Shown here piece by piece: positions 1 through 64,000 of a DNA stretch of 64,000 nt. Position numbers and translations under genes: made by a program. Every line of letters starts with the position of its first letter. The first letter of the stretch is position 1. The stretch is taken from the NCBI RefSeq assembly GCF_004912275.1, contig NZ_STGY01000001.1:1-64000 (forward strand), written 5' to 3'. The notes under the pieces were generated by a model that worked only from the letters and a program-made list of their open reading frames with translations, made no database searches and was not told where the DNA came from. The stretch comes from Glycomyces buryatensis. GTDB taxonomy: Bacteria > Actinomycetota > Actinomycetes > Mycobacteriales > Micromonosporaceae.

Positions 1-126
1 CTCGAGACGGCCCCGTCACATTATTCCTATAAGGACCCTTAACCGCAATCACCCACTGCCCGCAAGTCGACGAACTCTCTTCGCACTACAACCCAAAGAG
101 TCTCTTCGAACCGAAATGTCAGCCAG
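1..126. other. Window edge, no gene recognised
   Basis: This stretch lies downstream of the kinase gene on the reverse strand and runs to the window edge. It is less GC-rich than its surroundings. I see no credible coding frame, tRNA or strong hairpin in it. Confidence 0.4.
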
Positions 127-864
127 TCACATCGATGTGCCGTCGCGACAGCGCTCAGCATCGCGCCGGTACATTGCCGCATGCTCGGTGAACTCCTGCC
201 GTCCGGTCTCGGTGGCGCGTCGCTCAGTGAAGGCCGCCAGGTCCTCCAGGCGTCGGGCCGCCGCTTTCCGAACCTCCAGGGGAGTGAAGTCGGCTCCGTA
301 GGTCTCGATGAGTTCCCCGAGCCGGTCCTCGCGCGAGCCATAGCGGGCAGGGTCGAACCCGGCAGCGTCCTCGGCATAGGGGATGAGCCGGTATGCGAGG
401 TAGGCGAAGTCCCAGATGCGCGGTCCGGGCGAGGCCATGTCGAAGTCGATGACGCCGACAAGCCGATGTTCTCGGACGATGAGGTTGTACGGCGCGAAGT
501 CGTTGTGGCAGAGGACCTCGACGGGCGAATGCGACTCGCTGCGCCATACGACGCTTCGCGCGACCAGCGGCTCGCTCGCGTCGTGAAGCCTTCGAAGCAG
601 GGCACCTGCGGCTCGCAGAATCGAAGGCCGCCATCTGGTCTCCGGCGGCGCCTGCTCGAGTGTCACTCCCTCGATGAAGGTCAGGATCTCCCTGCCTTCG
701 GGGTCGATCCCACGTGGGCGCGGCGTCTCGGGGATCCCGGCTGACTCATAGGATCTGAGCAGTTCGTGCACGGCTTCAGTCCATTCGCCGCTGACGCGCC
801 GTACGGTGCCACCGATTCTGACCACCGGATCCATATTGCCACCGGACAAGGTCTCAACTTGCAT
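127..864 (-). CDS. APH-fold phosphotransferase (aminoglycoside phosphotransferase family)
   Basis: This is a 245-residue cytoplasmic kinase-fold protein. The N-terminus has the nucleotide-loop pattern of the family (SGGN...VVRIGGTVRR). The catalytic loop HNDFAPYN holds the presumed catalytic Asp at about residue 122. The metal-binding IDFD is at about 138-141, followed by WDFAYLAYR. Family members phosphorylate hydroxyls of small molecules with ATP, but most chromosomal relatives have unknown substrates, so resistance should not be assumed. I chose ATG 864 because GAGGAA precedes it and the conserved region begins directly after it. ATG 900 and TTG 933 are in-frame alternatives. The gene stands alone; its neighbour on the right is divergent. 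Confidence 0.85.
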   Translation of the reverse strand: MQVETLSGGNMDPVVRIGGTVRRVSGEWTEAVHELLRSYESAGIPETPRPRGIDPEGREILTFIEGVTLEQAPPETRWRPSILRAAGALLRRLHDASEPLVARSVVWRSESHSPVEVLCHNDFAPYNLIVREHRLVGVIDFDMASPGPRIWDFAYLAYRLIPYAEDAAGFDPARYGSREDRLGELIETYGADFTPLEVRKAAARRLEDLAAFTERRATETGRQEFTEHAAMYRRDAERCRDGTSM

Positions 865-1045
865 CGCTTCCTCGACTCCCTCCCCTGTCCGCCTCGCCAT
901 CCCCACCCCGCCTTCATACCGCCATACGGCCAAACCGCCGATTATTCACGTGGACGAACAACCCACGGAATCCATAACTGTCGGTATCGGGTCGCATACT
1001 TGCCGCACCGGGTCAGCCCCGGCGCAACCGCACAGGAGGAAACCG

Positions 1046-1285
1046 ATGGAAACGCCCGAACTCGACCGCCTCGCCGACGCCATCACCGACCTCGCGAACG
1101 TCCGCGCCCGAATCCCTCTCGACCGTCTCCTCCGCGAAACGGCCCTCAACATTCTGATCCTCACCAGGATCGCCACCAACCGCCTCCCCGACCGCCAGCG
1201 CCGAGACGACATCGACGAATCCTGCGATCACCTGGTAACGCAACTCCGCCAATGCTCCTGGGAGCTCCCACCGGGCAAGGGGTGA
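1046..1285 (+). CDS. Small hypothetical protein, 79 aa
   Basis: I do not recognise this protein. It is mostly predicted helical, mixed-charge, with many Arg, Leu and Asp residues and a single Cys pair near the C-terminus (C...C in the last 25 residues). The start is well supported: AGGAGG lies 6 nt before ATG 1046, one of the best ribosome-binding sites in the window. An open frame extends upstream to 806 but is Pro/Thr-rich and lacks a site. It has no signal peptide or membrane segment. The gene converges with the SRA-like protein gene, leaving only 23 nt between the stops. Confidence 0.55.
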   Translation: METPELDRLADAITDLANVRARIPLDRLLRETALNILILTRIATNRLPDRQRRDDIDESCDHLVTQLRQCSWELPPGKG

Positions 1286-1308
1286 ATCTGGCTTGATCCG
1301 CGCAGCGG

Positions 1309-2295
1309 CTACTCGGCGTCAAGCTCGACCGGCCAGCCGACGAACGTGCCGTTCTCCTCGTACACGACCGCCATGCCCTGCGATTCGATGAGCTCGCGGA
1401 GATCCTCGATCGGAGCTTCAGGCAGGAGCACCGCCGTCCGGCGGGCCCGCACGTTGCGCTGGTAGTCGTGCAGCTGGCCGATGGCCAATCGGATCAGGTC
1501 CCGGCTGGCCCGGCTCTTGGCCTCGTACAGGACATTGTCGGTCTCGTCGTGGACATCGGTGAGGAAGGAGGCGGGAACACCCTCGATCGTGATGCGCTTG
1601 CGCTTTGCCACATGACCGTTCGCCTTCAGGAATGCCGTGTATCGATCGATGAGCTCGGCCTCGCGCCGTTGCATGTCGGTGCGGGCGACGGACTCGCGGG
1701 TGATGGGCTCGCCGGAATTCGACTCGAGTTCGACCGCCTCGACCGTCGTCGCCTCGACTCCGTGTTCGTCAGGCCGGAGATCAAGCGTGATCACAGTCGT
1801 CTCGATCGCGGGGCGCATGAAGTCGATGCCCGCCTGGTAGGTCTCGCCGAGCGGTCTCAGACGAAACGTGATGAGATCCCGGATGGTTCCTTCGCCGTCG
1901 GGGGCCTGGACCACCGTATAGGGCTTCATCCGGTCCAGCTCGAACTCGCCTATGTATCGGTGCAACTTGGCGTCGCCGCCTGGCACAGTCCCGTCCGCGA
2001 TGAGCACTCGGAGCACGCGGTGCTGTTCTCGATGCCGCAGGACTCTCTTATTTATCCCGCTCAAACCCTGGTTTCCGGTCTTGCCCTCGGCGCTGTATTC
2101 GAAGACCGGCCCGAACTCGTCCGCATCGGCCGACCACCCGTCGCGATAACCGTGTTTGGGCCCCTCTTCGAGGTCGGCGTAGATGAGGACGCAGTCCTTG
2201 CACAGCACGATTCCCGTGAAGAGCCCACCGCCGTACACAGCCCTGACCTCTTGCCGGGTGTACTTCTGCCCCAACGCGATCGCTTCGTCGCCCAT
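1309..2295 (-). CDS. SRA-like / PD-(D/E)XK protein, putative modification-dependent (type IV) restriction enzyme
   Basis: This protein has 328 residues in two parts. Residues 1-150 follow the ScoMcrA-like SRA pattern: KYTRQEVRAVYGGG, then GYRDGW, an EYSAEGKTGNQ turn, a NKRVLRH helix and a YIGEFEL strand. Such domains bind modified DNA bases. The C-terminal third has a PD-(D/E)XK nuclease signature: Asp at 247 or 250, then E258-A-K260, followed by a helix with QLHDY (274-278), the QxxxY element typical of these nucleases. The combination suggests a single-subunit enzyme that cuts DNA carrying foreign modification. No methyltransferase is nearby, as expected for type IV. A TAGATT -10 box ends 6 nt before ATG 2295, indicating a leaderless mRNA. 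Domain assignment is from motif reading and nuclease activity is inferred. Confidence 0.7.
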   Translation of the reverse strand: MGDEAIALGQKYTRQEVRAVYGGGLFTGIVLCKDCVLIYADLEEGPKHGYRDGWSADADEFGPVFEYSAEGKTGNQGLSGINKRVLRHREQHRVLRVLIADGTVPGGDAKLHRYIGEFELDRMKPYTVVQAPDGEGTIRDLITFRLRPLGETYQAGIDFMRPAIETTVITLDLRPDEHGVEATTVEAVELESNSGEPITRESVARTDMQRREAELIDRYTAFLKANGHVAKRKRITIEGVPASFLTDVHDETDNVLYEAKSRASRDLIRLAIGQLHDYQRNVRARRTAVLLPEAPIEDLRELIESQGMAVVYEENGTFVGWPVELDAE

Positions 2296-2501
2296 CGACC
2301 CAATCTACCGTTCGCTCACATCGTTCGCACTCCCGCCGACGATGCGGGAGGGGAGTTCGGCGAGGCGGCGGAGGCCGGAGATCTCATGGGGTGCACCCAT
2401 GCCGCCGCTAGCCCATGGAACGCGATGTCGATCGGTGGCCAGCAGGTGAGTCGCACGGCTGGTTGAGTTGGCGGCTCGGACCTATCGAGTTGGAGCCAGT
2501 C

Positions 2502-3137
2502 GTGCATGTGACCACCGATCTCAAGGTGTTGTATTTCGGGACCCCGGTGGTGCTGATCGGCAGCCGCAATGAGGACGGGTCGGCGAATCTCGCGCCGATG
2601 TCCTCGGCGTGGTGGCTGGGGCAGCGTTGCATGCTCGGCATGGGGAACCGTTCCAAGACCGTGGCGAACCTGCTGCGGGAACGGGAGTGCGTGCTGAACC
2701 TGGTCTCCTCGGACATGGCGGGCGCCGTCGATCGGTTGGCTCCGCTGACCGGGGCCACTCCGATACCAGAGCGCAAGGCCGCCATGGGGTATCGGTTCGA
2801 GGCCGACAAGTTCGGGGCGGCCGGGCTCACACCGCAGGCGTCCGAGGTGGTCAAGGCTCCTCGGGTCGAAGAGTGCCCGATTCAGCTCGAATGCCTGGTC
2901 GAGAGCGTGCATGCGTTCGGGGAGACGGCCAGCGCCATCGAGGTCCGGGTGGTCCGGGCGCATGTCGAGGAGCGGCTGGTCATTCCCGGGACGGATCATG
3001 TCGATCCGGTCGGGTGGGATCCGTTGATCATGAAGTTCTGCGAGTTCTTCGGCGGCGGGTCGCAGGTCCATCCGTCGGCCCTCGCGGAGGCTTGGCAGAT
3101 GCCGCACCGGCGATCGGGGCGGGCTCCGGTCGGTTGA
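2502..3137 (+). CDS. Flavin reductase-like (FMN-binding split-barrel) protein
   Basis: This 211-residue protein is of the flavin_reduct / FMN-binding split-barrel family. The start region VHVTTDLKVLYFGTPVVLIG and the following NEDGSANLAPMSSAWWLGQRCMLGM match the flavin-binding edge of the family. NLLRERECVLNLVS follows the usual loop. Family members reduce FMN with NAD(P)H or bind FMN in electron transfer to partner oxygenases. I chose GTG 2502 because GGAG precedes it by 6 nt and homologous proteins begin at this point. ATG 2415 would add 29 unusual residues. The FAD-dependent dehydrogenase gene lies 75 nt downstream on the same strand, so the two may share a redox pathway, but that is inference. 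Confidence 0.85.
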   Translation: MHVTTDLKVLYFGTPVVLIGSRNEDGSANLAPMSSAWWLGQRCMLGMGNRSKTVANLLRERECVLNLVSSDMAGAVDRLAPLTGATPIPERKAAMGYRFEADKFGAAGLTPQASEVVKAPRVEECPIQLECLVESVHAFGETASAIEVRVVRAHVEERLVIPGTDHVDPVGWDPLIMKFCEFFGGGSQVHPSALAEAWQMPHRRSGRAPVG

Positions 3138-3212
3138 CGGGCTGCTCGGGCCCTGGTATACCTCCCCTACGCGCTGGTAGGCGTGTCCTTTGTCGCTTGG
3201 GAAGGCGGAACG

Positions 3213-4853
3213 GTGGACAGTGACGTCATCGTTGTCGGTGGGGGTTTGGCCGGGTTGGTGGCCACTGCCGAGTTGGTCCGGCTGGGGAAGTCGGTGACCC
3301 TGGTGGAGCAGGAGGGGTCGCAGTCGCTTGGGGGGCAGGCTTTCTGGTCCTTCGGAGGATTGTTCCTCGTGGACTCGCCCGAGCAGCGGTTCATGGGGGT
3401 GCGGGACTCTCGGGAGTTGGCCTGGCAGGACTGGGTGGGGACCGCCGGGTTCGATCGGCCCGAGGACGCCTGGCCGCGGAAGTGGGCCGAGGCCTATGTG
3501 GATTTTGCCTCCGGGGAGAAGCGGGCCTGGCTGCACGGCTTGGGGGTTCGGTTCTTTCCCGTGGTGGGGTGGGCCGAGCGTGGGGGTTATACCGCTCAGG
3601 GGCATGGGAACTCGGTTCCTCGGTTTCACATCACCTGGGGCACCGGTCCCGGGATCGTCGCTCCGTTCGCTGATCGAGTTCGCGCGGCGGCCGGGGCCGG
3701 GTCGGTTCGGCTTGCCTTTCGGCATCGGGTTGATTCCCTGAACGTCTCCGATGGCGTCGTCACCGGTGTCTCCGGGTCGGTGTTGGCCGACGATGACTCG
3801 CCCCGCGGGGTTTCCTCCTCCCGAGAGGTCGTCTCCGAGTTCAGCCTTTCCGCCGAGGTCGTCGTCGTCACGTCCGGTGGCATCGGGGGGAACTTCGATC
3901 TGGTTCGGGAGAACTGGCCTTCCCGTATGGGGGCCGCGCCCAAGCACTTGATCAGTGGGGTTCCCGCTCATGTCGATGGGCGGATGCTCGGGATCTCCGA
4001 GGATGCCGGGGCGAGCCTGATCAATCGGGATCGCATGTGGCATTACACCGAGGGCATCCAGAACTGGGATCCCATCTGGCCCCACCACGGGATTCGGATC
4101 CTGCCCGGGCCCTCCTCGCTGTGGCTCGACGCGACCGGGAACCGGCTTCCGGCGCCGCTGTTTCCCGGGTTCGACACCTTGGGGACGCTCGAGCACATCA
4201 TGTCCACCGGTCATGAGCACTCCTGGTTCGTCCTCACCCAGAAGATCATCGAGAAGGAGTTCGCGCTTTCGGGGTCAGAGCAGAACCCGGACCTGACGGG
4301 CAAGAACCTCAAGCTCCTGCTCAAGCGCGTCCTGCCCGGTGCACCGGGCCCCGTCGAGGCGTTCAAGGAGCACGGCGCGGACTTCGTGGTGGCCGATGAG
4401 CTCGATAAGTTGGTCGACGGAATGAACGCGCTCACCGCCGAACCGCTGCTCGATCCCGCCCGAGTGCGGGATGCCGTGCACGCGAGAGATAACGAATTGG
4501 CCAATACCTTCACCAAGGATCTCCAGGTGACCGCGATGCGCGGGGCCCGGGCCTACCGCGGGGATCGGCTCATTCGGGTCGCCACCCCGCACCGGCTGCT
4601 CGATCCGAAGGCCGGGCCGCTCATCGGGGTGCGGCTCAATATCCTCACCCGCAAGACCCTCGGCGGACTCCACACGGACCTGGACGGGCGGGTCCTACGG
4701 GCTGATGGAGAGCCGCTTCCCGGCCTGTTCGCGGCGGGTGAGGCGGCCGGGTTCGGGGGCGGCGGGATGCACGGATACCGTTCCCTGGAGGGGACATTCC
4801 TGGGCGGTTGCCTCTTCTCGGGCCGCCAGGCCGCCCGAGGCGTAGCAAGCTAG
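3213..4853 (+). CDS. FAD-binding dehydrogenase (fumarate reductase / 3-ketosteroid dehydrogenase-like flavoprotein)
   Basis: This 546-residue flavoprotein has a Rossmann FAD site directly at the N-terminus (DVIVVGGGLAGLVATAELVRLG, with a Glu ending strand two). The second FAD contact GLFAAGEAAGFGGGGMHGYRSLEGTFLGGCLFSGR is at the C-terminus. This is the pattern of FAD_binding_2 enzymes such as KsdD-like dehydrogenases that desaturate or reduce C=C bonds. The substrate cannot be read from the sequence. GTG 3213 is chosen because AAGGCGG precedes it and it places the FAD motif at residue 4. An in-frame start at 3183 adds ten residues. The gene follows the flavin reductase-like gene and is probably co-transcribed with it. 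Confidence 0.87.
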   Translation: MDSDVIVVGGGLAGLVATAELVRLGKSVTLVEQEGSQSLGGQAFWSFGGLFLVDSPEQRFMGVRDSRELAWQDWVGTAGFDRPEDAWPRKWAEAYVDFASGEKRAWLHGLGVRFFPVVGWAERGGYTAQGHGNSVPRFHITWGTGPGIVAPFADRVRAAAGAGSVRLAFRHRVDSLNVSDGVVTGVSGSVLADDDSPRGVSSSREVVSEFSLSAEVVVVTSGGIGGNFDLVRENWPSRMGAAPKHLISGVPAHVDGRMLGISEDAGASLINRDRMWHYTEGIQNWDPIWPHHGIRILPGPSSLWLDATGNRLPAPLFPGFDTLGTLEHIMSTGHEHSWFVLTQKIIEKEFALSGSEQNPDLTGKNLKLLLKRVLPGAPGPVEAFKEHGADFVVADELDKLVDGMNALTAEPLLDPARVRDAVHARDNELANTFTKDLQVTAMRGARAYRGDRLIRVATPHRLLDPKAGPLIGVRLNILTRKTLGGLHTDLDGRVLRADGEPLPGLFAAGEAAGFGGGGMHGYRSLEGTFLGGCLFSGRQAARGVAS

Positions 4854-5077
4854 AGGTGGGGACTGCTAACACGCGTTCCCCTCGCTCCTCGCTGCGCAGG
4901 TGAGAGACGCTTCACTTCGCTTGACGTGTCGCATGCCGGGTCTAAGGTGGTCGTGAAACGGTAGTTTTCACCTGCGAAACTGAAGACCTCTCGCCTACCG
5001 GGCGTGCTCCGCTATCATCCAAGACCTTGCGAGTGCGGCCCCCGGACCGGCACCGATGAGCACGTGGATGGTTGAGC

Positions 5078-7933
5078 ATGAGCGACTACGAACGCCCCGG
5101 CACCGGCCCCTCGGCCGGTCCTCCCGGCGGCTCCCCTCCCCCGGGCGGTTACTCCCCACCTGTCGGCCCCACCCCGGGCCGGGCCCCGCAGTACGGCCCC
5201 GCCTCGACCCCTGGCGCAAACCCTCCCAACGTGAGCCCTCACAGCGTGAACCCTCACAGTGGCCCGCCTCACCAGGGCGGCCCCGCTGTGCCCGGCGGCC
5301 CCGGAGATCACGGCGGCGCACCCGGCAATGTCGGCCGCGCCTCGGTCGTCGGCGCCGTCCGCAAGACCATGCCTCTGGGTAAGAAGCCCAAGTCGAAGTC
5401 CAAGAAGCGCATGTCGATGCGCCGCCGCCGCGTGTACGCGGCCCTCATCATGGCCGTGCTCATGATGCTCGGCGCCGGGACCGTCGCCGGGGCGACCTAT
5501 TTCGAGAACGTCCCCGAGCCGAAGGACCTCGCGTACGGCGAATCGACCACCATCACCCTCGCCGACGGCACCCCCGTCGCCGGCTACGGCGAGTACACCC
5601 GCAAGCTGGTGGACGACTACGAGGAAATCCCCGACGAGGTCGTCTGGTCGCTCCTCGCCTTGGAGGACAAGAACTTCTTCGAACACGACGGCGTCGACTG
5701 GAAGGGCACCACGCGCGCCCTGGTCAACAACGTCACCGGCGGCGACACCCAGGGCGCCTCGACCATCACCCAGCAGTACGCGGGCATGGTCGAGGACATC
5801 CGCGGTGACATCTCCTACGGCCGCAAGGCCAAAGAGGCCATCATGGCCATGAAGATGGAGCAGGACTACTCCAAGGAGGAGATCCTGACGCACTATCTGA
5901 ACCTGAACTTCTACGGCCGCGGCGCCTACGGCATCGCCGCCGCCAGCGAGGTGTGGTTCGGCGAGAAGGTCAAAGATCTCGACTGGGGCCAGGCGATGAT
6001 GCTGGTCATGCAGGTCAAGGCGGGCGACGGGTCCTTCGACCCGCGCGTGGCCGGGGAAGACTCCACCGCGCCACAGGACCGCTGGGACTACGGCATGAAC
6101 GAGCTCAAGAAGATGGGCCACATTGACCAGGCGGAGATCGACGCCGGCATGCCCGAGACCGAGGAGTCGCTGGAGAACCCCGGCACCTGGGGCAACAACA
6201 CCCCGACCGGCTTCCTCACCAACCCCACCGACGGCTACATCTGGGACGAGCTCTACAGCCGCTACGGCCTCACCCAGAACGATTTCTACGGCAAGGACGA
6301 GGACACCGGCGGCTACACCGTCGAGCTCACCATCAACTCGAAGGTCCAGGACGCCGCCGAGGACACCGCCAGCCGCGGCGACCTCAAACGCCAGGAGGAA
6401 GACGGCGTACTCGTCGACGACAACGGCGATCCCGTGGAGGAAGAGGCGGACGCCGCCGAGTACGAGAACGAGGACGGCTACTACGAGTTCAAGAACGACA
6501 ACGAGAACGCCGCGCTGTACAAGCAGAACCCGTCGATGGCGAACGCCGTCGTGGCCGTCGAGCCCGGTACGGGCCGCGTCCTGGGCTACTACGGCGGCGA
6601 GAACGGCCTCGGTGTCGACAAGGCCGGGTTGGAGAACCCGCACCCGCCGTCATCGACGTTCAAGATGATCACCGCCGCGACGGCGGTCAAGAACAATGCC
6701 TCGATCGACTCCTGGTGGAACTCCGACTCCCCGCGCGAGTTCGACTCGCTCGAGGACTTCGAGGACAACGCGATCGAGAACGCCGGCACCGACGAGAACA
6801 CCGACCGGACCCTGACCGACGCGGTCCGCGACTCGCGCAACACCCCCATGTACGCGATCGCCGAGAAGTACGGTGCGACCGCGATCCTCCAGACCGCCAT
6901 CGACATGGGCCTGCGCACCCTCACCCAGACCGAGGACGGCGAGCCGGTCACCTACAAGTTCTACCGGGCGGACGACGGCACCATCACCTACTCGCGCCAC
7001 GGCGTGCGGGAGCTCGACGACGGCACGTTCGAGACCCTCGACAACGGCAATATCAACCCGATGGCCTCGCTCGACGGCTACGAGGACGACGAGGTCACCC
7101 CGAAGACCACCGAGCTGGACCTGGAGTCTAAGAACTCGCCGTTCTACTACCACATTGGATTCGGGCAGTACCCGACCACGGTGAAGGACATGGCGACCGT
7201 GTACGCCACGATCGCCGCCGACGGCGTCTACAACGAGACCCACTTCGTGGAGAAGGTCTACGACCGCGACGGAAACGAGTACCCGGAGCAGCGCCCGCTG
7301 GAGCAGACCCAGGCGCTCACCACCGAGATCGCGCGCAACCTCCAATACGTCGGCTCGACCATCGACGGCGACGGCGGCGCGATCGACCGCCCCTACACCG
7401 GCAAGACCGGTACCTGGGAAGCCGCCGAGGAGTTCAGCCCGGCCAACGCCCACACCTGGTACGTCGGCGCGATCCCGCAGCTGAGCATCGCCACCTGGGT
7501 CGGCAATGCGACCGCCGAGTCGGCGCCGCTGCTGAATCCCGAAGGCAGCATCGACGGCGTGTTCGGTTCGACGCTGAGCTATCCGGTGTGGAAGCAGTTC
7601 ATGGAGGGCTCGATCGACGCCATGGGCTACGACTCGCAGGCCTGGGGCGAGGCCGCCCACGTCGGCAGCCCCATCACGGATGACATCGAGAACGAAGACG
7701 GCACCATCGACCCCAGCAGTCCATATTGCGCGGCCAACCCGACCGATACCCGCTGCGGCGTACCCGGCGGCGACGGGGGCGGCAATGGGAACGGCGGCGA
7801 CGAGAACTGCACGCCGATCCAGGAGATGCTCGACCTGTGCGAACAGGGTGGCGGCGATGGCGATGGCGACGGTGGCGGTGGCAATGGGAACGGAAACGGC
7901 AATGGGAACGGCGGAAACGACGACGACGACTGA
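5078..7933 (+). CDS. Class A penicillin-binding protein (GT51 transglycosylase plus transpeptidase)
   Basis: This 951-residue bifunctional enzyme polymerises and cross-links peptidoglycan. It has a Pro/Gly-rich cytoplasmic N-terminus with three short NPPN/NPHS-type repeats, a Lys/Arg-rich stretch, then one membrane anchor (about 122-147). The GT51 domain has the motif EDKNFFEHDGVDWKG with catalytic Glu at about 196, and ASTITQQYAGM. The transpeptidase domain carries S526-T-F-K, S586-R-N and K776-T-G. The C-terminus is a low-complexity Gly/Asn/Asp tail containing a CTPIQEMLDLC segment and ending in Asp residues, facing outside the cell. ATG 5078 is used; TTG 5072 lies two codons upstream. A 15-bp stem-loop follows the stop. 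Confidence 0.93.
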   Translation: MSDYERPGTGPSAGPPGGSPPPGGYSPPVGPTPGRAPQYGPASTPGANPPNVSPHSVNPHSGPPHQGGPAVPGGPGDHGGAPGNVGRASVVGAVRKTMPLGKKPKSKSKKRMSMRRRRVYAALIMAVLMMLGAGTVAGATYFENVPEPKDLAYGESTTITLADGTPVAGYGEYTRKLVDDYEEIPDEVVWSLLALEDKNFFEHDGVDWKGTTRALVNNVTGGDTQGASTITQQYAGMVEDIRGDISYGRKAKEAIMAMKMEQDYSKEEILTHYLNLNFYGRGAYGIAAASEVWFGEKVKDLDWGQAMMLVMQVKAGDGSFDPRVAGEDSTAPQDRWDYGMNELKKMGHIDQAEIDAGMPETEESLENPGTWGNNTPTGFLTNPTDGYIWDELYSRYGLTQNDFYGKDEDTGGYTVELTINSKVQDAAEDTASRGDLKRQEEDGVLVDDNGDPVEEEADAAEYENEDGYYEFKNDNENAALYKQNPSMANAVVAVEPGTGRVLGYYGGENGLGVDKAGLENPHPPSSTFKMITAATAVKNNASIDSWWNSDSPREFDSLEDFEDNAIENAGTDENTDRTLTDAVRDSRNTPMYAIAEKYGATAILQTAIDMGLRTLTQTEDGEPVTYKFYRADDGTITYSRHGVRELDDGTFETLDNGNINPMASLDGYEDDEVTPKTTELDLESKNSPFYYHIGFGQYPTTVKDMATVYATIAADGVYNETHFVEKVYDRDGNEYPEQRPLEQTQALTTEIARNLQYVGSTIDGDGGAIDRPYTGKTGTWEAAEEFSPANAHTWYVGAIPQLSIATWVGNATAESAPLLNPEGSIDGVFGSTLSYPVWKQFMEGSIDAMGYDSQAWGEAAHVGSPITDDIENEDGTIDPSSPYCAANPTDTRCGVPGGDGGGNGNGGDENCTPIQEMLDLCEQGGGDGDGDGGGGNGNGNGNGNGGNDDDD

Positions 7934-7940
7934 GTGAGCG

Positions 7941-7980
7941 CGTTCGTCTGGGGGGCGTTTGTGAACCCCCTAGACGAACG
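7941..7980. terminator. Bidirectional stem-loop terminator between convergent genes (CTAG family copy 1)
   Basis: Arms 7941-7955 and 7966-7980 pair over 15 bp with one mismatch. The 10-nt centre reads GTTTGTGAA-like. The right arm contains the TAG stop of the reverse-strand gene. The core resembles three other hairpins in the window (11465, 18497, 35718). Confidence 0.75.
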
Positions 7981-9193
7981 CCTTGCCCTCGCCCCGGTAC
8001 GTCGGCGCCTCGTCGATGATCTCACCGCGCGAGACCAGGTGGATCTCGTTCACCCGCTCCGCCAGCTCCCCGGCCTTGGCGTGCCGCATCCACACCCGTG
8101 AACCGATGACCAGACCGTCGGCGGCCTTGCCGCGCAACGGGGTCTGCACCTCCCCGGCGCCCTCAGTCCCGGCGAACGACATTCCACTGGGGAACGTCGG
8201 CTTGGGCAGCCGGTCCTTGCCCGGCACCCCCGAGGCGATCCAGCCGCCGCCGAGCGCGGTGACCATGCCCCGCCGCGGCCGCCGCACCACCGGCAGCGCG
8301 AAGAACGCGGCCGGGAGCGGGCGGATCGACCGGTAGCCGTCGAACAGCGCCGGCGAGTACAGGCCCGACCCGGCGGCGACCTCCGTGACCGACGGGTCCC
8401 CCGCCGTCCACCCGATCGAACCGGTCCCGCCGCCGTTGACGAACTCCAGATCGGCCACGCCCTGCACCGCCGCGACGGCGTCCGCGCGGCGCTCGGCCAG
8501 CTCGGACTTGGAGATCCGCTGCATGAGCCGCACCAGCGGATACTGCAGGGCCGCAGCGCTGAAGGCGTCCTGCACGCCCGCGATCTGGCCCTCGTAGCCC
8601 ATGATCCCGACCAGGTTCACGCCCTGGCGCTTCTCGATCTCGTGCGCCATCGCGAGCGCCTGCTCGGCCGAGTGGACCGGCGAGCGGTGGGCGCCGATGT
8701 GGACGCGGCCGCCGAACAACTCCAGCGACATGTCCAGCTCCAGGCACAGCCGCAGCGGACGCGACGGATTCGGTTCCACATTGCGGCGCAGGAAGTCCAG
8801 GTGCTCGACGGAGTCGACCATGAGCGTGATGCGCCGCGCGGCCTCGTCGTCGCCCGCCAAGCGGCGCAACGCCTCCACGTCGGCCGTCGGATATCCGACC
8901 ACGATGTCGTCGAACTCCTCCGCGAGCCACAGCGCCTCGGGGAGCGTGAAACCGAGAATGCCGCGGAACCCGGGCTGGGCCAGCGCCCTGCGCATGAGCG
9001 TGCGGCACCGCAATGACTTGCTGGCCAAACGGATCGGTTTCCCGATCGCGCCGCGCCGCAGAATGGCGGCGTTGGTGTCGAAGGCACCGAGGTCGACCAC
9101 GGCGAAGGGCGGCTGCACCCCGGCGGTCGCGCGGCCCAATTCGGCGAACAGGTTCTCGGCGGGGCCGTGGCCCAAGTTGGTCCGGGTTACCAT
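7970..9193 (-). CDS. PLP-dependent amino acid deaminase/aldolase (alanine racemase fold)
   Basis: This 407-residue protein has the alanine-racemase N-terminal barrel. PFAVVDLGAFDTNAAILRRGAIGKPIRLASKSLRCR carries the PLP-lysine in the ASKS strand. GFTLPEALWLAEEF, the VDSVEHLDFL strand and an ELDMS strand follow in order. The C-terminal part has the D-serine dehydratase-like pattern. The family includes D-threonine aldolases and D-serine deaminases; the exact substrate is unknown. ATG 9193 has AGGGAAG upstream. It is divergent from the sugar-lactone oxidase gene at 9269 with 75 nt between starts, a pairing I recall from other actinomycetes, which suggests a shared promoter region. Confidence 0.82.
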   Translation of the reverse strand: MVTRTNLGHGPAENLFAELGRATAGVQPPFAVVDLGAFDTNAAILRRGAIGKPIRLASKSLRCRTLMRRALAQPGFRGILGFTLPEALWLAEEFDDIVVGYPTADVEALRRLAGDDEAARRITLMVDSVEHLDFLRRNVEPNPSRPLRLCLELDMSLELFGGRVHIGAHRSPVHSAEQALAMAHEIEKRQGVNLVGIMGYEGQIAGVQDAFSAAALQYPLVRLMQRISKSELAERRADAVAAVQGVADLEFVNGGGTGSIGWTAGDPSVTEVAAGSGLYSPALFDGYRSIRPLPAAFFALPVVRRPRRGMVTALGGGWIASGVPGKDRLPKPTFPSGMSFAGTEGAGEVQTPLRGKAADGLVIGSRVWMRHAKAGELAERVNEIHLVSRGEIIDEAPTYRGEGKAFV

Positions 9194-9268
9194 GTCGCTT
9201 CCCTTCCCTGGTCAGATGCGGTTAGATGAAAGCTACCGTCACGTAGAACGATCACTACCGGAGGCCCC

Positions 9269-10576
9269 GTGACAACCTCTCTGTGGCAGAACTGGTCGGG
9301 TACCGAAACGGCCGAACCCTCGCGGGTCGCCAGACCCGCCGAAGTGGACGATCTGGCGGCCCTGGTGCGCGCCGCCGCCGACGACGACCTGCGCGTCAAG
9401 GCCGTCGGCGCCGGCCACTCGTTCAGCGGCATCGCCGTGCCCGAGGACATTATGGTCGACCTCGGCGACCTGGACCAGGTGATCGAGATAGACGCCGCCT
9501 CCCATCTGGCCACCGTCGAGGCGGGCATGCCGCTGTGGCGCCTCAACCAGGTGCTGGACGCGCACGCGCTGGCGTTGGAGAACATGGGCGATATCGACCG
9601 GCAGACCATCGCGGGGGCGATCTCGACGGGCACGCACGGCACCGGCGACCGGTACCGCGGCTTCTCGTGGCAGGTCGCGGGCCTGAAGCTGGTCCTGGCC
9701 GACGGCACCGTGGCGCGGTGCTCGGAGAACGAGCGCCCGGAGCTGTTCGCGGCGGCCCGACTCGGTTTGGGGGCGTTGGGGATCATCGCCGAGGTGACGA
9801 TGCGCTGCGTCCCGGCCTTCCAGCTGCGGGCGGTCGAGAAGCCCATGCGGCTGGAGGTGGTGCTCGACAGGCTGGACGAGCTCGTGGCCGAGAACGACCA
9901 CTTCGAGTTCTACTGGTTCCCGCACACCGACCGGACCCTGACGAAGCGGAACAACCGCTACTCGATGGACGAGCGCGGCCGGGCCCCGAGCCGGCTCTCG
10001 TACTGGTGGAACGAGGCCTTCACCGAGAACACGCTGTTCGAGGCGGCCAACCGGGTGGGGACGCGGTTCCCGGGGTGGGTGCCGGGGATCAACCGGCTGG
10101 CCGGGCGGGTGTGGAGCGCCCGCGAGTACACCGACGTCTCGCACCGGGTCTTCACCTCGCCGCGGCGGGTGGTGTTCCGCGAGATGGAGTACGCGGTGCC
10201 GCACGAGAGCCTGCCGCAGGTCTTGAGGGACTTGCGGGACATGGTGGAACGCGAGGGCCACCACGTCTCCTTCCCGGTGGAGGTGCGCTTCGCGGCCGCC
10301 GACGACGTGTGGCTCTCGACCGCGCAGGGCCGGCGCACCGCGTATGTGGCCGTGCACCAGTACCACCGGCACGAGTACGAGGCCTACTTCCGCGACTGCG
10401 CGGCGATCTTCGACGCGGCCGAGGGTCGGCCGCACTGGGGCAAGATGCACTGGCTGGACGACAAGAAGCTGGACGAGCGCTACGAGCGCTTCGCGGATTT
10501 CGTGGCGGTGCGGGACGAGGTGGACCCCGACCGGCGATTCGGCAACGCCTATCTGGAACGCGTGCTCGGCGCTTGA
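9269..10576 (+). CDS. FAD-linked D-arabinono-1,4-lactone oxidase family protein
   Basis: This 435-residue oxidoreductase has an N-terminal FAD-binding PCMH domain. It begins with EVDDLAALVRAAADDDLRVKAVGAGHSFSG, then GDIDRQTIAGAISTGTHGTG, the pyrophosphate-binding region. The C-terminal ALO domain ends in the family signature PHWGKMHWL, then DPDRRFGNAYLERVLG. Relatives oxidise sugar-1,4-lactones such as L-gulono- or D-arabinonolactone with O2 or another acceptor. The actual substrate here is not known. GTG 9269 has GGAG 5 nt upstream. The divergent neighbour is the PLP aldolase. Confidence 0.9.
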   Translation: MTTSLWQNWSGTETAEPSRVARPAEVDDLAALVRAAADDDLRVKAVGAGHSFSGIAVPEDIMVDLGDLDQVIEIDAASHLATVEAGMPLWRLNQVLDAHALALENMGDIDRQTIAGAISTGTHGTGDRYRGFSWQVAGLKLVLADGTVARCSENERPELFAAARLGLGALGIIAEVTMRCVPAFQLRAVEKPMRLEVVLDRLDELVAENDHFEFYWFPHTDRTLTKRNNRYSMDERGRAPSRLSYWWNEAFTENTLFEAANRVGTRFPGWVPGINRLAGRVWSAREYTDVSHRVFTSPRRVVFREMEYAVPHESLPQVLRDLRDMVEREGHHVSFPVEVRFAAADDVWLSTAQGRRTAYVAVHQYHRHEYEAYFRDCAAIFDAAEGRPHWGKMHWLDDKKLDERYERFADFVAVRDEVDPDRRFGNAYLERVLGA

Positions 10577-10692
10577 CCTCCTTCCCGCCCTGAGGAACGG
10601 AGCATCCTCGTGGCGCCGGGCGATCGGCGACCGGCTGGCTGGAAGGCGCTAGCCTGGGGGTGCCCCGCAGCTCCCATAGAAAGTGCCCCATA

Positions 10693-11442
10693 GTGACTGA
10701 CCAGCAGCCCTACGGCCCCCAGTACTCCCAGCCTGGGCATCCGATGCACCCGCCGACTCCGCTCGGGAAGAACCCCGAGCGCTCCTTCGAGGACAAGATC
10801 AAGCTCGGCCGCGATGTCACCGTGGGGGTGGTGCTGGTGCTCGCCGGCAGCGCGTTCACCGCCGCTTCCGCCTGGTACTCGATGTTCGTGGCCGACGCGT
10901 TCTGGACGCCGGTTCCGGTCTCGCTGCTGGCGGTCGCCTTCGTGCTGTTCCTCGCCCAGGTCTGGTATTTCGTGCTCCGGGAGGGCCTGACGCCGATGAT
11001 CGCGGCGGCGATCGGCGTCCACCTGGTGCTGTTCGCCATGCCGATCCTGATCTTCATCGGCGTCAATGAGCAGGTCCTCACCGAGCGCGGTGTCACCGAG
11101 TCCTGCACGGTCACCTCGCAGGAGAAGACGTACGTCCGCAGCGACGGGGAACGGAAGCCCAAGTACGACCACACCATGGAATGCCCGGAGGGCGGCGAGT
11201 TCGATCTGCGGACGTCGCCGAGGCAGCGCCACGACGTCGGCGAGTCGGTCGTGCTCACGTACGACCCGGAGGGCCGCGCCGGTCACCGCACCGGTGAGCC
11301 GAGCGGGTCCCCGCTCGCGCTGTTCGGCGGGATCGCGGCGGCGGTCTTCGTCGTCGGCACGGTGGTGCGGGTGATCTACCTGCGGTTCAGGTTCCGCCGC
11401 GGCGCCAAGCGGCGGGCCGCGTTCGGGGCACCGGGCCTTTAG
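10693..11442 (+). CDS. Membrane protein with DUF3592-like extracytoplasmic domain
   Basis: This protein has 249 residues. A Gln/Pro-rich cytoplasmic start is followed by three predicted membrane helices (about 40-60, 70-95 and 100-125). Then comes a soluble domain (ESCTVTSQEKTYVRSDGERKPKYDHTMECPEGGEFDLRTS, with a possible Cys pair, ending in VVLTYDPEGRAG). A fourth helix and a basic tail complete it. The soluble domain resembles DUF3592, of unknown function. The start is uncertain. GTG 10693 has a weak site; GTG 10660 is also in frame and lies just after a TAGCCT box at 10650. The stop is followed closely by a CTAG-type terminator shared with the convergent toxin gene. Confidence 0.65.
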   Translation: MTDQQPYGPQYSQPGHPMHPPTPLGKNPERSFEDKIKLGRDVTVGVVLVLAGSAFTAASAWYSMFVADAFWTPVPVSLLAVAFVLFLAQVWYFVLREGLTPMIAAAIGVHLVLFAMPILIFIGVNEQVLTERGVTESCTVTSQEKTYVRSDGERKPKYDHTMECPEGGEFDLRTSPRQRHDVGESVVLTYDPEGRAGHRTGEPSGSPLALFGGIAAAVFVVGTVVRVIYLRFRFRRGAKRRAAFGAPGL

Positions 11443-11464
11443 GAGGCTCACGGGTACGGGCGGG

Positions 11465-11490
11465 CCTAGGGGTGTTTCGGAACCCCTAGG
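11465..11490. terminator. CTAG-family stem-loop, copy 2
   Basis: CCTAGGGGT (11465-11473) pairs perfectly with ACCCCTAGG (11482-11490) around the loop GTTTCGGA. It lies between convergent genes and contains the TAG stop of the reverse-strand PIN toxin gene (11486-11488). Confidence 0.8.
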
Positions 11491-11935
11491 CGCCCTGGCC
11501 GTCCCAATCGAATGGCAGAATCTCGAACGCGTCGAACCCGGCCGTGAGCGGCCTGATCGCGCGAAAATCCCGCTGGTCCAGCGTGAAGATTCGGTTGGTG
11601 TCGTACCGATCCGCCAGCGCCACACCGACCGTGTCGGCGAGATCGAGTTTCAGACCGCGGTAATCAAGCCTGAGCTGGTTCGCGGTTGCGAAGTCCTCAT
11701 AGCGAATCGACGCCAGCTGGTATCGACCGCGTTCGAATCGGACCAACAGCGCCGCAGCGACCTCGACCGCGAAGTCGAACCCGCCTTCACGGCGCGCCAG
11801 ATGGTCGAGCTCCGTCATGACCAGTGGGGAGACGAGCAGCGACTCGGTCTCCATGATCTGTTCGGCCGCTTCATGATGCGGCTGGCCTTCATCGAAGGCG
11901 GCGAGGACTGCCGAGGTGTCTGCGACGATGATCAT
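11486..11935 (-). CDS. PIN-domain toxin (VapC-type)
   Basis: This is a 149-residue PIN nuclease. The expected acidic residues are visible: Asp in MIIVADTSAV (about 6), Glu in MTELDHL (about 42), and Asp in KLDLADTVGVALA plus TLDQRDFR near the C-terminus. VapC-type toxins cleave RNA, often tRNA or rRNA, when freed from their antitoxin. Its ATG overlaps the antitoxin stop (ATGA), so the two are translationally coupled. The second PIN toxin in the window (39575-39994) is visibly homologous, sharing ADTSA, ELDxL and the RPLT..F end. The TAG stop lies inside a terminator hairpin. Confidence 0.88.
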   Translation of the reverse strand: MIIVADTSAVLAAFDEGQPHHEAAEQIMETESLLVSPLVMTELDHLARREGGFDFAVEVAAALLVRFERGRYQLASIRYEDFATANQLRLDYRGLKLDLADTVGVALADRYDTNRIFTLDQRDFRAIRPLTAGFDAFEILPFDWDGQGA

Positions 11936-12180
11936 CGCTTCTGCGCGCGCCGCTTCATGCTCTGGTAGATCGCCTCGTCCATCTCATCGACGGTGAGCGG
12001 CTGCTCGCTGCGGTACTTCGGCAGAGGCGGCAGCGGGTCGGATTCCCCGGTTCGGATAAGCCCTTCATCGATGAATCGGCGCATGAGCTCAGCTTTCGAG
12101 GCACCCAACTTCCGGGCTACTGCCTCCAGCCGCATGTCTGCGGCCTCATCAAGGTAGATAGTGCTCTTCTTGCGACTCAT
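11932..12180 (-). CDS. RHH/CopG-like antitoxin of the PIN toxin
   Basis: This 82-residue protein has an N-terminal ribbon-helix-helix pattern (RKKSTIYLDEAADMRLEAVARKLGASKAELMRRFIDEGL), which would bind the operator as a dimer. The C-terminal tail (YRSEQPLTVDEMDEAIYQSMKRRA) would wrap the toxin. ATG 12180 is chosen because it gives the compact RHH start and because a TACCAT -10 box (reverse strand, 12188-12193) ends 7 nt before it, suggesting a leaderless mRNA. An in-frame start at 12249 adds 23 unlikely residues. The stop overlaps the toxin start by 4 nt. Confidence 0.83.
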   Translation of the reverse strand: MSRKKSTIYLDEAADMRLEAVARKLGASKAELMRRFIDEGLIRTGESDPLPPLPKYRSEQPLTVDEMDEAIYQSMKRRAQKR

Positions 12181-12296
12181 GCCATCGATGGTACCACCCG
12201 TTGATATTGCCAGCGATGAACTGCGGCGGAACCGTTTCACCGAACTCACGCACCGCTGTCGGCCGGGTTGTCAGTCCCGTGGGCTAGGTTGTGGCC

Positions 12297-13040
12297 GTGG
12301 CAGATGTGCTGTACCGAACGCTCGACGATCTCTCCGATTCCGAGATCTACCAGGCCTATGAGCCGCCCGAAGCCGATTGGCTCCGCGTCAACTTCGTCTC
12401 CAGCGCCGACGGCGCCGCGACCCTGAGCGGCCTGTCCGGGCCACTTTCGGGTGAAGCCGACAAGCGGGTCTTCAAGGTCCTGCGCGCCAGGTGCGACGTG
12501 CTGGTGGCCGGGTCCGGGACGGTCCTGGCCGAGGGGTACGGGCCGCTGGTCCTCAGCGCCGACCGCATGGCCTGGCGCCGGGACCAGGGACTGCCGGAGG
12601 TCCCGATCATGGCGATCGTCTCGCGCTCGGCCCGGCTCGACCCGTCTGCGGCGATCTTCACCGAGGCGCCGCGGCGGCCGATCGTGATCTGCGCGGCCGA
12701 CGCCGCCGTCGACCAGATGGCCGAGATGCGGGAGGTCGCCGACGTCATCGCGATCGGCACCGGCTCGGTCGACTTCCCGGCCGCCATCAGGGCCCTGCGC
12801 GAGCGGGGCCTGCGCCAGATCCTGTGCGAGGGCGGGCCGACCGTATTCGGCGAACTCATCGCGGCCGACGCGGTGGACGAACTGTGCCTGACGGTCTCGC
12901 CGCTCCTGGTCGGGGCCGGGGCACCGCGCATCGCCGAGGGCCACGCGGCCGAATCGGCCCGGGCACTGCGGCTGCGACACGTCATCGAAGCCGGGGGCAA
13001 TCTGATCGTGCGCTATCTGCGAGGATCGACCGATGAGTGA
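12297..13040 (+). CDS. Pyrimidine reductase family protein (RibD C-terminal domain)
   Basis: This is a 247-residue dihydrofolate-reductase-fold protein of the RibD C-terminal family. It has LRVNFVSSADGAATLSGLSGPLSGEADKRVFKVLRARCDVLVAGSGTV, the NADPH-binding region PIMAIVSR, and ILCEGGPTVFGELIAADAVDELCLTVSPLL, the family's C-terminal signature. RibD-C enzymes reduce the ribosylamino-pyrimidine of riboflavin synthesis. Without the deaminase domain this paralogue may act elsewhere. GTG 12297 is preferred because a TAGGTT -10 box ends 6 nt before it (leaderless); GTG 12291 is the alternative. The stop overlaps the start of the HerA-like gene by 8 nt, so it is in one operon with the DNA-end-processing genes. 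Confidence 0.85.
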   Translation: MADVLYRTLDDLSDSEIYQAYEPPEADWLRVNFVSSADGAATLSGLSGPLSGEADKRVFKVLRARCDVLVAGSGTVLAEGYGPLVLSADRMAWRRDQGLPEVPIMAIVSRSARLDPSAAIFTEAPRRPIVICAADAAVDQMAEMREVADVIAIGTGSVDFPAAIRALRERGLRQILCEGGPTVFGELIAADAVDELCLTVSPLLVGAGAPRIAEGHAAESARALRLRHVIEAGGNLIVRYLRGSTDE

Positions 13041-14745
13041 TTCTGTGGGCCGCGTCCTCGGCACCGAGGACGCCACGCCGCTGTCGTTCTGGGTCGGCGT
13101 CGGACCCGACGCCTATGCGCAGCTCGACGACGTGCTCACCACCGAACGCCAGGTCCCGGGCGTCGGCACGGTCACCGTCTCCGGCGTCGTCACCGCGGTG
13201 CGCAGCCGCCACGAGGGCGCCCAGTTCGACTCCGACGTGTTCGACATCGCCGGGGGCCTGCTCCCCGCGCAGGTCCAGGAGGCCGCCGAGGTCACCGTGA
13301 CCCGCGTCGAGCCGGAGGTGTTCGTGCCGCCGACGCCGGGCGCCGAGGTGCACCGCGCCACCGGCGACGAACGCGACCGCGCCCTGTACTTCGACGGCAT
13401 GACCCGCCAGATCCCCCTCGGGTTCTCGCGCGACGGCCAGCCGGTGTTCCTCAACGCCGACTTCCTCGACGGTTCGCGCGGCGCCCACGTGTCGATCTCC
13501 GGCATCTCGGGCGTCGCCACCAAGACCTCCTTCGCGACCTGGCTGCTCTACTCGCTGCTGCACTCCGGCGCGATGGGCGCCGAGGCGGCCAACACCAAGG
13601 CGCTCATCTTCAATGTCAAGGGCGAGGACCTGCTGCTCCTCGACCACGACAACACCCGCATCGACGACACCATCCGCGAGCAGTACCGTCGGCTCGGCAT
13701 GGCGCCCGGCGCGTTCAAGTCCGTCGAGGTCCTGGCCCCGCCCCGCGAAGGCGACCGCAATGGCGTCCCCGACGTGGCCTGCCGCTCCACCGGCGTCGAG
13801 GCCTTCTACTGGACGCTCGGCGAGTTCTGCGCCGACGGCATGCTGCCCTTCGTGTTCGCCGACGCCGACGACGACCGCCAGCAGTACACGATGGTCGTCC
13901 ACCAGGTCGCCGCCCGGCTCCGCAAGGAGGCCCGCCCGAAGGACAACGGCGCCGTCGCCATCGACGGCCAGCTCCTCACCAGCTACCGGGACCTGGTCGA
14001 CCTCATCTGCGAACGGCTCTCCGACGACGACACCCGCACCGAATGGGCGGGGTCCGCGATCGGCCTGGGCACCGTCAACGCCTTCATCCGCCGCCTCATC
14101 GCCTCCGGCCGCGACGTCGGCCGCCTCATCCGCGGCGACCTCCCCTCCCGGGGCAAGGCCGTCTCCTCGGACGCGCAGGTGACCGTCGTCGACCTGCACA
14201 ACCTGCCCGACCGGGCGCAGCGCTTCGTCGTCGGCGTGGTGCTGCGGACCGAATTCGAGCGCAAGGAGAAGGCCGGCACGGCCAGGCCGCTGCAGTTCGT
14301 CGTCCTCGACGAGCTCAACAAGTACGCGCCGCGCGAGGGCACCAGCCCCATCAAGGACATCCTGCTCGACATCGCCGAGCGCGGCCGCTCCCTCGGCGTC
14401 ATCCTCATCGGCGCGCAGCAGACCGCCTCCGAAGTGGAGCGCCGCATCGCGTCGAACTCCGCGATCCGCGTCGTCGGACGCCTCGACGCCGCCGAGGCCA
14501 CCCGACCCGAGTACGGATTCCTGACACAGGCCCAGCGCATGCGGGTCCTCATGGCCAAGCCCGGCACCATGTTCGTCGGCCAGCCCGAACTGCCGGTGCC
14601 GCTGGTCGTGAACTTCCCGTTCCCGGCGTGGGCGACCCGCCCCGCCGAGGCCGGCCACGCCCCGACCGCCACCGCCCGCTCGGTGACGGCCAAAGTGGAC
14701 CCGTTCGACCTGGCCGGCGACGACGAAGACGACATTCCGTTCTAG
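13033..14745 (+). CDS. HerA-like hexameric ATPase (DUF87/FtsK-HerA superfamily)
   Basis: This 570-residue protein has an N-terminal beta-rich region of the HAS-barrel kind (VPGVGTVTVSGVVTAV...). The ATPase core follows: a Walker A equivalent at SISGISGVATKTSFATWLL, a strong Walker B FVVLDELNKY, ILIGAQQTASEV (sensor strand) and a RVVGRLDAAEA segment as in HerA proteins. HerA forms a hexameric DNA translocase that works with the nuclease NurA and with Mre11-Rad50 in end resection, as known from archaea. The P-loop is unusual, lacking the Gly before Lys (ATKT instead of GxGKT). It starts inside the preceding gene and precedes sbcD by 19 nt, so one transcript is likely. Confidence 0.82.
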   Translation: MSDSVGRVLGTEDATPLSFWVGVGPDAYAQLDDVLTTERQVPGVGTVTVSGVVTAVRSRHEGAQFDSDVFDIAGGLLPAQVQEAAEVTVTRVEPEVFVPPTPGAEVHRATGDERDRALYFDGMTRQIPLGFSRDGQPVFLNADFLDGSRGAHVSISGISGVATKTSFATWLLYSLLHSGAMGAEAANTKALIFNVKGEDLLLLDHDNTRIDDTIREQYRRLGMAPGAFKSVEVLAPPREGDRNGVPDVACRSTGVEAFYWTLGEFCADGMLPFVFADADDDRQQYTMVVHQVAARLRKEARPKDNGAVAIDGQLLTSYRDLVDLICERLSDDDTRTEWAGSAIGLGTVNAFIRRLIASGRDVGRLIRGDLPSRGKAVSSDAQVTVVDLHNLPDRAQRFVVGVVLRTEFERKEKAGTARPLQFVVLDELNKYAPREGTSPIKDILLDIAERGRSLGVILIGAQQTASEVERRIASNSAIRVVGRLDAAEATRPEYGFLTQAQRMRVLMAKPGTMFVGQPELPVPLVVNFPFPAWATRPAEAGHAPTATARSVTAKVDPFDLAGDDEDDIPF

Positions 14746-14764
14746 GCCTTTCTAGGAGTGAGCC

Positions 14765-15928
14765 TTGCGCATCCTGCACACCTCCGACTGGCACGTCGGC
14801 GTCACCTTGAAAGGCCGGCCGCGCCTCGACGAGCAGCGCGCCGTCTTCGCCCAGCTCGCCGACATCGTCCGTGAAGAGCGGCCCGACCTGGTCATCGTCG
14901 CCGGGGACCTCTACGACACCGCCGCGCCCTCGAGCGCGGCCCAGAAGGTCCTGTACTCGACGCTCTCCGCGCTGCGCCAGACCGGCGCCGAGGTCGTCGC
15001 CATCGCCGGGAACCACGACAACGGGCCCGGCCTGGAGGCCCTGCGCGAATGGGCGCACGCCGCCGGAATCCACCTGCGGGGCCGCATCGGCAAGGCCTCA
15101 GACCACATCGTCACCGGCACCACCGAATCGGGCGAGCGCTGGCGGCTCGCGGCCCTGCCGTTCGTCTCGCAGCGCTACGCCGTGCGCGCCGCCGAGCTGT
15201 TCGAACTGAGCGTGGCCGACGCCGAGTCCGCCTACGCCGACCACCTGCGCCGCATGGTCTCCGCGCTCACCCAGGGCTTCGGCGCCGACGAGGTCAACCT
15301 GATCTGCGGCCACCTCACCGTCGTCGGCGGCAAGGTCGGCGGCGGCGAGCGGGAGGTGCACACCGTGGCCGACTACGCCGTGCCCGCCGCGATCTTCCCC
15401 GCCTCCACCGGCTATGTCGCGCTGGGGCACCTGCACAAGGCCCAGAAGATCGAAGGTCCGTGCCCGATCCGGTACTCCGGCGGGCCCCTCGCGGTCGACT
15501 TCGGCGAGGAGGACCACCAGCCGAGCGTGACCATCGTGGACGTCACCAACGACACCCCGGCGCGCATCCGCGAGGTGCCGCTGACGGCGGCCGTGCCGCT
15601 CCAGACGGTGCGGGGCAACCTGGGGCAGCTCGCCGAGGCCGCGGAGTCCGGAATCGACGAACGGGCGTGGCTGCGGGTGTTCGTGACCGAACCCGCCCGC
15701 GCCGGACTGCGCAGCGAGGTCGCCGACCTGTTCCCGCGCGCCGTCCAGATCCACATCGACCCGGTCCTGCGCGCCGATGCGACGAAACCGAAGGAGCGAC
15801 GCTCGGGCCGCAGCCCCGGCGAGCTGTTCGGCGAATACCTGACCGAGAACGGCCACGACGACCCCGCCGTCGCCGCGCTCTTCGGCGAACTCTACGAAGC
15901 GACCCAGACCGTCGCGGCGGAGGATTAA
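14765..15928 (+). CDS. sbcD: Exonuclease SbcCD subunit D (Mre11 homologue)
   Basis: This 387-residue metallophosphoesterase is the nuclease half of SbcCD, acting on double-strand ends and hairpins. All phosphoesterase motifs are present: HTSDWHVG at the start, VIVAGDLYD, AIAGNHDN, and ICGHLTVVGG with GYVALGHLHK for the final metal-binding histidines. The C-terminal part (LRVFVTEPARAGLRSEVADLFPRAVQIHIDP) matches the SbcD capping domain. The TTG start at 14765 has TAGGAG 6 nt upstream. The stop TAA is immediately followed by the sbcC ATG, implying coupled synthesis in fixed ratio. Confidence 0.95.
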   Translation: MRILHTSDWHVGVTLKGRPRLDEQRAVFAQLADIVREERPDLVIVAGDLYDTAAPSSAAQKVLYSTLSALRQTGAEVVAIAGNHDNGPGLEALREWAHAAGIHLRGRIGKASDHIVTGTTESGERWRLAALPFVSQRYAVRAAELFELSVADAESAYADHLRRMVSALTQGFGADEVNLICGHLTVVGGKVGGGEREVHTVADYAVPAAIFPASTGYVALGHLHKAQKIEGPCPIRYSGGPLAVDFGEEDHQPSVTIVDVTNDTPARIREVPLTAAVPLQTVRGNLGQLAEAAESGIDERAWLRVFVTEPARAGLRSEVADLFPRAVQIHIDPVLRADATKPKERRSGRSPGELFGEYLTENGHDDPAVAALFGELYEATQTVAAED

Positions 15929-18358
15929 ATGAGGCCGATTCGCCTGGACCTGCACGGCTTCGGTTCCTACACCGAGGCCTCCACCTTCGACTTCACCGAC
16001 GTCGACTTCTTCGCCCTCACCGGCCCCACCGGGGCCGGCAAGTCCACCGTGCTCGACGCGATGTGCTTCGCGCTCTACGGCAAGACGCCGCGCTGGACGA
16101 ACTCGACCCAGCACTTCATCGCGCCCTCCGCCGTCGAGGGCCGGGTCCGGCTGGTGTTCGCCGCCGGCGGGAGCCACTACGTGGCAACGAGGGTGCTGCG
16201 TCGCGGGGGCAGCGGCAATGTCACCACCGCCCAGGCGGCGCTGGAGCGGCTGCCCGAGGGCGTCAACCCCGCCGACGACGACGAACTCCTCGAAGGGCTC
16301 GGCACCGCGCTGGCCTCGGGCGCCTCGGTGGTCGGCAAGGCCGTCGAGGGCATCATCGGGCTGCCGTTCGACCAATTCACCAAGTGCGTGCTGCTGCCCC
16401 AGGGCGAGTTCGCCGAGTTCCTGCACGCCTCGGCGGCCGATCGACGCAAGATCCTGGAGAACCTGCTGGGTCACAGCGTGTACCGCGGGATCCAGCAGCA
16501 GGCCCGGGCCCGGTACTCGGCCGCGTCGACCGCGCAGCAGACGCTCGAGGCGCAGCTGGCGCACGTCGCGCCGGTCTCCGACGAGGAGCTGGCGGCCACC
16601 GCCGAGCGGGTCGAGCGGCTGGAAAAGCTCACGGAGCCGGTGCGGGACAAGGCGAACGCGCTGGACGGGATGAGCGCGGCGATCGAGGCCGCGCGGACGC
16701 GGCTGGCCCTGGCCGAAAAGCACCTGACGTCGCTCACGTACATCAAGCGGCCCTCAGGGGTCGACGACATCGCCTCGCAGGTGGCCGACGCGGCCGCCAA
16801 GACCGTGGAGAAGGCGGCCGAGGTCGAGGCGACCGAGGCCGAGGACGAGCGGCTGCGCGCCGAGCTCGACGGGCTCGACCTGGGCCTGATCGAGCGGCAG
16901 CTCAAGGCCTGGGCGGACCTGTCGGAGACCGACGTGAACCTCAGGACCGGCACCGAGCTCACCGAGGAGTTGAAGCTCCAGCACGAGGAGGCGAAGGAGC
17001 TGGAGGGCGCGGCGGCCGAGGAGGTCGAGATCCAGCACGCGGCCCTGCACAAGATCCGCATGGCGGAACTGGCCGGGACGCTGCGCGCCGAGCTGGTCGC
17101 CGGGGAGGACTGCCCGGTGTGCGACCGGGCCGTCGAGACCGTTCCCGAACGCGACGTCTCCGAGGAGCTGAAGGAGGCGCAGGCCGCGGCCAACAATGCG
17201 CAGATCGAGCACAAGGACGCGCAGCAGGCGGTGGTGAGCCTCCGGGCGAGGCTGGACTCCTATGAGGAGCGGCTGACCGAGCTGCGGCTGACGCAGCGGC
17301 GGCTGAGCAAGAAGCTCGAAGACGTCCCCGACGCGGAGGCGTTGCGCGCCAAGCGGTCGGCGGCCGAGGTGGGCAAGCAGCAGCTGTCCGGGATCGCCAA
17401 TGAACTGCGGGCCGCGCGCCGGGCGCTGCGGGAGGCGCAGAAGCGCAAGACCACCGCGGAGGAGAAGCGGCAGCGGGCCTGGACCGAGTTCAACCACGCG
17501 CGGGACCAGGTCGGCGGGCTGACGCCGCCGCCGGTGGGGACGGAGCTGTCGGCGAGCTGGCAGTCCCTGGTGGAATGGGCCGCCACGGCGCTGGAGCGGA
17601 CGACGGCCGACCGCGAGGCGGCCCGGTCCGAGTCGGAGAGCCTGGACGGACGCGCCAAGACGCTGCGGGCAGAACTCCTGGCGGCGATGGCCGAGTTCGG
17701 GGTCAAGGTGCCGCTGACGGGAACGGGCGGCGACTACGTTGCGGCGCATGCCAGGTCGGTGGAATCGGCCCGGGCGGAAGCGGCACGGCTGTCCGAGCAG
17801 CGAAAGCGGCGCGTGGAGCTGGAGTCGGAGACGCGGCGGTTCGCGCGGGACGCCGAGGTGGCGAAGGAGCTCGCGGCGCATCTGAAGGCGGACCGGTTCA
17901 TGGAGTGGCTGCTGAGCGAGGCCCTGGACGAGCTGGTGGCGGGCGCGACGGTGATGCTCAACCGGATCACGGGCGGGCAGTACGACCTGATCTACCGGGA
18001 TCAGGATTTCTGGGTGGTGGACCACCACGACGCGGACATGGCGCGGCCGGCGCGGAGCCTGTCGGGCGGGGAGACGTTCGCGGCATCGCTGTCGCTGGCC
18101 TTGGCGCTGAGTGATCAGCTGGCGAGCCTGGCGCGGCACGGGGCGTGTCTGGAATCGATCATCCTGGACGAGGGCTTCGGGACGCTGGACCCCGAGACGC
18201 TGGACGCGGTGGCGACGACGCTGGAGGCGCTGACGATCTCGGCGGGGCGGACGGTCGGGCTGGTGACCCACGTACCGGAACTCGCCGAGCGGGTCCCGGT
18301 GCGATTCCGGATCACCAAGGACGCGAAGGGATCACACGTGGAGAAGACCTTCGCCTGA
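15929..18358 (+). CDS. sbcC: SbcC/Rad50-like SMC-family ATPase
   Basis: This 809-residue partner of SbcD bridges DNA ends and drives the nuclease by ATP hydrolysis. Walker A ALTGPTGAGKSTVLDAM is near residue 30 and the Q-loop region LLPQGEFAEFLHA is near 150. Long coiled coils flank the zinc hook C395-PVC398. The ABC signature SLSGGETFAASLSLALALSD is near 710 and Walker B IILDEGFGTLD near 745. It is shorter than E. coli SbcC (about 1,050 residues), with short coiled-coil arms, as in other actinobacteria. ATG 15929 has GGAGG upstream and adjoins the sbcD stop. Confidence 0.95.
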   Translation: MRPIRLDLHGFGSYTEASTFDFTDVDFFALTGPTGAGKSTVLDAMCFALYGKTPRWTNSTQHFIAPSAVEGRVRLVFAAGGSHYVATRVLRRGGSGNVTTAQAALERLPEGVNPADDDELLEGLGTALASGASVVGKAVEGIIGLPFDQFTKCVLLPQGEFAEFLHASAADRRKILENLLGHSVYRGIQQQARARYSAASTAQQTLEAQLAHVAPVSDEELAATAERVERLEKLTEPVRDKANALDGMSAAIEAARTRLALAEKHLTSLTYIKRPSGVDDIASQVADAAAKTVEKAAEVEATEAEDERLRAELDGLDLGLIERQLKAWADLSETDVNLRTGTELTEELKLQHEEAKELEGAAAEEVEIQHAALHKIRMAELAGTLRAELVAGEDCPVCDRAVETVPERDVSEELKEAQAAANNAQIEHKDAQQAVVSLRARLDSYEERLTELRLTQRRLSKKLEDVPDAEALRAKRSAAEVGKQQLSGIANELRAARRALREAQKRKTTAEEKRQRAWTEFNHARDQVGGLTPPPVGTELSASWQSLVEWAATALERTTADREAARSESESLDGRAKTLRAELLAAMAEFGVKVPLTGTGGDYVAAHARSVESARAEAARLSEQRKRRVELESETRRFARDAEVAKELAAHLKADRFMEWLLSEALDELVAGATVMLNRITGGQYDLIYRDQDFWVVDHHDADMARPARSLSGGETFAASLSLALALSDQLASLARHGACLESIILDEGFGTLDPETLDAVATTLEALTISAGRTVGLVTHVPELAERVPVRFRITKDAKGSHVEKTFA

Positions 18359-18600
18359 GACCGAGGCCGACGCGCGACCCGGGCCGGCAGCGCATGGTCG
18401 GGCTCGAAGAGCGCCATGCCGTCCGCGAGGACGACCGCAATGCCCGAGGTTCCCCCGCCTGCTCGACCTGGTGCGGGAGTGGGAACCGGAGGAGGGCTAG
18501 GAGGGTTCGCGAACACCCCCTAGGCTGGGGTCGACCGTCGAGCAGGGGTGCTCACAACCGCCTCTGAGCCGAGGTCGACCTCCAAGAAAGCGGGTGCGCC
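18359..18600. other. Intergenic, no confident gene
   Basis: This 242-nt stretch lies between sbcC and the NurA-like gene. A short frame ends at TAG 18498-18500 with a sensible-looking C-terminus (LLDLVREWEPEEG) but has no credible start and may be a gene remnant. A CTAG-family stem-loop follows at 18497-18524. Confidence 0.35.
18497..18524. terminator. CTAG-family stem-loop, copy 3
   Basis: CTAGGAGGG (18497-18505) pairs with the CCCCCTAG arm ending at 18524, with one G-T-type wobble on the reverse strand. The core GTTCGCGAAC is itself a perfect palindrome. It may attenuate or end the sbcC transcript before the NurA-like gene. Confidence 0.6.
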
Positions 18601-19512
18601 TTGCAGATCACCGTCGACGCCTGGGATCCGTCCTTCGCCGACAATTCCGAATCGCCGCGGAAGGCCGACTCGGCCGAGGTCAATGCCGAGGTGGAGGTGC
18701 CCGCGAAGGACTGGGCCCCGCTCGACGCCCCCGGCACCGGCCCCACTCGGATCCTCGTGGTCGACGGCGTGCGCCGCCTCGACGCGCGCATCGAGCTCAC
18801 CGACGAGACCGGCCGCTGGCCGGGGCTGTGCGTCTCGTGGGCTGCCGGCGCGGTCGCCTGCGACCTCGAAGGCGGCGCCTCCGCTGTCACCGAGACGGCC
18901 GTCGAACGCGGCCTCTTCTCCCCTATCGACCCCGGCACCGACTTCGGCCAGTACCCGTACCGCAAGTCCGACGCCGCGGAAGCCGCCGAACTCATCGCCG
19001 CCGCCCAGACCGCCATGGCCTCCCTGGAGGCGAAGGTCGCAGCCGCGGTGGCGACCCACGCGGAACTCTCGGTCCTGGACGGGACCCTGCGGGGCCGCAC
19101 CAGGCTGCCGAACGCGGTGGGCTACATCAAGAGCCACCACCGGTCCTACCTGCGCGGAGCCATGAACGGCGTGGTCGAGCAGCTGCGTCCCGGCCAGCGC
19201 ACGCCCGTCTTCCACCTCATGACGACCTGGCCGCGGTACTCCTGGTACCTGCGCCTGCCGGGAATGAGCTCCAAGGGCTGGGCGGGCATCGCGCGGATCG
19301 AGGCGGCGGACGCCCTGAGCGAAGAGGCGGCGATCGCGCTGGCCGACGCGACGGCGGCGGCCCTGCCCCCGTTGGGTTCGGCCGCGCACAAGGACCCGCG
19401 GGCCCCGCAGAACCTGACCCCGATCGCGGGGCTCGAACGTCGCCTGAAGCGGAAACTCGGAGACCCGCGACTGCTGTTGAAAGCAGTGCGGGCCTCCGCG
19501 TCCGAGTTCTGA
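18601..19512 (+). CDS. Putative NurA-type nuclease
   Basis: This 303-residue protein shows the motif order of NurA nucleases. A first acidic motif is VVDGVRRLDARIEL (D55, with E65 following). A second is SVLDGTLRGRT (D160). Then comes AVGYIKSHHRSYL (K177, H179/H180), and RYSWYLRLPG in the C-terminal half. NurA degrades 5' strands together with the HerA translocase in end resection. Context supports this strongly, since a HerA-like ATPase and Mre11-Rad50 homologues lie just upstream on the same strand. The TTG start at 18601 is the first in-frame start giving QITVDAWDPS; the ribosome-binding site is weak. The family call is by motif reading, and a remote-homology search would be needed to settle it. 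Confidence 0.68.
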   Translation: MQITVDAWDPSFADNSESPRKADSAEVNAEVEVPAKDWAPLDAPGTGPTRILVVDGVRRLDARIELTDETGRWPGLCVSWAAGAVACDLEGGASAVTETAVERGLFSPIDPGTDFGQYPYRKSDAAEAAELIAAAQTAMASLEAKVAAAVATHAELSVLDGTLRGRTRLPNAVGYIKSHHRSYLRGAMNGVVEQLRPGQRTPVFHLMTTWPRYSWYLRLPGMSSKGWAGIARIEAADALSEEAAIALADATAAALPPLGSAAHKDPRAPQNLTPIAGLERRLKRKLGDPRLLLKAVRASASEF

Positions 19513-19595
19513 CTCGGCATTTATTCAGTAGTTATTCAGTTCGGGCTCGTTGCCGGTATCGGCGTGTCGGGCTCGGGGCCGGTATCGGCGTGGGC
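19513..19595. repeat. Short direct repeats between convergent genes
   Basis: TTATTCAGT occurs twice (about 19520-19540). A 25-nt unit containing GCCGGTATCGGCGTG is repeated at about 19553 and 19579. The repeats fill the gap between two gene 3' ends. No clear terminator hairpin is seen. Confidence 0.5.
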
Positions 19596-20309
19596 TCAGT
19601 ACCAGCCGTTGGATTCGGAGTGTGCCCAGGCGCCGCAGGGGTTGCCGTAGCGGCCGTCGATGTAGTCGAGGCCCCAGGCGATCTGGGTGGCCGGGTTGGT
19701 CTCCCAGTCGTCGCCGTTGGCGGCCATCTTGTCGCCGGGGAGCGACTGGGGGATGCCGTAGGCGCCGGAGCCGGAGTTGTACGCCGACTCGTTCCAGCCC
19801 GATTCGCGGTCCCACAGGGACACGAGGCAGGAGACCTCGTTCATGTCCCAGCCGGCCTCGAGGGTCATGGTGCAGCCGATGGCCTTGTTGCCGGAGTATT
19901 CCGAGCAGTCGGCGGCGATGTCGACCGTCGAACCGCTCGAGTCGTCGGAGGAGGTGTCCTCGGCGGGCTCCTCTTCCTCTTCCTCCTCCTCAGGGACCTC
20001 GGCGGGTTCGGACTTCTCGGTCGTGTCGGTGGCGGTCTCCTTGACGGGGAGAATGCTCTCCATCGTCGAGACGTTCTCCCACTTGTAATCGGCCGAGATG
20101 CCGTCCGCGACGATGTCCGAGGCGACCTGCTCCTCGGGTGTCGGGTCTTCGACGCCGGTGATCGCAGCGCCGGCGGTCGTCGCCGAGCTCACGGCGATCA
20201 CGGACGCGGCGACCGAGGCGAAGACGCGGTTGCGGACAACGCGCGCGCCCCAAATGGGGGTGGCGGCGGCCGCGTGTCTTCCACGGGTCAGTAGCTTCGT
20301 CAAACGCAT
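19596..20309 (-). CDS. Secreted lytic transglycosylase-like protein (SLT domain)
   Basis: This 237-residue exported protein has a basic N-terminus and hydrophobic stretch (VFASVAASVIAVSSATTAGAA). A Pro/Glu-rich linker with a run of about ten Glu follows. The C-terminal SLT-type domain reads CLVSLWDRESGWNESAYNSGSGAYGIPQSLPGDKM, with RESGW holding the presumed catalytic Glu, and NPATQIAWGLDYIDGRYGNPCGAW. This is the compact transglycosylase of actinobacteria that cleaves glycan strands, perhaps in growth or spore outgrowth. ATG 20309 is used; GTG 20348 is an in-frame alternative without a site. I looked upstream for a c-di-AMP (ydaO) riboswitch, common for such genes, and did not see one. Confidence 0.85.
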   Translation of the reverse strand: MRLTKLLTRGRHAAAATPIWGARVVRNRVFASVAASVIAVSSATTAGAAITGVEDPTPEEQVASDIVADGISADYKWENVSTMESILPVKETATDTTEKSEPAEVPEEEEEEEEPAEDTSSDDSSGSTVDIAADCSEYSGNKAIGCTMTLEAGWDMNEVSCLVSLWDRESGWNESAYNSGSGAYGIPQSLPGDKMAANGDDWETNPATQIAWGLDYIDGRYGNPCGAWAHSESNGWY

Positions 20310-20568
20310 CCGGGCAACGTTAGGGGTCGCCTCGGATCGCGAGGTCACGCTTGGTAGCTGCGCAAACTCGGCACACTTCCGTCCACGTCGGAACTGTGCG
20401 CCTATCCCTTTCGTCCGATACCGGCCCTATCGTGTGCGCTGCGGCAAGCGCCTGATCTACAGAGGATTCAACTCAGCCGTTCGGCCCATTGACACTCCGA
20501 GATTCGCCAGATCTTCTTCCCTCAATGTCTACAGAGCCGCATCTCACACACCCGGAATCGGCTCTCGG

Positions 20569-21201
20569 TCATGGCGTTTCGGACTCACTCGGAGAAGGCG
20601 GGAGCTCACTCGGCGTTGCTTCGGCCTCGCTTGTCGGATCCCAGGGGCTCTCGCTTTCCGAGCTCCCGGACTCCGAGGTGGTCGCCTCCGCGGTCTCCTC
20701 GCTCCGGGACTCCTCGACGGTCGCCTCCGGAAGGTCCTCGTAATTGACGGTGCCGTCGTCGCTGACGAACGGGGCCCCGAAGAAGAGGAAGCCCATCGCC
20801 AACACCATCACCAAGGTGCCGGCGCCGACTCCCAGTCCGATCCACAATCCCGTCAGCGACCTCCGCGGCGGAGCCACGAGCGGCGGTGCGATGCCGGGGA
20901 AGGCCGGTGGCACGAACGCCCCCTGGCCCCCCGGCCCCCCGCTTCCCGGGATGCCCTGCGCCGGCGTCTGTTCCGAGGAGACCCGGACCGCCTCGCGGAG
21001 CTCCTTCGCATAGTCGGCCGGGGTACCGAGGCGGCCCACCAGGCTCGACTCCAGTTCCAGCTCCGCCGCGACCTCGCCGAGGTGCGCTTCCAGATCGGCC
21101 AGCAGTTCGGCCCGCTCGGCCGCGGGCAGGCGGCTCAGGTGGGCCTCCACCGCCTGGCGGTAGGCGGCCACTTCGTCGGCCCGTCCGGGATTGTCGGTCA
21201 T
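20569..21201 (-). CDS. HAAS/DUF1700-type signalling membrane protein
   Basis: This 210-residue protein's N-terminal 75 residues form a HAAS-like helical domain (EVAAYRQAVEAHLSRLPAAERAELLADLEAHLGEVAAE...LGTPADYAKELREA). HAAS domains typically pair with PadR regulators. A Pro/Gly linker, one membrane helix (about 115-140) and an acidic Ser/Glu-rich extracytoplasmic tail follow. The gene overlaps the PadR gene by 4 nt (ATGA) and is therefore translated with it. The likely role is sensing or transmitting an envelope signal to PadR, which is inference from the recurrent gene pair. Confidence 0.85.
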   Translation of the reverse strand: MTDNPGRADEVAAYRQAVEAHLSRLPAAERAELLADLEAHLGEVAAELELESSLVGRLGTPADYAKELREAVRVSSEQTPAQGIPGSGGPGGQGAFVPPAFPGIAPPLVAPPRRSLTGLWIGLGVGAGTLVMVLAMGFLFFGAPFVSDDGTVNYEDLPEATVEESRSEETAEATTSESGSSESESPWDPTSEAEATPSELPPSPSESETP

Positions 21202-21533
21202 GATCGTCCTTTCTCGGGGATGTCGAGGAGCTTCCGCATCTTGGCGCTGACGTCTTCCCAGGCCTCGTGCATGCCCTTGAGATAGCCGCGGCCCTCGGGC
21301 GTGAGCGTGTAGTACTTCCGGTGCGGGCCCGAGTCACTGGGCAGCACATAGGTGGCCAGGTACCCGGCCTTGTACAGGCGCCTCAAGGTCCCGTACACCG
21401 ATGCGTCGCCGAGCTCGTCGAAGCCGGCGCCGCGCAGGCGGTGCAGGATCTCGTAGCCGTAGGCGTCCTCGATCTCCAAGACCCGCAGGACGATGATGTC
21501 GAGCAGGCCCTTGAGCAATTGTGATCGGTCCAC
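21198..21533 (-). CDS. PadR-family transcriptional regulator
   Basis: This 111-residue protein has the PadR winged helix: QLLKGLLDIIVLRVLEIEDAYGYEILHRL, then DASVYGTLRRLYKAGYLATYV and the wing GPHRKYYTLTPEGRGYLKGM. A C-terminal helix follows for dimerisation. GTG 21533 is chosen rather than ATG 21554 because the fold starts here and a TAGTGT -10 box (reverse strand, 21541-21546) ends 7 nt before it. The operator palindrome at 21543-21565 overlaps this promoter, so autorepression is likely. It is co-translated with the HAAS membrane protein. Confidence 0.88.
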   Translation of the reverse strand: MDRSQLLKGLLDIIVLRVLEIEDAYGYEILHRLRGAGFDELGDASVYGTLRRLYKAGYLATYVLPSDSGPHRKYYTLTPEGRGYLKGMHEAWEDVSAKMRKLLDIPEKGRS

Positions 21534-21540
21534 GCAAACC

Positions 21541-21565
21541 ACACTACCATGCATTGCATAGTAGT
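21541..21565 (-). promoter_or_regulatory. Promoter -10 and dyad operator of the padR pair
   Basis: The near-palindrome at 21543-21565 has arms ACTAC/GTAGT outside and ATGCA/TGCAT inside. Only the centre and one symmetric pair break the symmetry. The -10 TAGTGT overlaps its downstream arm, so a bound PadR dimer would block RNA polymerase. Confidence 0.6.
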
Positions 21566-21628
21566 GCGCTAAGGCAAGTCCCGGAAACGACGAACCGGCC
21601 CCGCCCGAGAACGGCGCACTCTCGAATA

Positions 21629-21670
21629 GACGAACCGGCCCCGCCCCGAAACAGAACGAGGCGAGACCGG
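21629..21670 (-). terminator. Probable gltX terminator hairpin
   Basis: On the reverse strand, arms of 14 nt (around 21633-21646 and 21657-21670) pair with three G-U wobbles, downstream of the gltX stop. The phrase GACGAACCGGCCCCGCCC is also present a second time about 41 nt away. Confidence 0.5.
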
Positions 21671-21685
21671 TTGCGGTCGTTCGTA

Positions 21686-23152
21686 TTACAGCGTCGCGCG
21701 GGCCGCACGCAGCCTGGCGAGGCTCACGTCCTTGCCCAGCAGCTCCATCGACTCGTACAGCGGCGGCGACACGGTCTTGCCGCTGATCGCCACCCGCACC
21801 GGACCGAACGCCTTGCGCGGCTTCAGACCCAGGCCGTCGACCAGCGCCGACTTCAGCGCCTCCTCGATGCCCTCGGTCGTCCAGTCGATGCCCTCGAGCG
21901 CGGCGATCGAAGCGTCGAGCACCTCGTCAGCGCCCTCCTTGAAGGTCTTCTTCGCGCTGGTCTCATCGAGCTCGACCTCGGTGCCGCAGAACAGGAAGCG
22001 GAGCATCTCCACCGCCTGGGCCAACGTCGTGCAGCGCTCCTGCACCAGCGGGACGGCGACCTCCAGGACGTGGCGCTGCTCGGGCGTGACGACCTCAGCG
22101 AGCAGGCCGGCCTCCCGCAGCCTCGGGACGAGCATGTCGGTCAGCTCGGCCGAGTCGATGCCGCGGAAGTGGTCCGAGCAGATCGCGTCGAACTTCTTCT
22201 CGTCGAACCTCGCCGGGTTCGACTTGACGTCGTGCAGGTCGAACGCCTCCAGGAACTCCGCCACGCTGAACACGTCGCGGTCGCCCGAGAGCGACCAGCC
22301 CAGGGTCGCCACATAGTTGAGGACGCCCTCCGGCAGGTACCCGGCCTCCTTGTACTGCAAGAGGTTCGAGCGCGGATCGCGCTTGGACATCTTCTTGCCG
22401 CGCTCGTCCACGATCAACGGCAGGTGCGCGTACTCCGGCTCCGCGTCGGCCAGGCCGAGCTCGACCAGCGCGCGCCACATGACGATCTGGCGGGGCGTCG
22501 AGGGCATCAGGTCCTCGCCGCGGGTCACCATGTTGACCTTCATGAGGGCGTCGTCCACCGGGTTGGTGAGCGTGTACAGCGGTGAACCGTCCGCGCGCGC
22601 GATCACGTAGTCCGGCACGGTCCCACCGGGCGTGGTGACCTCGCCGCGCACCGCGTCGGTGAAGGTGATGGCCTCATCGGGCATCCGCATCCGGTAGACC
22701 GGATTGCGGCCCTCGGCCCGGAACGCGGCCTTCTGCGCCTCGGTCAGGTGGCGGTCGAAGTTGTCGTAACCGAGCTTCGGGTCGCGCCCGGCCGCCCGGT
22801 GGCGCGCCTCGACCTCCTCGTTGGTCGAGTAGGCCTCGTAGGCGTAGCCGCCTTCGAGGAGGCGCTTGATGACGTCGGCGTAGACGTCGAGCCGCTGCGA
22901 CTGCCGGTAGGGCGCATGGGGTCCGCCGATGTCGGGCCCCTCGTCCCAGGACATGCCCAGCCAGGACAGTGTGTCCAGCAGCTGGTGGTAGGACTCCTCG
23001 GAGTCGCGGGCCGCGTCGGTGTCCTCGATGCGGAAGACGAACTCCCCGCCCTTCGCGCGGGCGTAGCCCCACGAGAACAGGCAGGTGCGGACCAGGCCGA
23101 CGTGCGGCGTACCGGTCGGGCTGGGGCAGAAGCGGGTGCGGACGTTACTCAC
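21686..23152 (-). CDS. gltX: Glutamate--tRNA ligase
   Basis: This 488-residue class I aminoacyl-tRNA synthetase charges tRNA-Glu, and tRNA-Gln too if an amidotransferase route is used. The HIGH-type motif is in RFCPSPTGTPHVGLVRT and the KMSKR loop in GKKMSKRDPRSNL. The Glu-binding FRIEDTD is present. The C-terminal helical anticodon-binding domain is of bacterial type. GTG 23152 is the start and overlaps the upstream FAH-family gene stop by 8 nt. The two are in one transcript, a pairing seen in other actinobacteria. Confidence 0.96.
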   Translation of the reverse strand: MSNVRTRFCPSPTGTPHVGLVRTCLFSWGYARAKGGEFVFRIEDTDAARDSEESYHQLLDTLSWLGMSWDEGPDIGGPHAPYRQSQRLDVYADVIKRLLEGGYAYEAYSTNEEVEARHRAAGRDPKLGYDNFDRHLTEAQKAAFRAEGRNPVYRMRMPDEAITFTDAVRGEVTTPGGTVPDYVIARADGSPLYTLTNPVDDALMKVNMVTRGEDLMPSTPRQIVMWRALVELGLADAEPEYAHLPLIVDERGKKMSKRDPRSNLLQYKEAGYLPEGVLNYVATLGWSLSGDRDVFSVAEFLEAFDLHDVKSNPARFDEKKFDAICSDHFRGIDSAELTDMLVPRLREAGLLAEVVTPEQRHVLEVAVPLVQERCTTLAQAVEMLRFLFCGTEVELDETSAKKTFKEGADEVLDASIAALEGIDWTTEGIEEALKSALVDGLGLKPRKAFGPVRVAISGKTVSPPLYESMELLGKDVSLARLRAARATL

Positions 23153-23921
23153 TGGAGACCGCCTTATTGGAGAGGGTGCCGATGCCGGCGACGGAAACGG
23201 ATACGGTCTCGCCGCCCTGGAAGGAGCCCACGCCGGCCGGGGTGCCGGTCAGCACCACGTCGCCGGGCATGAGCGTCATGACCTGGGAGATGTAGGAGAC
23301 CAACGTCGCCGGGTCGAAGATCATGTCCTTCGTGGAACCGAGCTGGCGGACCTCGCCGTTGACCTCGCAGCGGACCTCGGCGTCGACCGGGTCCAGGTCC
23401 GTCTCGATCCACGGGCCGAGCGGGCAGAACGAGTCGAAGCCCTTGGCGCGGGTGAACTGGACGTCCTGCTGCTGGAGGTCGCGGGCGGTCACGTCGTTGG
23501 CGCACGTGTAGCCGTAGATCGCGGTGGCCGCGGCCACCTTGTCGGCATTGCGGGCGCCCGGCAGCCCGATCACGATGGCCAGTTCGGCCTCGTGCTCAAC
23601 CTGGTCGGAGATGGCCGGGAGGCGGATCGCCTCGCCCGGACCGATGACCGATGTGGACGGCTTGAGGAACAGCAGCGGTTCCTTGGGGACCTCATTGCCC
23701 AGCTCGGCGGCGTGCTCGGCGTAGTTGCGCCCCACGCACACCACTTTGGACGGAAGGATGGGGGCGAGCAGCCGCACGTCCTCAAGCGCCCAGCGCTGGC
23801 CGGTCAGTGCGACTTGGGCGAACGGATGCCCGTCGATCTCGGCAGCGGTAGCGCCGGGCCCCTCCCCTTCGAGTAGTGCGAAAGACATGCCGTTGGGGTG
23901 AGCGATCCGTGCGATACGCAC
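23145..23921 (-). CDS. Fumarylacetoacetate hydrolase family protein
   Basis: This 258-residue protein has the FAH fold: VVCVGRNYAEHAAELG, PLLFLKPSTSVIGPGEAI, then metal ligands in HEAELAIVIG and YGYTCANDVTARDLQ. RAKGFDSFCPLGPWI and PGDVVLTGTPAGVG close the site. Family members cleave C-C bonds of acylpyruvates or isomerise hydroxyhepta-dienedioates using Mg2+. The exact reaction is unknown. GTG 23921 is chosen because GAGAGGGG lies 7 nt upstream and homologues start with RIARIAHP. It is the first gene of the gltX transcript. Two small palindromes at 23941-23970 lie directly upstream. Confidence 0.88.
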   Translation of the reverse strand: MRIARIAHPNGMSFALLEGEGPGATAAEIDGHPFAQVALTGQRWALEDVRLLAPILPSKVVCVGRNYAEHAAELGNEVPKEPLLFLKPSTSVIGPGEAIRLPAISDQVEHEAELAIVIGLPGARNADKVAAATAIYGYTCANDVTARDLQQQDVQFTRAKGFDSFCPLGPWIETDLDPVDAEVRCEVNGEVRQLGSTKDMIFDPATLVSYISQVMTLMPGDVVLTGTPAGVGSFQGGETVSVSVAGIGTLSNKAVSSE

Positions 23922-23940
23922 TCTGCGCCCCTCTCTAAGA

Positions 23941-23970
23941 GTCAACTTGACCTGGTGCCGAGGCACCAGG
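23941..23970. promoter_or_regulatory. Two adjacent palindromes upstream of the FAH gene / downstream of tnpB
   Basis: GTCAACTTGAC (23941-23951) is an 11-nt palindrome. CCTGGTGCC-GA-GGCACCAGG (23951-23970) is a perfect inverted repeat. They lie 20-50 nt before the FAH start and 52 nt after the tnpB stop. They could form an operator, the tnpB terminator, or the subterminal hairpin of an IS605-type right end. Confidence 0.45.
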
Positions 23971-24021
23971 ATTGTAGGTAGCGTCTGCGGCTGGCTGCAG
24001 CATATGCTCCTACGTTTACCA

Positions 24022-25191
24022 TCACCTAGCTTCGGGTGGTGGAGGGACGCGTGACTCACGCCCCGCTGTCCACGCAGAATCGCCGCGGGCGGCGATATTG
24101 CGGGAAGCATTCCAGTCGGCGTGGGCAACGACCCCGCACGACCGGCAGCAGAACACGGCCTGCGAAGGCCGGTTCTTCTTATCAACGTGATGGCAATACG
24201 AGCACTCCTGGGAGGTATAGGCCGCATCGACGTACACCACCGGCACTCCGGCGATCTTCGCCTTGTAGGCGATGAACGCCGCAAGTTGATGGAACGGCCA
24301 GGAATGGATTGCGGCCCGTTGGGGCTTGCGGAGCCGTACCCGGTCACGGAGCCCTGTCAGTGTTTCAAGGGCGATGCCATGTCCGGTGCGTTCAGCCTCG
24401 GCCACAATCCTTTTCGATACTTGGTGATTGATGTCATTGTTGCGGCGCTGCTCTTTTCTGCGCCGGATCTTCAACAGCCGCTTCGCCGCTTTCGTACCCT
24501 TCGCGTGCAACTTCGCGCGCAGGTCCTGCTCGCGTTCGCGTTGGCGGTTACGGGCCCGGTTGGACCGGATCTTCCCGTCCGAGGTGGTCGCTACGTTCAC
24601 GATCCCCAAATCGACGCCCAGCCATCCCATCGGGTGCTCATTGAGGGCCGATTCGGGGACCTCGCAGGTAGCCATCAGGTAGAACACGCCGTCGCGGCAT
24701 ACCAGATTGCTCTCGCCTTTGCGGAAGCCCCGCAAGGTCTTCAACTGGTCGGCGCCACCCGTGAAGGGAATACCGCGGATTCGCCCCGCGACGGTCCAGA
24801 TCGAGACGGTCCCAGCGTCCAACTGCCAGGACAGACACCGGTCGTCGAAGGGCTGGGCGCTATCGGCGCGGAAGGCGATCGGTTTCGACTCGGCCTTCCC
24901 GCGTCGCACCGAACCAGGCTCGCCGAGGTTCCCGGCTTTGATGTTGGCGCGCAAGGTGGTGTAGGCGTCCGATACTTTCTTGATCACGTGCTGCGCGGCC
25001 TGCGCGCCGAGCCCGCGAGTTTTCAACTCCGCGTAGGTGTGCGTCCGTAGTGCGTACTCGCGCGGCACGCCACGATCGAACGCGACCTGCGAAACCCAGT
25101 TCGCAGCCTCGTTGGCCACCTTCAGAGTGGCCCGCATCGACGCCGCCTGCTCAGGCGTCGGGCTGAGTTTCACGGTCACCGCGATCTTCAC
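24022..25191 (-). CDS. tnpB: TnpB, IS200/IS605-type RNA-guided nuclease, no tnpA partner
   Basis: This 389-residue protein is complete by motif. The N-terminal helical domain is KIAVTVKLSPTPEQAASMRATL. The RuvC-like nuclease has D194 (WLGVDLGIVN), E276 (IALETLTGL) and D359 (HADWNASRNIA). A zinc ribbon sits between the last two (C330-x-x-C333, C349-x-x-C352). All catalytic residues are kept, so it should be active. TnpB proteins use an omega-RNA made from the element's right end to cut DNA and retain the transposon. No Y1 transposase TnpA is present here, so the element is not self-mobile. GTG 25191 is taken as the start. It separates gltX/FAH from the next genes and is probably an insertion. 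Confidence 0.92.
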   Translation of the reverse strand: MKIAVTVKLSPTPEQAASMRATLKVANEAANWVSQVAFDRGVPREYALRTHTYAELKTRGLGAQAAQHVIKKVSDAYTTLRANIKAGNLGEPGSVRRGKAESKPIAFRADSAQPFDDRCLSWQLDAGTVSIWTVAGRIRGIPFTGGADQLKTLRGFRKGESNLVCRDGVFYLMATCEVPESALNEHPMGWLGVDLGIVNVATTSDGKIRSNRARNRQREREQDLRAKLHAKGTKAAKRLLKIRRRKEQRRNNDINHQVSKRIVAEAERTGHGIALETLTGLRDRVRLRKPQRAAIHSWPFHQLAAFIAYKAKIAGVPVVYVDAAYTSQECSYCHHVDKKNRPSQAVFCCRSCGVVAHADWNASRNIAARGDSAWTAGRESRVPPPPEAR

Positions 25192-25408
25192 ACACCCGAT
25201 CGTATTGGCCGGGCCCTGCAACCCCTCGCACCCACACGCCAGCCATGAACATGATTCAGGTCACATGCCGCCGCGCGGTAAGACGACCAGACTGTCCCTA
25301 TTGGAACCGAAGTTCTCCCAGGGCCGAAATCCGGGGTTCCCATGGATAGTCACTGAAGCGAACCTGTCGCCGCTCAGCTTAGTTCGGGCGCCTGCGTTCG
25401 CGAACGCA
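25192..25408. other. Intergenic between tnpB and membrane protein
   Basis: This 217-nt stretch is upstream of tnpB on the reverse strand. It would hold the left end of the tnpB element, but I see no convincing terminal hairpin or target-site signature, and no gene. Confidence 0.35.
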
Positions 25409-25750
25409 CTATACGAACGGGAGGAAGGCCACCACAATGAGCAGGGCGCCGATGAGGGCGCCGACGACGATCCCCATGCCGAGCCGGCGCAGGCGGCCGG
25501 ACAGGGCGATCGCGAAACCGAGCGCGAAGGTGAGAGGCGCGGCGACCAGGCACGACATCGCGGTCACGCCGATGCGGACCTTGAGGGAGGCACCGACGTC
25601 TCCGTCCAGGACGAAGCCGAGGACCAGGGCCAGGGCAATACTGATCACGAGCCCCAGGAACAGGCCGGAGGCGAATCGGCGCCGCGAGTAGACCGCCGAA
25701 TCCGCGGCGAGTGCCGCGGCGCGGGCACGATCGGTCTTGTAGGAAGTCAC
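25409..25750 (-). CDS. Small membrane protein, 113 aa
   Basis: I do not recognise a family. A basic cytoplasmic N-terminus (TSYKTDRARAAALAADSAVYSRRR) is followed by three hydrophobic segments (about residues 27-47, 58-82 and 90-110). GTG 25750 is supported by a TACAGT -10 box (reverse strand, 25757-25762) that ends 6 nt before it, giving a leaderless mRNA. GGGAAG in the spacer is too close to act normally. The frame continues upstream but through a repeat region. No neighbour suggests a function. Confidence 0.62.
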   Translation of the reverse strand: MTSYKTDRARAAALAADSAVYSRRRFASGLFLGLVISIALALVLGFVLDGDVGASLKVRIGVTAMSCLVAAPLTFALGFAIALSGRLRRLGMGIVVGALIGALLIVVAFLPFV

Positions 25751-25848
25751 CTTCCCACTGTAGTACGTACTGACCAGACCGATGGTGTCCGCACTCACCA
25801 GTTCCGCCTGGCAGGGGCGCCTATTTGCTGTGAATCTCCTACTGAACC

Positions 25849-25906
25849 CATCAATCGGCTCGCAAGCTTCGCCACTGACCTCATCGATCGGCTCGCAAGC
25901 TTCGCC
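25849..25906. repeat. 33-nt period direct repeat, two units
   Basis: The unit CATCRATCGGCTCGCAAGCT continuing TCGCC occurs at 25849-25873 and 25882-25906 with one mismatch. It lies between divergent promoters. Confidence 0.7.
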
Positions 25907-25997
25907 GACCTTCGAACAAAATCCACCGACCACCCGTCAGTGGGACTCGCCGTCGCGAATCCATCACGCAGTGTGTTGCTCGTGCGAGACTGCCGCA

Positions 25998-27140
25998 ATG
26001 CGCCGCTTGATCACACTCTTGACAGTATTCGGATTCGCCTTCCTATTCCAGATCCCGGCCCAGGCGATCGACTCCGACGCCCCCCGGGCGACCGCGTCGT
26101 TCAACGACGACGTCATGAAGGTCACCTACTCCGGTGACACGGTCTATGTGGGAGGCCTGTTCACCCGGGCCCGCAAGACCGACGGCACGTTCGAACGCCG
26201 CAGCCACCTGGCGGCGGTGAACTCGGTCAGCGGCGAGCTGCTGTCCTTCGCGCCGCAGATCGACGGGCCGGTCCACGACGTCGTCGTCTCGGGCGACTAC
26301 CTGTACGCCGCAGGGTCGTTCAGGCATGTCGGCGAGGCCTCGACCCCGCGCGTCGCCCGCTTCTTCCTGTCCTCCGGCGAGCTCGACGCCTCGTGGCGTC
26401 CGGTGCCGTCGGCGACGGTGTACTCGATCGAGCCGGTCGGCGACACCGTCTACCTCGGCGGCACGTTCGCGAAGGTCGGCCGGTTCGAGCAGGCGAGGCT
26501 GGCGGCGGTGACGGCCTCGGACGGCACGCCCCTGACCGGGTTCGTCCCGCGCGTCCAGCAGGGCGCGGTGCGCGACCTCCAGCTCGGGCACGACCGGCTC
26601 TACGCCGCGGGCGCGTTCAGCATGATGGAGGACGAGAAGAAGTACGGCAAGCTCGCCGCGGTCGACCTGGACTCCGGTGCGGTGGACCGGTCGTTCGAGT
26701 CGAAGGTCTACGTATTGACCCGCGAGGTCGCCGTGGCCGGCGAGCGGGTGTTCGCGGCGCTGGACGGGCGCGGCGGCGAGATCCGCGCGTTCGAACGCTC
26801 GGGCGAGACCGCCTGGTACCAGGCGGTGGACGGCGGCATGCAGTCGGTCGCGGTCTGGGGCGATGTCGTCATCGGCGGTGGGCACTTCGACAAGGCCTGC
26901 GTCACCAATCACGCCGGACCGAACGGCGAATGCGTCGACGGGGTGCGGGCCCCCCGGGGCAAGCTCCTGGCGGTGGACTCCAACGGGAAGCTGCTGCCGT
27001 GGAACCCGAACGCGAACGGCGTGATCGGGGTGTGGGACGTGACGACACACCCGCAGGGAGCCAACCTGACCGCGGGCGGCACGTTCACGACGTTCGGCGG
27101 CGGCGCGATCGAGCAGAAGCGGCTCGCGGTGTTCGACTGA
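25998..27140 (+). CDS. Secreted beta-propeller protein
   Basis: This 380-residue exported protein has a signal peptide at residues 1-22 (RRLITLLTVFGFAFLFQIPAQA). The mature part is built of six or so repeats with the pattern DTVYVGGLFTR...LAAVNS..GELLSFAP, typical of PKD-associated or delta-60-like beta-propellers in actinobacterial secreted proteins. A CVTNHAGPNGEC loop may form a disulphide. No catalytic motif is seen, so the role may be adhesion or binding. ATG 25998 directly precedes the signal peptide. No ribosome-binding site is seen, but a GAGACT box lies 6 nt upstream. A strong terminator follows the gene. Confidence 0.78.
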   Translation: MRRLITLLTVFGFAFLFQIPAQAIDSDAPRATASFNDDVMKVTYSGDTVYVGGLFTRARKTDGTFERRSHLAAVNSVSGELLSFAPQIDGPVHDVVVSGDYLYAAGSFRHVGEASTPRVARFFLSSGELDASWRPVPSATVYSIEPVGDTVYLGGTFAKVGRFEQARLAAVTASDGTPLTGFVPRVQQGAVRDLQLGHDRLYAAGAFSMMEDEKKYGKLAAVDLDSGAVDRSFESKVYVLTREVAVAGERVFAALDGRGGEIRAFERSGETAWYQAVDGGMQSVAVWGDVVIGGGHFDKACVTNHAGPNGECVDGVRAPRGKLLAVDSNGKLLPWNPNANGVIGVWDVTTHPQGANLTAGGTFTTFGGGAIEQKRLAVFD

Positions 27141-27192
27141 ACCCCGGGCGAAACGAGCGAAGTAATCCTCACTTGGCGATCACTCGTCTAGA

Positions 27193-27238
27193 GCAAACAG
27201 GCGGCCCCGGCGCGGTAGCGCTGGGGCCGCCTGTTTGC
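27193..27238. terminator. Strong stem-loop terminator
   Basis: Arms 27193-27212 and 27219-27238 pair over 20 bp with one wobble around the loop CGGTAG. It lies between the convergent propeller and cimA genes and can serve both. Confidence 0.88.
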
Positions 27239-27357
27239 TGCGCCCGATCCGCTGATGGCGGTAGGGCACCTCGGTGCCGGTGGGACGCGGGGGTCTCCCT
27301 CGCCTCCCGGCGCTCCCGAACCGCCGCGATTGGCAGTCCGGTCGGTCTATGAGTGGG

Positions 27358-28962
27358 TCACTGGCGGTTCAGGCCGTAGGTCAGGCCCTCCGCGAGGGCG
27401 TTCCAGGACGCCTCGATGAGGTTGGGGGCCGCGCCGACCGTGGTCCATTCGGATCCGCCGTCGCTCATGGTGATGAGCACCCGGGTCACCGCGTCGGTGC
27501 CGGTCGAACCGGCCAGGATGCGGACCTTGAAGTCGGTCAGGGCCAGGCTCGCCAGCTTGGGGTGACGCTCGGACAGCGCCTTCCGCAGCGCCGCATCGAG
27601 CGCGTTCACCGGGCCGTTGCCCTGCGCGGTCGCGATGACGCGCGCACCGTCGACGTCGAGCCGCACCGTCGCCTCGGCGACCGAGTGTCCGGCCGGGTCA
27701 TGGTCGACGATGACGCGGTAGGTGTCGAGGGTGAACGGCCGCGGCAGGCCGCCCTCGACCTCGTCGCGGACCAGCAGTTCGAAGGAGGCGTCGGCGGCCT
27801 CGAAGGACCAGCCCTTCGATTCGAGTTCCTTGACGCGCTTGGTGATCCGGTCGAGCGCTTCGCGGTCACCGGAGAGGTCGATGCCCAGTTCGCGGCCCTT
27901 GAGCTCGACCGAGGCGCGGCCGGCCATCTCGGTGACGAGGATGCGCATGTCATTGCCGACGACCACGGGGTCCACGTGGTTGTACAGCGCCGGGTCGGCC
28001 TTGATCGCCGAGGCGTGGATGCCGGCCTTGTGCGCGAAGGCGGCGTGGCCGACATACGGGGCGTGCTCGTCGGGGGCCAGGTTGGCGATCTCGGCGATGG
28101 CGTGGGAGATGCGGGTCATCTTCTCCAGGCAGCCGTCGGGCAGGACCCGCATGCCGAGCTTGGTCTCCAGGTTGGCGATGACGCTGAAGATATCGGCGTT
28201 GCCGGGACGCTCGCCGTATCCGTTCGCCGTGCCCTGGACGTGCATGACGCCGGCCTGGACGGCGGCGAGGGTGTTGGCCACGGCGCAGCCGGTGTCGTTC
28301 TGCGCGTGCATGCCCAGTCGGATGCGCTCGGGCGCCAGGTCGACCGCGAGGCGCTCGCGCAGGTCGGTGATGGCCTCGGTGATGTCGGAGGGGATGCGGC
28401 CGCCATTGGTGTCGCAGAGGACGACCGCTTCGGCGCCGGCCTCGAGGGCGGTGCGCACCACCAGGGTCGCGTACACCGGGTCGTGGCGGAAGCCGTCGAA
28501 GAAGTGCTCGCAGTCGATGAAGACCTCGCGGTCGTGCTCGCGGCCGTGGCGGACCGAGTCCACGATCATGGCGAGGTTCTCTTCGGGCGTGGTGCGCAGG
28601 GCCTGCTCGACGTGGCGGACATCGGACTTGGCGACCAGGCACAGCACCGGCGCGCGCGAGTCCAGCAGGGCCTGGAACCCCGGGTCCTCGGCGGCGGTGG
28701 TGCCGGCCCGGCGCGTCATCGCGAAGGCGACGAGCTTGGCGTGCTTGAAGTTCAGCTCATCGGCGGCGCGGGCGAAGAACTCGGTGTCCGACGGGATCGC
28801 GCCCGGCCAACCGCCTTCGATGTAGTCGACGCCGAACTCGTCGAGGAGTTCGGCCACGGCGAGCTTGTCGGCCACCGAGTACCGGAGGCCCTCCATCTGC
28901 GCGCCGTCGCGGAGCGTGGTGTCGAAGACGTGGAACGCTCCGTCGGTATGTGTTTGCGTCAC
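27358..28962 (-). CDS. cimA: (R)-citramalate synthase
   Basis: This 534-residue enzyme condenses pyruvate and acetyl-CoA into citramalate for isoleucine synthesis. The HMGL-like barrel opens with FDTTLRDGAQMEG and has VVLCDTNGGRIPSDI, LGMHAQNDTGCAVANTLAAVQAG and GTANGYGERPGNAD (metal site). The C-terminal LeuA-type regulatory domain (about 400-534) suggests feedback inhibition. The extended VDYIEGGWPGAIPSDTEFF is typical of the CimA rather than the LeuA subgroup. GTG 28962 has GGAG 9 nt upstream. The mRNA leader carries a short peptide and a terminator with a U-run (29026-29178), pointing to attenuation control. Confidence 0.92.
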   Translation of the reverse strand: MTQTHTDGAFHVFDTTLRDGAQMEGLRYSVADKLAVAELLDEFGVDYIEGGWPGAIPSDTEFFARAADELNFKHAKLVAFAMTRRAGTTAAEDPGFQALLDSRAPVLCLVAKSDVRHVEQALRTTPEENLAMIVDSVRHGREHDREVFIDCEHFFDGFRHDPVYATLVVRTALEAGAEAVVLCDTNGGRIPSDITEAITDLRERLAVDLAPERIRLGMHAQNDTGCAVANTLAAVQAGVMHVQGTANGYGERPGNADIFSVIANLETKLGMRVLPDGCLEKMTRISHAIAEIANLAPDEHAPYVGHAAFAHKAGIHASAIKADPALYNHVDPVVVGNDMRILVTEMAGRASVELKGRELGIDLSGDREALDRITKRVKELESKGWSFEAADASFELLVRDEVEGGLPRPFTLDTYRVIVDHDPAGHSVAEATVRLDVDGARVIATAQGNGPVNALDAALRKALSERHPKLASLALTDFKVRILAGSTGTDAVTRVLITMSDGGSEWTTVGAAPNLIEASWNALAEGLTYGLNRQ

Positions 28963-29025
28963 TTGGTGCTCCAGGTTCTAATGGGTTCGTCGGATCAGCA
29001 ACTGAACGCTCGATCAGCCCCAACG

Positions 29026-29054
29026 AAAAAGACCCCCTGCGGACGCAGGAGGTC
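29026..29054 (-). terminator. Attenuator terminator upstream of cimA
   Basis: On the reverse strand the hairpin AGACCTCCTGCG / CGCAGGGGGTCT is followed directly by TTTTT (29026-29030). This is one of the few classical U-tailed terminators in the window, and it lies before, not after, a gene. Confidence 0.82.
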
Positions 29055-29055
29055 T

Positions 29056-29099
29056 GGCGCTTGACGGTGGCATCTACAGTCGGTGCTCCGTCAGGCGCC
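29056..29099 (-). promoter_or_regulatory. Upstream stem of the cimA attenuator
   Basis: GGCGC + TGACGG pairs with CCGTCA + GCGCC (29056-29067 with 29088-29099), with one nucleotide bulged on each side. It overlaps the end of the leader peptide, so a ribosome stalled in the peptide would disrupt it. Confidence 0.65.
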
Positions 29100-29127
29100 C
29101 GCAGCTAATGATGAGCTGGAAGGTCAC
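29074..29127 (-). CDS. cimA leader peptide, 17 aa
   Basis: This short frame encodes MTFQLIISCGRLTEHRL (GTG start). It contains adjacent Leu-Ile-Ile codons (CTC ATC ATT), fitting sensing of branched-chain aminoacyl-tRNA. It starts about 40 nt after the predicted transcription start and ends inside the first attenuator stem. No strong ribosome-binding site is visible, which is the weak point of the call. Confidence 0.6.
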   Translation of the reverse strand: MTFQLIISCGRLTEHRL

Positions 29128-29172
29128 GAGTCGAAGTATGCCACCGGCCCTCTACCCGAGCCAGGATTTCCC

Positions 29173-29200
29173 ATTATACGGGATTGAGCGTGTTGCCGAA
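29173..29200 (-). promoter_or_regulatory. cimA promoter with consensus -10
   Basis: The reverse strand has TATAAT (29173-29178) with a weak TTCGGC -35 candidate about 16 nt upstream. This perfect -10 stands out in the GC-rich background. Confidence 0.68.
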
Positions 29201-29268
29201 AAGAGCCGGGACCTGACGCTGATCGCCAACCCGCCCGCCGAACCCTATAGGATTGCGCGAAGCGGGCG

Positions 29269-29991
29269 TTACCAGTGGGAACGCAGGGCGCGTCGGCGCC
29301 ACCAGATCACCGCGACGGCCCCGGCGGCGACCGCCACCACTCCCCCGGACACGGCGACCGCGAGGCCGGGGCCCGTCGACGGCAGCGTCGCGGCGACCGG
29401 ATCGGTGGTCGGGGCCTCGACGTTCTCGCCCGGCGATGGCGACTCTGACGGCGACGGCGTCTGCTCCGTCGGAGGCGCCTCGGGGCCGGACTCGGCGGCG
29501 AGGCGCCACTCCTGGGCGTGCTGGGACGCGTCGACATCGACGGCCATCACCGCGGAGCCGCGATCGGCCTGGGACTGGCGCTCGATGCCGAGGAGGAGGC
29601 CGTCGGGCGTGACGAACCGGTAGTCGTCGTGGCCCGCGGCGTCATCGTGGACGATCTCCCAGGGCTCGGCGTCGACGCAGTCGACGAGTTCGAGCGGTGC
29701 CGTGTCCCCGTCCGCGGGCAGGGGCCGGGCGCCGAGACACTGCCCGGTGTCCTCGTGCACGATCAGGTGCGCTCCCCGATCATGAAGGGCCTCAATGGGC
29801 TTGAGCAACCAGTGGTGCCCCTCGGAGTGGAGGGCCGCACCGTCGCCCGTCCAAACCAGCGGCAACGTTTCGAAATCCTTGAGATGCAGCAGGACCGGCT
29901 CGGAGGGCAGTTCGGCGGCCTGAACTGGGGACGCGACCGGCGCGAGAGCGAAGGCCGCGACGAGGACGGTACGGACAAACATGGCTTTCAT
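29269..29991 (-). CDS. Cell-wall-anchored (LPSTG) protein with ricin-type beta-trefoil-like region
   Basis: This 240-residue protein has a signal peptide (about 1-26, AFALAPVASPVQA). The central domain resembles a ricin-B beta-trefoil: DTGQCLGARPLPADGDTAPLELVDC...W, then RFVTPDGLLLGIERQ, ending AQEWRL, the QxW-like pattern. A Pro/Ser/Glu spacer is followed by the sortase signal LPSTG (203-207), a hydrophobic helix and the basic tail RRRALRSHW. It would be covalently linked to the wall and bind sugars or another ligand. No sortase gene is in the window. The lectin assignment is moderate; the sorting signal is clear. Confidence 0.78.
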   Translation of the reverse strand: MKAMFVRTVLVAAFALAPVASPVQAAELPSEPVLLHLKDFETLPLVWTGDGAALHSEGHHWLLKPIEALHDRGAHLIVHEDTGQCLGARPLPADGDTAPLELVDCVDAEPWEIVHDDAAGHDDYRFVTPDGLLLGIERQSQADRGSAVMAVDVDASQHAQEWRLAAESGPEAPPTEQTPSPSESPSPGENVEAPTTDPVAATLPSTGPGLAVAVSGGVVAVAAGAVAVIWWRRRALRSHW

Positions 29992-30117
29992 CCGCGAATT
30001 ACATCAAATGAGACATTTTCGCGTTATCCGCCTCGGATCGCGCCTCGAGCTGCCACGGCAGTCCAGTTGCCCGGCCACCTGCGTAGATCGAACCTGTTGA
30101 GGCCCAAGGGGCCCGGC

Positions 30118-30909
30118 TCAGGAGCCCGGCTGGAGCCTGATCCGGCCGCGAATCTCGCTGGCGGCGTCGCCCGCCGCGCGGAGGCGGTCGGCCGCGTCAG
30201 TGAGGCTCTCCAGCGTCTCGTCCGCCGAGTGCGCCGCCAGCGCCTCGCGCAGGCCGACCGACTCGGCCAGGCACTCCCCGGCGGCGCTGACCATGTCCTC
30301 GTAGGCCGTCACTCCCGCCTCCAGGCGTTCGATCAGCCGGTCGCGGTCGGCCTCCAGGGATCGTTTCTTCCCTTCGGGCGCAATGCGAATGGACTGCTCG
30401 ACGTCCCGGATCGTCGCGGCCAGCCGCAGCAGTTCCCGGCCGGCATTCCCGGCCCCGGCGAGTGCCGCGAGGGCTTCGGGATTGCCCTCCAGGCGTTCAG
30501 CCAGGTCCTCGGCGGTGATGCTGGCGCGCTCCAGGCGCAGGTACGGGGCGAGGGCGGCGCTGCGGCGGAACTTCGAGCGCATCCGCCCGCGCCGCAACGC
30601 GTCGGCGACCTCGCCCGCGAATCCGCGGACCTCTTGGCCGAGTCCGGCCGATCCGTTGATCTCGAGCGAGTCGCGGGCGGCGGGCAGGGCGCGGGCCAGG
30701 CGCCGGTAGTCGAGCCAGCGGAGGACGGCCAGCGTGGTGGAGAGTCCGGCGGCGATGACCCAGGCACCGTCTGAGCCGGAGATGCCGCCGTAGGGCACGA
30801 AGAAGGCGCCGCCGGCGACGGCGGCGCCTGAGATCACCGTCCAGGACTTGGCGGAGGACAGCCGGGTCTGCATGCGCCGCTCGGCGCGTTTGCGGGCCTT
30901 GGCGTCCAC
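30118..30909 (-). CDS. pspM: PspM-like envelope stress membrane protein
   Basis: This 263-residue protein has a basic N-terminus (DAKARKRAERRMQTRL) and two membrane helices (about 25-40 and 46-63). A long helical cytoplasmic part follows with a coiled-coil look. Size, topology and position directly after pspA match actinobacterial PspM (Rv2743c type), which connects PspA to the membrane during envelope stress. GTG 30909 has AGGAGG 6 nt upstream and lies 15 nt after the pspA stop. Identification relies as much on position as on sequence. Confidence 0.8.
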   Translation of the reverse strand: MDAKARKRAERRMQTRLSSAKSWTVISGAAVAGGAFFVPYGGISGSDGAWVIAAGLSTTLAVLRWLDYRRLARALPAARDSLEINGSAGLGQEVRGFAGEVADALRRGRMRSKFRRSAALAPYLRLERASITAEDLAERLEGNPEALAALAGAGNAGRELLRLAATIRDVEQSIRIAPEGKKRSLEADRDRLIERLEAGVTAYEDMVSAAGECLAESVGLREALAAHSADETLESLTDAADRLRAAGDAASEIRGRIRLQPGS

Positions 30910-30924
30910 TGCGGCCTCCTGGAT

Positions 30925-31794
30925 TTAGCTCTTGGTGGTATCGGCCTCGGCCTCGGGCGTGTCTTCGGCCGGGCCTTCGTTCAGGCTGGCGCGAATGTCG
31001 GCGAGGCGGTCGTTGGTGACCGTTTCCTTGGACTGGACGGCGGGGGCGCCGCCCTTCGAGCCGGACAGCTGGTCGCCTTCGAGCGAGGCGCGGATCTGGT
31101 CGAGTCGGGAGGCGCCGGCCATGTCGCGGGTGGCGCGGTTGACTTCGAGCAGGCGGCCTTCGACGGAGTTGGAGGCGAGTTCGGCTCGGCCCATGGCGTT
31201 GGAGTAGCGGCCCTCGATCTTGTCCCGGATCTCTCCGAAGTTCGGGACGTTGCCGGGGGCGGCGGTCTGCGACATCGACTCCAGGGAAGAGGCGATGGTC
31301 TCCTGCATCTTGGCCTGTTCGAGCTGGCCGAGGAGTTTGGTGCGCTCCTGCAGTTTCTGCTGGAGCATCATCTGGTTGTTCTCGACGGCCTTCTTCGCCT
31401 GCTCGGCGGCGTTGATGGCCTGGTCGTGCATGGTCTTCATGTCTTCAAGGGACTGCTCGGTGGAGACGAGCTGGCTCGCGAGGACTTCGGCGGTCTGCTC
31501 GAACTGCTGGGCTTTCGCCTCGTCGCCGTCGGCACGCGCCTTGTCGGACAACACCAATGCCTGCCGGGCCTGCGCCTGGAGGCGCTCGACTTCGGCCATG
31601 GACCGGTTGAGCTTCATTTCCAGCTGGCGCTGGTTCCCGATCACCGAGGCGGCCTGCCCCACCAGGGTCTGGTGCGACTTCTGCGCTTCCTCGATCGCCT
31701 GCTGGATCTGGATCTTGGGGTCGGCATGCTCGTCGATCTTCGCGCCGAACAGCGCCATCATGTATTTCCAGCCCTTGACGAACGGATTGGCCAT
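30925..31794 (-). CDS. pspA: PspA/IM30 family phage-shock protein
   Basis: This 289-residue protein is nearly all helix. The N-terminal amphipathic membrane-binding segment [25 protein letters not shown] is followed by the long PspA hairpin of coiled coils, rich in Gln, Glu and Lys ([28 protein letters not shown]...). The C-terminal part ends in an acidic, Thr-rich tail. PspA oligomers (ESCRT-III fold) shield damaged membranes. ATG 31794 is used because AAGGA precedes it and homologues start at MANPF; an in-frame start at 31860 is rejected. It lies between clgR and pspM. Confidence 0.93.
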
Positions 31795-31913
31795 TATCGG
31801 GGTCCTTCCGGTGATGCCTTCAACGCCGACTTCCCTCTTAGTGTCGGACATTCCCGCCACTCATGTGCGACAGGGTGACGCCTTAATCGCCAAAACTACA
31901 TCATCGGTCGTGT

Positions 31914-32342
31914 TCAGGCCGCCGCGCGGACCACCGAATCGGTCACTTCGCCACGGCGGTGACGAGTGCGGGCTCCGGCGATCGAAGCGGGCGAGGGCGG
32001 CGGCGCGTGACGGCGGCGGCGCTGGGCCTCTTCCAACGCTTCCTTCTCGCGCGGCAGGGGCAGCACCGCGACGGGCCGTCCCTGCTGGTTCACGACTTCG
32101 TCCCCGCGTTCATGGGCGGCGACTTCCCGCGAAACCTCCGCGAGTACCTCGGACAGCCGCACCTGGAGCGCCCCGCACACCGATGCGAGGAGTTCACTGG
32201 AGGGTTCCTTATGGCCGCGTTCGATCTCGGAGAGGTATCCGAGACTCACGTTGGCCTGCTTGGACACATCGCGGAGCGTCCGCTTCTGAGCGCGGCGGCG
32301 CCGACGCAGGGTCTCTCCCAGAAGTTCCCGCAACAACACCAT
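31914..32342 (-). CDS. clgR: ClgR, XRE-family regulator of Clp proteases and Psp
   Basis: This 142-residue DNA-binding protein's HTH region is LRDVSKQANVSLGYLSEIERGHKEPSSELLASVCGAL, the ClgR signature. ClgR activates clp genes and, in mycobacteria, pspA. The protein ends in VVRAAA. C-terminal alanines are known ClpP degradation signals in some ClgR proteins, so rapid turnover is plausible. ATG 32342 is preferred (MVLLRELLGETLRRRR) with GGAGGAGAA upstream; GTG 32357 is the alternative. It precedes pspA by about 120 nt on the same strand. Confidence 0.9.
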   Translation of the reverse strand: MVLLRELLGETLRRRRRAQKRTLRDVSKQANVSLGYLSEIERGHKEPSSELLASVCGALQVRLSEVLAEVSREVAAHERGDEVVNQQGRPVAVLPLPREKEALEEAQRRRRHAPPPSPASIAGARTRHRRGEVTDSVVRAAA

Positions 32343-32425
32343 CGGCTTCTCCTCCACGCAGCTTTGCTCTCGTGAGCCTAAGTGGGTCCTGCAAGCCTAG
32401 CGCGCCGAGCGCGTCGGGCTCTCCT

Positions 32426-33001
32426 TCAATTTGCCTTCCTCATTTGGAAGGCTTTCCAGAGGTAATCAATTCCCGTCACGACTGTGAGGATGAGCGCTGC
32501 GCCCATGATCCACAGTCCGACGACGTCCAGCGGCTCGGGCCAGGGCCACAGCAGCCAGGCGATCGCGACGATCTGGAGCACCGTCTTCAGTTTGCCGCCG
32601 CGGCCGGCGGCGATCACCGCGTGCTTGAGCACGGCCATGCGCAGGGCGGTGATGCCCAACTCGCGCACCAGGATCACGATCGTCACCCACCAGGGAAGGG
32701 CGTCGTAGTAGCTGAGCAGCACCAGTGCGGTGCCGACCATGGCCTTGTCGGCGATCGGGTCGGCGAGTTTGCCGAACTCGGTGACCAGGCCGCGTGAGCG
32801 GGCCAGCCAGCCGTCCACGAAGTCGGTGGCGGAGATGAACACGAACAGCGCGCACGAGGCCATCATCCAGCCCGAGTGTTGCATACCCGAGAGCACCACG
32901 AACACGGCGAAGACCGGGACCAGGAAGATCCGGGCGACCGTGACGACGTTCGCGATGTTCCACGGTGAGACGGGGGTGGTCCCACTGGGCTCGGTGGTCA
33001 C
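32426..33001 (-). CDS. pgsA: CDP-diacylglycerol--glycerol-3-phosphate 3-phosphatidyltransferase
   Basis: This 191-residue membrane enzyme of the CDP-alcohol phosphotransferase family makes phosphatidylglycerol phosphate from CDP-DAG and glycerol-3-phosphate. The active-site motif D-G-x2-A-R-x8-G-x3-D-x3-D is in FVDGWLARSRGLVTEFGKLADPIADK. About five membrane helices follow the family order. GTG 33001 overlaps the rimO stop by 4 nt (GTGA), so the two genes are coupled. It precedes clgR, as in mycobacteria. Confidence 0.93.
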   Translation of the reverse strand: MTTEPSGTTPVSPWNIANVVTVARIFLVPVFAVFVVLSGMQHSGWMMASCALFVFISATDFVDGWLARSRGLVTEFGKLADPIADKAMVGTALVLLSYYDALPWWVTIVILVRELGITALRMAVLKHAVIAAGRGGKLKTVLQIVAIAWLLWPWPEPLDVVGLWIMGAALILTVVTGIDYLWKAFQMRKAN

Positions 33002-34449
33002 CAGGTCTCCTCTACGATTTCGGCGACCAGGTCGACGCCGTCGGAGTCGATCACTTTCACGGTGACGTAGTCGCCGACCTGGAGGCCTTCGACCTCGCCG
33101 ACGATCGCGATGGAACCGTCGACCTCGGGGGCCTGGTGCGCGCCGCGCCCGTCGACCCCGTCGTCCTCGACCGATTCGACCAGGACCTTCATGGTCTCGC
33201 CGACGCGGTCGGCGGCCCGCTGGCTGACCAGTTCGTCCACCAGCATGGAGACGCGGGTGACGCGCTCGGAGACGACGTCCTCGTCGACGTGGCCGTCGAG
33301 GTCGACCGCCTCGGTGCCGTCCTCATCGGAGTAGGCGAACACGCCGGTGGAGTCGAGCCGGGCGTCGGACAGGAAGCCCATGAGCTCCTCGACGTCCTCC
33401 TCGGTCTCGCCGGGGAAGCCGACGATGACGTTGGTGCGGGCGCCGGCCTGCGGCGAGACGGCGCGGATCTGCTCGAGCAGGGCCAGGAAGTTCTCGGTGG
33501 AGCCGAAGCGCCGCATGCGGCGCAGGACCTTCGCCGAGGAGTGCTGGAAGGACAGGTCGAAGTAGGGGACGACCTTGTCGATGCGGTGCATGGCCTCGAT
33601 CAGGCCGGGCCGCAGTTCGGCGGGCTGGAGGTAGGACAGGCGGATCCACTCGATGCCGTCGATCTCGGCGAGCCCTTCGAGCAGGTGCTCCAGGGCGGCC
33701 GAGTCGGCGAGGTCCTTGCCGTAGGAGGTGGTGTTCTCCGAGACGAGGTTGAGCTCTTTGACGCCTTCGGTGGCGAGCCAGCGCGCCTCGGCGAGGATCT
33801 CCTCGGGGGTGCGGGAGACGAAGGAGCCGCGGAAGGACGGGATCGCGCAGAAGGTGCAGCGGCGGTCGCAGCCGGAGGCGAGCTTGAGGTTGGCGACCGG
33901 CCCGGTCGACAACCGGTGGCGCAGGACCTGGAGGTGGGCGGGGGCGCCTTCACCGGCGGCCGCGTCGTCGGCCTGAGCAGCGCGCGTGTGGCCGGGGACG
34001 ACCGCGGCGGCGTTCTGGCGCTCGGCCGGGGCCAGCGGAAGGCGCTTGCGGCGGTCGGAGGGCTGGTGCGATTCGACGGCGCGGCCGGCGAGGATGTCGT
34101 CCAGGCGAGCGGCCATGTCGGGGTAGTGGTCGAAGCCGAGCACGGCGTCGGCCTCGGGGAGGGAATTTGCGAGCTCGGTGCCGTAGCGCTCGGCCATGCA
34201 GCCGGTCGCGACGACCTTCGCGCCCGTATTGGAGGCGTCGAGCAGCACGTCGATCGACTCGGTCTTGGCCTGCTCGATGAAACCGCAGGTGTTGACCATG
34301 ACGACGTCGGCGTTTTCGCCGTCGTCGGTGATCTGCCACCCGCCGGCCGACAAGCGGGCGGCCAATTCCTCGGAATCGGTTTCATTGCGGGCGCAGCCGA
34401 GAGTAAGGACCGCGACGCTCTTGGCGGCCGAGTTAGCTGAAGACACCAT
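32998..34449 (-). CDS. rimO: Ribosomal protein S12 methylthiotransferase RimO
   Basis: This 483-residue radical-SAM enzyme adds a methylthio group to an Asp of ribosomal protein S12. Its N-terminal UPF0004 domain has three cluster cysteines (TLGCARNETDSE, NTCGF, VATGCMAERY). The radical-SAM motif is CDRRCTFC in LASGCDRRCTFCAIPSFRG. A C-terminal TRAM domain is present (MKVLVESVEDDGV...). A 50-residue Ala-rich insert precedes the SAM motif. ATG 34449 is chosen; an in-frame start at 34512 adds 21 Pro/Gly residues. It is translationally coupled to pgsA. Confidence 0.94.
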   Translation of the reverse strand: MVSSANSAAKSVAVLTLGCARNETDSEELAARLSAGGWQITDDGENADVVMVNTCGFIEQAKTESIDVLLDASNTGAKVVATGCMAERYGTELANSLPEADAVLGFDHYPDMAARLDDILAGRAVESHQPSDRRKRLPLAPAERQNAAAVVPGHTRAAQADDAAAGEGAPAHLQVLRHRLSTGPVANLKLASGCDRRCTFCAIPSFRGSFVSRTPEEILAEARWLATEGVKELNLVSENTTSYGKDLADSAALEHLLEGLAEIDGIEWIRLSYLQPAELRPGLIEAMHRIDKVVPYFDLSFQHSSAKVLRRMRRFGSTENFLALLEQIRAVSPQAGARTNVIVGFPGETEEDVEELMGFLSDARLDSTGVFAYSDEDGTEAVDLDGHVDEDVVSERVTRVSMLVDELVSQRAADRVGETMKVLVESVEDDGVDGRGAHQAPEVDGSIAIVGEVEGLQVGDYVTVKVIDSDGVDLVAEIVEETW

Positions 34450-34624
34450 AAAAGCGTACCCACCGAAGGGGCCCTGCGGGCCGGGCGGCGGGCCGGGCCA
34501 CACCGATACCACGCGGTAGAGTGGCGCACCTTACGTGCCGGAGGGGTTATCGGTACGCCGTAGCTGGGCAAACGGGGCGAAGCGGGCCCCTGATCTGGGT
34601 CCGGTGCCGCGGGCCGCCATGTCC

Positions 34625-34636
34625 TAGGCTGGTCCT
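34625..34636 (+). promoter_or_regulatory. Leaderless promoter -10 (TAGGCT) of the lipoprotein gene
   Basis: TAGGCT (34625-34630) is followed by 6 nt and then ATG 34637. Transcription should begin at the start codon itself. Confidence 0.62.
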
Positions 34637-35722
34637 ATGTCCCCCATAGGCATCGCCCCCACCCCTATGCCGGCCGCCCGACCGGCAATCGCTCGCCGCA
34701 GCGCCGTGCTCGCGCTGGCCGGCATCGCCGTTCTCGGCGCCGCCGCCTGCTCGGCCCCGACCGCCTCGATATCCACCCGTTCCGGCTACTCGATCGTCGG
34801 CGACGACATTCCCGTCTCGGTCTGCCCGTCCGAGGGCGAGTCCAGGCTCTCCGACGAGGAGGGCACGCTCATCAGCGCCCACTTCGCGCTGCGGGTCGAA
34901 TGCGTCGCGTCCTTCACCGAGATCCCCGAGGACTTCCAACTCGCCTACCTGTTCGGCGACGACGCCGAGGTGCTCCCGCCCGAAGCGGGCTTCGAGTTCA
35001 CGCTCGTGCAGTTCGCGCCCGAGCCCGACGCCGAGGCGCCCGACGAGGACGCGAACGAGGTGACGGGGACGCTCGCGATCGGCGACGTGACCTGGGATTT
35101 CGACCAGGAGCTGCCGGGGCCGGGCTCGGTCTACCTGGCGGTGACCGAGGCCGACTCGCCCGTGAATCTGGAACTCACCGACGCCGAGCGGACCCAGTCG
35201 CTGGATCTGCGCGAACGCACCCGGACCGGCACCATCGAGGCGCTGTACACCGGCGAGCCCGAAGTCAAGAGCGACGTCATCGAACACACGGTCGAAGCGT
35301 CCCTGAACAGCGGCGGCTACAACTACTGGGTCGACGGCTGGGTGTACAGCACCAACTTCGTCGGCACCCGCACCGTCTACGCGGACGGGGAATGGGTCGC
35401 CGAGCCGGACCGGGCGCTGCTCTCCGTCAGCTTCGTCTGGATGCGCTCGGGCAGCGGGCTGGAGTGGGACATCGACCCCGAGGAGACGCTCAAGGTCTCC
35501 GGCCCCGACGGCGCGCTGGAGCCGGCCGTGGTCGACCACGACGACGAGGACTACGGCGACGGCGAGCTCCGCTACTACGACATGCAGTACGACGTCCCCG
35601 CAGACGCCCTCGAATTCACCCTGAAGTTCAGCCCCAAGGGGCCGATCGCCTGGCCGGAGGAGGGCATCGAAATGCCCGTCGAGAACGAGAAGACGCACGA
35701 AGCGGCGCTCGACTTCGCCTAG
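34637..35722 (+). CDS. Putative lipoprotein, unknown function
   Basis: This 361-residue protein has a long basic lead, a hydrophobic core and the lipobox LGAAAC (Cys at about 38), so it should be lipid-anchored outside the membrane. The mature part is acidic and beta-rich with no motif I recognise. It contains GGYNYWVDGWVYSTNFVGTRTVYADGEWVAEP, perhaps a jelly-roll-type fold. The gene sits on the opposite strand between rimO and ftsK, breaking an otherwise reverse-oriented series. The -10 box TAGGCT ends 6 nt before ATG (leaderless). The TAG stop opens a CTAG-family terminator. Confidence 0.78.
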   Translation: MSPIGIAPTPMPAARPAIARRSAVLALAGIAVLGAAACSAPTASISTRSGYSIVGDDIPVSVCPSEGESRLSDEEGTLISAHFALRVECVASFTEIPEDFQLAYLFGDDAEVLPPEAGFEFTLVQFAPEPDAEAPDEDANEVTGTLAIGDVTWDFDQELPGPGSVYLAVTEADSPVNLELTDAERTQSLDLRERTRTGTIEALYTGEPEVKSDVIEHTVEASLNSGGYNYWVDGWVYSTNFVGTRTVYADGEWVAEPDRALLSVSFVWMRSGSGLEWDIDPEETLKVSGPDGALEPAVVDHDDEDYGDGELRYYDMQYDVPADALEFTLKFSPKGPIAWPEEGIEMPVENEKTHEAALDFA

Positions 35723-35744
35723 GGGGTTCGTAAACACCCCTAGG
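35718..35744. terminator. CTAG-family stem-loop, copy 4
   Basis: CCTAGGGG (from 35718) pairs with CCCCTAGG (35737-35744) around a GTTCGTAAAC centre. The left arm contains the lipoprotein stop codon (TAG 35720-35722). It serves convergent lipoprotein and ftsK genes. Confidence 0.8.
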
Positions 35745-35766
35745 GCCAGTCCTGTGAACCCGGATG

Positions 35767-38358
35767 TCACTCGCCCCGGATGGAGGCGAGGACGCCGTCG
35801 AGGTCCCCGGGCTGGACCAGGACGTCGCGGGCCTTGGTGCCCTCCGAGGGGCCGACGACCCCGCGCGTCTCCATCAGGTCCATGAGCCGACCGGCCTTCG
35901 CGAAGCCCACGCGCAGCTTGCGCTGAAGCATCGAGGTGGAGCCGAACTGGGTGGTGACCACCTGCTCGACCGCCTGGCACAGCAGGTCCAGGTCGTCCCC
36001 GATCTCCGCGTCGATCTCCTTCTTGGTGCCCGGGGCGGCCGTGACCTCGTCGATGTACTGGGCGTCCATCTGCGACTTCGCGTGCTCGACGGCCGCCTCG
36101 ATCTCGGCATCACCTACCCAGGCGCCCTGGATGCGTTCGGGCTTGGAGGCTCCCATCGGCAGGAACAGGCCGTCACCGCGGCCCACCAGCTTCTCGGCGC
36201 CCGGCTGGTCCAGGATGACCCGCGAGTCGGCGAGGCTGGAGGTCGAGAACGCCAGGCGCGAGGGCACATTGGCCTTGATCAGGCCCGTGACCACGTCGAC
36301 CGACGGGCGCTGCGTCGCCAGCACCAGGTGGATGCCCGCCGCCCGCGCCAGCTGGGTGATGCGGACGACCGATTCCTCCACATCCCGCGCCGCGACCATC
36401 ATCAGGTCCGCCAACTCGTCCACGATGACCAGCAGGTACGGGTGGGGGCGGATCTCCCGGTTCGAACCGGGGTCGGCCTTGATCTGGCCCGAGCGGACCT
36501 TGCGGTTGAAGTCGTCGATGTGGCGGACCCCCGCCTGCGCCAGATCCTCATAGCGCATGTCCATCTCCTTGACCACCCATTGGAGCGCGTCCGAGGCCTT
36601 CTTCGGGTTGGTCACGATCGGGTGGACCAGGTGCGGGATACCCTCGTACGTCGTCAGCTCCACCCGCTTGGGGTCGATGAGGAGGAGGCGCACCTGCTCG
36701 GGCGTGGCCCGCATGAGCAGGGAGGTCAAAAGTGCATTGATGCAGCTCGATTTACCTGACCCGGTCGCCCCGGCCACCAGGACATGCGGCATCTTCGCGA
36801 GGTTGGTGAGGACGTAGCCGCCCTCGATGTCCTTGCCGAGGCCCACGATCATCGGGTGGTCGTCGGAGGCAGCCTCTTTGGAGCGTAGGACGTCACCGAG
36901 AGCGACGTCCTCACGATCGGTATTGGGGATCTCGACGCCCACCGCGCTCTTGCCGGGGATCGGGTTGATGATGCGGATGTCCGAGCTCTTGACCGCGTAG
37001 GCGATGTTCTTGGACAACTGGATGATCCGCTCGACCTTGACGGCCGGGCCCAGCTCCACCTCGTAGCGGGTGACGGTGGGGCCGCGCGTGAAACCGGTGA
37101 CCGCAGCGTCCACATTGAACTGACCGAAGACTTCCTGGAGAGCGGCGATGACCGTCTCGTTCGCCTTCGAGCGCTTCTTCGCGGCCGGGCCCGTGTGAAG
37201 GATCTCCAGCGACGGGCGCTGGTAGTCGCCGTCGTCGACCGCCGTGGCGGCCTCCGTCAGCGTCGGCTGCTCGGCCTTCTTCGGGGGCGGCGAGTGCTTC
37301 GGCGGCTCGCGGCGCGGCTGGGGCTCGGGGTCCGGAATGACCTCCGTGCGGTGGTGCGGCGGCGGCGCTTCGGTATTGAGCTCGGGCACCTCCTCGGGGG
37401 TCAGGCGCGGCAGGATCGTGGTGGCGCGGTGGATGGTCCGCGCCTCCTCCTCCTTGAGCCGCTCGGCCTCCTTGGAGAGGCGGCGGCGCTCCTGGACGTC
37501 GCCGTTCTCGTCCTCATAGGTCTCGACCTTCCCGGTCGCCAGGTCCCACAACCGGATCAACCTCGTCGGCACCTGGTTCACCGGCGTCGCGGTCGCCACC
37601 AGCACCCCGAAGAGGAGCAGCAGCACCAGCAGCGGGAAGGCCACATAGGGGGACACGCCCAGGGACAGGCCGCCGCCGACGAGCCAGCCGATCTGGCCGC
37701 CCGCCGCCATGCGCTCGCCCATTTCGGATGGCAGGCCCGAGATCAGATGCAGCAGACCGAGACTGGAGAGCCAGATCGACATCCAGCCGACCAGGGGGCG
37801 CCCGTGGCCCTCCTCCGGCGGCTCCTGGCGCATGACGCGCAGACCCCACAGGACGAGGAGGACGGGCAGCGCGCGCGTCGCCAGACCCATCAGCCAGTCC
37901 AGAATGAATGCGAACCGCTCCCCCACCGGGCCCGCCACGTCGAACCAGACCGCGCAGGCCAGCACGATCGCGGCGCCCACCAGCAGCAGACCGAGCCCGT
38001 CGCGGCGGTGCGCCGGATCGATCTCGCGCGCGGTCGCCGCCTCCTTGCCGACCGAGCGGGCCATCCAGCCGGTCGTGCGGGCGGTGCCGACCCACAGGCC
38101 GCGCAGGCCCATGCCGAGCGCCTCCAGCGGGCCGGGGACCGCGTCGAGGCGGCTGCGCTTCTTGGCCGCCGCCTTCTTCGCGGTGGACTTGCGCTGTGCC
38201 GGAGCCTTCTTCGCGGTCTTCTTGACCGCCTTCTTGGCGGGCTTCTTCGCGGCCTTCTTGGCGGGCTTGCGGGCAGCGGAGGCGGCGGGGCGCCGCGCAG
38301 AGCCGGACGAGGTCCGCTTGCGGGCGGCCCCTCGCGCACCGCTGGTCCTGGCCATCAT
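35767..38358 (-). CDS. ftsK: DNA translocase FtsK/SpoIIIE
   Basis: This 863-residue protein has an N-terminal tail of about 70 residues made of Lys/Ala/Pro repeats (PAKKAAKKPAKKAVKK and similar), like histone H1. Four membrane helices (about 120-275) and a charged linker follow. The motor has Walker A VAGATGSGKSSCINALL, Walker B LLVIVDELADLMM and ATQRPSVDVVTGLIKAN. The C-terminal gamma domain (QLLRR-like region DLDLLCQAVEQVVTTQFGSTSMLQRKLRVGFAKAGRLMD) recognises polar sequences. It pumps chromosomes through septa. ATG 38358 is preceded 7 nt upstream by TAACGT (leaderless). The basic tail could bind DNA directly. Confidence 0.93.
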   Translation of the reverse strand: MMARTSGARGAARKRTSSGSARRPAASAARKPAKKAAKKPAKKAVKKTAKKAPAQRKSTAKKAAAKKRSRLDAVPGPLEALGMGLRGLWVGTARTTGWMARSVGKEAATAREIDPAHRRDGLGLLLVGAAIVLACAVWFDVAGPVGERFAFILDWLMGLATRALPVLLVLWGLRVMRQEPPEEGHGRPLVGWMSIWLSSLGLLHLISGLPSEMGERMAAGGQIGWLVGGGLSLGVSPYVAFPLLVLLLLFGVLVATATPVNQVPTRLIRLWDLATGKVETYEDENGDVQERRRLSKEAERLKEEEARTIHRATTILPRLTPEEVPELNTEAPPPHHRTEVIPDPEPQPRREPPKHSPPPKKAEQPTLTEAATAVDDGDYQRPSLEILHTGPAAKKRSKANETVIAALQEVFGQFNVDAAVTGFTRGPTVTRYEVELGPAVKVERIIQLSKNIAYAVKSSDIRIINPIPGKSAVGVEIPNTDREDVALGDVLRSKEAASDDHPMIVGLGKDIEGGYVLTNLAKMPHVLVAGATGSGKSSCINALLTSLLMRATPEQVRLLLIDPKRVELTTYEGIPHLVHPIVTNPKKASDALQWVVKEMDMRYEDLAQAGVRHIDDFNRKVRSGQIKADPGSNREIRPHPYLLVIVDELADLMMVAARDVEESVVRITQLARAAGIHLVLATQRPSVDVVTGLIKANVPSRLAFSTSSLADSRVILDQPGAEKLVGRGDGLFLPMGASKPERIQGAWVGDAEIEAAVEHAKSQMDAQYIDEVTAAPGTKKEIDAEIGDDLDLLCQAVEQVVTTQFGSTSMLQRKLRVGFAKAGRLMDLMETRGVVGPSEGTKARDVLVQPGDLDGVLASIRGE

Positions 38359-38420
38359 GATCCATACGTTACCGCCCCCACGCCGCCCGGCGTTGACGTG
38401 AGGACACACCAAGAGAGGGC

Positions 38421-38432
38421 TAATGTGTGCGC
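38421..38432 (+). promoter_or_regulatory. Leaderless promoter -10 (TAATGT) of the SDR gene
   Basis: TAATGT (38421-38426) ends 6 nt before ATG 38433. It is divergent from the ftsK -10 (TAACGT on the reverse strand, 38366-38371). Confidence 0.6.
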
Positions 38433-39149
38433 ATGTCTGAACCCGACACCGCGAAGACAATCCTGGTGACCGGCGCGGGACGCGGCCTCGGCCGAGCCCT
38501 CGCCGCACAGCTGACCGCACGCGGTGACCACGTCATCGCCCACGCACGCAGCGAAGGCACCCTCGACGGGGTGCCGTGCAAAAGCCGCCTCATCGCCGAC
38601 CTCGCCACCCCCGAGACCCTGGCGGACGCCGTCGCGGCCGCCGGAATCGACCACCTCGACGCGCTGATCCACAATGCCGGAATCGCGCGGGTCGAGCCGA
38701 TCGCGACCCAGACTCTCGACTGGTGGCAGCAGACCCTCGCGGTCAACTTGGCCGCCCCGGCCGAACTGACCCGGCTGCTGCTGCCGGCGCTGCGGGCGGC
38801 CCGGGGCCACGTCGTGTTCGTGAACTCGGGCGCGGGCCTGAACGCCGGGCCGCTGTGGGCCTCGTACGCGGCCAGCAAGTTCGGAGTGCGGGCGCTGGCG
38901 GACGCGCTGCGCGCCGAGGAACAGGGCGCGGGCGTGCGGGTCACGAGCCTGTACCCGTCCCATTTCGACACGGACATGCAGCGCAGCGTGCGCGAGCAGG
39001 CGAACTCGAACTACGACCCCGAGCGCGCCACCAGCGTCGACTCGATCGCGAAGGCCATCGTGGACGTGCTGAACACCCCGGCGGACATGGTGATCAACGA
39101 AATGCGGATCGAGCCGCCGAACCCGCTTCCGATCCGCCCCAAGAGCTGA
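38433..39149 (+). CDS. Short-chain dehydrogenase/reductase
   Basis: This 238-residue classical SDR has the NAD(P)-binding motif ILVTGAGRGLGRALAAQL (TGxxxGxG), the structural LIHNAGIAR (NAG) and VVFVNSGAGL with the active Ser. The catalytic SYAASKFGVRAL has Tyr and Lys in YxxxK. The substrate is unknown. ATG 38433 is supported by the TAATGT -10 box 6 nt upstream. Its TGA stop overlaps CTG 39146, the probable start of the following membrane ORF. Confidence 0.9.
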   Translation: MSEPDTAKTILVTGAGRGLGRALAAQLTARGDHVIAHARSEGTLDGVPCKSRLIADLATPETLADAVAAAGIDHLDALIHNAGIARVEPIATQTLDWWQQTLAVNLAAPAELTRLLLPALRAARGHVVFVNSGAGLNAGPLWASYAASKFGVRALADALRAEEQGAGVRVTSLYPSHFDTDMQRSVREQANSNYDPERATSVDSIAKAIVDVLNTPADMVINEMRIEPPNPLPIRPKS

Positions 39150-39520
39150 CCGGCCGCCTCCCGGGGCTCGCCCCGGCGGACATCCTGATCGTCCTGGTCG
39201 GCTGGACCGCCGTCGGCATCAAGCCGGGCCTGGAGCGGACCGCCAAACTCGGCGGCATCGGCCTGGCCCTGATCACCGTCGCGGCCTCGTTTCGGCCGGT
39301 CCAGGTCATCAACGGCCTCATCGATCAGGCCGGAGACGACGCCGGCGACATCCCGGCCGCGGCCGGCGGCGGCATCTGGCTCTACGTCCTCGCCGCGATC
39401 CTCCTGGTGATCAGCATCTTCATGATGCGCTGGGCCCCACAGCCGAAGCCCATGCAGCAGCCGCAGACCCAGCAGATGCCCCCGCAGCAGCCGGGCCCGT
39501 ACAACCAGCCGCAGCAGTAA
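39146..39520 (+). CDS. Small membrane protein with probable CTG start
   Basis: This 124-residue frame encodes a predicted helix (DILIVLVGWTAVGIKPGLE...GGIGLALITVAASF) and a second one (GIWLYVLAAILLVISIFMM), then a Gln/Pro-rich tail (PQTQQMPPQQPGPYNQPQQ). It looks protein-coding by composition and ends at TAA before a perfect terminator. However, the frame has no ATG, GTG or TTG between the SDR coding region and the first helix. CTG 39146 overlaps the SDR stop as CTGA, in the geometry of coupled ATGA starts. An alternative is a sequencing frameshift or programmed frameshift fusing it to the SDR. Confidence 0.55.
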   Translation: MTGRLPGLAPADILIVLVGWTAVGIKPGLERTAKLGGIGLALITVAASFRPVQVINGLIDQAGDDAGDIPAAAGGGIWLYVLAAILLVISIFMMRWAPQPKPMQQPQTQQMPPQQPGPYNQPQQ

Positions 39521-39530
39521 CCAAGCAAAA

Positions 39531-39567
39531 AGGGAGGGGCCAAGCGCTACGCGCTTGGCCCCTCCCT
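39531..39567. terminator. Perfect 17-bp hairpin terminator
   Basis: Arms 39531-39547 and 39551-39567 pair perfectly around the loop TAC. Five A residues just to the left give a U-tail for reverse-strand transcripts. It resembles the hairpin at 40310-40348 on the other side of the toxin-antitoxin pair. Confidence 0.9.
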
Positions 39568-39574
39568 CAAGTCG

Positions 39575-39994
39575 TTACAAGTCGGCAGGAAGCAGTCGGA
39601 ACGCAGGGTGCGGCGTCAATGGGCGAATCATTCTAAAATGGCGCATGTCCAGAGTGGCGATCGCATCGGTCCGGAACTCTCTTGCCAACACGACATTGGT
39701 CGCGTCCGAGAGTCCGATCTCGGGGTAGTCCTGCAAGACAGCGTGAGCCGCCAACAGCGACTGCCCTATCCCAGGGACCTCCCAGCGACCCGAGGCGACT
39801 CGCGAGGCGATATAGCCGAGTGCCGCATTCGATACGGCCGACCCCATCCGCATCGCCAGCAGGTAATCGAGCTCGGCGAGGATGCACGGTGAAACCACGA
39901 TATGACCCGTAGCGGCGAACGCCTCACGCGTGCCGACATGATGTTTGTCGTCCGCGTTGAAGAATGCGACCAGTGCCGAGGTATCGGCGATCAC
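39575..39994 (-). CDS. PIN-domain toxin partnered with Phd/YefM antitoxin
   Basis: This 139-residue PIN nuclease has Asp in VIADTSALVAFF, Glu in LAELDYL, Asp in GLSDATNVVLA and a final Asp in ATLDMRHFRMIRPLT. It is homologous to the toxin at 11486-11935. The likely role is RNA cleavage inhibiting growth. GTG 39994 is the start, 10 nt after the antitoxin stop. Longer in-frame starts up to 40174 run back through the antitoxin gene and are rejected. It ends just before a terminator with a reverse-strand U-tail. Confidence 0.85.
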   Translation of the reverse strand: MIADTSALVAFFNADDKHHVGTREAFAATGHIVVSPCILAELDYLLAMRMGSAVSNAALGYIASRVASGRWEVPGIGQSLLAAHAVLQDYPEIGLSDATNVVLAREFRTDAIATLDMRHFRMIRPLTPHPAFRLLPADL

Positions 39995-40004
39995 AACCGG
40001 GAAA

Positions 40005-40265
40005 TTAGGGATGATCGCCCCCGAACCCCGCGAGCCACTGATCGACCTTCTCGGAGAACAAGGCGGGACCGCTGAAGGTCGGGGCCCGGTTGTCATCACC
40101 CATGGGATCAGTCCTGAAGGGGTAGGTCGGCTCACCCTCATCCCCCACCGGCCGGATGATCGCAATCGGCGCACCGTTCTTCGTGACGGTCACCGATTCG
40201 CCCGCTTCCACTTGCGCCAGCACCTGGGCGGTGTGCTGGTTCAGCTCTCGCATCGAGGCATCCAT
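40005..40265 (-). CDS. Phd/YefM-family antitoxin
   Basis: This 86-residue protein has the Phd fold start: DASMRELNQHTAQVLAQVEAGESVTVTKNGAPIAIIRPV, with LNQHTAQVL and GAPIAII as hallmarks. A disordered C-terminus (ALFSEKVDQWLAGFGG) should bind the toxin. ATG 40265 lies 6 nt after a TACAAT -10 box (leaderless), which itself overlaps the dyad TGTACTAC-AC-GTAGTACA. TGTACA-like cores are typical YefM operator elements, so autorepression is expected. Confidence 0.9.
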   Translation of the reverse strand: MDASMRELNQHTAQVLAQVEAGESVTVTKNGAPIAIIRPVGDEGEPTYPFRTDPMGDDNRAPTFSGPALFSEKVDQWLAGFGGDHP

Positions 40266-40271
40266 GCACCT

Positions 40272-40291
40272 ATTGTACTACACGTAGTACA
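40272..40291 (-). promoter_or_regulatory. Antitoxin operator and -10
   Basis: TGTACTACACGTAGTACA (40274-40291) is a perfect inverted repeat with 8-nt arms. On the reverse strand TACAAT (40272-40277) overlaps it and ends 6 nt before ATG 40265. Confidence 0.72.
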
Positions 40292-40309
40292 TGAGGTGGA
40301 TTCTGTTTA

Positions 40310-40348
40310 AGAGGAGGGGCCGGGCGCTTCGCGCCCGGCCCCTCCTCT
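40310..40348. terminator. Perfect 18-bp hairpin terminator of rnj
   Basis: Arms 40310-40327 and 40331-40348 pair perfectly around TTC. The sequence is nearly that of the 39531 hairpin (GGAGGGGCC...GCGC stem). Confidence 0.9.
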
Positions 40349-40388
40349 ACTTGCGTTCAGACTTCCAGGCTGTGCCCGTCGCGCGCCC

Positions 40389-42080
40389 TCAGACTTCCAC
40401 CACGTGCGGGACGATCATCGGGCGGCGGCGGTAGGTGTCGTTGACCCACTTGCCCACCGTGCGGCGCAGGATCTGCTGGAGCTGGTGCGGGTCCAGGACC
40501 CCGTCCTGGGCCGCCCGGTCCAATGCCTGCTCGATCAGGGGCAGCACCCCGTCGAAGGCCTTCGGGTCCTCCGAGAAGCCACGGGCCGAGATCGTCGGGC
40601 CGCCCACGATCTTGCCGTTCTCCGAGTCGATCACGACCGTCGCGGCGATGAAGCCGCCGTCGCCGAGGACCCGGCGCTCGCTCAGCACCGGCTCGCCGAC
40701 ATCGCCCACCGACATGCCGTCCACATAGACCAGCTTGTTCGGGACGTGCCCGACCACGCGGGCGCGGCCGTCGATCAGGTCGACCACGTCGCCGTTCTCG
40801 ATCACGATGACCTGGTCCTCGGGGACGCCGGAGGCGATCGCCAGGCGCGCGTGCGCCTGGAGGTGCCGCGCCTCGCCGTGGACCGGGATCATGTTGGAGG
40901 GCTTGACGACGTTGAGCACGTACAGCAGCTCCCCGGCCGGGGCGTGCCCCGAGACGTGGACCTTTGCGACGTCCTTGTGGATCACCGAAGCGCCGGTGCG
41001 GGCCAAGCGGTTGATCACGCCGTAGACGGCGGTCTCATTGCCGGGCACCAGCGACGACGCCAGGATGATCGTGTCGTCGGGCTCGACCGCGATGTGCCGG
41101 TGGTCGCCCGAGGCCATGCGGCCCAATGCGCTCATCGGCTCGCCCTGCGAACCGGTCGACATGTACACGACCTCGTCGTTCGGCAGCCGCACCGCCTCGT
41201 CCATGCTCACCAGCAGGTGCTCGGGCACCTGCAACAGCCGCAGGTCACGGGCGATCGCCATGTTGCGGACCATCGAGCGGCCCACGAAGGCGACCTTGCG
41301 GCCGTGCTCGGCGGCGGCGTCGATGATCTGCTGGACGCGGTGCACGTGGCTCGCGAACGAGGCCACGATGATGCGGCCCTTGACGTCCTCGAACAGGCTC
41401 GACAGGACCGGCCCGATCTCCCGCTCCGAGGTGACGAAGCCGGGGATCTCGGCATTGGTCGAGTCCGACAGCAGCAGGTCCACGCCCTGGTCGCCGAGCC
41501 GGGCGAACCCGGCCAGGTCGGTGACGCGACCGTCCAGCGGCAGCTGGTCCATCTTGAAGTCGCCGGTGTGCAGCACCAGGCCGGCCTCGGTCCGGATCGC
41601 CACGGCCAGCGCGTCCGGAATGGAGTGGTTGACCGACAGGAACTCGAGTCCGAACGGACCCAGTTCCAGGGTCTCGGTCTCGGCGACGACGACGCTGACG
41701 GGCTTGATGCGGCGCTCGCGCAGCTTGGCCTCGACCAGGGCGACGGAGAACTTCGATCCGACGACCGGGATGTCGTTCTTGTGCTCCAGCAGGAACGGGA
41801 TGCCGCCGATGTGGTCCTCGTGGCCGTGGGTGACGACGATGGCCTCGATGTCGTCGAGGCGGTCGAGGATCGGCGTGAAGTCCGGCAGGATCAGGTCGAC
41901 GCCGGGCTGCTCGACGTCGGGGAAGAGCACCCCGCAGTCGACGATGAGGAGCTTGCCGTCGTATTCGAACAGGGTCATGTTGCGGCCGATGGCACCGAGG
42001 CCGCCGAGCGGCGTGACGCGCAGGCCGCCGGCGGGCAGGTCTCCGGGAATTCCCAGGTTGTCAGGTCGAGTCAGGCTCAT
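40389..42080 (-). CDS. rnj: Ribonuclease J
   Basis: This 563-residue metallo-beta-lactamase-fold RNase has 5'-3' exo- and endonuclease activity in mRNA decay and rRNA maturation. It shows VTHGHEDHIGG (zinc ligands), HTGDFKMD, the SDSTNAEIPG motif and beta-CASP motifs (IIVASFASHVHRVQQ, STGSQGEP, HVSGHAPAGEL, IPVHGEARHLQAHA). The C-terminal domain is present. Its ATG overlaps the dapA stop by 4 nt (ATGA). The dapA-rnj pair matches the mycobacterial order. Confidence 0.95.
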   Translation of the reverse strand: MSLTRPDNLGIPGDLPAGGLRVTPLGGLGAIGRNMTLFEYDGKLLIVDCGVLFPDVEQPGVDLILPDFTPILDRLDDIEAIVVTHGHEDHIGGIPFLLEHKNDIPVVGSKFSVALVEAKLRERRIKPVSVVVAETETLELGPFGLEFLSVNHSIPDALAVAIRTEAGLVLHTGDFKMDQLPLDGRVTDLAGFARLGDQGVDLLLSDSTNAEIPGFVTSEREIGPVLSSLFEDVKGRIIVASFASHVHRVQQIIDAAAEHGRKVAFVGRSMVRNMAIARDLRLLQVPEHLLVSMDEAVRLPNDEVVYMSTGSQGEPMSALGRMASGDHRHIAVEPDDTIILASSLVPGNETAVYGVINRLARTGASVIHKDVAKVHVSGHAPAGELLYVLNVVKPSNMIPVHGEARHLQAHARLAIASGVPEDQVIVIENGDVVDLIDGRARVVGHVPNKLVYVDGMSVGDVGEPVLSERRVLGDGGFIAATVVIDSENGKIVGGPTISARGFSEDPKAFDGVLPLIEQALDRAAQDGVLDPHQLQQILRRTVGKWVNDTYRRRPMIVPHVVEV

Positions 42081-42973
42081 GCGATCCCCTTCACGGTGGC
42101 TAGGTTCTCCGCGATGAAGTCTGCGGTGACGGTGTCTGCGGCGGGCAGCGGCAGGCGAGGTTCGCCGCCGGGAAGCCCGCGCTGGGCAAGTGCGGCCTTG
42201 ACCGCGATGACCCCCTGGGCCGGGCCCTGGAGGGCGCGGAGGGCGGGCAGGAGGGCGTCGTTGATGGCGCTGGCCTTGGTGACGTCGCCTTCGTCGAAGG
42301 CGTCGAACATTTCGTTGATCTGCTTGCCCACGAGGTGGGCGATGACGGAGACGACGCCGACTTGGCCGGTGGCGTAGGCGGCGAGGTTGAGCGCGTCGAC
42401 GCCGCAGTAGAAGGACAGGCCGGTGGCGACGCGGATCCGCTGGGTGGCGGAGAGGTCGGCGGTGGCGTCCTTGCAGGCGATGATGCGGGGGTGCTCGGCG
42501 AGGCGCAGGTAGGAGGCCTCGGTGATCGGCACGCAGGAGCGGGCCGGGATGTCGTAGAGCATCGCGGGCAGCTCGGTGGCGTCGGCGATGGCCGTGAAGT
42601 GCGCTTCGATGCCGTCCTGCGGGGGCCGCGAGTAGTAGGGCGTGACGAGCAGCAGGCCTTGTGCGCCGGCCTTCTCGGCCTGGCGGGCCAGTTCGACGGA
42701 GTGGCGGGTGTCGTTGGTGGACGCTCCGGCGATGATGTGGGCGCGGTCCCCGACGGCTCCGACGACGGCCTCGATGACCTGGGTCTTCTCGGCGTCGGTG
42801 GTGGTCGGGGATTCGCCGGTGGTGCCGTTGACGACGAGGCCGTCGCAGCCTTGGTCGTCGACGAGGTAGCGGGCGAGTTCGGCCGTGCCGGGGACGTCGA
42901 GTTCACCTGAGGGGGTGAACGGCGTGATCATTGCCGCCAGTGTTCGCCCGAACGGGCGTGTCACGTTGCGCAT
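42077..42973 (-). CDS. dapA: 4-hydroxy-tetrahydrodipicolinate synthase
   Basis: This 298-residue aldolase condenses pyruvate with aspartate semialdehyde in lysine and diaminopimelate synthesis. It has NGTTGESPTTTDAEK, AGASTNDTRHSVELA, MLYDIPARSCVPI (catalytic Tyr) and IIACKDATADL with the Schiff-base Lys. ATG 42973. It is followed by rnj with a 4-nt overlap and preceded by thyX 112 nt upstream on the same strand. dapB lies about 5 kb to the right. Confidence 0.95.
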   Translation of the reverse strand: MRNVTRPFGRTLAAMITPFTPSGELDVPGTAELARYLVDDQGCDGLVVNGTTGESPTTTDAEKTQVIEAVVGAVGDRAHIIAGASTNDTRHSVELARQAEKAGAQGLLLVTPYYSRPPQDGIEAHFTAIADATELPAMLYDIPARSCVPITEASYLRLAEHPRIIACKDATADLSATQRIRVATGLSFYCGVDALNLAAYATGQVGVVSVIAHLVGKQINEMFDAFDEGDVTKASAINDALLPALRALQGPAQGVIAVKAALAQRGLPGGEPRLPLPAADTVTADFIAENLATVKGIA

Positions 42974-43085
42974 GTGCTTTCACCAATGCTGGTCTGGGCA
43001 GCCGGGGAATCCGCTCCGGCCGCTCTCGGTTTCACTTTCTCAAGTTTCGCCGCCTTCAATGACGGCTTCAAGCGTCTTCGGCCCG

Positions 43086-43838
43086 TCAGCCCTCGGTGAC
43101 GTAGGGGCTGTGGGCGACTTCGGTGCCGTCGTCGAGCGCGGCGATCTCAAAGTCCGCGAAGACGTTCGCGGCCTTGTCCTTGAGCTGCCGCAGGCACTCG
43201 ACGGCCAACGCGCGGATCTCGACATCGGCGTGTTCGGAGGCTCGCATGGCGATGAAGTGGCGCCAGGCGCGGTAGTTGCCGGTGACGACGATGCGGGTCT
43301 CTGTGGCGTTGGGCAGGATGGAGCGCGCCGCCTGGCGCGCCTGCTTTCGCCGCAGGGTGGGGTTGGCGACGTCGGCGAACTTCTTCTCCAGGCCTTCGAG
43401 GAGGTCGTTGTAGGCGGTCTGTGCGGCCTCGGAGGCTGCCAGGAATCGCTCGTGGAGTTCGGGGTCGGAGGCGATGGCCTCGGGCTCGACCATGGAGGCG
43501 TCGCGTTCGGGGACGTAGCGCTGGGAGAGCTGCGAGTAGGAGAAGTGGCGGTGGCGGATCAGCTCGTGGGTGAGGGAGCGGGAGATCCCGGCGAGGTAGA
43601 AGCTGACGGTGCCGTGCTCGAGGACCGAGAGGTGTCCGACCTGGAGGATGTGGTCGAGGTATCCGGCGTTCGTGGCGGTCCTGGGGTTGGGCTTCTTCCA
43701 GGACTGGTAGCAGGCGCGGCCGGCGAATTCGGCGAGCGCCTGGCCGCCGTCGGCGTCGGTGTCCCAGGGAACGTCGGCCGGGGCCTCGAAGTGCGTCCAT
43801 GCAATGAGTCGGACGTCCATCGGTACGATTTCGGGCAT
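43086..43838 (-). CDS. thyX: FAD-dependent thymidylate synthase ThyX
   Basis: This 250-residue flavoenzyme makes dTMP from dUMP with methylene-tetrahydrofolate and NADPH. The ThyX motif RHRx2SxxxxSxR is present in [38 protein letters not shown] and [24 protein letters not shown] complete the active site. ATG 43838 has GAGGGG upstream. A TATAGT -10 candidate lies about 40 nt further up. It is in the usual thyX-dapA-rnj order of actinobacteria. Confidence 0.95.
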
Positions 43839-43935
43839 GCCCCGTTCCCCCTCGTGATCTGCGGTTTATCGGACTATACGCACCTTGCAGCGTACTCGTC
43901 GGGTCACTGAGGTCCCGCACACGCCCGTCGTGACC

Positions 43936-43970
43936 TTGACAGACATCAATAATGATGTCATTATGGTGTC
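43936..43970 (+). promoter_or_regulatory. Leaderless promoter and triple-site operator of the RHH/DUF4097 pair
   Basis: TTGACA (43936-43941), a 17-nt spacer, CATTAT (43959-43964) and ATG at 43971, the expected +1. GACATCA-ATAA-TGATGTC (43942-43959) is an inverted repeat between the boxes. A third half-site TGGTGTC lies at 43964-43970. Confidence 0.75.
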
Positions 43971-44462
43971 ATGGACTTGACGCCGTATATCGAATCGCTC
44001 CGCCGGAGCCTCACCGCTGCCGCGGCACCGGCCGGTGAAGACGCCGCGCGGACTGCTGAACTGCTGTCAGAAGCGCTCGACGCCGGGGCGCGACTCGCGC
44101 TCATGGAGGCCCTCTCCGAGGCCGCCGCCGAGATCACCGCCGGATTGGACCAGGCTGGGTCGTCGGCCTCGGTCGATCTGCGGGTGCGGGGCAAGGAGGT
44201 CGACCTCAGAGTCGCCGATGTGGAGACCGCCGAGGCCGCGCCGCCGCCGGCCCCGCCGGTGGACGACGACGTCGCCCGCATCACCTTGCGCCTGCCGGAA
44301 TCCTTGAAGGAGGACGTCGAGAAGGCCGCCGCGGCCGACGGCGCCTCCGTCAACGCCTGGCTCGTGCGCTCGATCAACAATGCCGTCCACGCCTCGCGTG
44401 CCTCGGGCCCGACCAGCGGCGCGAAGTACAGCCAGCGCATCACCGGTTACGCCCGGGCTTAG
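43971..44462 (+). CDS. HicB-like/RHH DNA-binding regulator
   Basis: This 163-residue protein's first 110 residues are helical with an Ala/Pro linker. A ribbon-helix-helix domain follows (ARITLRLPESLKEDVEKAAAADGASVNAWLVRSINNAVH, about 112-148), annotated in relatives as HicB-family antitoxin. No HicA toxin is nearby. Instead a DUF4097 protein follows 12 nt downstream, and I recall this pairing from other actinomycetes. It probably represses its own promoter, which carries three half-sites. ATG 43971 sits at the predicted +1. Confidence 0.8.
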   Translation: MDLTPYIESLRRSLTAAAAPAGEDAARTAELLSEALDAGARLALMEALSEAAAEITAGLDQAGSSASVDLRVRGKEVDLRVADVETAEAAPPPAPPVDDDVARITLRLPESLKEDVEKAAAADGASVNAWLVRSINNAVHASRASGPTSGAKYSQRITGYARA

Positions 44463-44474
44463 GAGCCAGAGTCA

Positions 44475-45296
44475 ATGAACGAGTACACCGAATTCACCCA
44501 CGACGGGCCCATCACGGCGGCGATCACGCTGGCCGACGGCTCGATCACCGTGACGGCCCATGACTCCGACCAGGTCCTGGTCGAGATCAAGCCGGCGCAG
44601 CGCAAGGCCGACGGCGATGTCGACGCCGCCGATCTGGCCAGCGTCAGCTTCGAGGACGGCCACCTGCGGGTGGTCGCTCCCGAGAAGGGCCAGAACTGGT
44701 TCTTCAAGAAGCACATCGGGGTTCACGTGGCGGTCAAGGTGCCGGGCGGATCCGACGTGTCGCTCAAGTCGGCCTCGGCGCCGATCAGCGTGCACGGCAA
44801 GCTCGGGCTGGTCTCGATCAACACCGTCGCCGGGGCCGTCGCGGTCGAGCAGGGCACGGTCGTGAAGGCCAACACCGTCTCGGGCGCGGTCAGCGTCATC
44901 GAGGCCGCCGACGAGCTTCGCGCCAACACGGCGTCGGGCCAGGTGCGGGTCGACCACGTGGGCGGGGAGTTCTCCGCCAAGACGGTCTCGGGCGCGGTCA
45001 TCGCCGAGCGGGTCGACGGCTCGGTCCGGGCCACCACCGTCTCGGGCGCCATCGAAGTCGGCGCGCTGAAGTCCGGTTCGTGCCGGGTCAGCAATGTCTC
45101 GGGGCGCATCAGCATCGGGGTCGTGCCGGGCACGGACGTGTGGATGGACCTGGACGCCAAGGCCGGGACGGTCACGTCCGAGCTGGCCGCGGGCGACACC
45201 TCGCCCGCTCCGGCGGACGGCGGCACCAGCCTCGAAGTGCGGGCCCGTTCCCTCTCCGGGGACATCTACCTGCACCGCGCCGGCGCTTACGCCTAG
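44475..45296 (+). CDS. DUF4097 beta-strand-repeat protein
   Basis: This 273-residue protein is built of repeated short strands with the recurring pattern V..ANTVSGAVSV, RANTASGQVRV, AKTVSGAVIAERV, ATTVSGAIEV and VSNVSGRISI, predicted to form a right-handed beta-helix-like stack (DUF4097/DUF4098). There is no signal peptide or membrane helix, so it is likely cytoplasmic. Function is unknown. It follows the RHH regulator by 12 nt and shares its transcript. The TAG stop is the first of four TAGs in an 8-bp tandem repeat. Confidence 0.85.
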   Translation: MNEYTEFTHDGPITAAITLADGSITVTAHDSDQVLVEIKPAQRKADGDVDAADLASVSFEDGHLRVVAPEKGQNWFFKKHIGVHVAVKVPGGSDVSLKSASAPISVHGKLGLVSINTVAGAVAVEQGTVVKANTVSGAVSVIEAADELRANTASGQVRVDHVGGEFSAKTVSGAVIAERVDGSVRATTVSGAIEVGALKSGSCRVSNVSGRISIGVVPGTDVWMDLDAKAGTVTSELAAGDTSPAPADGGTSLEVRARSLSGDIYLHRAGAYA

Positions 45297-45320
45297 TCGC
45301 CTAGTCGCCTAGTCGCCTAG
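45291..45320. repeat. 8-bp tandem repeat TCGCCTAG
   Basis: Three full TCGCCTAG units plus a partial one occur at 45291-45320. Each unit contains CTAG and a TAG triplet, the first being the stop of the DUF4097 gene. Confidence 0.9.
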
Positions 45321-45358
45321 AGCCACACCGAACACCACCACCGCTGGGAGCCGGGAAC

Positions 45359-45847
45359 CTACACGAAAAAGTGGGTGAACGGCTCCCACGGCAGGTTTCG
45401 GGCTATGAAGAACACGGCCCAGACGATGAGGAAGCCCGTCAGGGCGTTCGGGGTGAGGTGGAAGGTCGGGAGTCGCCACTGGCGGATCCGGCGCAGCCGC
45501 GGCAGGGCCCAGGTGAGGTACATCCACACCAGGAACGGGGCCGCGAACACGGCCATCACATGGTGGCGGGCGGCCTCGGGGAGGTTGCCGGTCAAGAGGT
45601 AGTAGAACGCCCTGGTGCCGCCGCAGCCGGGGCAGTCGAAGCCGGTCGTCATCTTGAACAGGCAGGTCGAGGGCCCGGTGTTGTCGGTCGGATTCGTGGC
45701 GATGACACCGCCGGCCGCGGCCGCGAAGCAGCCGAGCACCGCCAGCGGCGCGAAGGCCGGGTGCGCGAACAGCGCCGCGCTCCAGCGCGTGACCGGGTTC
45801 TGCCTGCGCCGCACGGGCTCCAGCGTCGCCTCATCTACCGCGCACAC
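45359..45847 (-). CDS. DUF2752 membrane protein
   Basis: This 162-residue membrane protein has three helices and the family motif CPGCGGTRAFYYLLTGNLPEA (CPxCGxTR), preceded by CLFKMTTGFD. DUF2752 proteins are small membrane proteins of unknown function widespread in actinobacteria. The Cys pair may bind metal or form a disulphide. GTG 45847 has GGGGGAG upstream. It converges with the DUF4097 gene and is divergent from the LppM-like gene. Confidence 0.86.
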   Translation of the reverse strand: MCAVDEATLEPVRRRQNPVTRWSAALFAHPAFAPLAVLGCFAAAAGGVIATNPTDNTGPSTCLFKMTTGFDCPGCGGTRAFYYLLTGNLPEAARHHVMAVFAAPFLVWMYLTWALPRLRRIRQWRLPTFHLTPNALTGFLIVWAVFFIARNLPWEPFTHFFV

Positions 45848-45986
45848 AGCTCCCCCTCACCGATTCGGGCCTCCGCTCACAGACTAGCCGGGGCCGGCCC
45901 GATCGGGGAGCCCGGCGAGACGGTGCGCAAGCGCATCCTGCGTGCCACATCGCAGCAAAATGCCTGGTTTACACCCATTGTCGGCC

Positions 45987-45999
45987 TAGGCTCGGTCCC
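45987..45999 (+). promoter_or_regulatory. Leaderless promoter -10 (TAGGCT) of the LppM-like gene
   Basis: TAGGCT (45987-45992) ends 7 nt before ATG 46000. The context CCTAGGCT-GGTCC is nearly the same as before the lipoprotein gene at 34637. Confidence 0.6.
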
Positions 46000-46689
46000 A
46001 TGCTGGGACTCGCACTCCGCCGCACCCGCCGGCTCCTCGCCGCCGGTGCCGCCGTCGGCCTCCTGTTCGCCACCACCGGCTGCCTCCGGCTCGACCTCGG
46101 ACTGGAGGTGGCCCCGGACGACACCGTGAACGGCTCCTTCACCGCGGCCTGGAGCGAGGACTTCCTCGAATCGGCCTCCACCGGCGAGAACCCCCTCAGC
46201 CGGGCCGAACTCGACGCGTTCTTGAACGCGCTCCTGGACGGCGTGCCCGACGCCGAGCGCGTCCCTTACGACGACCACGGCTTCGTCGGCCAGACCGCGG
46301 AGTTCTCGGGCCGGCCGCTGACCGAGTTCGCCGAGTTCGGCGGCGACGAATGGGGCTACCTGCGCATCACCCACGAGGATCGCCGCTACCTCCTGGACGG
46401 CCACTGGGATCTGCGCACCGCGGGGTTCCTCGACACGGAGTCCTTCGAGGGCGCCGAGATCCTCCTCAGCGTCAACTTCCCCGCCCGCGTCGCCGAGCAC
46501 AACGGCGAGCTCGACGGCCGCACCGTCACCTGGACCATGACGCCCGGCGAGCAGTACGACCTCAGTGCAGAGGCCGTGCAGTACAACGGATGGGCGTGGT
46601 TCGCCGCCTCCGTCGCGTCGCTGGTCGTGGTCCTGGCACTGCTGTGGCTGTGGCAGTGGACGAGGCTGCGCCGCCACTCGCTGCACTGA
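46000..46689 (+). CDS. LppM-like lipoprotein (DUF3153)
   Basis: This 229-residue protein has a signal with lipobox FATTGC (Cys at about 27). The mature start CLRLDLGLEVAPDDTVNGSFTAAWS matches LppM-type proteins. An alpha/beta domain follows and a C-terminal membrane helix (WFAASVASLVVVLALLWLWQW) precedes a short basic tail. Mycobacterial LppM affects phagosome handling and is thought to bind lipids through a SYLF-like fold. Here a role in envelope lipid handling is only inference. The promoter is leaderless. Confidence 0.83.
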   Translation: MLGLALRRTRRLLAAGAAVGLLFATTGCLRLDLGLEVAPDDTVNGSFTAAWSEDFLESASTGENPLSRAELDAFLNALLDGVPDAERVPYDDHGFVGQTAEFSGRPLTEFAEFGGDEWGYLRITHEDRRYLLDGHWDLRTAGFLDTESFEGAEILLSVNFPARVAEHNGELDGRTVTWTMTPGEQYDLSAEAVQYNGWAWFAASVASLVVVLALLWLWQWTRLRRHSLH

Positions 46690-46797
46690 ACGAAACCGGA
46701 TCGTTATATCCCGCACAATCGGTAGTCACTCGATTTACGGCCCGTATTCTGGAGAGTCCCGCGCCAGATCACGTGTGGGTAGCGATGGGGAGGGCCG

Positions 46798-47658
46798 TTG
46801 ACGCAGTACCGCTCGAAGAGCAAGGGACACAAGGGAAAAGAGTCGAGTCTCGACTTGAGCATCGGCCAGGTGCTCGCCGCGACCGGGGCGACCACGATCG
46901 GCGCGATCCTTGTCAAACTGCTCGACATCTGGGGCACCATCCTCGGCACCGCGGTCCTGAGCGTCTGCACCTCCATCGGCGCGGTCCTGATCCTGCGGGC
47001 CGTGAACCGAACCGGCGACAAGCTCAAGGCACAGCTGACGGCCATGGTCCCGGCCGCCAGAAGGACCGGGGCGGGTCAGGACGCGACCATCCCGCTCGAT
47101 CCGAACCACGTCGCCGCGACCGCCGCGATCCCGACCGCCGCCGAGCTCGCGGCGCTGGACGACGAAACCGCCGAGATTCCAAAGGATCCCGAGGAAGTAC
47201 CGGTCCCCGAAGGTCCTGAAGATCCCGAAGAGCACATCTCGAAGCGCGACTCGCGCAAGCGCACCCTCATCGCCATCCTCATCTCCAGCGTCCTGGTGTT
47301 CGGCCTGACGTTCGGCGCGCTCTACCTCCTCGGCACCCTCACCGGCGAACCCGGCCGGTTCGTCCTGCCGGCGCCCCAGGAAACCACCACCACCATCATC
47401 GAGTCCCCCAGCGACGACTCGGACGCCGAGACTCCCGGCACGGACACCGGCGGCAGCGCCACGCCCTCCGACGAAGCCAGCGAGTCCCCCGTCGAGGAGG
47501 CTCCCACCACCGGCGGCGAGACGCCTTCCGAGGACGAGGCGACGTCCAGCGAACCGGCCGAGGAAGAGGAGACCACCGGTTCGGGCGGCTCCGAGGATCC
47601 CACCGTCGGTCAGGAAGACCTGGAACAGGAACTCACCCCGAGCGAATCGGCGAGCTGA
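46798..47658 (+). CDS. Membrane protein with acidic extracytoplasmic tail
   Basis: I do not recognise a family for this 286-residue protein. A basic start (TQYRSKSKGHKGKE) leads to two hydrophobic helices (about 22-40 and 44-66) and a cytoplasmic Ala/Glu-rich loop. A third helix (about 160-182) and a tail of about 90 residues of Ser, Thr, Glu, Pro and Asp follow, low-complexity and strongly acidic. TTG 46798 has GGGGAGGG upstream. It could be a wall-spanning or sensor protein. The gene converges with dapB. Confidence 0.66.
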   Translation: MTQYRSKSKGHKGKESSLDLSIGQVLAATGATTIGAILVKLLDIWGTILGTAVLSVCTSIGAVLILRAVNRTGDKLKAQLTAMVPAARRTGAGQDATIPLDPNHVAATAAIPTAAELAALDDETAEIPKDPEEVPVPEGPEDPEEHISKRDSRKRTLIAILISSVLVFGLTFGALYLLGTLTGEPGRFVLPAPQETTTTIIESPSDDSDAETPGTDTGGSATPSDEASESPVEEAPTTGGETPSEDEATSSEPAEEEETTGSGGSEDPTVGQEDLEQELTPSESAS

Positions 47659-47680
47659 GCCGGCCCGGCCGCCCTTACCT

Positions 47681-48421
47681 CTAGTCCAGCAGGTCGTCGA
47701 TCCCGACCGTCAGGCCGGGACGGGTGATGACTTCGCGGATCGACAGCAGCACGCCGGGCATGAACGAGGCCCGGTCGAGCGAGTCGTGGCTGATGACGAA
47801 CCGCTCCCCAGGGCCGCCGAAGCGGGTCTCCTGGCTGGCCACGTACCCGGCGGAGCGGATCGCGTGAATGTGGACGCCGTCGACCTCGCCGCCGCGGGCG
47901 CCCGTGGTGTCCTCGGCGGTCGCGTCGGGCATCTCGCCCAGGCCCGCCTCCGCGCGGGCCGCGGCGATCAGGCGCGCGGTGTGGATGGCCGTTCCCGAAG
48001 GGGCGTCGACCTTGCGCGGGTGATGGGTCTCGATGATCTCCACCGACGGGAAGTACCTGGCGGCCTTGGCCGCGAACTGCATCTCCAGGACCGCGCCGAT
48101 CGAGAAGTTCGGGGCGATGATCGAGCCGACCTCGGAATCTGCGCCAAGCGCGTCGCGGACCCGGTCGAGCTTGGCGGCGTCGAAGCCGGAGACGCCGACG
48201 ACGGTGTGAATGCCGTGGTCGATGCACCAGGCCAGGTTGTCCATGACCACGTTCGGCAGGGTCAGGTCGACCGCCACGTCCACGCCCGCGTCGGTGAGCT
48301 TCTCCAACGGCTCCTCGCGGCCGACGGTCGTGACCAGCTCCATGTCCTCGGCGGCGTCGACCGCCTCGCACGCGGCGCGGCCCATCCGGCCCCGCGCCCC
48401 CAGCACGCCCACTTTGATCAT
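47681..48421 (-). CDS. dapB: 4-hydroxy-tetrahydrodipicolinate reductase
   Basis: This 246-residue enzyme follows DapA in lysine/DAP synthesis, reducing the cyclic product with NAD(P)H. It has the dinucleotide motif VGVLGARGRMGRAACEAV and the central APNFSIGAVLEMQFAAKAA. The catalytic EIIETHHPRKVDAPSGTA contains the two His and Lys. ATG 48421 overlaps the peptidase stop by 4 nt (ATGA). Its open frame continues upstream into the peptidase gene but that part is not coding. Confidence 0.95.
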   Translation of the reverse strand: MIKVGVLGARGRMGRAACEAVDAAEDMELVTTVGREEPLEKLTDAGVDVAVDLTLPNVVMDNLAWCIDHGIHTVVGVSGFDAAKLDRVRDALGADSEVGSIIAPNFSIGAVLEMQFAAKAARYFPSVEIIETHHPRKVDAPSGTAIHTARLIAAARAEAGLGEMPDATAEDTTGARGGEVDGVHIHAIRSAGYVASQETRFGGPGERFVISHDSLDRASFMPGVLLSIREVITRPGLTVGIDDLLD

Positions 48422-49719
48422 GCGAAGTCCTTCTGGTCGAACGGCCCCACGGCCGCGGTGGTCATCGGCTGCGACAGGATATCCGCCGCGACGGCCCTCA
48501 CCTGCTCCAACGTGACGGCCTCGGTGCGCTCCAGGTCCTCGGCGATGCTCGTCAGGTCCCCGTAGAGCAGCTGCTCGCGGCCCATCCAGTTCATGCGGGT
48601 GCCGGTGTCCTCGGTGCCGAACATGACGCCGGCCTCGTACATCTTCTTGGCGCGCAGCAGTTCCGACTCGGTGATGCCGTGCTCGACCACGCGGGCGAAC
48701 TCGGCGAAGATCAGCTCGCGGACCTGCGCGACATTGTCGGGGCCGCATCCGACGTAGACGCTGAACGAACCGGTCTCGGCGAAATAGGAGATCGAGGAGC
48801 TGACCGTGTAGGCCAGGCCCCGCTCCTCGCGGATCGACTGGAACAGGCGCGAGGACATGCCCGAACCCAGGACCGAGTCGAGCAGGTCGAGCGCGCGGGT
48901 GCGGTCGTCGTGCCGCGACATGGTCGGACAGCCGACCACCAGGTGGGCCTGCTCGGTGTCCTGCCGCTCGACCGTCAACATCTTGCGGCGCTCGGGCAGA
49001 CCCGGCTCCGGGCGCTGCCGCTGCGACGGGATCGCCACACCGGCGTCGAGCGGCGCGAAGGCCTCCCGGACCAGCTTGACTACCTCGTCGTGCTCGACGC
49101 CCCCGGCCGCGCAGACCACGAGGTTCGACGGCAGGTAGTGGGTGCGGTAGAACCGGCGGATCTGCTCGGCCGTCATGGCGCGCACCGAGTCGGCGGTCCC
49201 GCCGATGTCGCGCCCCATCGGGCCGTCGCCGAACACGGCCCGGTTGAAGTTCTCGTAGACGACGTCGCCGGGGTCGTCGGCGGCCGCCGCGAGCTCCTCG
49301 AGGATGACCCCGCGCTCGGTCTCGACGTCCTTGTCCGCGATGAGGGAACTGGAGACCGAGTCTCCCAGTACGTCGACGGCCAGGGCCAGGTCGTCGGCCA
49401 GGACCCGCTCGTAGAAGCAGGTGTGGTCGCGGGCGGTGTAGGCGTTGGAATCGCCGCCGACCGCGTCGATGGCCTCCGAGATCTCGGCGGCGGTGCGCTT
49501 GGCGGTCCCCTTGAACAGCAGGTGCTCCAGGAAGTGCGCGGCCCCGGCCAGCTCGGGGGTCTCGTCGCGGGTGCCGACGCCGATCCACGCGCCCACCGAG
49601 GCCGACCGCATCGCGGGCACGGCATCGGTGACGACGCGCAATCCGCTGGGGAGCACGGTGCAGCGCACCGTGCCCCCCAGCGGATCGTCGATCAGCGCCT
49701 CAGGTTGAGGACGACTCAT
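48418..49719 (-). CDS. pepR: M16-family zinc peptidase (PepR-type)
   Basis: This 433-residue pitrilysin-fold peptidase has the inverted zinc motif HFLEHLLFKGT (HxxEH) and the third ligand Glu in ETERGVILEEL. The C-terminal half has the second M16 domain with GLAYTVSSSISYFAETGSFSVYVG. It is the partner of PNPase and dapB in this conserved order (pepR next to gpsI in mycobacteria). Its ATG follows the pnp TAA directly, and its stop overlaps dapB, so pnp-pepR-dapB are translationally linked. Confidence 0.93.
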   Translation of the reverse strand: MSRPQPEALIDDPLGGTVRCTVLPSGLRVVTDAVPAMRSASVGAWIGVGTRDETPELAGAAHFLEHLLFKGTAKRTAAEISEAIDAVGGDSNAYTARDHTCFYERVLADDLALAVDVLGDSVSSSLIADKDVETERGVILEELAAAADDPGDVVYENFNRAVFGDGPMGRDIGGTADSVRAMTAEQIRRFYRTHYLPSNLVVCAAGGVEHDEVVKLVREAFAPLDAGVAIPSQRQRPEPGLPERRKMLTVERQDTEQAHLVVGCPTMSRHDDRTRALDLLDSVLGSGMSSRLFQSIREERGLAYTVSSSISYFAETGSFSVYVGCGPDNVAQVRELIFAEFARVVEHGITESELLRAKKMYEAGVMFGTEDTGTRMNWMGREQLLYGDLTSIAEDLERTEAVTLEQVRAVAADILSQPMTTAAVGPFDQKDFA

Positions 49720-52134
49720 TTAGTCTTCAGAGCCTCCGGACTCATCCGAGCGGCGGGTGCGGCGCCGACGGCGCTCCCCGCCCTCGTCATCGGACCCCCG
49801 CGAGCCGCGGTCATCGCGACGAGGGCCGCGGTCGCCGCGTCCCCCACGGTCGCCGCCGCGTCCGCCGCGGTCACCGCCCCGTTCGCCTTCCTTGCGCTCC
49901 GGACGGCCCTTCTTGTAGCCCTCCGGCTCCTGGCCCTCCGGGTAGACCTTGTCGAGGTAGATCTTGCCGCGGTTGTCGATGTCGCCGATCTCGACCTCGA
50001 CCTTGTCGCCGACGCCCAGCACGTCCTCGACGCGGTCGACGCGCTTGCCGTCGCCCACCTTCGAGATGTGCAGGAGGCCGTCGCGACCCGGCGTCAGCGA
50101 GATGAACGCGCCGAAGTCGGTGGTCTTGACGACGGTGCCCAGGAACCGGTCCCCCACGTTCGGGAGGGTCGGGTTCGCGATGCCGTTGATCGTCTCGACC
50201 GCGGCCTGCGCGGCCTCGCCGTTCTCCGCCGACACGTAGATCGTGCCGTCGTCCTCGACGGTGATGTCCGCGCCGGTGTCGTCCTGGATCTGGTTGATCG
50301 TCTGGCCCTTCGGGCCGATGATCGCGCCGATCTTGTCCACCGGGATCTTCAGCGTGGTGATCCGCGGAGCGGTCTTGGCCAGCTCACCCGGCTCGCTGAT
50401 CGCATCGAGCATGACGTCGAGGATCGCGTGGCGGGCGTCGTTGGCCTGCTGGAGCGCCTGTGCCAGCACGTCCGAAGGCAGACCGTCGAGCTTGGTGTCG
50501 AGCTGGAGGGCCGTCACGAACTCGCTGGTGCCGGCGACCTTGAAGTCCATGTCGCCGTAGGCGTCTTCGGCGCCGAGGATGTCGGTCAGCGTGACGTATT
50601 TGGTCTCGCCGTCGACCTCCTCGGAGATGAGGCCCATCGCGATGCCCGCGACGGGGGCCTTGATCGGCACACCGGCGGCCATCAGCGACATCGTGGACGC
50701 GCAGACCGAGCCCATCGAGGTCGAGCCGTTCGAGGCCAGGGCCTCGGAGACCTGCCGGATCGCGTAGGGGAACTCCTCGCGGGTGGGCAGGACCGGGACC
50801 AGGGCGCGCTCGGCGAGCGCGCCGTGGCCGATCTCGCGGCGCTTCGGGCTGCCGACGCGGCCGGTCTCACCGGTCGAGTACGGCGGGAAGTTGTAGTTGT
50901 GCATGTAGCGCTTCTTCGACACCGGCGAAAGGGTGTCGATGGCCTGCTCCATGCGCAGCATGTTCAGCGTGGTGACACCCATGATCTGGGTCTCGCCGCG
51001 CTCGAACAGGGCCGAGCCGTGGACGCGCGGGAGGATCCCGGCCTCGGCGGCGAGCGGCCGGATGTAGGCGGGCAGGCGGCCGTCGATGCGGACGCCCTCG
51101 GTGATGACGCGCTTGCGGACCAGCTTCTTGGTGAGGCTGCGCAGCGAGTTGGACAGCTCGCCCTCGCGGCCTTCGAAGTCGGCGCCGAGCTTCTCGAGCA
51201 TGACCGCCTTGACGCGGTCGAGCTCGGTGCCCCGGTCCTGCTTGTCGGCGATGGTGAGCGCCTGGTCGAGCTCCGCGCCCACGGCCGCTTCGACGGCGGC
51301 GAACGCGTCGTCGAGGTAGTCGGGGAAGCGCGGGTAGTCGGCGACGGGCTTGGCGGCGACCGCGGCCAGTTCGGCCTGGGCGCGCACCAGCTCGGCGATG
51401 ACCGGCTTGACGGCCTCGAGGCCGCCGGCGACGATCTCCTCGGTCGGCTTGGTGCCGCCGGCCGCGATGTGCGAGATGGTGTTCTCGGTGGCCTCGGCCT
51501 CGACCATCATGATGGCGACGTCGCCCGAGTCTAGGACCCGGCCGGTGACGATCATGTCGAAGGTGGCCTTCTCGGTCTGCTCCAGCGTCGGGAACGCGAC
51601 CCAGTCACCGTCGATGAGGACGATGCGGGTCGAGCCCAGCGGGCCGGAGAAGGGCAGGCCGGCGAGCTGCGTGGACATGGAGGCGCCGTTCATGGCGACC
51701 ACGTCGTACTCGTCGCGCTCGTCGACGGCCAGGATCGTGCCGATGACCTGGACCTCGTTGCGCAGGCCGCTCACGAAGGAGGGGCGCAGGCCGCGGTCGA
51801 TCAGGCGGCAGGTGAGAATCGCGTTCTCGCTGGGACGGCCCTCGCGGCGGAAGAACGAACCGGGAATGCGCCCGGCGGCGTACATCCGCTCCTCGATGTC
51901 GACGGTCAGCGGGAAGAAGTCGAAGTGGTCCTTCGGGTTCTTCCCGGCGGACGTGGTCGCCAGGACCACGGTGTCGTCCATCTGCACGATGGCCGAACCC
52001 TGGGCCAGCTTGGCGAGCCGTCCGGTGCTGAAGTGGATCTTGCGGGTGCCGTGTGCGCCGTTGTCGATGACGGCGGTGGCGTGGTGGTCCCCGAGGTTGA
52101 ACGCCTCAGGGCTCCGGTCGGTCTGTTCCGACAT
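49720..52134 (-). CDS. pnp: Polyribonucleotide nucleotidyltransferase (PNPase)
   Basis: This 804-residue phosphorolytic 3'-5' exonuclease and RNA polymerase has two RNase PH domains separated by a helical domain. A KH domain ([22 protein letters not shown]) and an S1 domain ([34 protein letters not shown]) follow. The C-terminal tail is RGG-rich ([16 protein letters not shown] and similar), an addition typical of actinobacterial PNPase. ATG 52134 has GAGGAG about 11 nt upstream. The long upstream leader (to 52500) has hairpins that could act in autoregulation, as known for other pnp genes. Confidence 0.95.
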
Positions 52135-52439
52135 TGAGTATTTAACTCCTCTTGTGTTGGTGCGGAGCGCTACTCGCCGTTCTCGGACCGGTCTTCGATC
52201 GAAGCACACGGAGCGGTGTCCCGGTTGTTCACGGGACCGTCCGGATGCCACTACCGAGGACCGGAAGCCACTGGCAAGCACGCCACGTCTCGCTTCGAGA
52301 CGCTGCTTCGAGCATCTTGCTCATCGCCCACCTTACGTTACTCCCGGGGAGTGACGGCAATCGCGAACGAAAAGTGAGGTTGGACCGCAACGGGACCGTG
52401 CCAGAGCGAAAGGCGGATCCGATCGCGCGACCGACCGAT

Positions 52440-52461
52440 CCTATAGGATATATCCTATAGG
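52440..52461. promoter_or_regulatory. 22-bp perfect AT-rich palindrome
   Basis: Two TCCTATAGGA-type boxes overlap head to head to make a perfect 22-nt palindrome in otherwise GC-rich DNA. It lies between the rpsO terminator and pnp, in promoter position for pnp. It could be an operator. Its TATAGGAT and TATCCTAT parts also resemble -10 boxes on either strand. Confidence 0.6.
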
Positions 52462-52502
52462 GTCTGATTGATGCGAGCCCGGGAGTGGAACGTGGACGAG
52501 TA

Positions 52503-52542
52503 CGACGACAGGGGGAGCGGAACACCGCTCCCCCTGTCGTCG
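52503..52542. terminator. rpsO terminator, perfect 18-bp stem
   Basis: Arms 52503-52520 and 52525-52542 pair perfectly around AACA. It lies 30 nt after the rpsO stop. No U-run follows, as is common in actinobacteria. Confidence 0.9.
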
Positions 52543-52571
52543 GCCCTGCGGGAGGGCCGGAAGTCCGAGTG

Positions 52572-52841
52572 CTAGCCGCGGATGCCGAGGCGCTCGATGA
52601 GCGCACGGTAGCGGGTGATGTCCTCGTTCTTGAGGTACTTGAGCAGCCGGCGACGCTTACCGACCAGCAGGAGCAGGCCACGACGCGAGTGGTGGTCGTG
52701 CTTGTGCTCCTGGACGTGGGCGGTGAGCTCCTGGATGCGGGCCGTCAGCAGCGCCACCTGGACCTCGGTGGAACCGGAGTCGCCTTCGTGAGTGGCGTAC
52801 TCCTTGATGATGTCGGCCTTCTTCGTGGCTTCGAGCGCCAT
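52572..52841 (-). CDS. rpsO: 30S ribosomal protein S15
   Basis: This 89-residue primary 16S rRNA-binding protein has the S15 signature: [31 protein letters not shown]-type region and [14 protein letters not shown] before it, ending [13 protein letters not shown]. It binds the central domain of 16S rRNA. ATG 52841 has AAAGGTGTT upstream. It sits between ribF and pnp, an order seen widely in bacteria. A strong terminator separates it from pnp. Confidence 0.96.
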
Positions 52842-52946
52842 GCGAACACCTTTCTAGTGCAATGAGTTCCGGCCGGTCCCGCGGTGTCGAGCAGGGCGGT
52901 CGGGCCCACCGGAAAGCCGGTGGACCAAGCCAGATTACCAGCGCTT

Positions 52947-53873
52947 TTAGTCGAGCCCCAAGTCGGAGCGGGTCTGTGCGACATCGGTCTCGATCTGCTC
53001 GACGAGCGCTTCGATCGAGTCGAAGGCGATCTGTCCCCGCAGGCGGGAGACGAAGTCGAGCCGGACCTCGGACCGGTAGAGGTCGCCGGAGTAGTCGAGC
53101 ACGAACGCCTCGACCGAGCGCCGTTCATCGCCGAACGTGGGGTTGGTGCCGACGCTGATCGCCGCCGGATAGCGGTGCGAATCCAAGTGGAGCCAGCCGG
53201 TGTAGACGCCGTCGGCCGGGATCGCGCATCCGGGGATCGGTTCGATATTGGCCGTGGGGAAGCCGAGGCCCTCGCCTCTTCCGGCCCCGTGCACGACGGT
53301 GCCCTCGATGCCGAAGTCGCGGCCGAGCACCTCGGCGGCTCGGGCCACATCGCCCTCCGCGAGCAGGGAACGTACCCGGGTGGAGGAGAAGGCGGCGTCG
53401 TCGGCCGTCAGGGCCTGCGCCTGGACTCGGAAGCCGTGCTCGCCGCCGAGTTCGGCCAGGAGCCCCACGTCACCGGCGGCCTTGTGGCCGAAGCGGAAGT
53501 TCTCGCCGACGACGACCTCGACGGCGTGCAGGCCGCCGACCAGGACGTGCCGCACGAAGTATTCGGGGCGGAGTTTCGACAGCTCCTTGGTGAACGGAAG
53601 CACGCACACGCCGTCGACGCCGAGGGCGCCGAGCAGTTCGATGCGCCGTTCCAGGCTCGACAGCTGGGGCGGGACCGCGTGCGGGGCGACGACCGCGGTC
53701 GGGTGGGGATCGAAGGTGACGACGACGCAGCGGGCGCCGGCCTCGGCAGCGGCCTTGACGGCGCTGCGGACCAGGGCCGCATGGCCTCGGTGCACGCCGT
53801 CGAAAACGCCGATGGCGACCACGGAGTCGGGCCAGCCCTCAGGGGTCGCGTCTATTCCACGCCAGGTTTCCAC
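52947..53873 (-). CDS. ribF: Bifunctional riboflavin kinase / FAD synthetase
   Basis: This 308-residue enzyme makes FMN and FAD. The N-terminal adenylyltransferase has VAIGVFDGVHRGHAALV (HxGH-like), VVTFDPHPTAVV and SSTRVRSLLAEGDVARAAEVLGR. The C-terminal kinase domain has GFPTANIEP (PTAN motif), YTGWLHLD and VEAFVLDYSGDLYRSEVRLDFVSRLRGQIAFDS. GTG 53873 is the start. It lies upstream of rpsO on the same strand. The usual upstream truB-rbfA-infB genes are not adjacent, so the conserved order ends here. Confidence 0.95.
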   Translation of the reverse strand: METWRGIDATPEGWPDSVVAIGVFDGVHRGHAALVRSAVKAAAEAGARCVVVTFDPHPTAVVAPHAVPPQLSSLERRIELLGALGVDGVCVLPFTKELSKLRPEYFVRHVLVGGLHAVEVVVGENFRFGHKAAGDVGLLAELGGEHGFRVQAQALTADDAAFSSTRVRSLLAEGDVARAAEVLGRDFGIEGTVVHGAGRGEGLGFPTANIEPIPGCAIPADGVYTGWLHLDSHRYPAAISVGTNPTFGDERRSVEAFVLDYSGDLYRSEVRLDFVSRLRGQIAFDSIEALVEQIETDVAQTRSDLGLD

Positions 53874-54050
53874 GAGGACGATCTTCTCACTGCCGCCGAG
53901 GTGGCGGCGGAGCCGTCAGCGGGCAGTGGCCGCCGCCGCTGGGAATTCGGTTGCCACCGCTCGGCAGCAGGAAACCGGGCGATTTCGATCGGTCGATAGA
54001 AGTCCGCTCGGCGGTTTCTGTCGGTCGATCGAAAGTCGCCCGGTTTCTAG

Positions 54051-54110
54051 GTCAGGTCGAGTGCGGTCAGGTCGAGTGCGGTCGTGTCGAGTGCGGTCAG
54101 GTCGAGTGCA
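54051..54110. repeat. 15-bp tandem repeat, four units
   Basis: GTCAGGTCGAGTGCG is repeated four times head to tail from 54051 to 54110, with two changes in unit three and a final A in unit four. It lies between ribF and a small membrane protein gene. The preceding 100 nt also contain repeated CGGTCGAT words. Confidence 0.9.
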
Positions 54111-54122
54111 TGGGTGATGGGC

Positions 54123-54365
54123 TCAGAGCATCATCGAGGAATCGGCATTGCCTCCGGAGGCGAAGATCAGCAGCATCAGCACGCCCACGGCGACCAGGAG
54201 AATGATTCCCAGCAGCAGCCAGCCGTTGCCGATCGGCTCGGCCTGGATGGGGACCGCGTCGGCCAGGATTTCAGGCTCTTCGCGCGATGGTTCCTCGGTG
54301 ACCTGCTCTGGGATTGTCTCGCGGAACTCCTCAGGCAGTTCTTCGGCGCTCTTCGAGTTCATCAT
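54123..54365 (-). CDS. Small acidic single-pass membrane protein, 80 aa
   Basis: I do not recognise a family. The protein has an acidic cytoplasmic or linker part (MMNSKSAEELPEEFRETIPEQ and more Glu residues), then one membrane helix (GWLLLGIILLVAVGVLMLLIFASG, about 49-72) and a short tail GNADSSMML. ATG 54365 has AGGAG 6 nt upstream, good support for a real gene. It lies divergent to the PLD-like gene. A wider open frame upstream is not coding. Confidence 0.68.
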   Translation of the reverse strand: MMNSKSAEELPEEFRETIPEQVTEEPSREEPEILADAVPIQAEPIGNGWLLLGIILLVAVGVLMLLIFASGGNADSSMML

Positions 54366-54615
54366 GACGTCTCCTGGCGGGTCGGGTGCAGTCACGGCTC
54401 TTCTCACTTCACTTCTGATTGTTCGGAACCGTCGGCTATCCGACTGTCGTTTCCGAGAATCCGCCCGACACAGGCCGCAATTGGCGCCTCGCGGAATTAC
54501 ATCGCCGTTGTCGCGTTCACCCGCGGTTTGAGCGTTGACCTCGCCGAACCGTCTCGGCATCGGCCGCTCCATGCCATGTTCGATACCCAAAGTGTTCTTC
54601 GTAACGGGGTGAGTC

Positions 54616-55731
54616 ATGAAACCGAAGCTCAAGGCATTTGGGGCGGCCGTGCTCGGCGCGGCCCTCGTCGCCGCGCTGCTTCCCGCGGCATCGGCCCAGG
54701 CCGCCGGCGGGACGGGCTGCGTCCAGCTCAAAGGGTTCACCGTGTGCCGCACCAGTCCCGGGGGCGGCACGGACACCTCCATCGTCTCGGAGGTCGCGCG
54801 GCAGATCGACAAGACCGGGAAGGGCGACACGGTCCGCGCGGCGGTCTACCAGTGGACGCTGGACAGGCCGGTGCGGCCGGTGGCCGACGCGATGGTCGCG
54901 GCAAAGAAGCGCGGCGCCGACGTCAAGGCCGTGGTGGGACAGCTCGGCGGCAATCCGGGTCTGAACAATCCGGTCATCAACCTGTTCAAGCGGAACGGGA
55001 TCGCGGTGCACCAGTGCAGGGGCGGCTGCCTGCCGAACGGGTCCGGATCGGCGAAAGGTCCCGATCACAATCGGTTCTTCCTGATCGAGCGCGACGGGAA
55101 CCCGACGGTGGCCGTCACCAGCTTCAACTTCACCCGTTTCCACGCGACGCAGGCGCACAATCTGGCGGCGGTGCACGGCGACGGCGAACTCTACGACTTC
55201 TACACCGGCTACTGGAACCGGCTCTACGACAAGAGCTGGGGCGGCTGGCGCGACGCGGACAAGTCCGCCTCCGGCAACGGGACCTACGCGTGGGTCTTCC
55301 CGCGCTCGGCCGACCCGGTCGCCTCACAGCTGCGACAGGTGACCGGCTGTTCAAGCGGCGACAGGGTGTGGGTGGCGCACGCGAACTTCCAATCGAACCG
55401 ACCGGCGGTGCGCGACCAGCTGGGGCGCGTCAAGCGGCTCGGGTGCGACGTGAAGGTCGTGGTGCTCGACAAGGACACCAACAATCCGGGGTGGATCGCC
55501 GATGCCACCGGGCGGAAGAACGTCAGGACGCACGACTCGCTGCGCGACAAGTTCTTCATGATCGACGCCGAGTTCAACGGGAAGCATCGGGAGATGGTCT
55601 ACACCGGGACCCACAACCTGCACGGCAACGCCATGAAGAACGCCGACGACAACCTGCTCCGCATCGGGAACCGGGCTGTCGTCGACGTCTATTCGGATTA
55701 TTACCAGCGGTTGTGGCGGGAGGCCGGATGA
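54616..55731 (+). CDS. Secreted phospholipase D-like protein with altered HKD motifs
   Basis: This 371-residue exported protein has a signal peptide (about 1-29, ending SAQA). The two halves each resemble a PLD domain. Half one has AAVYQWTLDRPVRPVADAMVAAKKRGADVKAVVG and then DHNRFFLIERDG followed by TSFNF. Half two has VKVVVLDKDTNN and LRDKFFMIDAE followed by TGTHNLHGNAMKNADDNLLRI. The catalytic HxK(x4)D is HNR in half one and RDK in half two, so normal PLD catalysis is doubtful. ATG 54616 has GGGGTGAG upstream. A terminator hairpin follows. Confidence 0.83.
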   Translation: MKPKLKAFGAAVLGAALVAALLPAASAQAAGGTGCVQLKGFTVCRTSPGGGTDTSIVSEVARQIDKTGKGDTVRAAVYQWTLDRPVRPVADAMVAAKKRGADVKAVVGQLGGNPGLNNPVINLFKRNGIAVHQCRGGCLPNGSGSAKGPDHNRFFLIERDGNPTVAVTSFNFTRFHATQAHNLAAVHGDGELYDFYTGYWNRLYDKSWGGWRDADKSASGNGTYAWVFPRSADPVASQLRQVTGCSSGDRVWVAHANFQSNRPAVRDQLGRVKRLGCDVKVVVLDKDTNNPGWIADATGRKNVRTHDSLRDKFFMIDAEFNGKHREMVYTGTHNLHGNAMKNADDNLLRIGNRAVVDVYSDYYQRLWREAG

Positions 55732-55733
55732 GC

Positions 55734-55778
55734 GATCGCCGATCGGGGAGGTCCGCAGCTCCTCCCCGATAGGCGATC
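55734..55778. terminator. Bidirectional hairpin after the PLD-like gene
   Basis: Arms 55734-55751 and 55761-55778 pair over about 17 of 18 positions around TCCGCAGCT. It lies between convergent PLD-like and sugar-permease genes. Confidence 0.85.
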
Positions 55779-55788
55779 ACCCGTCTCG

Positions 55789-56733
55789 CTAACCCTTGAC
55801 GGAGCCGGCCAGCAGGCCGCGCACGAAGTACCGCTGGAGCAGCAGGAACACCAGCAGCGGGACGATGATCGCGATGAAGCCCGCGGCGGGCAGGCGCGTC
55901 CAGTTGTTGCCCCAGCTTCCGGCCATGTCACCGAGGACGGCTGTGAGCGGCCTGGTCGCCTCGCCGCCGCCGAAGGTGCGGCCGACGAGGAAGTCGTTCC
56001 ACACCCACAGGAACTGGAAGATCGCGATGGAGGCGATCGCGGGCGTCACCAGCGGCAGCACGACCTTGCGGAAGATCTGCGAGTGGCTGGCGCCGTCGAT
56101 GCGGGCGGCCTCCATGACGTCGCCGGGGAGCTCGCGCATGAAGTTGTGCAGCAGATAGATCGCCAGTGGGAGCCCGAAGATCGCATGGGCGACCCAGACT
56201 TGCACGATCGTGTTGACGCCGTCGAGTTCCCAGGCGGGCATGATCGTGACACCGCCGACATGCAGGCCCCTGCTAAAGAAGGACAGCAGCGGGATGAGCG
56301 CCATCTGGAGCGGAACGACCTGGAGCGCGAATATGCCGATGTAGAGCAGGTTCCGGCCCCGGAAGTTGATCCACGAGAGGGCGTAGGCGGCCATCGCGGC
56401 GAACGCGACGGGCACGAGCACGCCCGGGATCGTGATGACGACCGTGTTGATGAGGTTGCGGATGAGGCCGCCGCCCTGCGTGTTGGAGTACAGGACGAAG
56501 TTGTAGGTCTCCAATGTGGCGCTGCCGGGATCGGTGAAGAACACCCACCACCCGGTGTCTCTGATGTCGTCCTCGGGCCTGATGGACGAGACGAAGAGCC
56601 CGGCGGTCGGGATCGTCCACAGTACGGCGATAACGAGCGCCGCGACGCTGGCGACGCGGCTGGAGAGGATCCGGCGGAGGCGCTGTCCGCGGGTTTCGCC
56701 GATCCTGCTCGGCTTCTGCACGTCGGTGCTCAT
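55789..56733 (-). CDS. Sugar ABC transporter permease (AglG-like)
   Basis: This 314-residue inner-membrane permease has six helices, with the first after a basic start. The EAA loop reads MEAARIDGASHSQIFRKVVLPLVTPA, where the ATPase docks. The extra soluble loop after helix 1 (DTGWWVFFTDPGSATLETYNFVLYS) is typical of the AglG group. ATG 56733 overlaps the first permease stop (ATGA). No ATPase gene is nearby, so a shared MsiK-type ATPase encoded elsewhere is likely. Confidence 0.9.
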   Translation of the reverse strand: MSTDVQKPSRIGETRGQRLRRILSSRVASVAALVIAVLWTIPTAGLFVSSIRPEDDIRDTGWWVFFTDPGSATLETYNFVLYSNTQGGGLIRNLINTVVITIPGVLVPVAFAAMAAYALSWINFRGRNLLYIGIFALQVVPLQMALIPLLSFFSRGLHVGGVTIMPAWELDGVNTIVQVWVAHAIFGLPLAIYLLHNFMRELPGDVMEAARIDGASHSQIFRKVVLPLVTPAIASIAIFQFLWVWNDFLVGRTFGGGEATRPLTAVLGDMAGSWGNNWTRLPAAGFIAIIVPLLVFLLLQRYFVRGLLAGSVKG

Positions 56734-57704
56734 CGGGCCTCCAGTTCCTGGCGGCGCATGTTGCGCACCTGGTAGATGACGACGGGGATGACGAGTGCGA
56801 ACAGCAGCACGGCCATGGTCGCGCCGCGCCCGTCGTTGCCCAGGCGGAAGGCCTGGTCCCACATGTTGTGGGCCAGGACGTCGGTGCCGTGGTGGCCGCC
56901 GGTCATGGCCCGCACGATGTCGAACAGTTTGAGCGTGGCGATGAAGACCGTCACGCCGACCACGAGGATGGCTGAGCGAATCGAGGGGACGGTGATGTGC
57001 CAGAAGATCTCGGTGGGCTTGGCGCCGTCGATGCGGGCGGCCTCGATCATCTCGATGGGCACGCCTTTGAGCGCGGCCGAAAGGACGACGGTAGCGAAGC
57101 CGACCTCGATCCAGACGAGCACCACCATGAGCAGGAGGTTGTTCCACGGATCCTCGAGGAGCCAGTTGACCGGCGGGGCCCCGAGCCAGACGAGCATCTG
57201 GTTGAGCAGGCCGATCTGGTCGCCCGAGCGCTCGTACTCATAGATGAGCTTCCAGATGATCGAGGCGCCGACGAACGAGATGCCCATCGGCAGGAACACC
57301 AGGGCCTTATAGGTGCGTTCGCCTTTGCGGCCGTCGATGAGGACGGCGTAGACCAGTCCGACCATCGTGGACAACAGCGGGACGATGATGATCCACAGCG
57401 CGGTGTTGGTGAGGACTTGGAGGGCGTCGGGGTCGGTGACGGCCCAGGTGTAGTTGTCGAAGCCGATGAATTCGGTGCCGTCCTTGTTGAAGAACGACAT
57501 GGCGATCGTGCGCACGGCGGGGTAGACCAGGCCGACGAGCAGGAACAGCACGGCGGGAGCCAGGAATACGAAGGCGACCGCTCGGCTGCGGTCGCGGCGT
57601 GAGGCGAGTTCTGCGAGGCCGTAGAGGGCCAGTAGGACCGCGATGAATGCGACCAGGCCGACGGCGAGGAGGCCGAACCTATCGGTGTAATCGGAGATGT
57701 CCAC
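56730..57704 (-). CDS. Sugar ABC transporter permease (AglF-like)
   Basis: This 324-residue permease has an extra N-terminal helix (RFGLLAVGLVAFIAVLLALYGLAEL). The core has FVFLAPAVLFLLVGLVYPAVRTI, PVNWLLEDPWNNLLLMVVLVWIEVGFATVVLSAALKG and the EAA loop IEAARIDGAKPTEIFWHITVPSIRSA. It forms the channel with the AglG-like partner. GTG 57704 is the start, 87 nt after the binding-protein stop. The gene order binding protein-permease-permease is standard for the CUT1 family. Confidence 0.9.
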   Translation of the reverse strand: MDISDYTDRFGLLAVGLVAFIAVLLALYGLAELASRRDRSRAVAFVFLAPAVLFLLVGLVYPAVRTIAMSFFNKDGTEFIGFDNYTWAVTDPDALQVLTNTALWIIIVPLLSTMVGLVYAVLIDGRKGERTYKALVFLPMGISFVGASIIWKLIYEYERSGDQIGLLNQMLVWLGAPPVNWLLEDPWNNLLLMVVLVWIEVGFATVVLSAALKGVPIEMIEAARIDGAKPTEIFWHITVPSIRSAILVVGVTVFIATLKLFDIVRAMTGGHHGTDVLAHNMWDQAFRLGNDGRGATMAVLLFALVIPVVIYQVRNMRRQELEAR

Positions 57705-57791
57705 GTGGTGTGACTCCAGTTGTCCGGGGCAATGGGCCGAGCGGGGCCGGTGGGCCCCGCTCGGCTTCTTGTCAGCTACACGGGCGGCAGG

Positions 57792-59138
57792 TTACTGCGG
57801 CCAGGAGGCTTCGATGTCGTCGGCCACCTGCTGGGAGTCCTTCGCGCCGTCGACCCACTGGACCATGCCGGTCCAGAAGGAGGAGGCGCCGACCTCGCCC
57901 GGCATGAGGTCCGAGCCGTCGAAGCGGACCGTGACGGCCGGGTCGACCAGGATCTCGGTGGCGAACTGGTTGACGGGCGTGGTCGCGACGGCCGGGTCGA
58001 CGGCCTGCTGGGCGGTGCTCCACGGGCCGGTCTGGAGGCGGGTGCTGTGGTACAGCTCCGAGGCCAGGAACTGGCGAGTGGCCTCGGTGGCCTCCGAGTC
58101 GGAGAAGGCCGCCACGAACTCGCCGCCGACGAGCATGGTGTTGTCACCGGCGGTGGTCTCCGGGAACTGGAACGCGAACACGTCGCCGTCCTCGGCGACC
58201 GTGGTGTCCTCGGGCCAGAAGGCGCCGTAGAACGAGGCCATGCGGTAGAAGGCGCATTCGCCGTCGAGGATCGGGAGACCGCCCTCCTGGAACGCGGTGG
58301 AGCTGATGGTGTCCGGACCGTTGTAGACGTACTCCTCGTTCAGGAGCACCGTCCCGGCCTTGTCGATCGCGGCGACGATCTGCGGGTCGTTGAACGGGAT
58401 CTCGTGATTGACCCACTGGTCATACAGGTCAGTGCCCTCGCGCAGGACGATGTCCTCGATCCAGTCGGTGCCGGGCCAGCCGGTGGCGCCGCCGGACTCG
58501 AAGCCGGCGCACCACGGGGTGACCCCGGTGGCCGCGATCTCGTCGGACAGGGTGATCAGTTCATCCCAGGTCGTGGGAACGGCGTAGCCGTTGTCGGCGA
58601 AGAAGGTCGGCGAGTACCAGATGAAGGACTTGGCGTTCGCGGAGTTGGGAGCGGCGTAGAAGGTGCCGTCGATGGTGCCGTAGTTGAGCCAGTCCTCGCT
58701 CCAGCCCTCTGTGGCGAGTCCGGAGAGCTCTTCTGAGGCCGGGACCAGGTCGTCCTGGAAGTTCGCCATGAGGCCCGGCTGCGGGAAGAGCGCGATGTCG
58801 GGGGCGGTGCCGCCGTCGACGCGGACCTTGATGTCGGCCTCGAACTGGCCGGTGCCCTCGTACTGGACGTCGATGCCGGTGCATTCGCCGAAGTTGTACC
58901 AGGCGGCCTGCATCTCGTCGGCCTCCTGGTCCAGGATCGAGCCGAAGATGGTGACTTCCTCATCCTCGAACTCGCCGTATTGCTCGTAGTTGGCGCAGTC
59001 CTCCGCTTCGGCGGGAATCTCGCCGCGGATGTTGAAGGTGGTCTCAGCGTCCTCATCGGGCGCGCCGCACGCGGCGGCCGCAAGCGCCAGGGCGCTGGTG
59101 GCAGCCGCTATGTAGGCGAGTCGTCGGGTCTTGCTCAT
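57792..59138 (-). CDS. Extracellular sugar-binding lipoprotein (AglE-like)
   Basis: This 448-residue solute-binding protein has a signal with lipobox LAAAAC (Cys at about 24) that anchors it to the membrane. EVTIFGSILDQEADEMQAAWYNFGECTGIDVQYEGTGQFEADIKVRVDGGTAPDIALFPQPG is the CUT1/AglE pattern. The Cys pairs may form disulphides. It should bind an alpha- or beta-glucoside. Context with the divergent GH1 enzyme suggests a beta-glucoside, while family likeness to AglE suggests an alpha-glucoside, so the sugar is open. ATG 59138 has GAGGGAAA upstream. Confidence 0.9.
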   Translation of the reverse strand: MSKTRRLAYIAAATSALALAAAACGAPDEDAETTFNIRGEIPAEAEDCANYEQYGEFEDEEVTIFGSILDQEADEMQAAWYNFGECTGIDVQYEGTGQFEADIKVRVDGGTAPDIALFPQPGLMANFQDDLVPASEELSGLATEGWSEDWLNYGTIDGTFYAAPNSANAKSFIWYSPTFFADNGYAVPTTWDELITLSDEIAATGVTPWCAGFESGGATGWPGTDWIEDIVLREGTDLYDQWVNHEIPFNDPQIVAAIDKAGTVLLNEEYVYNGPDTISSTAFQEGGLPILDGECAFYRMASFYGAFWPEDTTVAEDGDVFAFQFPETTAGDNTMLVGGEFVAAFSDSEATEATRQFLASELYHSTRLQTGPWSTAQQAVDPAVATTPVNQFATEILVDPAVTVRFDGSDLMPGEVGASSFWTGMVQWVDGAKDSQQVADDIEASWPQ

Positions 59139-59455
59139 CGGGCTTTCCCTCTCTTCGCAGGTGTTGTTCACCCGGCGAGTCCGACTGCCTCCCTCATTCC
59201 GAACGCCGCGACGTGGTTGGTTCGCATTCGCCGTCGCCGCTTCGGAACTGCCTCACCCGCCATTGGGAACGTGGGCAATGGTGCTCTGGATAACAGTACG
59301 TGTCAAGGCTCGCTTACCGAATCGTTACTCAGTAGTTCGGTATCGATACCTGCAGGCCCCCAGCGCATGGGAGCGATGCCATGAACGTATGATCGCGTCG
59401 CCCGGCAACCCGTGACAGCGGTGTCTCCGACGCCCGTGCGAGAAAGGTCCTCTCC
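59139..59455. promoter_or_regulatory. Divergent control region with several dyads
   Basis: The 317 nt between the sugar-transport and beta-glucosidase genes hold no gene. I see CCATTG/CAATGG (59260-59281), TACCGAA/TTCGGTA (59315-59342), the perfect 12-nt palindrome GGTATCGATACC (59339-59350), a CebR-like box (59368-59381) and a TATGAT -10 candidate at 59388-59393 for the glucosidase gene. Confidence 0.6.
59368..59381 (+). promoter_or_regulatory. LacI-family (CebR-like) operator
   Basis: TGGGAGCGATGCCA differs at two of fourteen positions from the streptomycete CebR box TGGGAGCGCTCCCA. It lies just before the TATGAT -10 candidate, in the -35 area. Confidence 0.58.
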
Positions 59456-60811
59456 ATGACCAAGCTGAACTTCCCCAAGGGATTCCTCTGGGGGACCGCG
59501 ACGGCCTCCTATCAGATCGAGGGTGCCGCGACCGAGGACGGCCGAGGCCCGTCAATCTGGGACACGTTCTCCGACACGCCCGGGAAGACCTGGCGCGGCC
59601 AGTCCGGCCGGGTCGCCTGCGACCACTACCACCGCGTCGACGAGGACATCGCCCTCATGAAGTCGATGGGCGTGGACACCTACCGGTTCTCGATCGCCTG
59701 GCCGCGCATCCAGCCCGACGGCTCGGGCCCGGCCAACCCCGCCGGCCTGGACTTCTACGACCGCCTGATCGACAAGCTGACGGCGGCCGGCATCAAGCCG
59801 ATGCCGACGCTCTACCACTGGGACCTGCCGCAGACGCTGGAGAACCTGGGCGGGTGGCCCGAGCGGGAGACCGCCGAGCGCTTCGGCGAGTACGCCGACA
59901 TCGTCGGCACCCGCCTGGCCGACCGGGTCGAGACCTGGTGGACGCTGAACGAGCCGTGGTGCTCGGCGTTCCTGGGCTACGGCAACGGCCACCACGCGCC
60001 GGGCCTGACCGACCCGGTCGCCTCCCTGAAGGCCGCCCACCACCTGCTGCTGGGTCACGGCCTGGCGGCGCAGGCGCTGCGGGCGGCCGGGGCCGAGCAG
60101 GTCTCGATCGTGCTCAACCCAACCCAATTGCGCGGCGACGAGGCGGCGGTGCGCAAGGGCGACGCGGTCGCGAATCGGATCTTCTTCGAACCGCTCTTCA
60201 AGGGCGTCTACCCGGCCGACCTGCTGGAGAACACCGCCCACCACACCGACTGGTCGTTCGTACAGAACGGCGACCTGGAGCAGATCAACCAGCCGTTGGA
60301 CCTGCTCGGCGTGAACTACTACAACCCCACGTGGGTGCGGGACGCCCCCGGCGCCCCGGAGGACCCGTTGGCCCCCGGTTCGGCCGACGTCGAGACCTGG
60401 ACGCCCGAAGGCCTGGAGTTCACGGACATGGACTGGCCGATCGACGCGACCGGGCTGACGGACCTGCTCGTGCGCATCCACAAGGACTACGGCGTGCCGG
60501 TCATGATCACCGAGAACGGCGCGGCCTACCCGACCGGCCCGAACGCCGAGGGCGAAGTCGTCGACACCGAGCGGGTCGACTACCTGCGCTCGCACATCGC
60601 GGCGGTGCACGAGGCCATCGAGGCGGGCGTGGACGTGCGCGGGTACACGGCCTGGTCCCTCATGGACAACTTCGAGTGGGCCTTCGGCTACGACAAGCGC
60701 TTCGGCCTGGTCTATGTCGACTACGCCACCCAGGAGCGAATCCCCAAGGCCAGCGCCAAGTTCTACGCCGACGTCATCGCCGCGAACGCGGTGGAGCGGC
60801 CTGGGAACTAA
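59456..60811 (+). CDS. GH1 beta-glucosidase
   Basis: This 451-residue cytoplasmic glycoside hydrolase of family 1 hydrolyses beta-glucosides such as cellobiose. It has [19 protein letters not shown] at the N-terminus, the acid/base Glu166 in TLNEPW, the nucleophile Glu353 in ITENGA, and [25 protein letters not shown] at the sugar-binding end. The length is normal. There is no signal peptide, so the sugar must be imported, which fits the divergent ABC transporter. AAAGG lies 9 nt before ATG 59456. A CebR-like operator is in its promoter. Confidence 0.95.
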
Positions 60812-60891
60812 GGCAGCCGCAAGCAGGTAGTCCCGGGGGCCCCCTTGGTTCAAGGTTAGGCCGGGGGTCCGACAGGACCGCGATCCGAATT

Positions 60892-61476
60892 TCAATCGGA
60901 ATCGAGCGCGGCCCTCAGATCGGCGACCACCGCTGCCGGGTCCGAGGCGCGCATGACCGCGCCCTGCACCGCGACCCCCGCCGCCCCCGCCACCCGGGCG
61001 GCGCGGGCCCGGTCAGGGCCGGTCACGCCGCCGAGCGCATAGACCGGCACCGGGCTGGTGCGCGCCCGCTCTGCCAGGCCCCGGGCCCCCAGGGCCGGTC
61101 CGTAGCCGGGCTTGGACTCGACCGGCCAGATCGGCGAGTACGTGATGTAGTCCAGGCCGGGGTCGATTCGCTGCCCGGCGTGGACGGAGCGGCCCACCAC
61201 CCGCGGCCTGGGCGCGGGCACCGGGAAGTCGGATGACAGGTGCGCCATTGGAACCGGCCCGAGCGGGTCGGCGACGAGGAGCGAGGCGCCGGCGTCGTCC
61301 AGCAGCGGACCGAGTTCGGCGGCGAGCGCGAGCCGCCGGGGCCATGGCAGGTGCTTGTCGCGCAGGATGAGCGCGAACGGGCCGCCTTGGAGCGCCAGTT
61401 CCACTTGCGCCACAAGGGGTCTGGCGGCGCTGGTGGTGTCGGTGATGACGAGGAGTCGATGCGGCGGTGCGGTCAC
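60892..61476 (-). CDS. Thiamine phosphate synthase / TenI family protein
   Basis: This 194-residue TIM-barrel protein has RLLVITDTTSA at strand one, FALILRDKHLPWPRRLALAAEL (LRxK), LGRSVHAG-type VVGRSVHAG, DYITYSPIWPVESKPGYGPALG and ALGGVTGPDRARAARVAGAAGVAVQGAVM. This matches ThiE/TenI proteins, which join HMP-PP and thiazole phosphate or aromatise the thiazole. The short length leaves ThiE or TenI open. GTG 61476 is chosen, with TAGGCT (reverse strand, 61485-61490) 8 nt upstream suggesting a near-leaderless mRNA. Confidence 0.8.
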   Translation of the reverse strand: MTAPPHRLLVITDTTSAARPLVAQVELALQGGPFALILRDKHLPWPRRLALAAELGPLLDDAGASLLVADPLGPVPMAHLSSDFPVPAPRPRVVGRSVHAGQRIDPGLDYITYSPIWPVESKPGYGPALGARGLAERARTSPVPVYALGGVTGPDRARAARVAGAAGVAVQGAVMRASDPAAVVADLRAALDSD

Positions 61477-61681
61477 GGCTCGCCAGCCTACTCCGGGCCC
61501 CGCGTCGGGCATCGCGTCGGGCATCGCCGCAGGCAGGAGCATTTTCGCTGTGACTGCTGGGTCGCATGCGCAGGTTGTGTCCCTACGTGCATGACGGCTG
61601 TGCTACCCCGTTTTAACACTTCTGTATCGGATGACCCTACGAACTTGCGTTATTCACGACACAAGTGCGAAACTGCTCAGG

Positions 61682-62467
61682 ATGAACATCGGCGATCAAA
61701 TCAATGTGCTGCGAACCGAGGGGGAACGGATCGCTGTCGCTGGTGGTGAGCTCGCACTAACCGCAGCCGTACCGACGTGCCCAGGATGGATTGTCAAGGA
61801 CCTCTTGACCCACATCGGCACCGTCCACCGCTGGGCCAGGGCGATCGTCGCCGGCGCACTCGACCACGACCCCCGCAAGCACGAGTTCCAGCGTGTCGTA
61901 GGAGCCCCCCCGCCCCACGACGAACTGCTGGTCGATTGGGTCCGCGTGGGCCTGTCCAGGCTTGCGTCGACCCTTGAGGAGGCACCCGAGGACCTGCACT
62001 GCTGGCAGACCTTCCCGGCCGAGTCCTCGCGCCGGTTCTGGGTGCGCAGGCAGGCCCATGAGACGACGATCCACCGCGTCGACGCCGAGCAGGCGAGGGG
62101 CGACGAGATCTCCCCGATCAACCCCGCCTTCGCCACCGACGGCATCGACGAACTGCTGCTGGGCTTCCACGGGAGGCCCTCGAGCCGGGTGCGCGCGCTG
62201 CACCCCTCGGTGCTCCACATCCACGCGACCGACCTGGCACCGGGTCGCGGGGACTGGTACGTGCACCCCACCGACACCGGGCCGCTGGTGACCTTCAGCG
62301 AAGTCGAGTCCCCGCACTGCACGATCGAGGGACCGGTGGAGCTGCTGTACCTGGCGCTGTGGAATCGCTTGCCCTTCGACGACCTGTTGGTACACGGCGA
62401 CCAAGCGCTACTTCAGTTGTGGCGCAACTACTCCGCCGTTCGATGGGTAGACCCTGTGGACGTTTAG
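61682..62467 (+). CDS. Maleylpyruvate isomerase-family (MDMPI/DinB-fold) mycothiol-dependent protein
   Basis: This 261-residue protein's N-terminal four-helix MDMPI domain has VPTCPGWIVKDLLTHIGTVHRWA with the first His ligand, and RRQAHETTIHRVDAEQA with the remaining ligands (HExxxHR). The C-terminal SCP2-like domain ends ALWNRLPFDDLLVHGD. Relatives use mycothiol as cofactor, with unknown reactions in most cases. ATG 61682 is used, giving NIGDQINVLRTEGERI; the longer frame to 61631 lacks support. It is monocistronic. Confidence 0.85.
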   Translation: MNIGDQINVLRTEGERIAVAGGELALTAAVPTCPGWIVKDLLTHIGTVHRWARAIVAGALDHDPRKHEFQRVVGAPPPHDELLVDWVRVGLSRLASTLEEAPEDLHCWQTFPAESSRRFWVRRQAHETTIHRVDAEQARGDEISPINPAFATDGIDELLLGFHGRPSSRVRALHPSVLHIHATDLAPGRGDWYVHPTDTGPLVTFSEVESPHCTIEGPVELLYLALWNRLPFDDLLVHGDQALLQLWRNYSAVRWVDPVDV

Positions 62468-62602
62468 CGACTAGAGCGCTACAGAATGAAGCCGCCGGTC
62501 AAGGACGCGCTGCTCACAAGATCGTCCAAAATGCGCCGAAGCGGAGGTATCGGACCCGAAACGGCCGCAGTGCGGTGCCACCGTTCGGAGGTCCGGTGCC
62601 CG

Positions 62603-62614
62603 TAAGCTCTCGGT
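62603..62614 (+). promoter_or_regulatory. Leaderless promoter -10 (TAAGCT) of the YibE/F gene
   Basis: TAAGCT (62603-62608) ends 6 nt before GTG 62615. Confidence 0.58.
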
Positions 62615-63877
62615 GTGCATCGAGAACGACTCGCAGCCGCGGACTCCGTCCCCCGTGCGGCCCTTTGGATTCTCATCCCCGCTGCGCTCATCACCGCCCT
62701 GGGCATGGTCCTGCTGTGGCCCTACGGACTCGACCGGGCCGAGGACGCCGGCTTCGGCGTGGAGGTCGACGGCCACGTCATCTCCGTCCACGAGACCGAG
62801 TGCGACGAGAGCCAGGCGGAGCTGTCCGAGCAGCTCCAGGCCGACGTGTGCGGCGACGTGCTGGTGCGGCTCACCAGCGGCGACCAGGCGGGCGAGGAGA
62901 TCCTGGTCGACATCCCGTCCGGCCCGGGCGCGCCCGAGGTCGCCGCCGGGGACGAGGTCATTCTCATCTACACGCCCGATTCGGTCTCGGGCCTGCAGTA
63001 CAGCATCATCGACCACGACCGGTCCAGTGCACTGTGGGCGCTGGTCATCGCGTTCGCGCTGGCCGTGGTCGCCTTCGGGCGCTGGAAGGGCGCGCGGTCG
63101 CTGGTGAGCCTGGGGCTGACGTTCGCGATCGTGCTGCTGTTCGTGGTTCCCGCCATCCTGGACGGTTCGTCGCCGATGTTGGTGGCGATCGTCGGCTCGG
63201 CCGCGATCATGCTCTTGTCCCTGTACATCTCGCACGGGTGGAACCGGACCACGACGGTGGCGGTGCTGGGGACGCTGGCGTCGCTGGTGCTCACGGGGAT
63301 ACTGGCGGGCGGCGCGGTGAACCTGGCGCAGCTCACCGGGGTGCTGGACGAGGAGACGACGACGCTGGCGATGCAGTACCCGATTGACATGTCGGGGCTG
63401 CTGCTGGCGGGGATCCTCATCGGCGCGCTCGGCGTGATCGACGACGTGACCGTCTCGCAGGCGGCCACTGTGGACGAATTGACGAAGGCGAACCCGAAGT
63501 GGGGGCCGGCGCGACTGTTCCGCTCGGGAATGCGCGTGGGGCGCGACCACCTGACGAGCGTGGTGAACACGCTGGTGCTGGCGTACGCGGGAGCGTCGCT
63601 GCCGCTGCTGGTGCTCATCGCGGCGGCGAACCGTCCGCTGGGGCAGGTGCTGACGAGCCAGACGATCGCGACCGAGATCGCGAGGTCGGTGGTCGGCACG
63701 CTCGGGTTGATCGCGGCGGTCCCGATCACGACCTGGATGGCGGCGGCGCTGGCGCACCGGAAGCCGCCGAGGGAGAAGGCCCCGAAGGAACCGAAGCGCC
63801 CCCGCCCGAAGCCTCCGACTTCGGGGGAGAGCTGGGACGAGGAAGACTCCCGTTTTCCGCCCTCGCAGTTGCGGTAG
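62615..63877 (+). CDS. YibE/F family multi-helix membrane protein
   Basis: This 420-residue protein has one N-terminal helix, an extracytoplasmic domain (about 45-130, VEVDGHVISVHETECDESQ, with two Cys), then about seven helices. The conserved YibE/F region is VAVLGTLASLVLTGILAGGAVNLAQLTG...LLLAGILIGALGVIDDVTVSQAATVDEL...GRDHLTSVVNTLVLAYAGASLPLL. A Pro/Lys tail ends the protein. Function in the family is unknown; a transport or envelope role has been proposed. GTG 62615 is supported by TAAGCT 6 nt upstream. Confidence 0.88.
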   Translation: MHRERLAAADSVPRAALWILIPAALITALGMVLLWPYGLDRAEDAGFGVEVDGHVISVHETECDESQAELSEQLQADVCGDVLVRLTSGDQAGEEILVDIPSGPGAPEVAAGDEVILIYTPDSVSGLQYSIIDHDRSSALWALVIAFALAVVAFGRWKGARSLVSLGLTFAIVLLFVVPAILDGSSPMLVAIVGSAAIMLLSLYISHGWNRTTTVAVLGTLASLVLTGILAGGAVNLAQLTGVLDEETTTLAMQYPIDMSGLLLAGILIGALGVIDDVTVSQAATVDELTKANPKWGPARLFRSGMRVGRDHLTSVVNTLVLAYAGASLPLLVLIAAANRPLGQVLTSQTIATEIARSVVGTLGLIAAVPITTWMAAALAHRKPPREKAPKEPKRPRPKPPTSGESWDEEDSRFPPSQLR

Positions 63878-64000
63878 CGGGGCCGATTGCGAGGGACTTT
63901 CGCATGCGGAGGCTCCCCCGCTTCGAACGTAGCGCGAGGGTCCGACGGCGACGGAATCGCCCGGTCATTGCCTTTGCCCTCCTTCGGGATTGCCCGATTG
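63878..64000. other. Window edge, no gene recognised
   Basis: These 123 nt follow the YibE/F stop. A reverse frame runs through here into the YibE/F gene but is basic and low-complexity, so it is taken as a shadow. Nothing else is seen. Confidence 0.4.

Follow-up and report, generated by a model that had tools for sequence, protein, structure and literature searches.

The window examined here comprises the first 64,000 nt of contig NZ_STGY01000001.1 of Glycomyces buryatensis. It carries five ORFs in one block on the plus strand, encoding a RibD-type reductase, HerA, SbcD, SbcC and NurA (Table 1). All five had been named in the initial annotation, in which NurA was a candidate, and all were confirmed; the reductase ORF begins at 12291, and the previously given 12297 lies two codons downstream in the same frame. 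HerA and NurA each have a single match in their own genome. A PIN/RHH toxin-antitoxin-like pair is located just upstream of the cluster; the remainder of the ten neighbouring ORFs tested comprised five of metabolic, cell-wall or tRNA-synthetase families and three without a family. No SOS-type or PafBC-type motif was detected in or near the cluster with consensus sequences, and the counts across the window were at chance level.

Table 1. Genes and spacer of the cluster in the window.
Feature	Position	Strand	Remarks
RibD_C-type pyrimidine reductase family protein	12291..13040	+	3' end overlaps the beginning of herA by 8 nt
HerA DNA translocase ATPase, 570 aa	13033..14745	+	phmmer match to 7f6d_B
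SbcD (Mre11-type nuclease), 387 aa, TTG start	14765..15928	+	TIGR00619 above cut-off
SbcC (Rad50-type ATPase), 809 aa	15929..18358	+	Pfam matches AAA_23 and SbcC_Walker_B; begins directly after the SbcD stop
Spacer between SbcC and NurA, 242 nt	18359..18600	+	
NurA nuclease, 303 aa, TTG start	18601..19512	+	phmmer, profile, predicted structure

By sequence, profile and predicted structure, the last protein of the block is a genuine NurA, as had been proposed. Residues 48-298 were aligned by phmmer with D. radiodurans NurA (7f6d_H, E = 2.1e-18), and 1zup was matched at E = 0.017. Profile searches gave E values of 4.8e-44 and 8.5e-16 and reached no archaeal NurA, which was reached by fold only. 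The predicted model (mean pLDDT 90.8) retrieved NurA structures first in Foldseek: 7f6d_G (E = 5.0e-17), 1zup (E = 6.3e-13) and Sulfolobus NurA 2ygk (E = 6.0e-7), with query TM values of 0.68 for 7f6d, 0.69 for 1zup and 0.40 for 2ygk. The Pfam model PF09376 scored 16.8 bits, below its cut-off of 21, which is a threshold of the model and not a biological feature; a NurA family search of the own genome gave no matches, and the same search was positive in 7 of 14 control genomes. As for the motifs on which the assignment had been based, D55 (VVDG), D160 (VLDG) and K177 (GYIK) are invariant in 38 aligned homologues, while the histidine expected after GYIK is not. An HKDPRAPQN block lies near the C end.

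HerA, whose assignment also held, is of the bacterial, Deinococcus type judging by its sequence: it matched D. radiodurans HerA (7f6d_B, phmmer E = 2.4e-138) and can be aligned with it over nearly the full length. K164/T165 align with the Walker A residues K175/T176 and D426/E427 with the Walker B residues D487/E488, as these are named in PMC9960219, and the K-T and D-E residues are invariant in 32 aligned sequences. A Pfam search with this HerA gave no HerA-type match. Pfam thus names neither this HerA nor this NurA, and genomes probably carry both unnamed.

SbcD passed TIGR00619 (174.5 bits, cut-off 77.65), and its residues D8, H10, D48, N83, H84, D85, H183, H222 and H224 are invariant in 32 aligned sequences. 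SbcC matched TIGR00618 at E = 6.3e-79, yet with 266.1 bits it stayed below the cut-off of 478.5. Features of SbcCD/Mre11-Rad50 present here are the SbcD phosphodiesterase motifs, the SbcC ATPase ends and a CxxC hook, the latter as a CPVC motif resembling a zinc hook.

Conservation of the arrangement was evaluated in 80 loci, the best 80 of 100 chosen by likeness to the window NurA. The window order HerA-SbcD-SbcC-NurA (HDCN) was kept in 65 of these 80, a share biased by that choice; of the remaining 15, 11 are truncated by a contig end. The 65 include two loci (L076 and L078) in which no more than a short tail of HerA remains where the contig begins, and in L056 and L061 only part of HerA is present. 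The place of NurA beside sbcCD, on whose conservation the initial annotation had staked its reading, is therefore retained. All 20 loci titled Glycomyces carry the cluster, and several non-actinobacterial loci are MAG contigs, possibly misbinned. Where the window has its spacer before NurA, 38/80 loci offer a NurA start codon that would overlap SbcC by 4 nt. Judging by locus numbers, the S. solfataricus genes presumably follow the same order as the window. No recurrent fifth gene emerged from the inserts between HerA and SbcD, SbcD and SbcC, or SbcC and NurA: ORFs from 25 inserts clustered only within small groups, the largest of 5 loci, all Glycomyces. Ten insert ORFs compared with Pfam had no common function (carbonic anhydrase, MFS transporter, cell-wall binding, AlkZ-like glycosylase, peptidase/hydrolase, flavin oxidoreductase, Ig-like and kumamolisin-activation domains, and two without a family).

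In a broader survey, NurA was found in 49 of 198 Actinomycetota genomes, and all 49 also encode HerA. At 43 of the 50 NurA places in these genomes, HerA and SbcD are found in the same orientation and within 25 kb, in the order NurA-HerA-SbcD in 30 and in the window-type order HerA-SbcD-NurA in 13; HerA and SbcD are 1.5-14 kb apart in 10 of the 43. This count drew on all 50 NurA places, on 64 HerA rows (the best of each genome plus another for G146; the weak G069 was omitted) and on 55 SbcD rows. Weaker SbcD rows were omitted, so that four places in family f16 were counted as NurA-HerA only; weak SbcD-like matches occur close by in four fetched f16 loci (L098, L099, L124 and L125). HerA occurred without a NurA match in 15 of the 64 HerA genomes, 13 of them in f16, whose NurA may be too distant for detection; a weak NurA adjoins HerA in f16 locus L125. 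In two genomes nurA was present and HerA was not detected: G198 (L028, which holds half of an SbcC) and G199 (L039). Within the phylum to which G202 belongs (locus L058, titled Dehalococcoidia), 10 of 121 genomes had HerA, and NurA stood beside HerA in 9/9 fetched loci, followed by SbcD and/or SbcC in 6/9.

The four genes herA, sbcD, sbcC and nurA thus lie together on one strand, a linkage that relatives retain, with the same strand for the set in every place compared, and this conserved linkage excludes chance. The four protein identities, the conserved catalytic residues and the occurrence of the same-strand set in two gene orders are direct observations. A tree of 51 selected SbcD rows, from which the f16 group, L108 and L105 were left out, placed HDCN in one clade with support 100; L105, an unlinked SbcD, falls inside that clade in another tree. 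Other trees were built without short sequences, without 12 named loci that were duplicates or short, and without the majority of the Glycomyces loci. Topology tests on the 51 SbcD rows rejected neither one origin of all linked SbcD (p-AU = 0.478) nor a single clade of the NurA-HerA-SbcD-SbcC order (NHDC; p-AU = 0.433), and independent assembly of the two orders is unsupported by them.

Sets of this kind are known. The Sulfolobus operon is listed as herA, mre11, rad50, nurA (PMC4351679; also PMC2288612), the same four functions in one block as in the window, whose SbcCD is closer to bacterial models: SbcD scored 201.6 bits with sbcd_Bac and 47.4 bits with Mre11_Sulfo, both below the cut-offs of those models. 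A bacterial HerA-NurA structure has been solved from Deinococcus (PDB 7f6d; PMC9960219). The nurA and herA genes of D. radiodurans are described in a review as not clustered with mre11/rad50 homologues, whereas those of the window flank sbcD-sbcC; the same review mentions NurA/HerA homologues in Actinobacteria (PMC8708640). In Oceanithermus profundus, of a different phylum, nurA-hepA followed by sbcD and sbcC has been noted (PMC5448004); the same four genes are linked there, and the order described is that of the NHDC group, whereas in the window nurA comes last, after sbcC. The suggestion that the locus is a bacterial counterpart of the archaeal set therefore stands as far as the linkage of four genes is concerned, but it is not new as such. 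Within the literature searched, neither this linkage in Actinomycetota, of which earlier mention is possible, nor biochemistry from any actinobacterium was found. The set is of a known kind, here widespread and in archaeal-like order.

A mutually adjacent pair resembling the AdnAB helicase-nuclease is encoded in the same genome. AdnB-like proteins (at least 200 bits) were present in 31/49 genomes with NurA versus 28/149 others (Fisher's test, p = 1.5e-8, ignoring relatedness), and RecB-like proteins (at least 350 bits) in 6/49 versus 24/149, with both thresholds set after viewing the lists and fragmented genes falling below them; 13 of the 49 had neither. Replacement of AdnAB or RecBCD by the set is unsupported, and because AdnB-like proteins are commoner in NurA genomes, the set does not simply stand in for AdnAB.

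We consider herA-sbcD-sbcC-nurA to be most likely a bacterial DNA-end-processing set acting on double-strand breaks (probability about 0.6); given the AdnAB-like pair, it would provide an additional route beside that enzyme. As an end-resection machine, SbcC-SbcD (Rad50-Mre11) would engage ends that are broken or blocked and open them by means of its ATP-gated nuclease. Duplex DNA would then be driven by a hexameric ring of HerA into a dimer of NurA, and the dimer would degrade mainly the 5' strand, leaving a 3' tail for RecA; the set perhaps serves ends that AdnAB cannot enter. HerA-NurA complex formation, polarity and the repair role are suggested here by analogy with Deinococcus and archaeal work. 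Speaking against this reading are the raised damage resistance of the D. radiodurans nurA-herA deletion (PMC9960219), the doubt over resection by the Thermococcus complex (PMC12977600), the negative search for SOS-type and PafBC-type motifs, the genomes with only one of HerA and NurA detected, and the HerA-SbcD gaps of 1.5-14 kb.

The module could instead be a counter-invader nuclease, in which HerA-NurA would translocate linear DNA of foreign origin and destroy both its strands, SbcCD would open the ends and repair would be secondary. Such a function is suggested by the antiviral complexes that HerA forms with Sir2 and DUF4297 nucleases and by the antiviral role that the Thermococcus authors propose for HerA-NurA (PMC12977600), as well as by matches of the window HerA to the PADLOC models mad8 (E = 5.7e-11) and HerA (best E = 1.4e-6), a Foldseek match of the NurA model to TdpAB (E = 1.8e-4) and the PIN/RHH pair upstream. 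However, that pair alone among the neighbouring ORFs tested suggests conflict, and the window HerA is far closer to the D. radiodurans protein than to the HerA-like entries that follow it among the PDB matches (E = 0.0017 or higher), some of which we take to be defence HerAs. SbcCD is, moreover, a general repair enzyme, and the presence of the cluster in all Glycomyces-titled loci, with HerA and NurA as single matches in their own genome, also speaks against a counter-invader role, which we regard as less probable than end processing.

HerA-NurA might also act as a brake or switch on AdnAB and RecJ as the principal resection routes, competing for ends or partners, with the SbcCD linkage reflecting control. 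DrNurA blocks the stimulation of RecJ by DrHerA, and loss of NurA raises mitomycin resistance (PMC4663267, PMC9960219); the enrichment of AdnB-like proteins with NurA points the same way. The HerA-binding RecJ domain, however, is described as particular to Deinococcus-Thermus RecJ (PMC4663267), and the conserved NurA nuclease residues argue for catalysis; we regard a regulatory role as rather improbable. Least probable, and by our estimate very much so, is that the linkage is incidental, reflecting common descent in one clade without joint function of HerA-NurA and SbcCD. The single HDCN clade, the unrejected one origin of linked SbcD and the wide HerA-SbcD gaps fit this, but the same set is kept together on one strand in two different gene orders. 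The second of these (NurA beside HerA, SbcD/SbcC following) was met again in the phylum that includes G202, and in archaea a single operon holds the same set (PMC4351679).

With four archaeal-type break-processing genes side by side here and recurring in many other bacteria, the end-processing set, familiar chiefly from thermophilic archaea, has the look of a widespread, little-studied bacterial repair module, and its distribution shows that HerA/NurA also occur in bacteria that are neither heat-loving nor radiation-resistant. More tentatively, and with considerable doubt, bacteria may possess a second general machine for initiating recombination: a module of SbcCD, HerA and NurA of archaeal-like build with SbcCD nearer the bacterial type, present in roughly one in four of the Actinomycetota genomes sampled as well as in one further phylum or more, in two orders and often beside an AdnAB-like enzyme. 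If so, the archaeal-like order would reflect either a very old operon in which the SbcCD part was replaced or repeated selection for joint assembly. The cellular role of HerA-NurA is disputed: the pair is essential in Sulfolobus islandicus (PMC4351679), nurA-herA deletion makes D. radiodurans more resistant to UV and mitomycin (PMC9960219), and according to a 2026 study the Thermococcus complex may not perform end resection (PMC12977600). As Glycomyces, a genus with named cultured species, has the complete set, SbcCD and HerA-NurA could be removed there singly and together, beside AdnAB.

The reductase at the front of the block had been included in the initial annotation as one of five genes whose co-occurrence should be compared; the four repair genes are kept together, but the reductase lies outside the set. 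It matched RibD_C (E = 2.5e-34) and passed NF010663 ('pyrimidine reductase family', 190.9 bits, cut-off 184), one of the NCBIfam PRK14059 models for this family. It is linked in only 23 of the 80 loci (20 titled Glycomyces, 2 Stackebrandtia and the MAG locus L018, which groups with Glycomyces/Stackebrandtia), a count to be read with the little sequence present upstream of HerA in some of the other 57. A functional fifth member is therefore unlikely, and the reductase is probably a passenger; nothing pointed to its taking part in DNA repair. Its 8-nt overlap with herA is kept in 15 of the 23 linked loci, and 1.4 kb separates the two genes in two.

HerA and NurA were identified by comparison with Deinococcus proteins. 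The window HerA matched D. radiodurans HerA with an E-value of 2.4e-138 and the window NurA matched its partner NurA with 2.1e-18 (phmmer). A profile of 38 NurA homologues recovered D. radiodurans NurA (E 4.8e-44) and Thermotoga TM1739 (E 8.5e-16); because no further match appeared up to E 10, archaeal NurA was not reached by the profile. The AlphaFold model of NurA (mean pLDDT 90.8) matched, in order, the D. radiodurans NurA-HerA complex 7f6d, the NurA-like structure 1zup and Sulfolobus NurA 2ygk (E 6.0e-7), with moderate TM-scores by query length of 0.68, 0.69 and 0.40; TdpAB and endonuclease V were weaker structural matches. Pfam gave no HerA match for the window HerA and a NurA score of 16.8 bits, below the cut-off of 21. 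Judged by these comparisons, both proteins are genuine, as the initial annotation had proposed, despite Pfam not naming them, and the module may escape routine annotation.

Genes of the block in the window
Product	Position	Strand	Basis
RibD_C-type reductase	12291-13040	+	passes NCBIfam NF010663
HerA	13033-14745	+	phmmer to D. radiodurans HerA
SbcD	14765-15928	+	passes TIGR00619
SbcC	15929-18358	+	clearly SbcC-like; below TIGR00618 cut-off
NurA	18601-19512	+	phmmer, profile, AlphaFold model

Successive intergenic gaps are −8, +19, 0 and +242 nt, and the order from HerA to NurA matches the archaeal one. Residues D55, D160 and K177 of NurA were unchanged across 38 aligned sequences, as were K164/T165 and D426/E427 of HerA across 32. 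Counted along the pairwise alignment, the latter fall on K175/T176 and D487/E488 of D. radiodurans HerA, named as Walker A and Walker B in PMC9960219. The SbcD phosphoesterase residues were kept in 32 aligned sequences, and a CPVC motif was read from the SbcC sequence.

The position of NurA next to sbcCD was kept in relatives: among the best 80 of 100 loci, ranked by likeness to the window NurA in a contig scan, 65 carried HerA-SbcD-SbcC-NurA. The remaining 15 comprised SbcD-SbcC-NurA (7), SbcC-NurA (5) and NurA alone (3), and 11 of them reached a contig end. Of the other four, L048 and L051 have HerA elsewhere in their genomes. Genome searches found no HerA for L039, which keeps SbcD-SbcC-NurA (genome G199), or for the Mumia locus L028 (G198), which has no SbcD and retains NurA with only the C-terminal half of SbcC (8727-10930), resembling a decaying cluster.

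A less biased sample, an even draw of 198 Actinomycetota genomes (E 1e-6), contained NurA in 49, HerA in 64 and SbcD-like proteins in 139. HerA was present in 49/49 NurA genomes, and 43 of 50 NurA places had both HerA and SbcD (30 NurA-HerA-SbcD, 13 HerA-SbcD-NurA); five places had NurA-HerA, and in two NurA was sole on its contig. Everything compared at these places lay on a single strand. The set was missing from 5/5 drawn genomes of the same taxonomic order (family f2) and from 7/7 of family f4. Fifteen HerA genomes lacked a NurA match, 13 of them in family f16; the others were G070, with a partial SbcD match, and G069, whose HerA match is weak. Four f16 loci (L098, L099, L124, L125) carry a distant NurA-HerA pair on very long tree branches, with weak SbcD-like matches nearby, and are possibly a separate type. 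In the phylum of a genome titled Dehalococcoidia (G202, locus L058), HerA occurred in 10/121 genomes. NurA adjoined HerA in 9/9 fetched loci there, followed by SbcD and/or SbcC in 6/9. The remainder are L160, which is situated at the end of its contig, and two loci, L166 and L167, that are just NurA-HerA.

An SbcD tree built from 51 chosen rows placed the loci with the window's gene order in one clade (support 100), and a single origin of linkage was not rejected (p-AU 0.478). With 88 rows this clade had support 99 and included L105, an unlinked SbcD. Clustering by gene order was seen in the HerA and NurA trees too, with exceptions (4 and 5 changes for the window's order versus shuffled means of 18.3 and 19.9). 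Gammaproteobacterial MAG loci grouped with a Cyclobacteriaceae MAG locus, L068 (support 98 SbcD, 71 HerA, 91 NurA), and an Acidobacteria MAG locus, L063, with L071/L073 (99, 98, 99). These groupings would fit the whole block having moved together; misbinning would fit as well.

The best reading of the gene set, whose protein identities and linkage are shown here, is a DNA-end-processing activity inferred from Deinococcus and archaeal work. The genome also encodes two adjacent UvrD/AddA-like helicases with PDDEXK matches, with no named model over its cut-off; by appearance they would be AdnAB. Literature on the role of HerA-NurA pulls both ways: the pair is essential in Sulfolobus islandicus (PMC4351679), its deletion makes Deinococcus more resistant (PMC9960219), and the Thermococcus complex is doubted as a resection machine (PMC12977600). 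Bacterial HerA-NurA is already known; two papers mention its presence in Actinobacteria (PMC8708640) and four-gene linkage in Oceanithermus (PMC5448004). Linkage in Actinomycetota was not reported in the literature covered, and the set there is a widespread, newly described example of a known cluster.

Ten ORFs around the block were tested for families, and three had none. Upstream lie a lactone oxidase, a protein carrying a domain of the alanine racemase type and, just before the reductase on the minus strand (11486-12249), PIN-domain and ribbon-helix-helix proteins forming a VapBC-like toxin-antitoxin pair. On the downstream side, the tested ORFs gave a weak transglycosylase-like match, a glutamyl/glutaminyl-tRNA synthetase-type gene and an FAA hydrolase. 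Genome G146 carries, besides an ordinary set, a second, very divergent NurA-HerA-SbcD-SbcC (L108, contig 15, 2301-9308). On one MAG contig (L104, 8377-12279; L022, 2558-6487) HerA is matched piecewise, in several short frames, either an assembly error or a broken gene, and an Ig-like/cadherin-like gene sits between HerA and SbcD. In L037 that place holds an AlkZ-like DNA glycosylase gene (3937-5106), another repair function in the block. Between SbcC and NurA, L009 has a gene with a carbonic anhydrase domain (9155-9931), and similar ORFs occur in L008, L012, L014 and L019, five Glycomyces loci in all.
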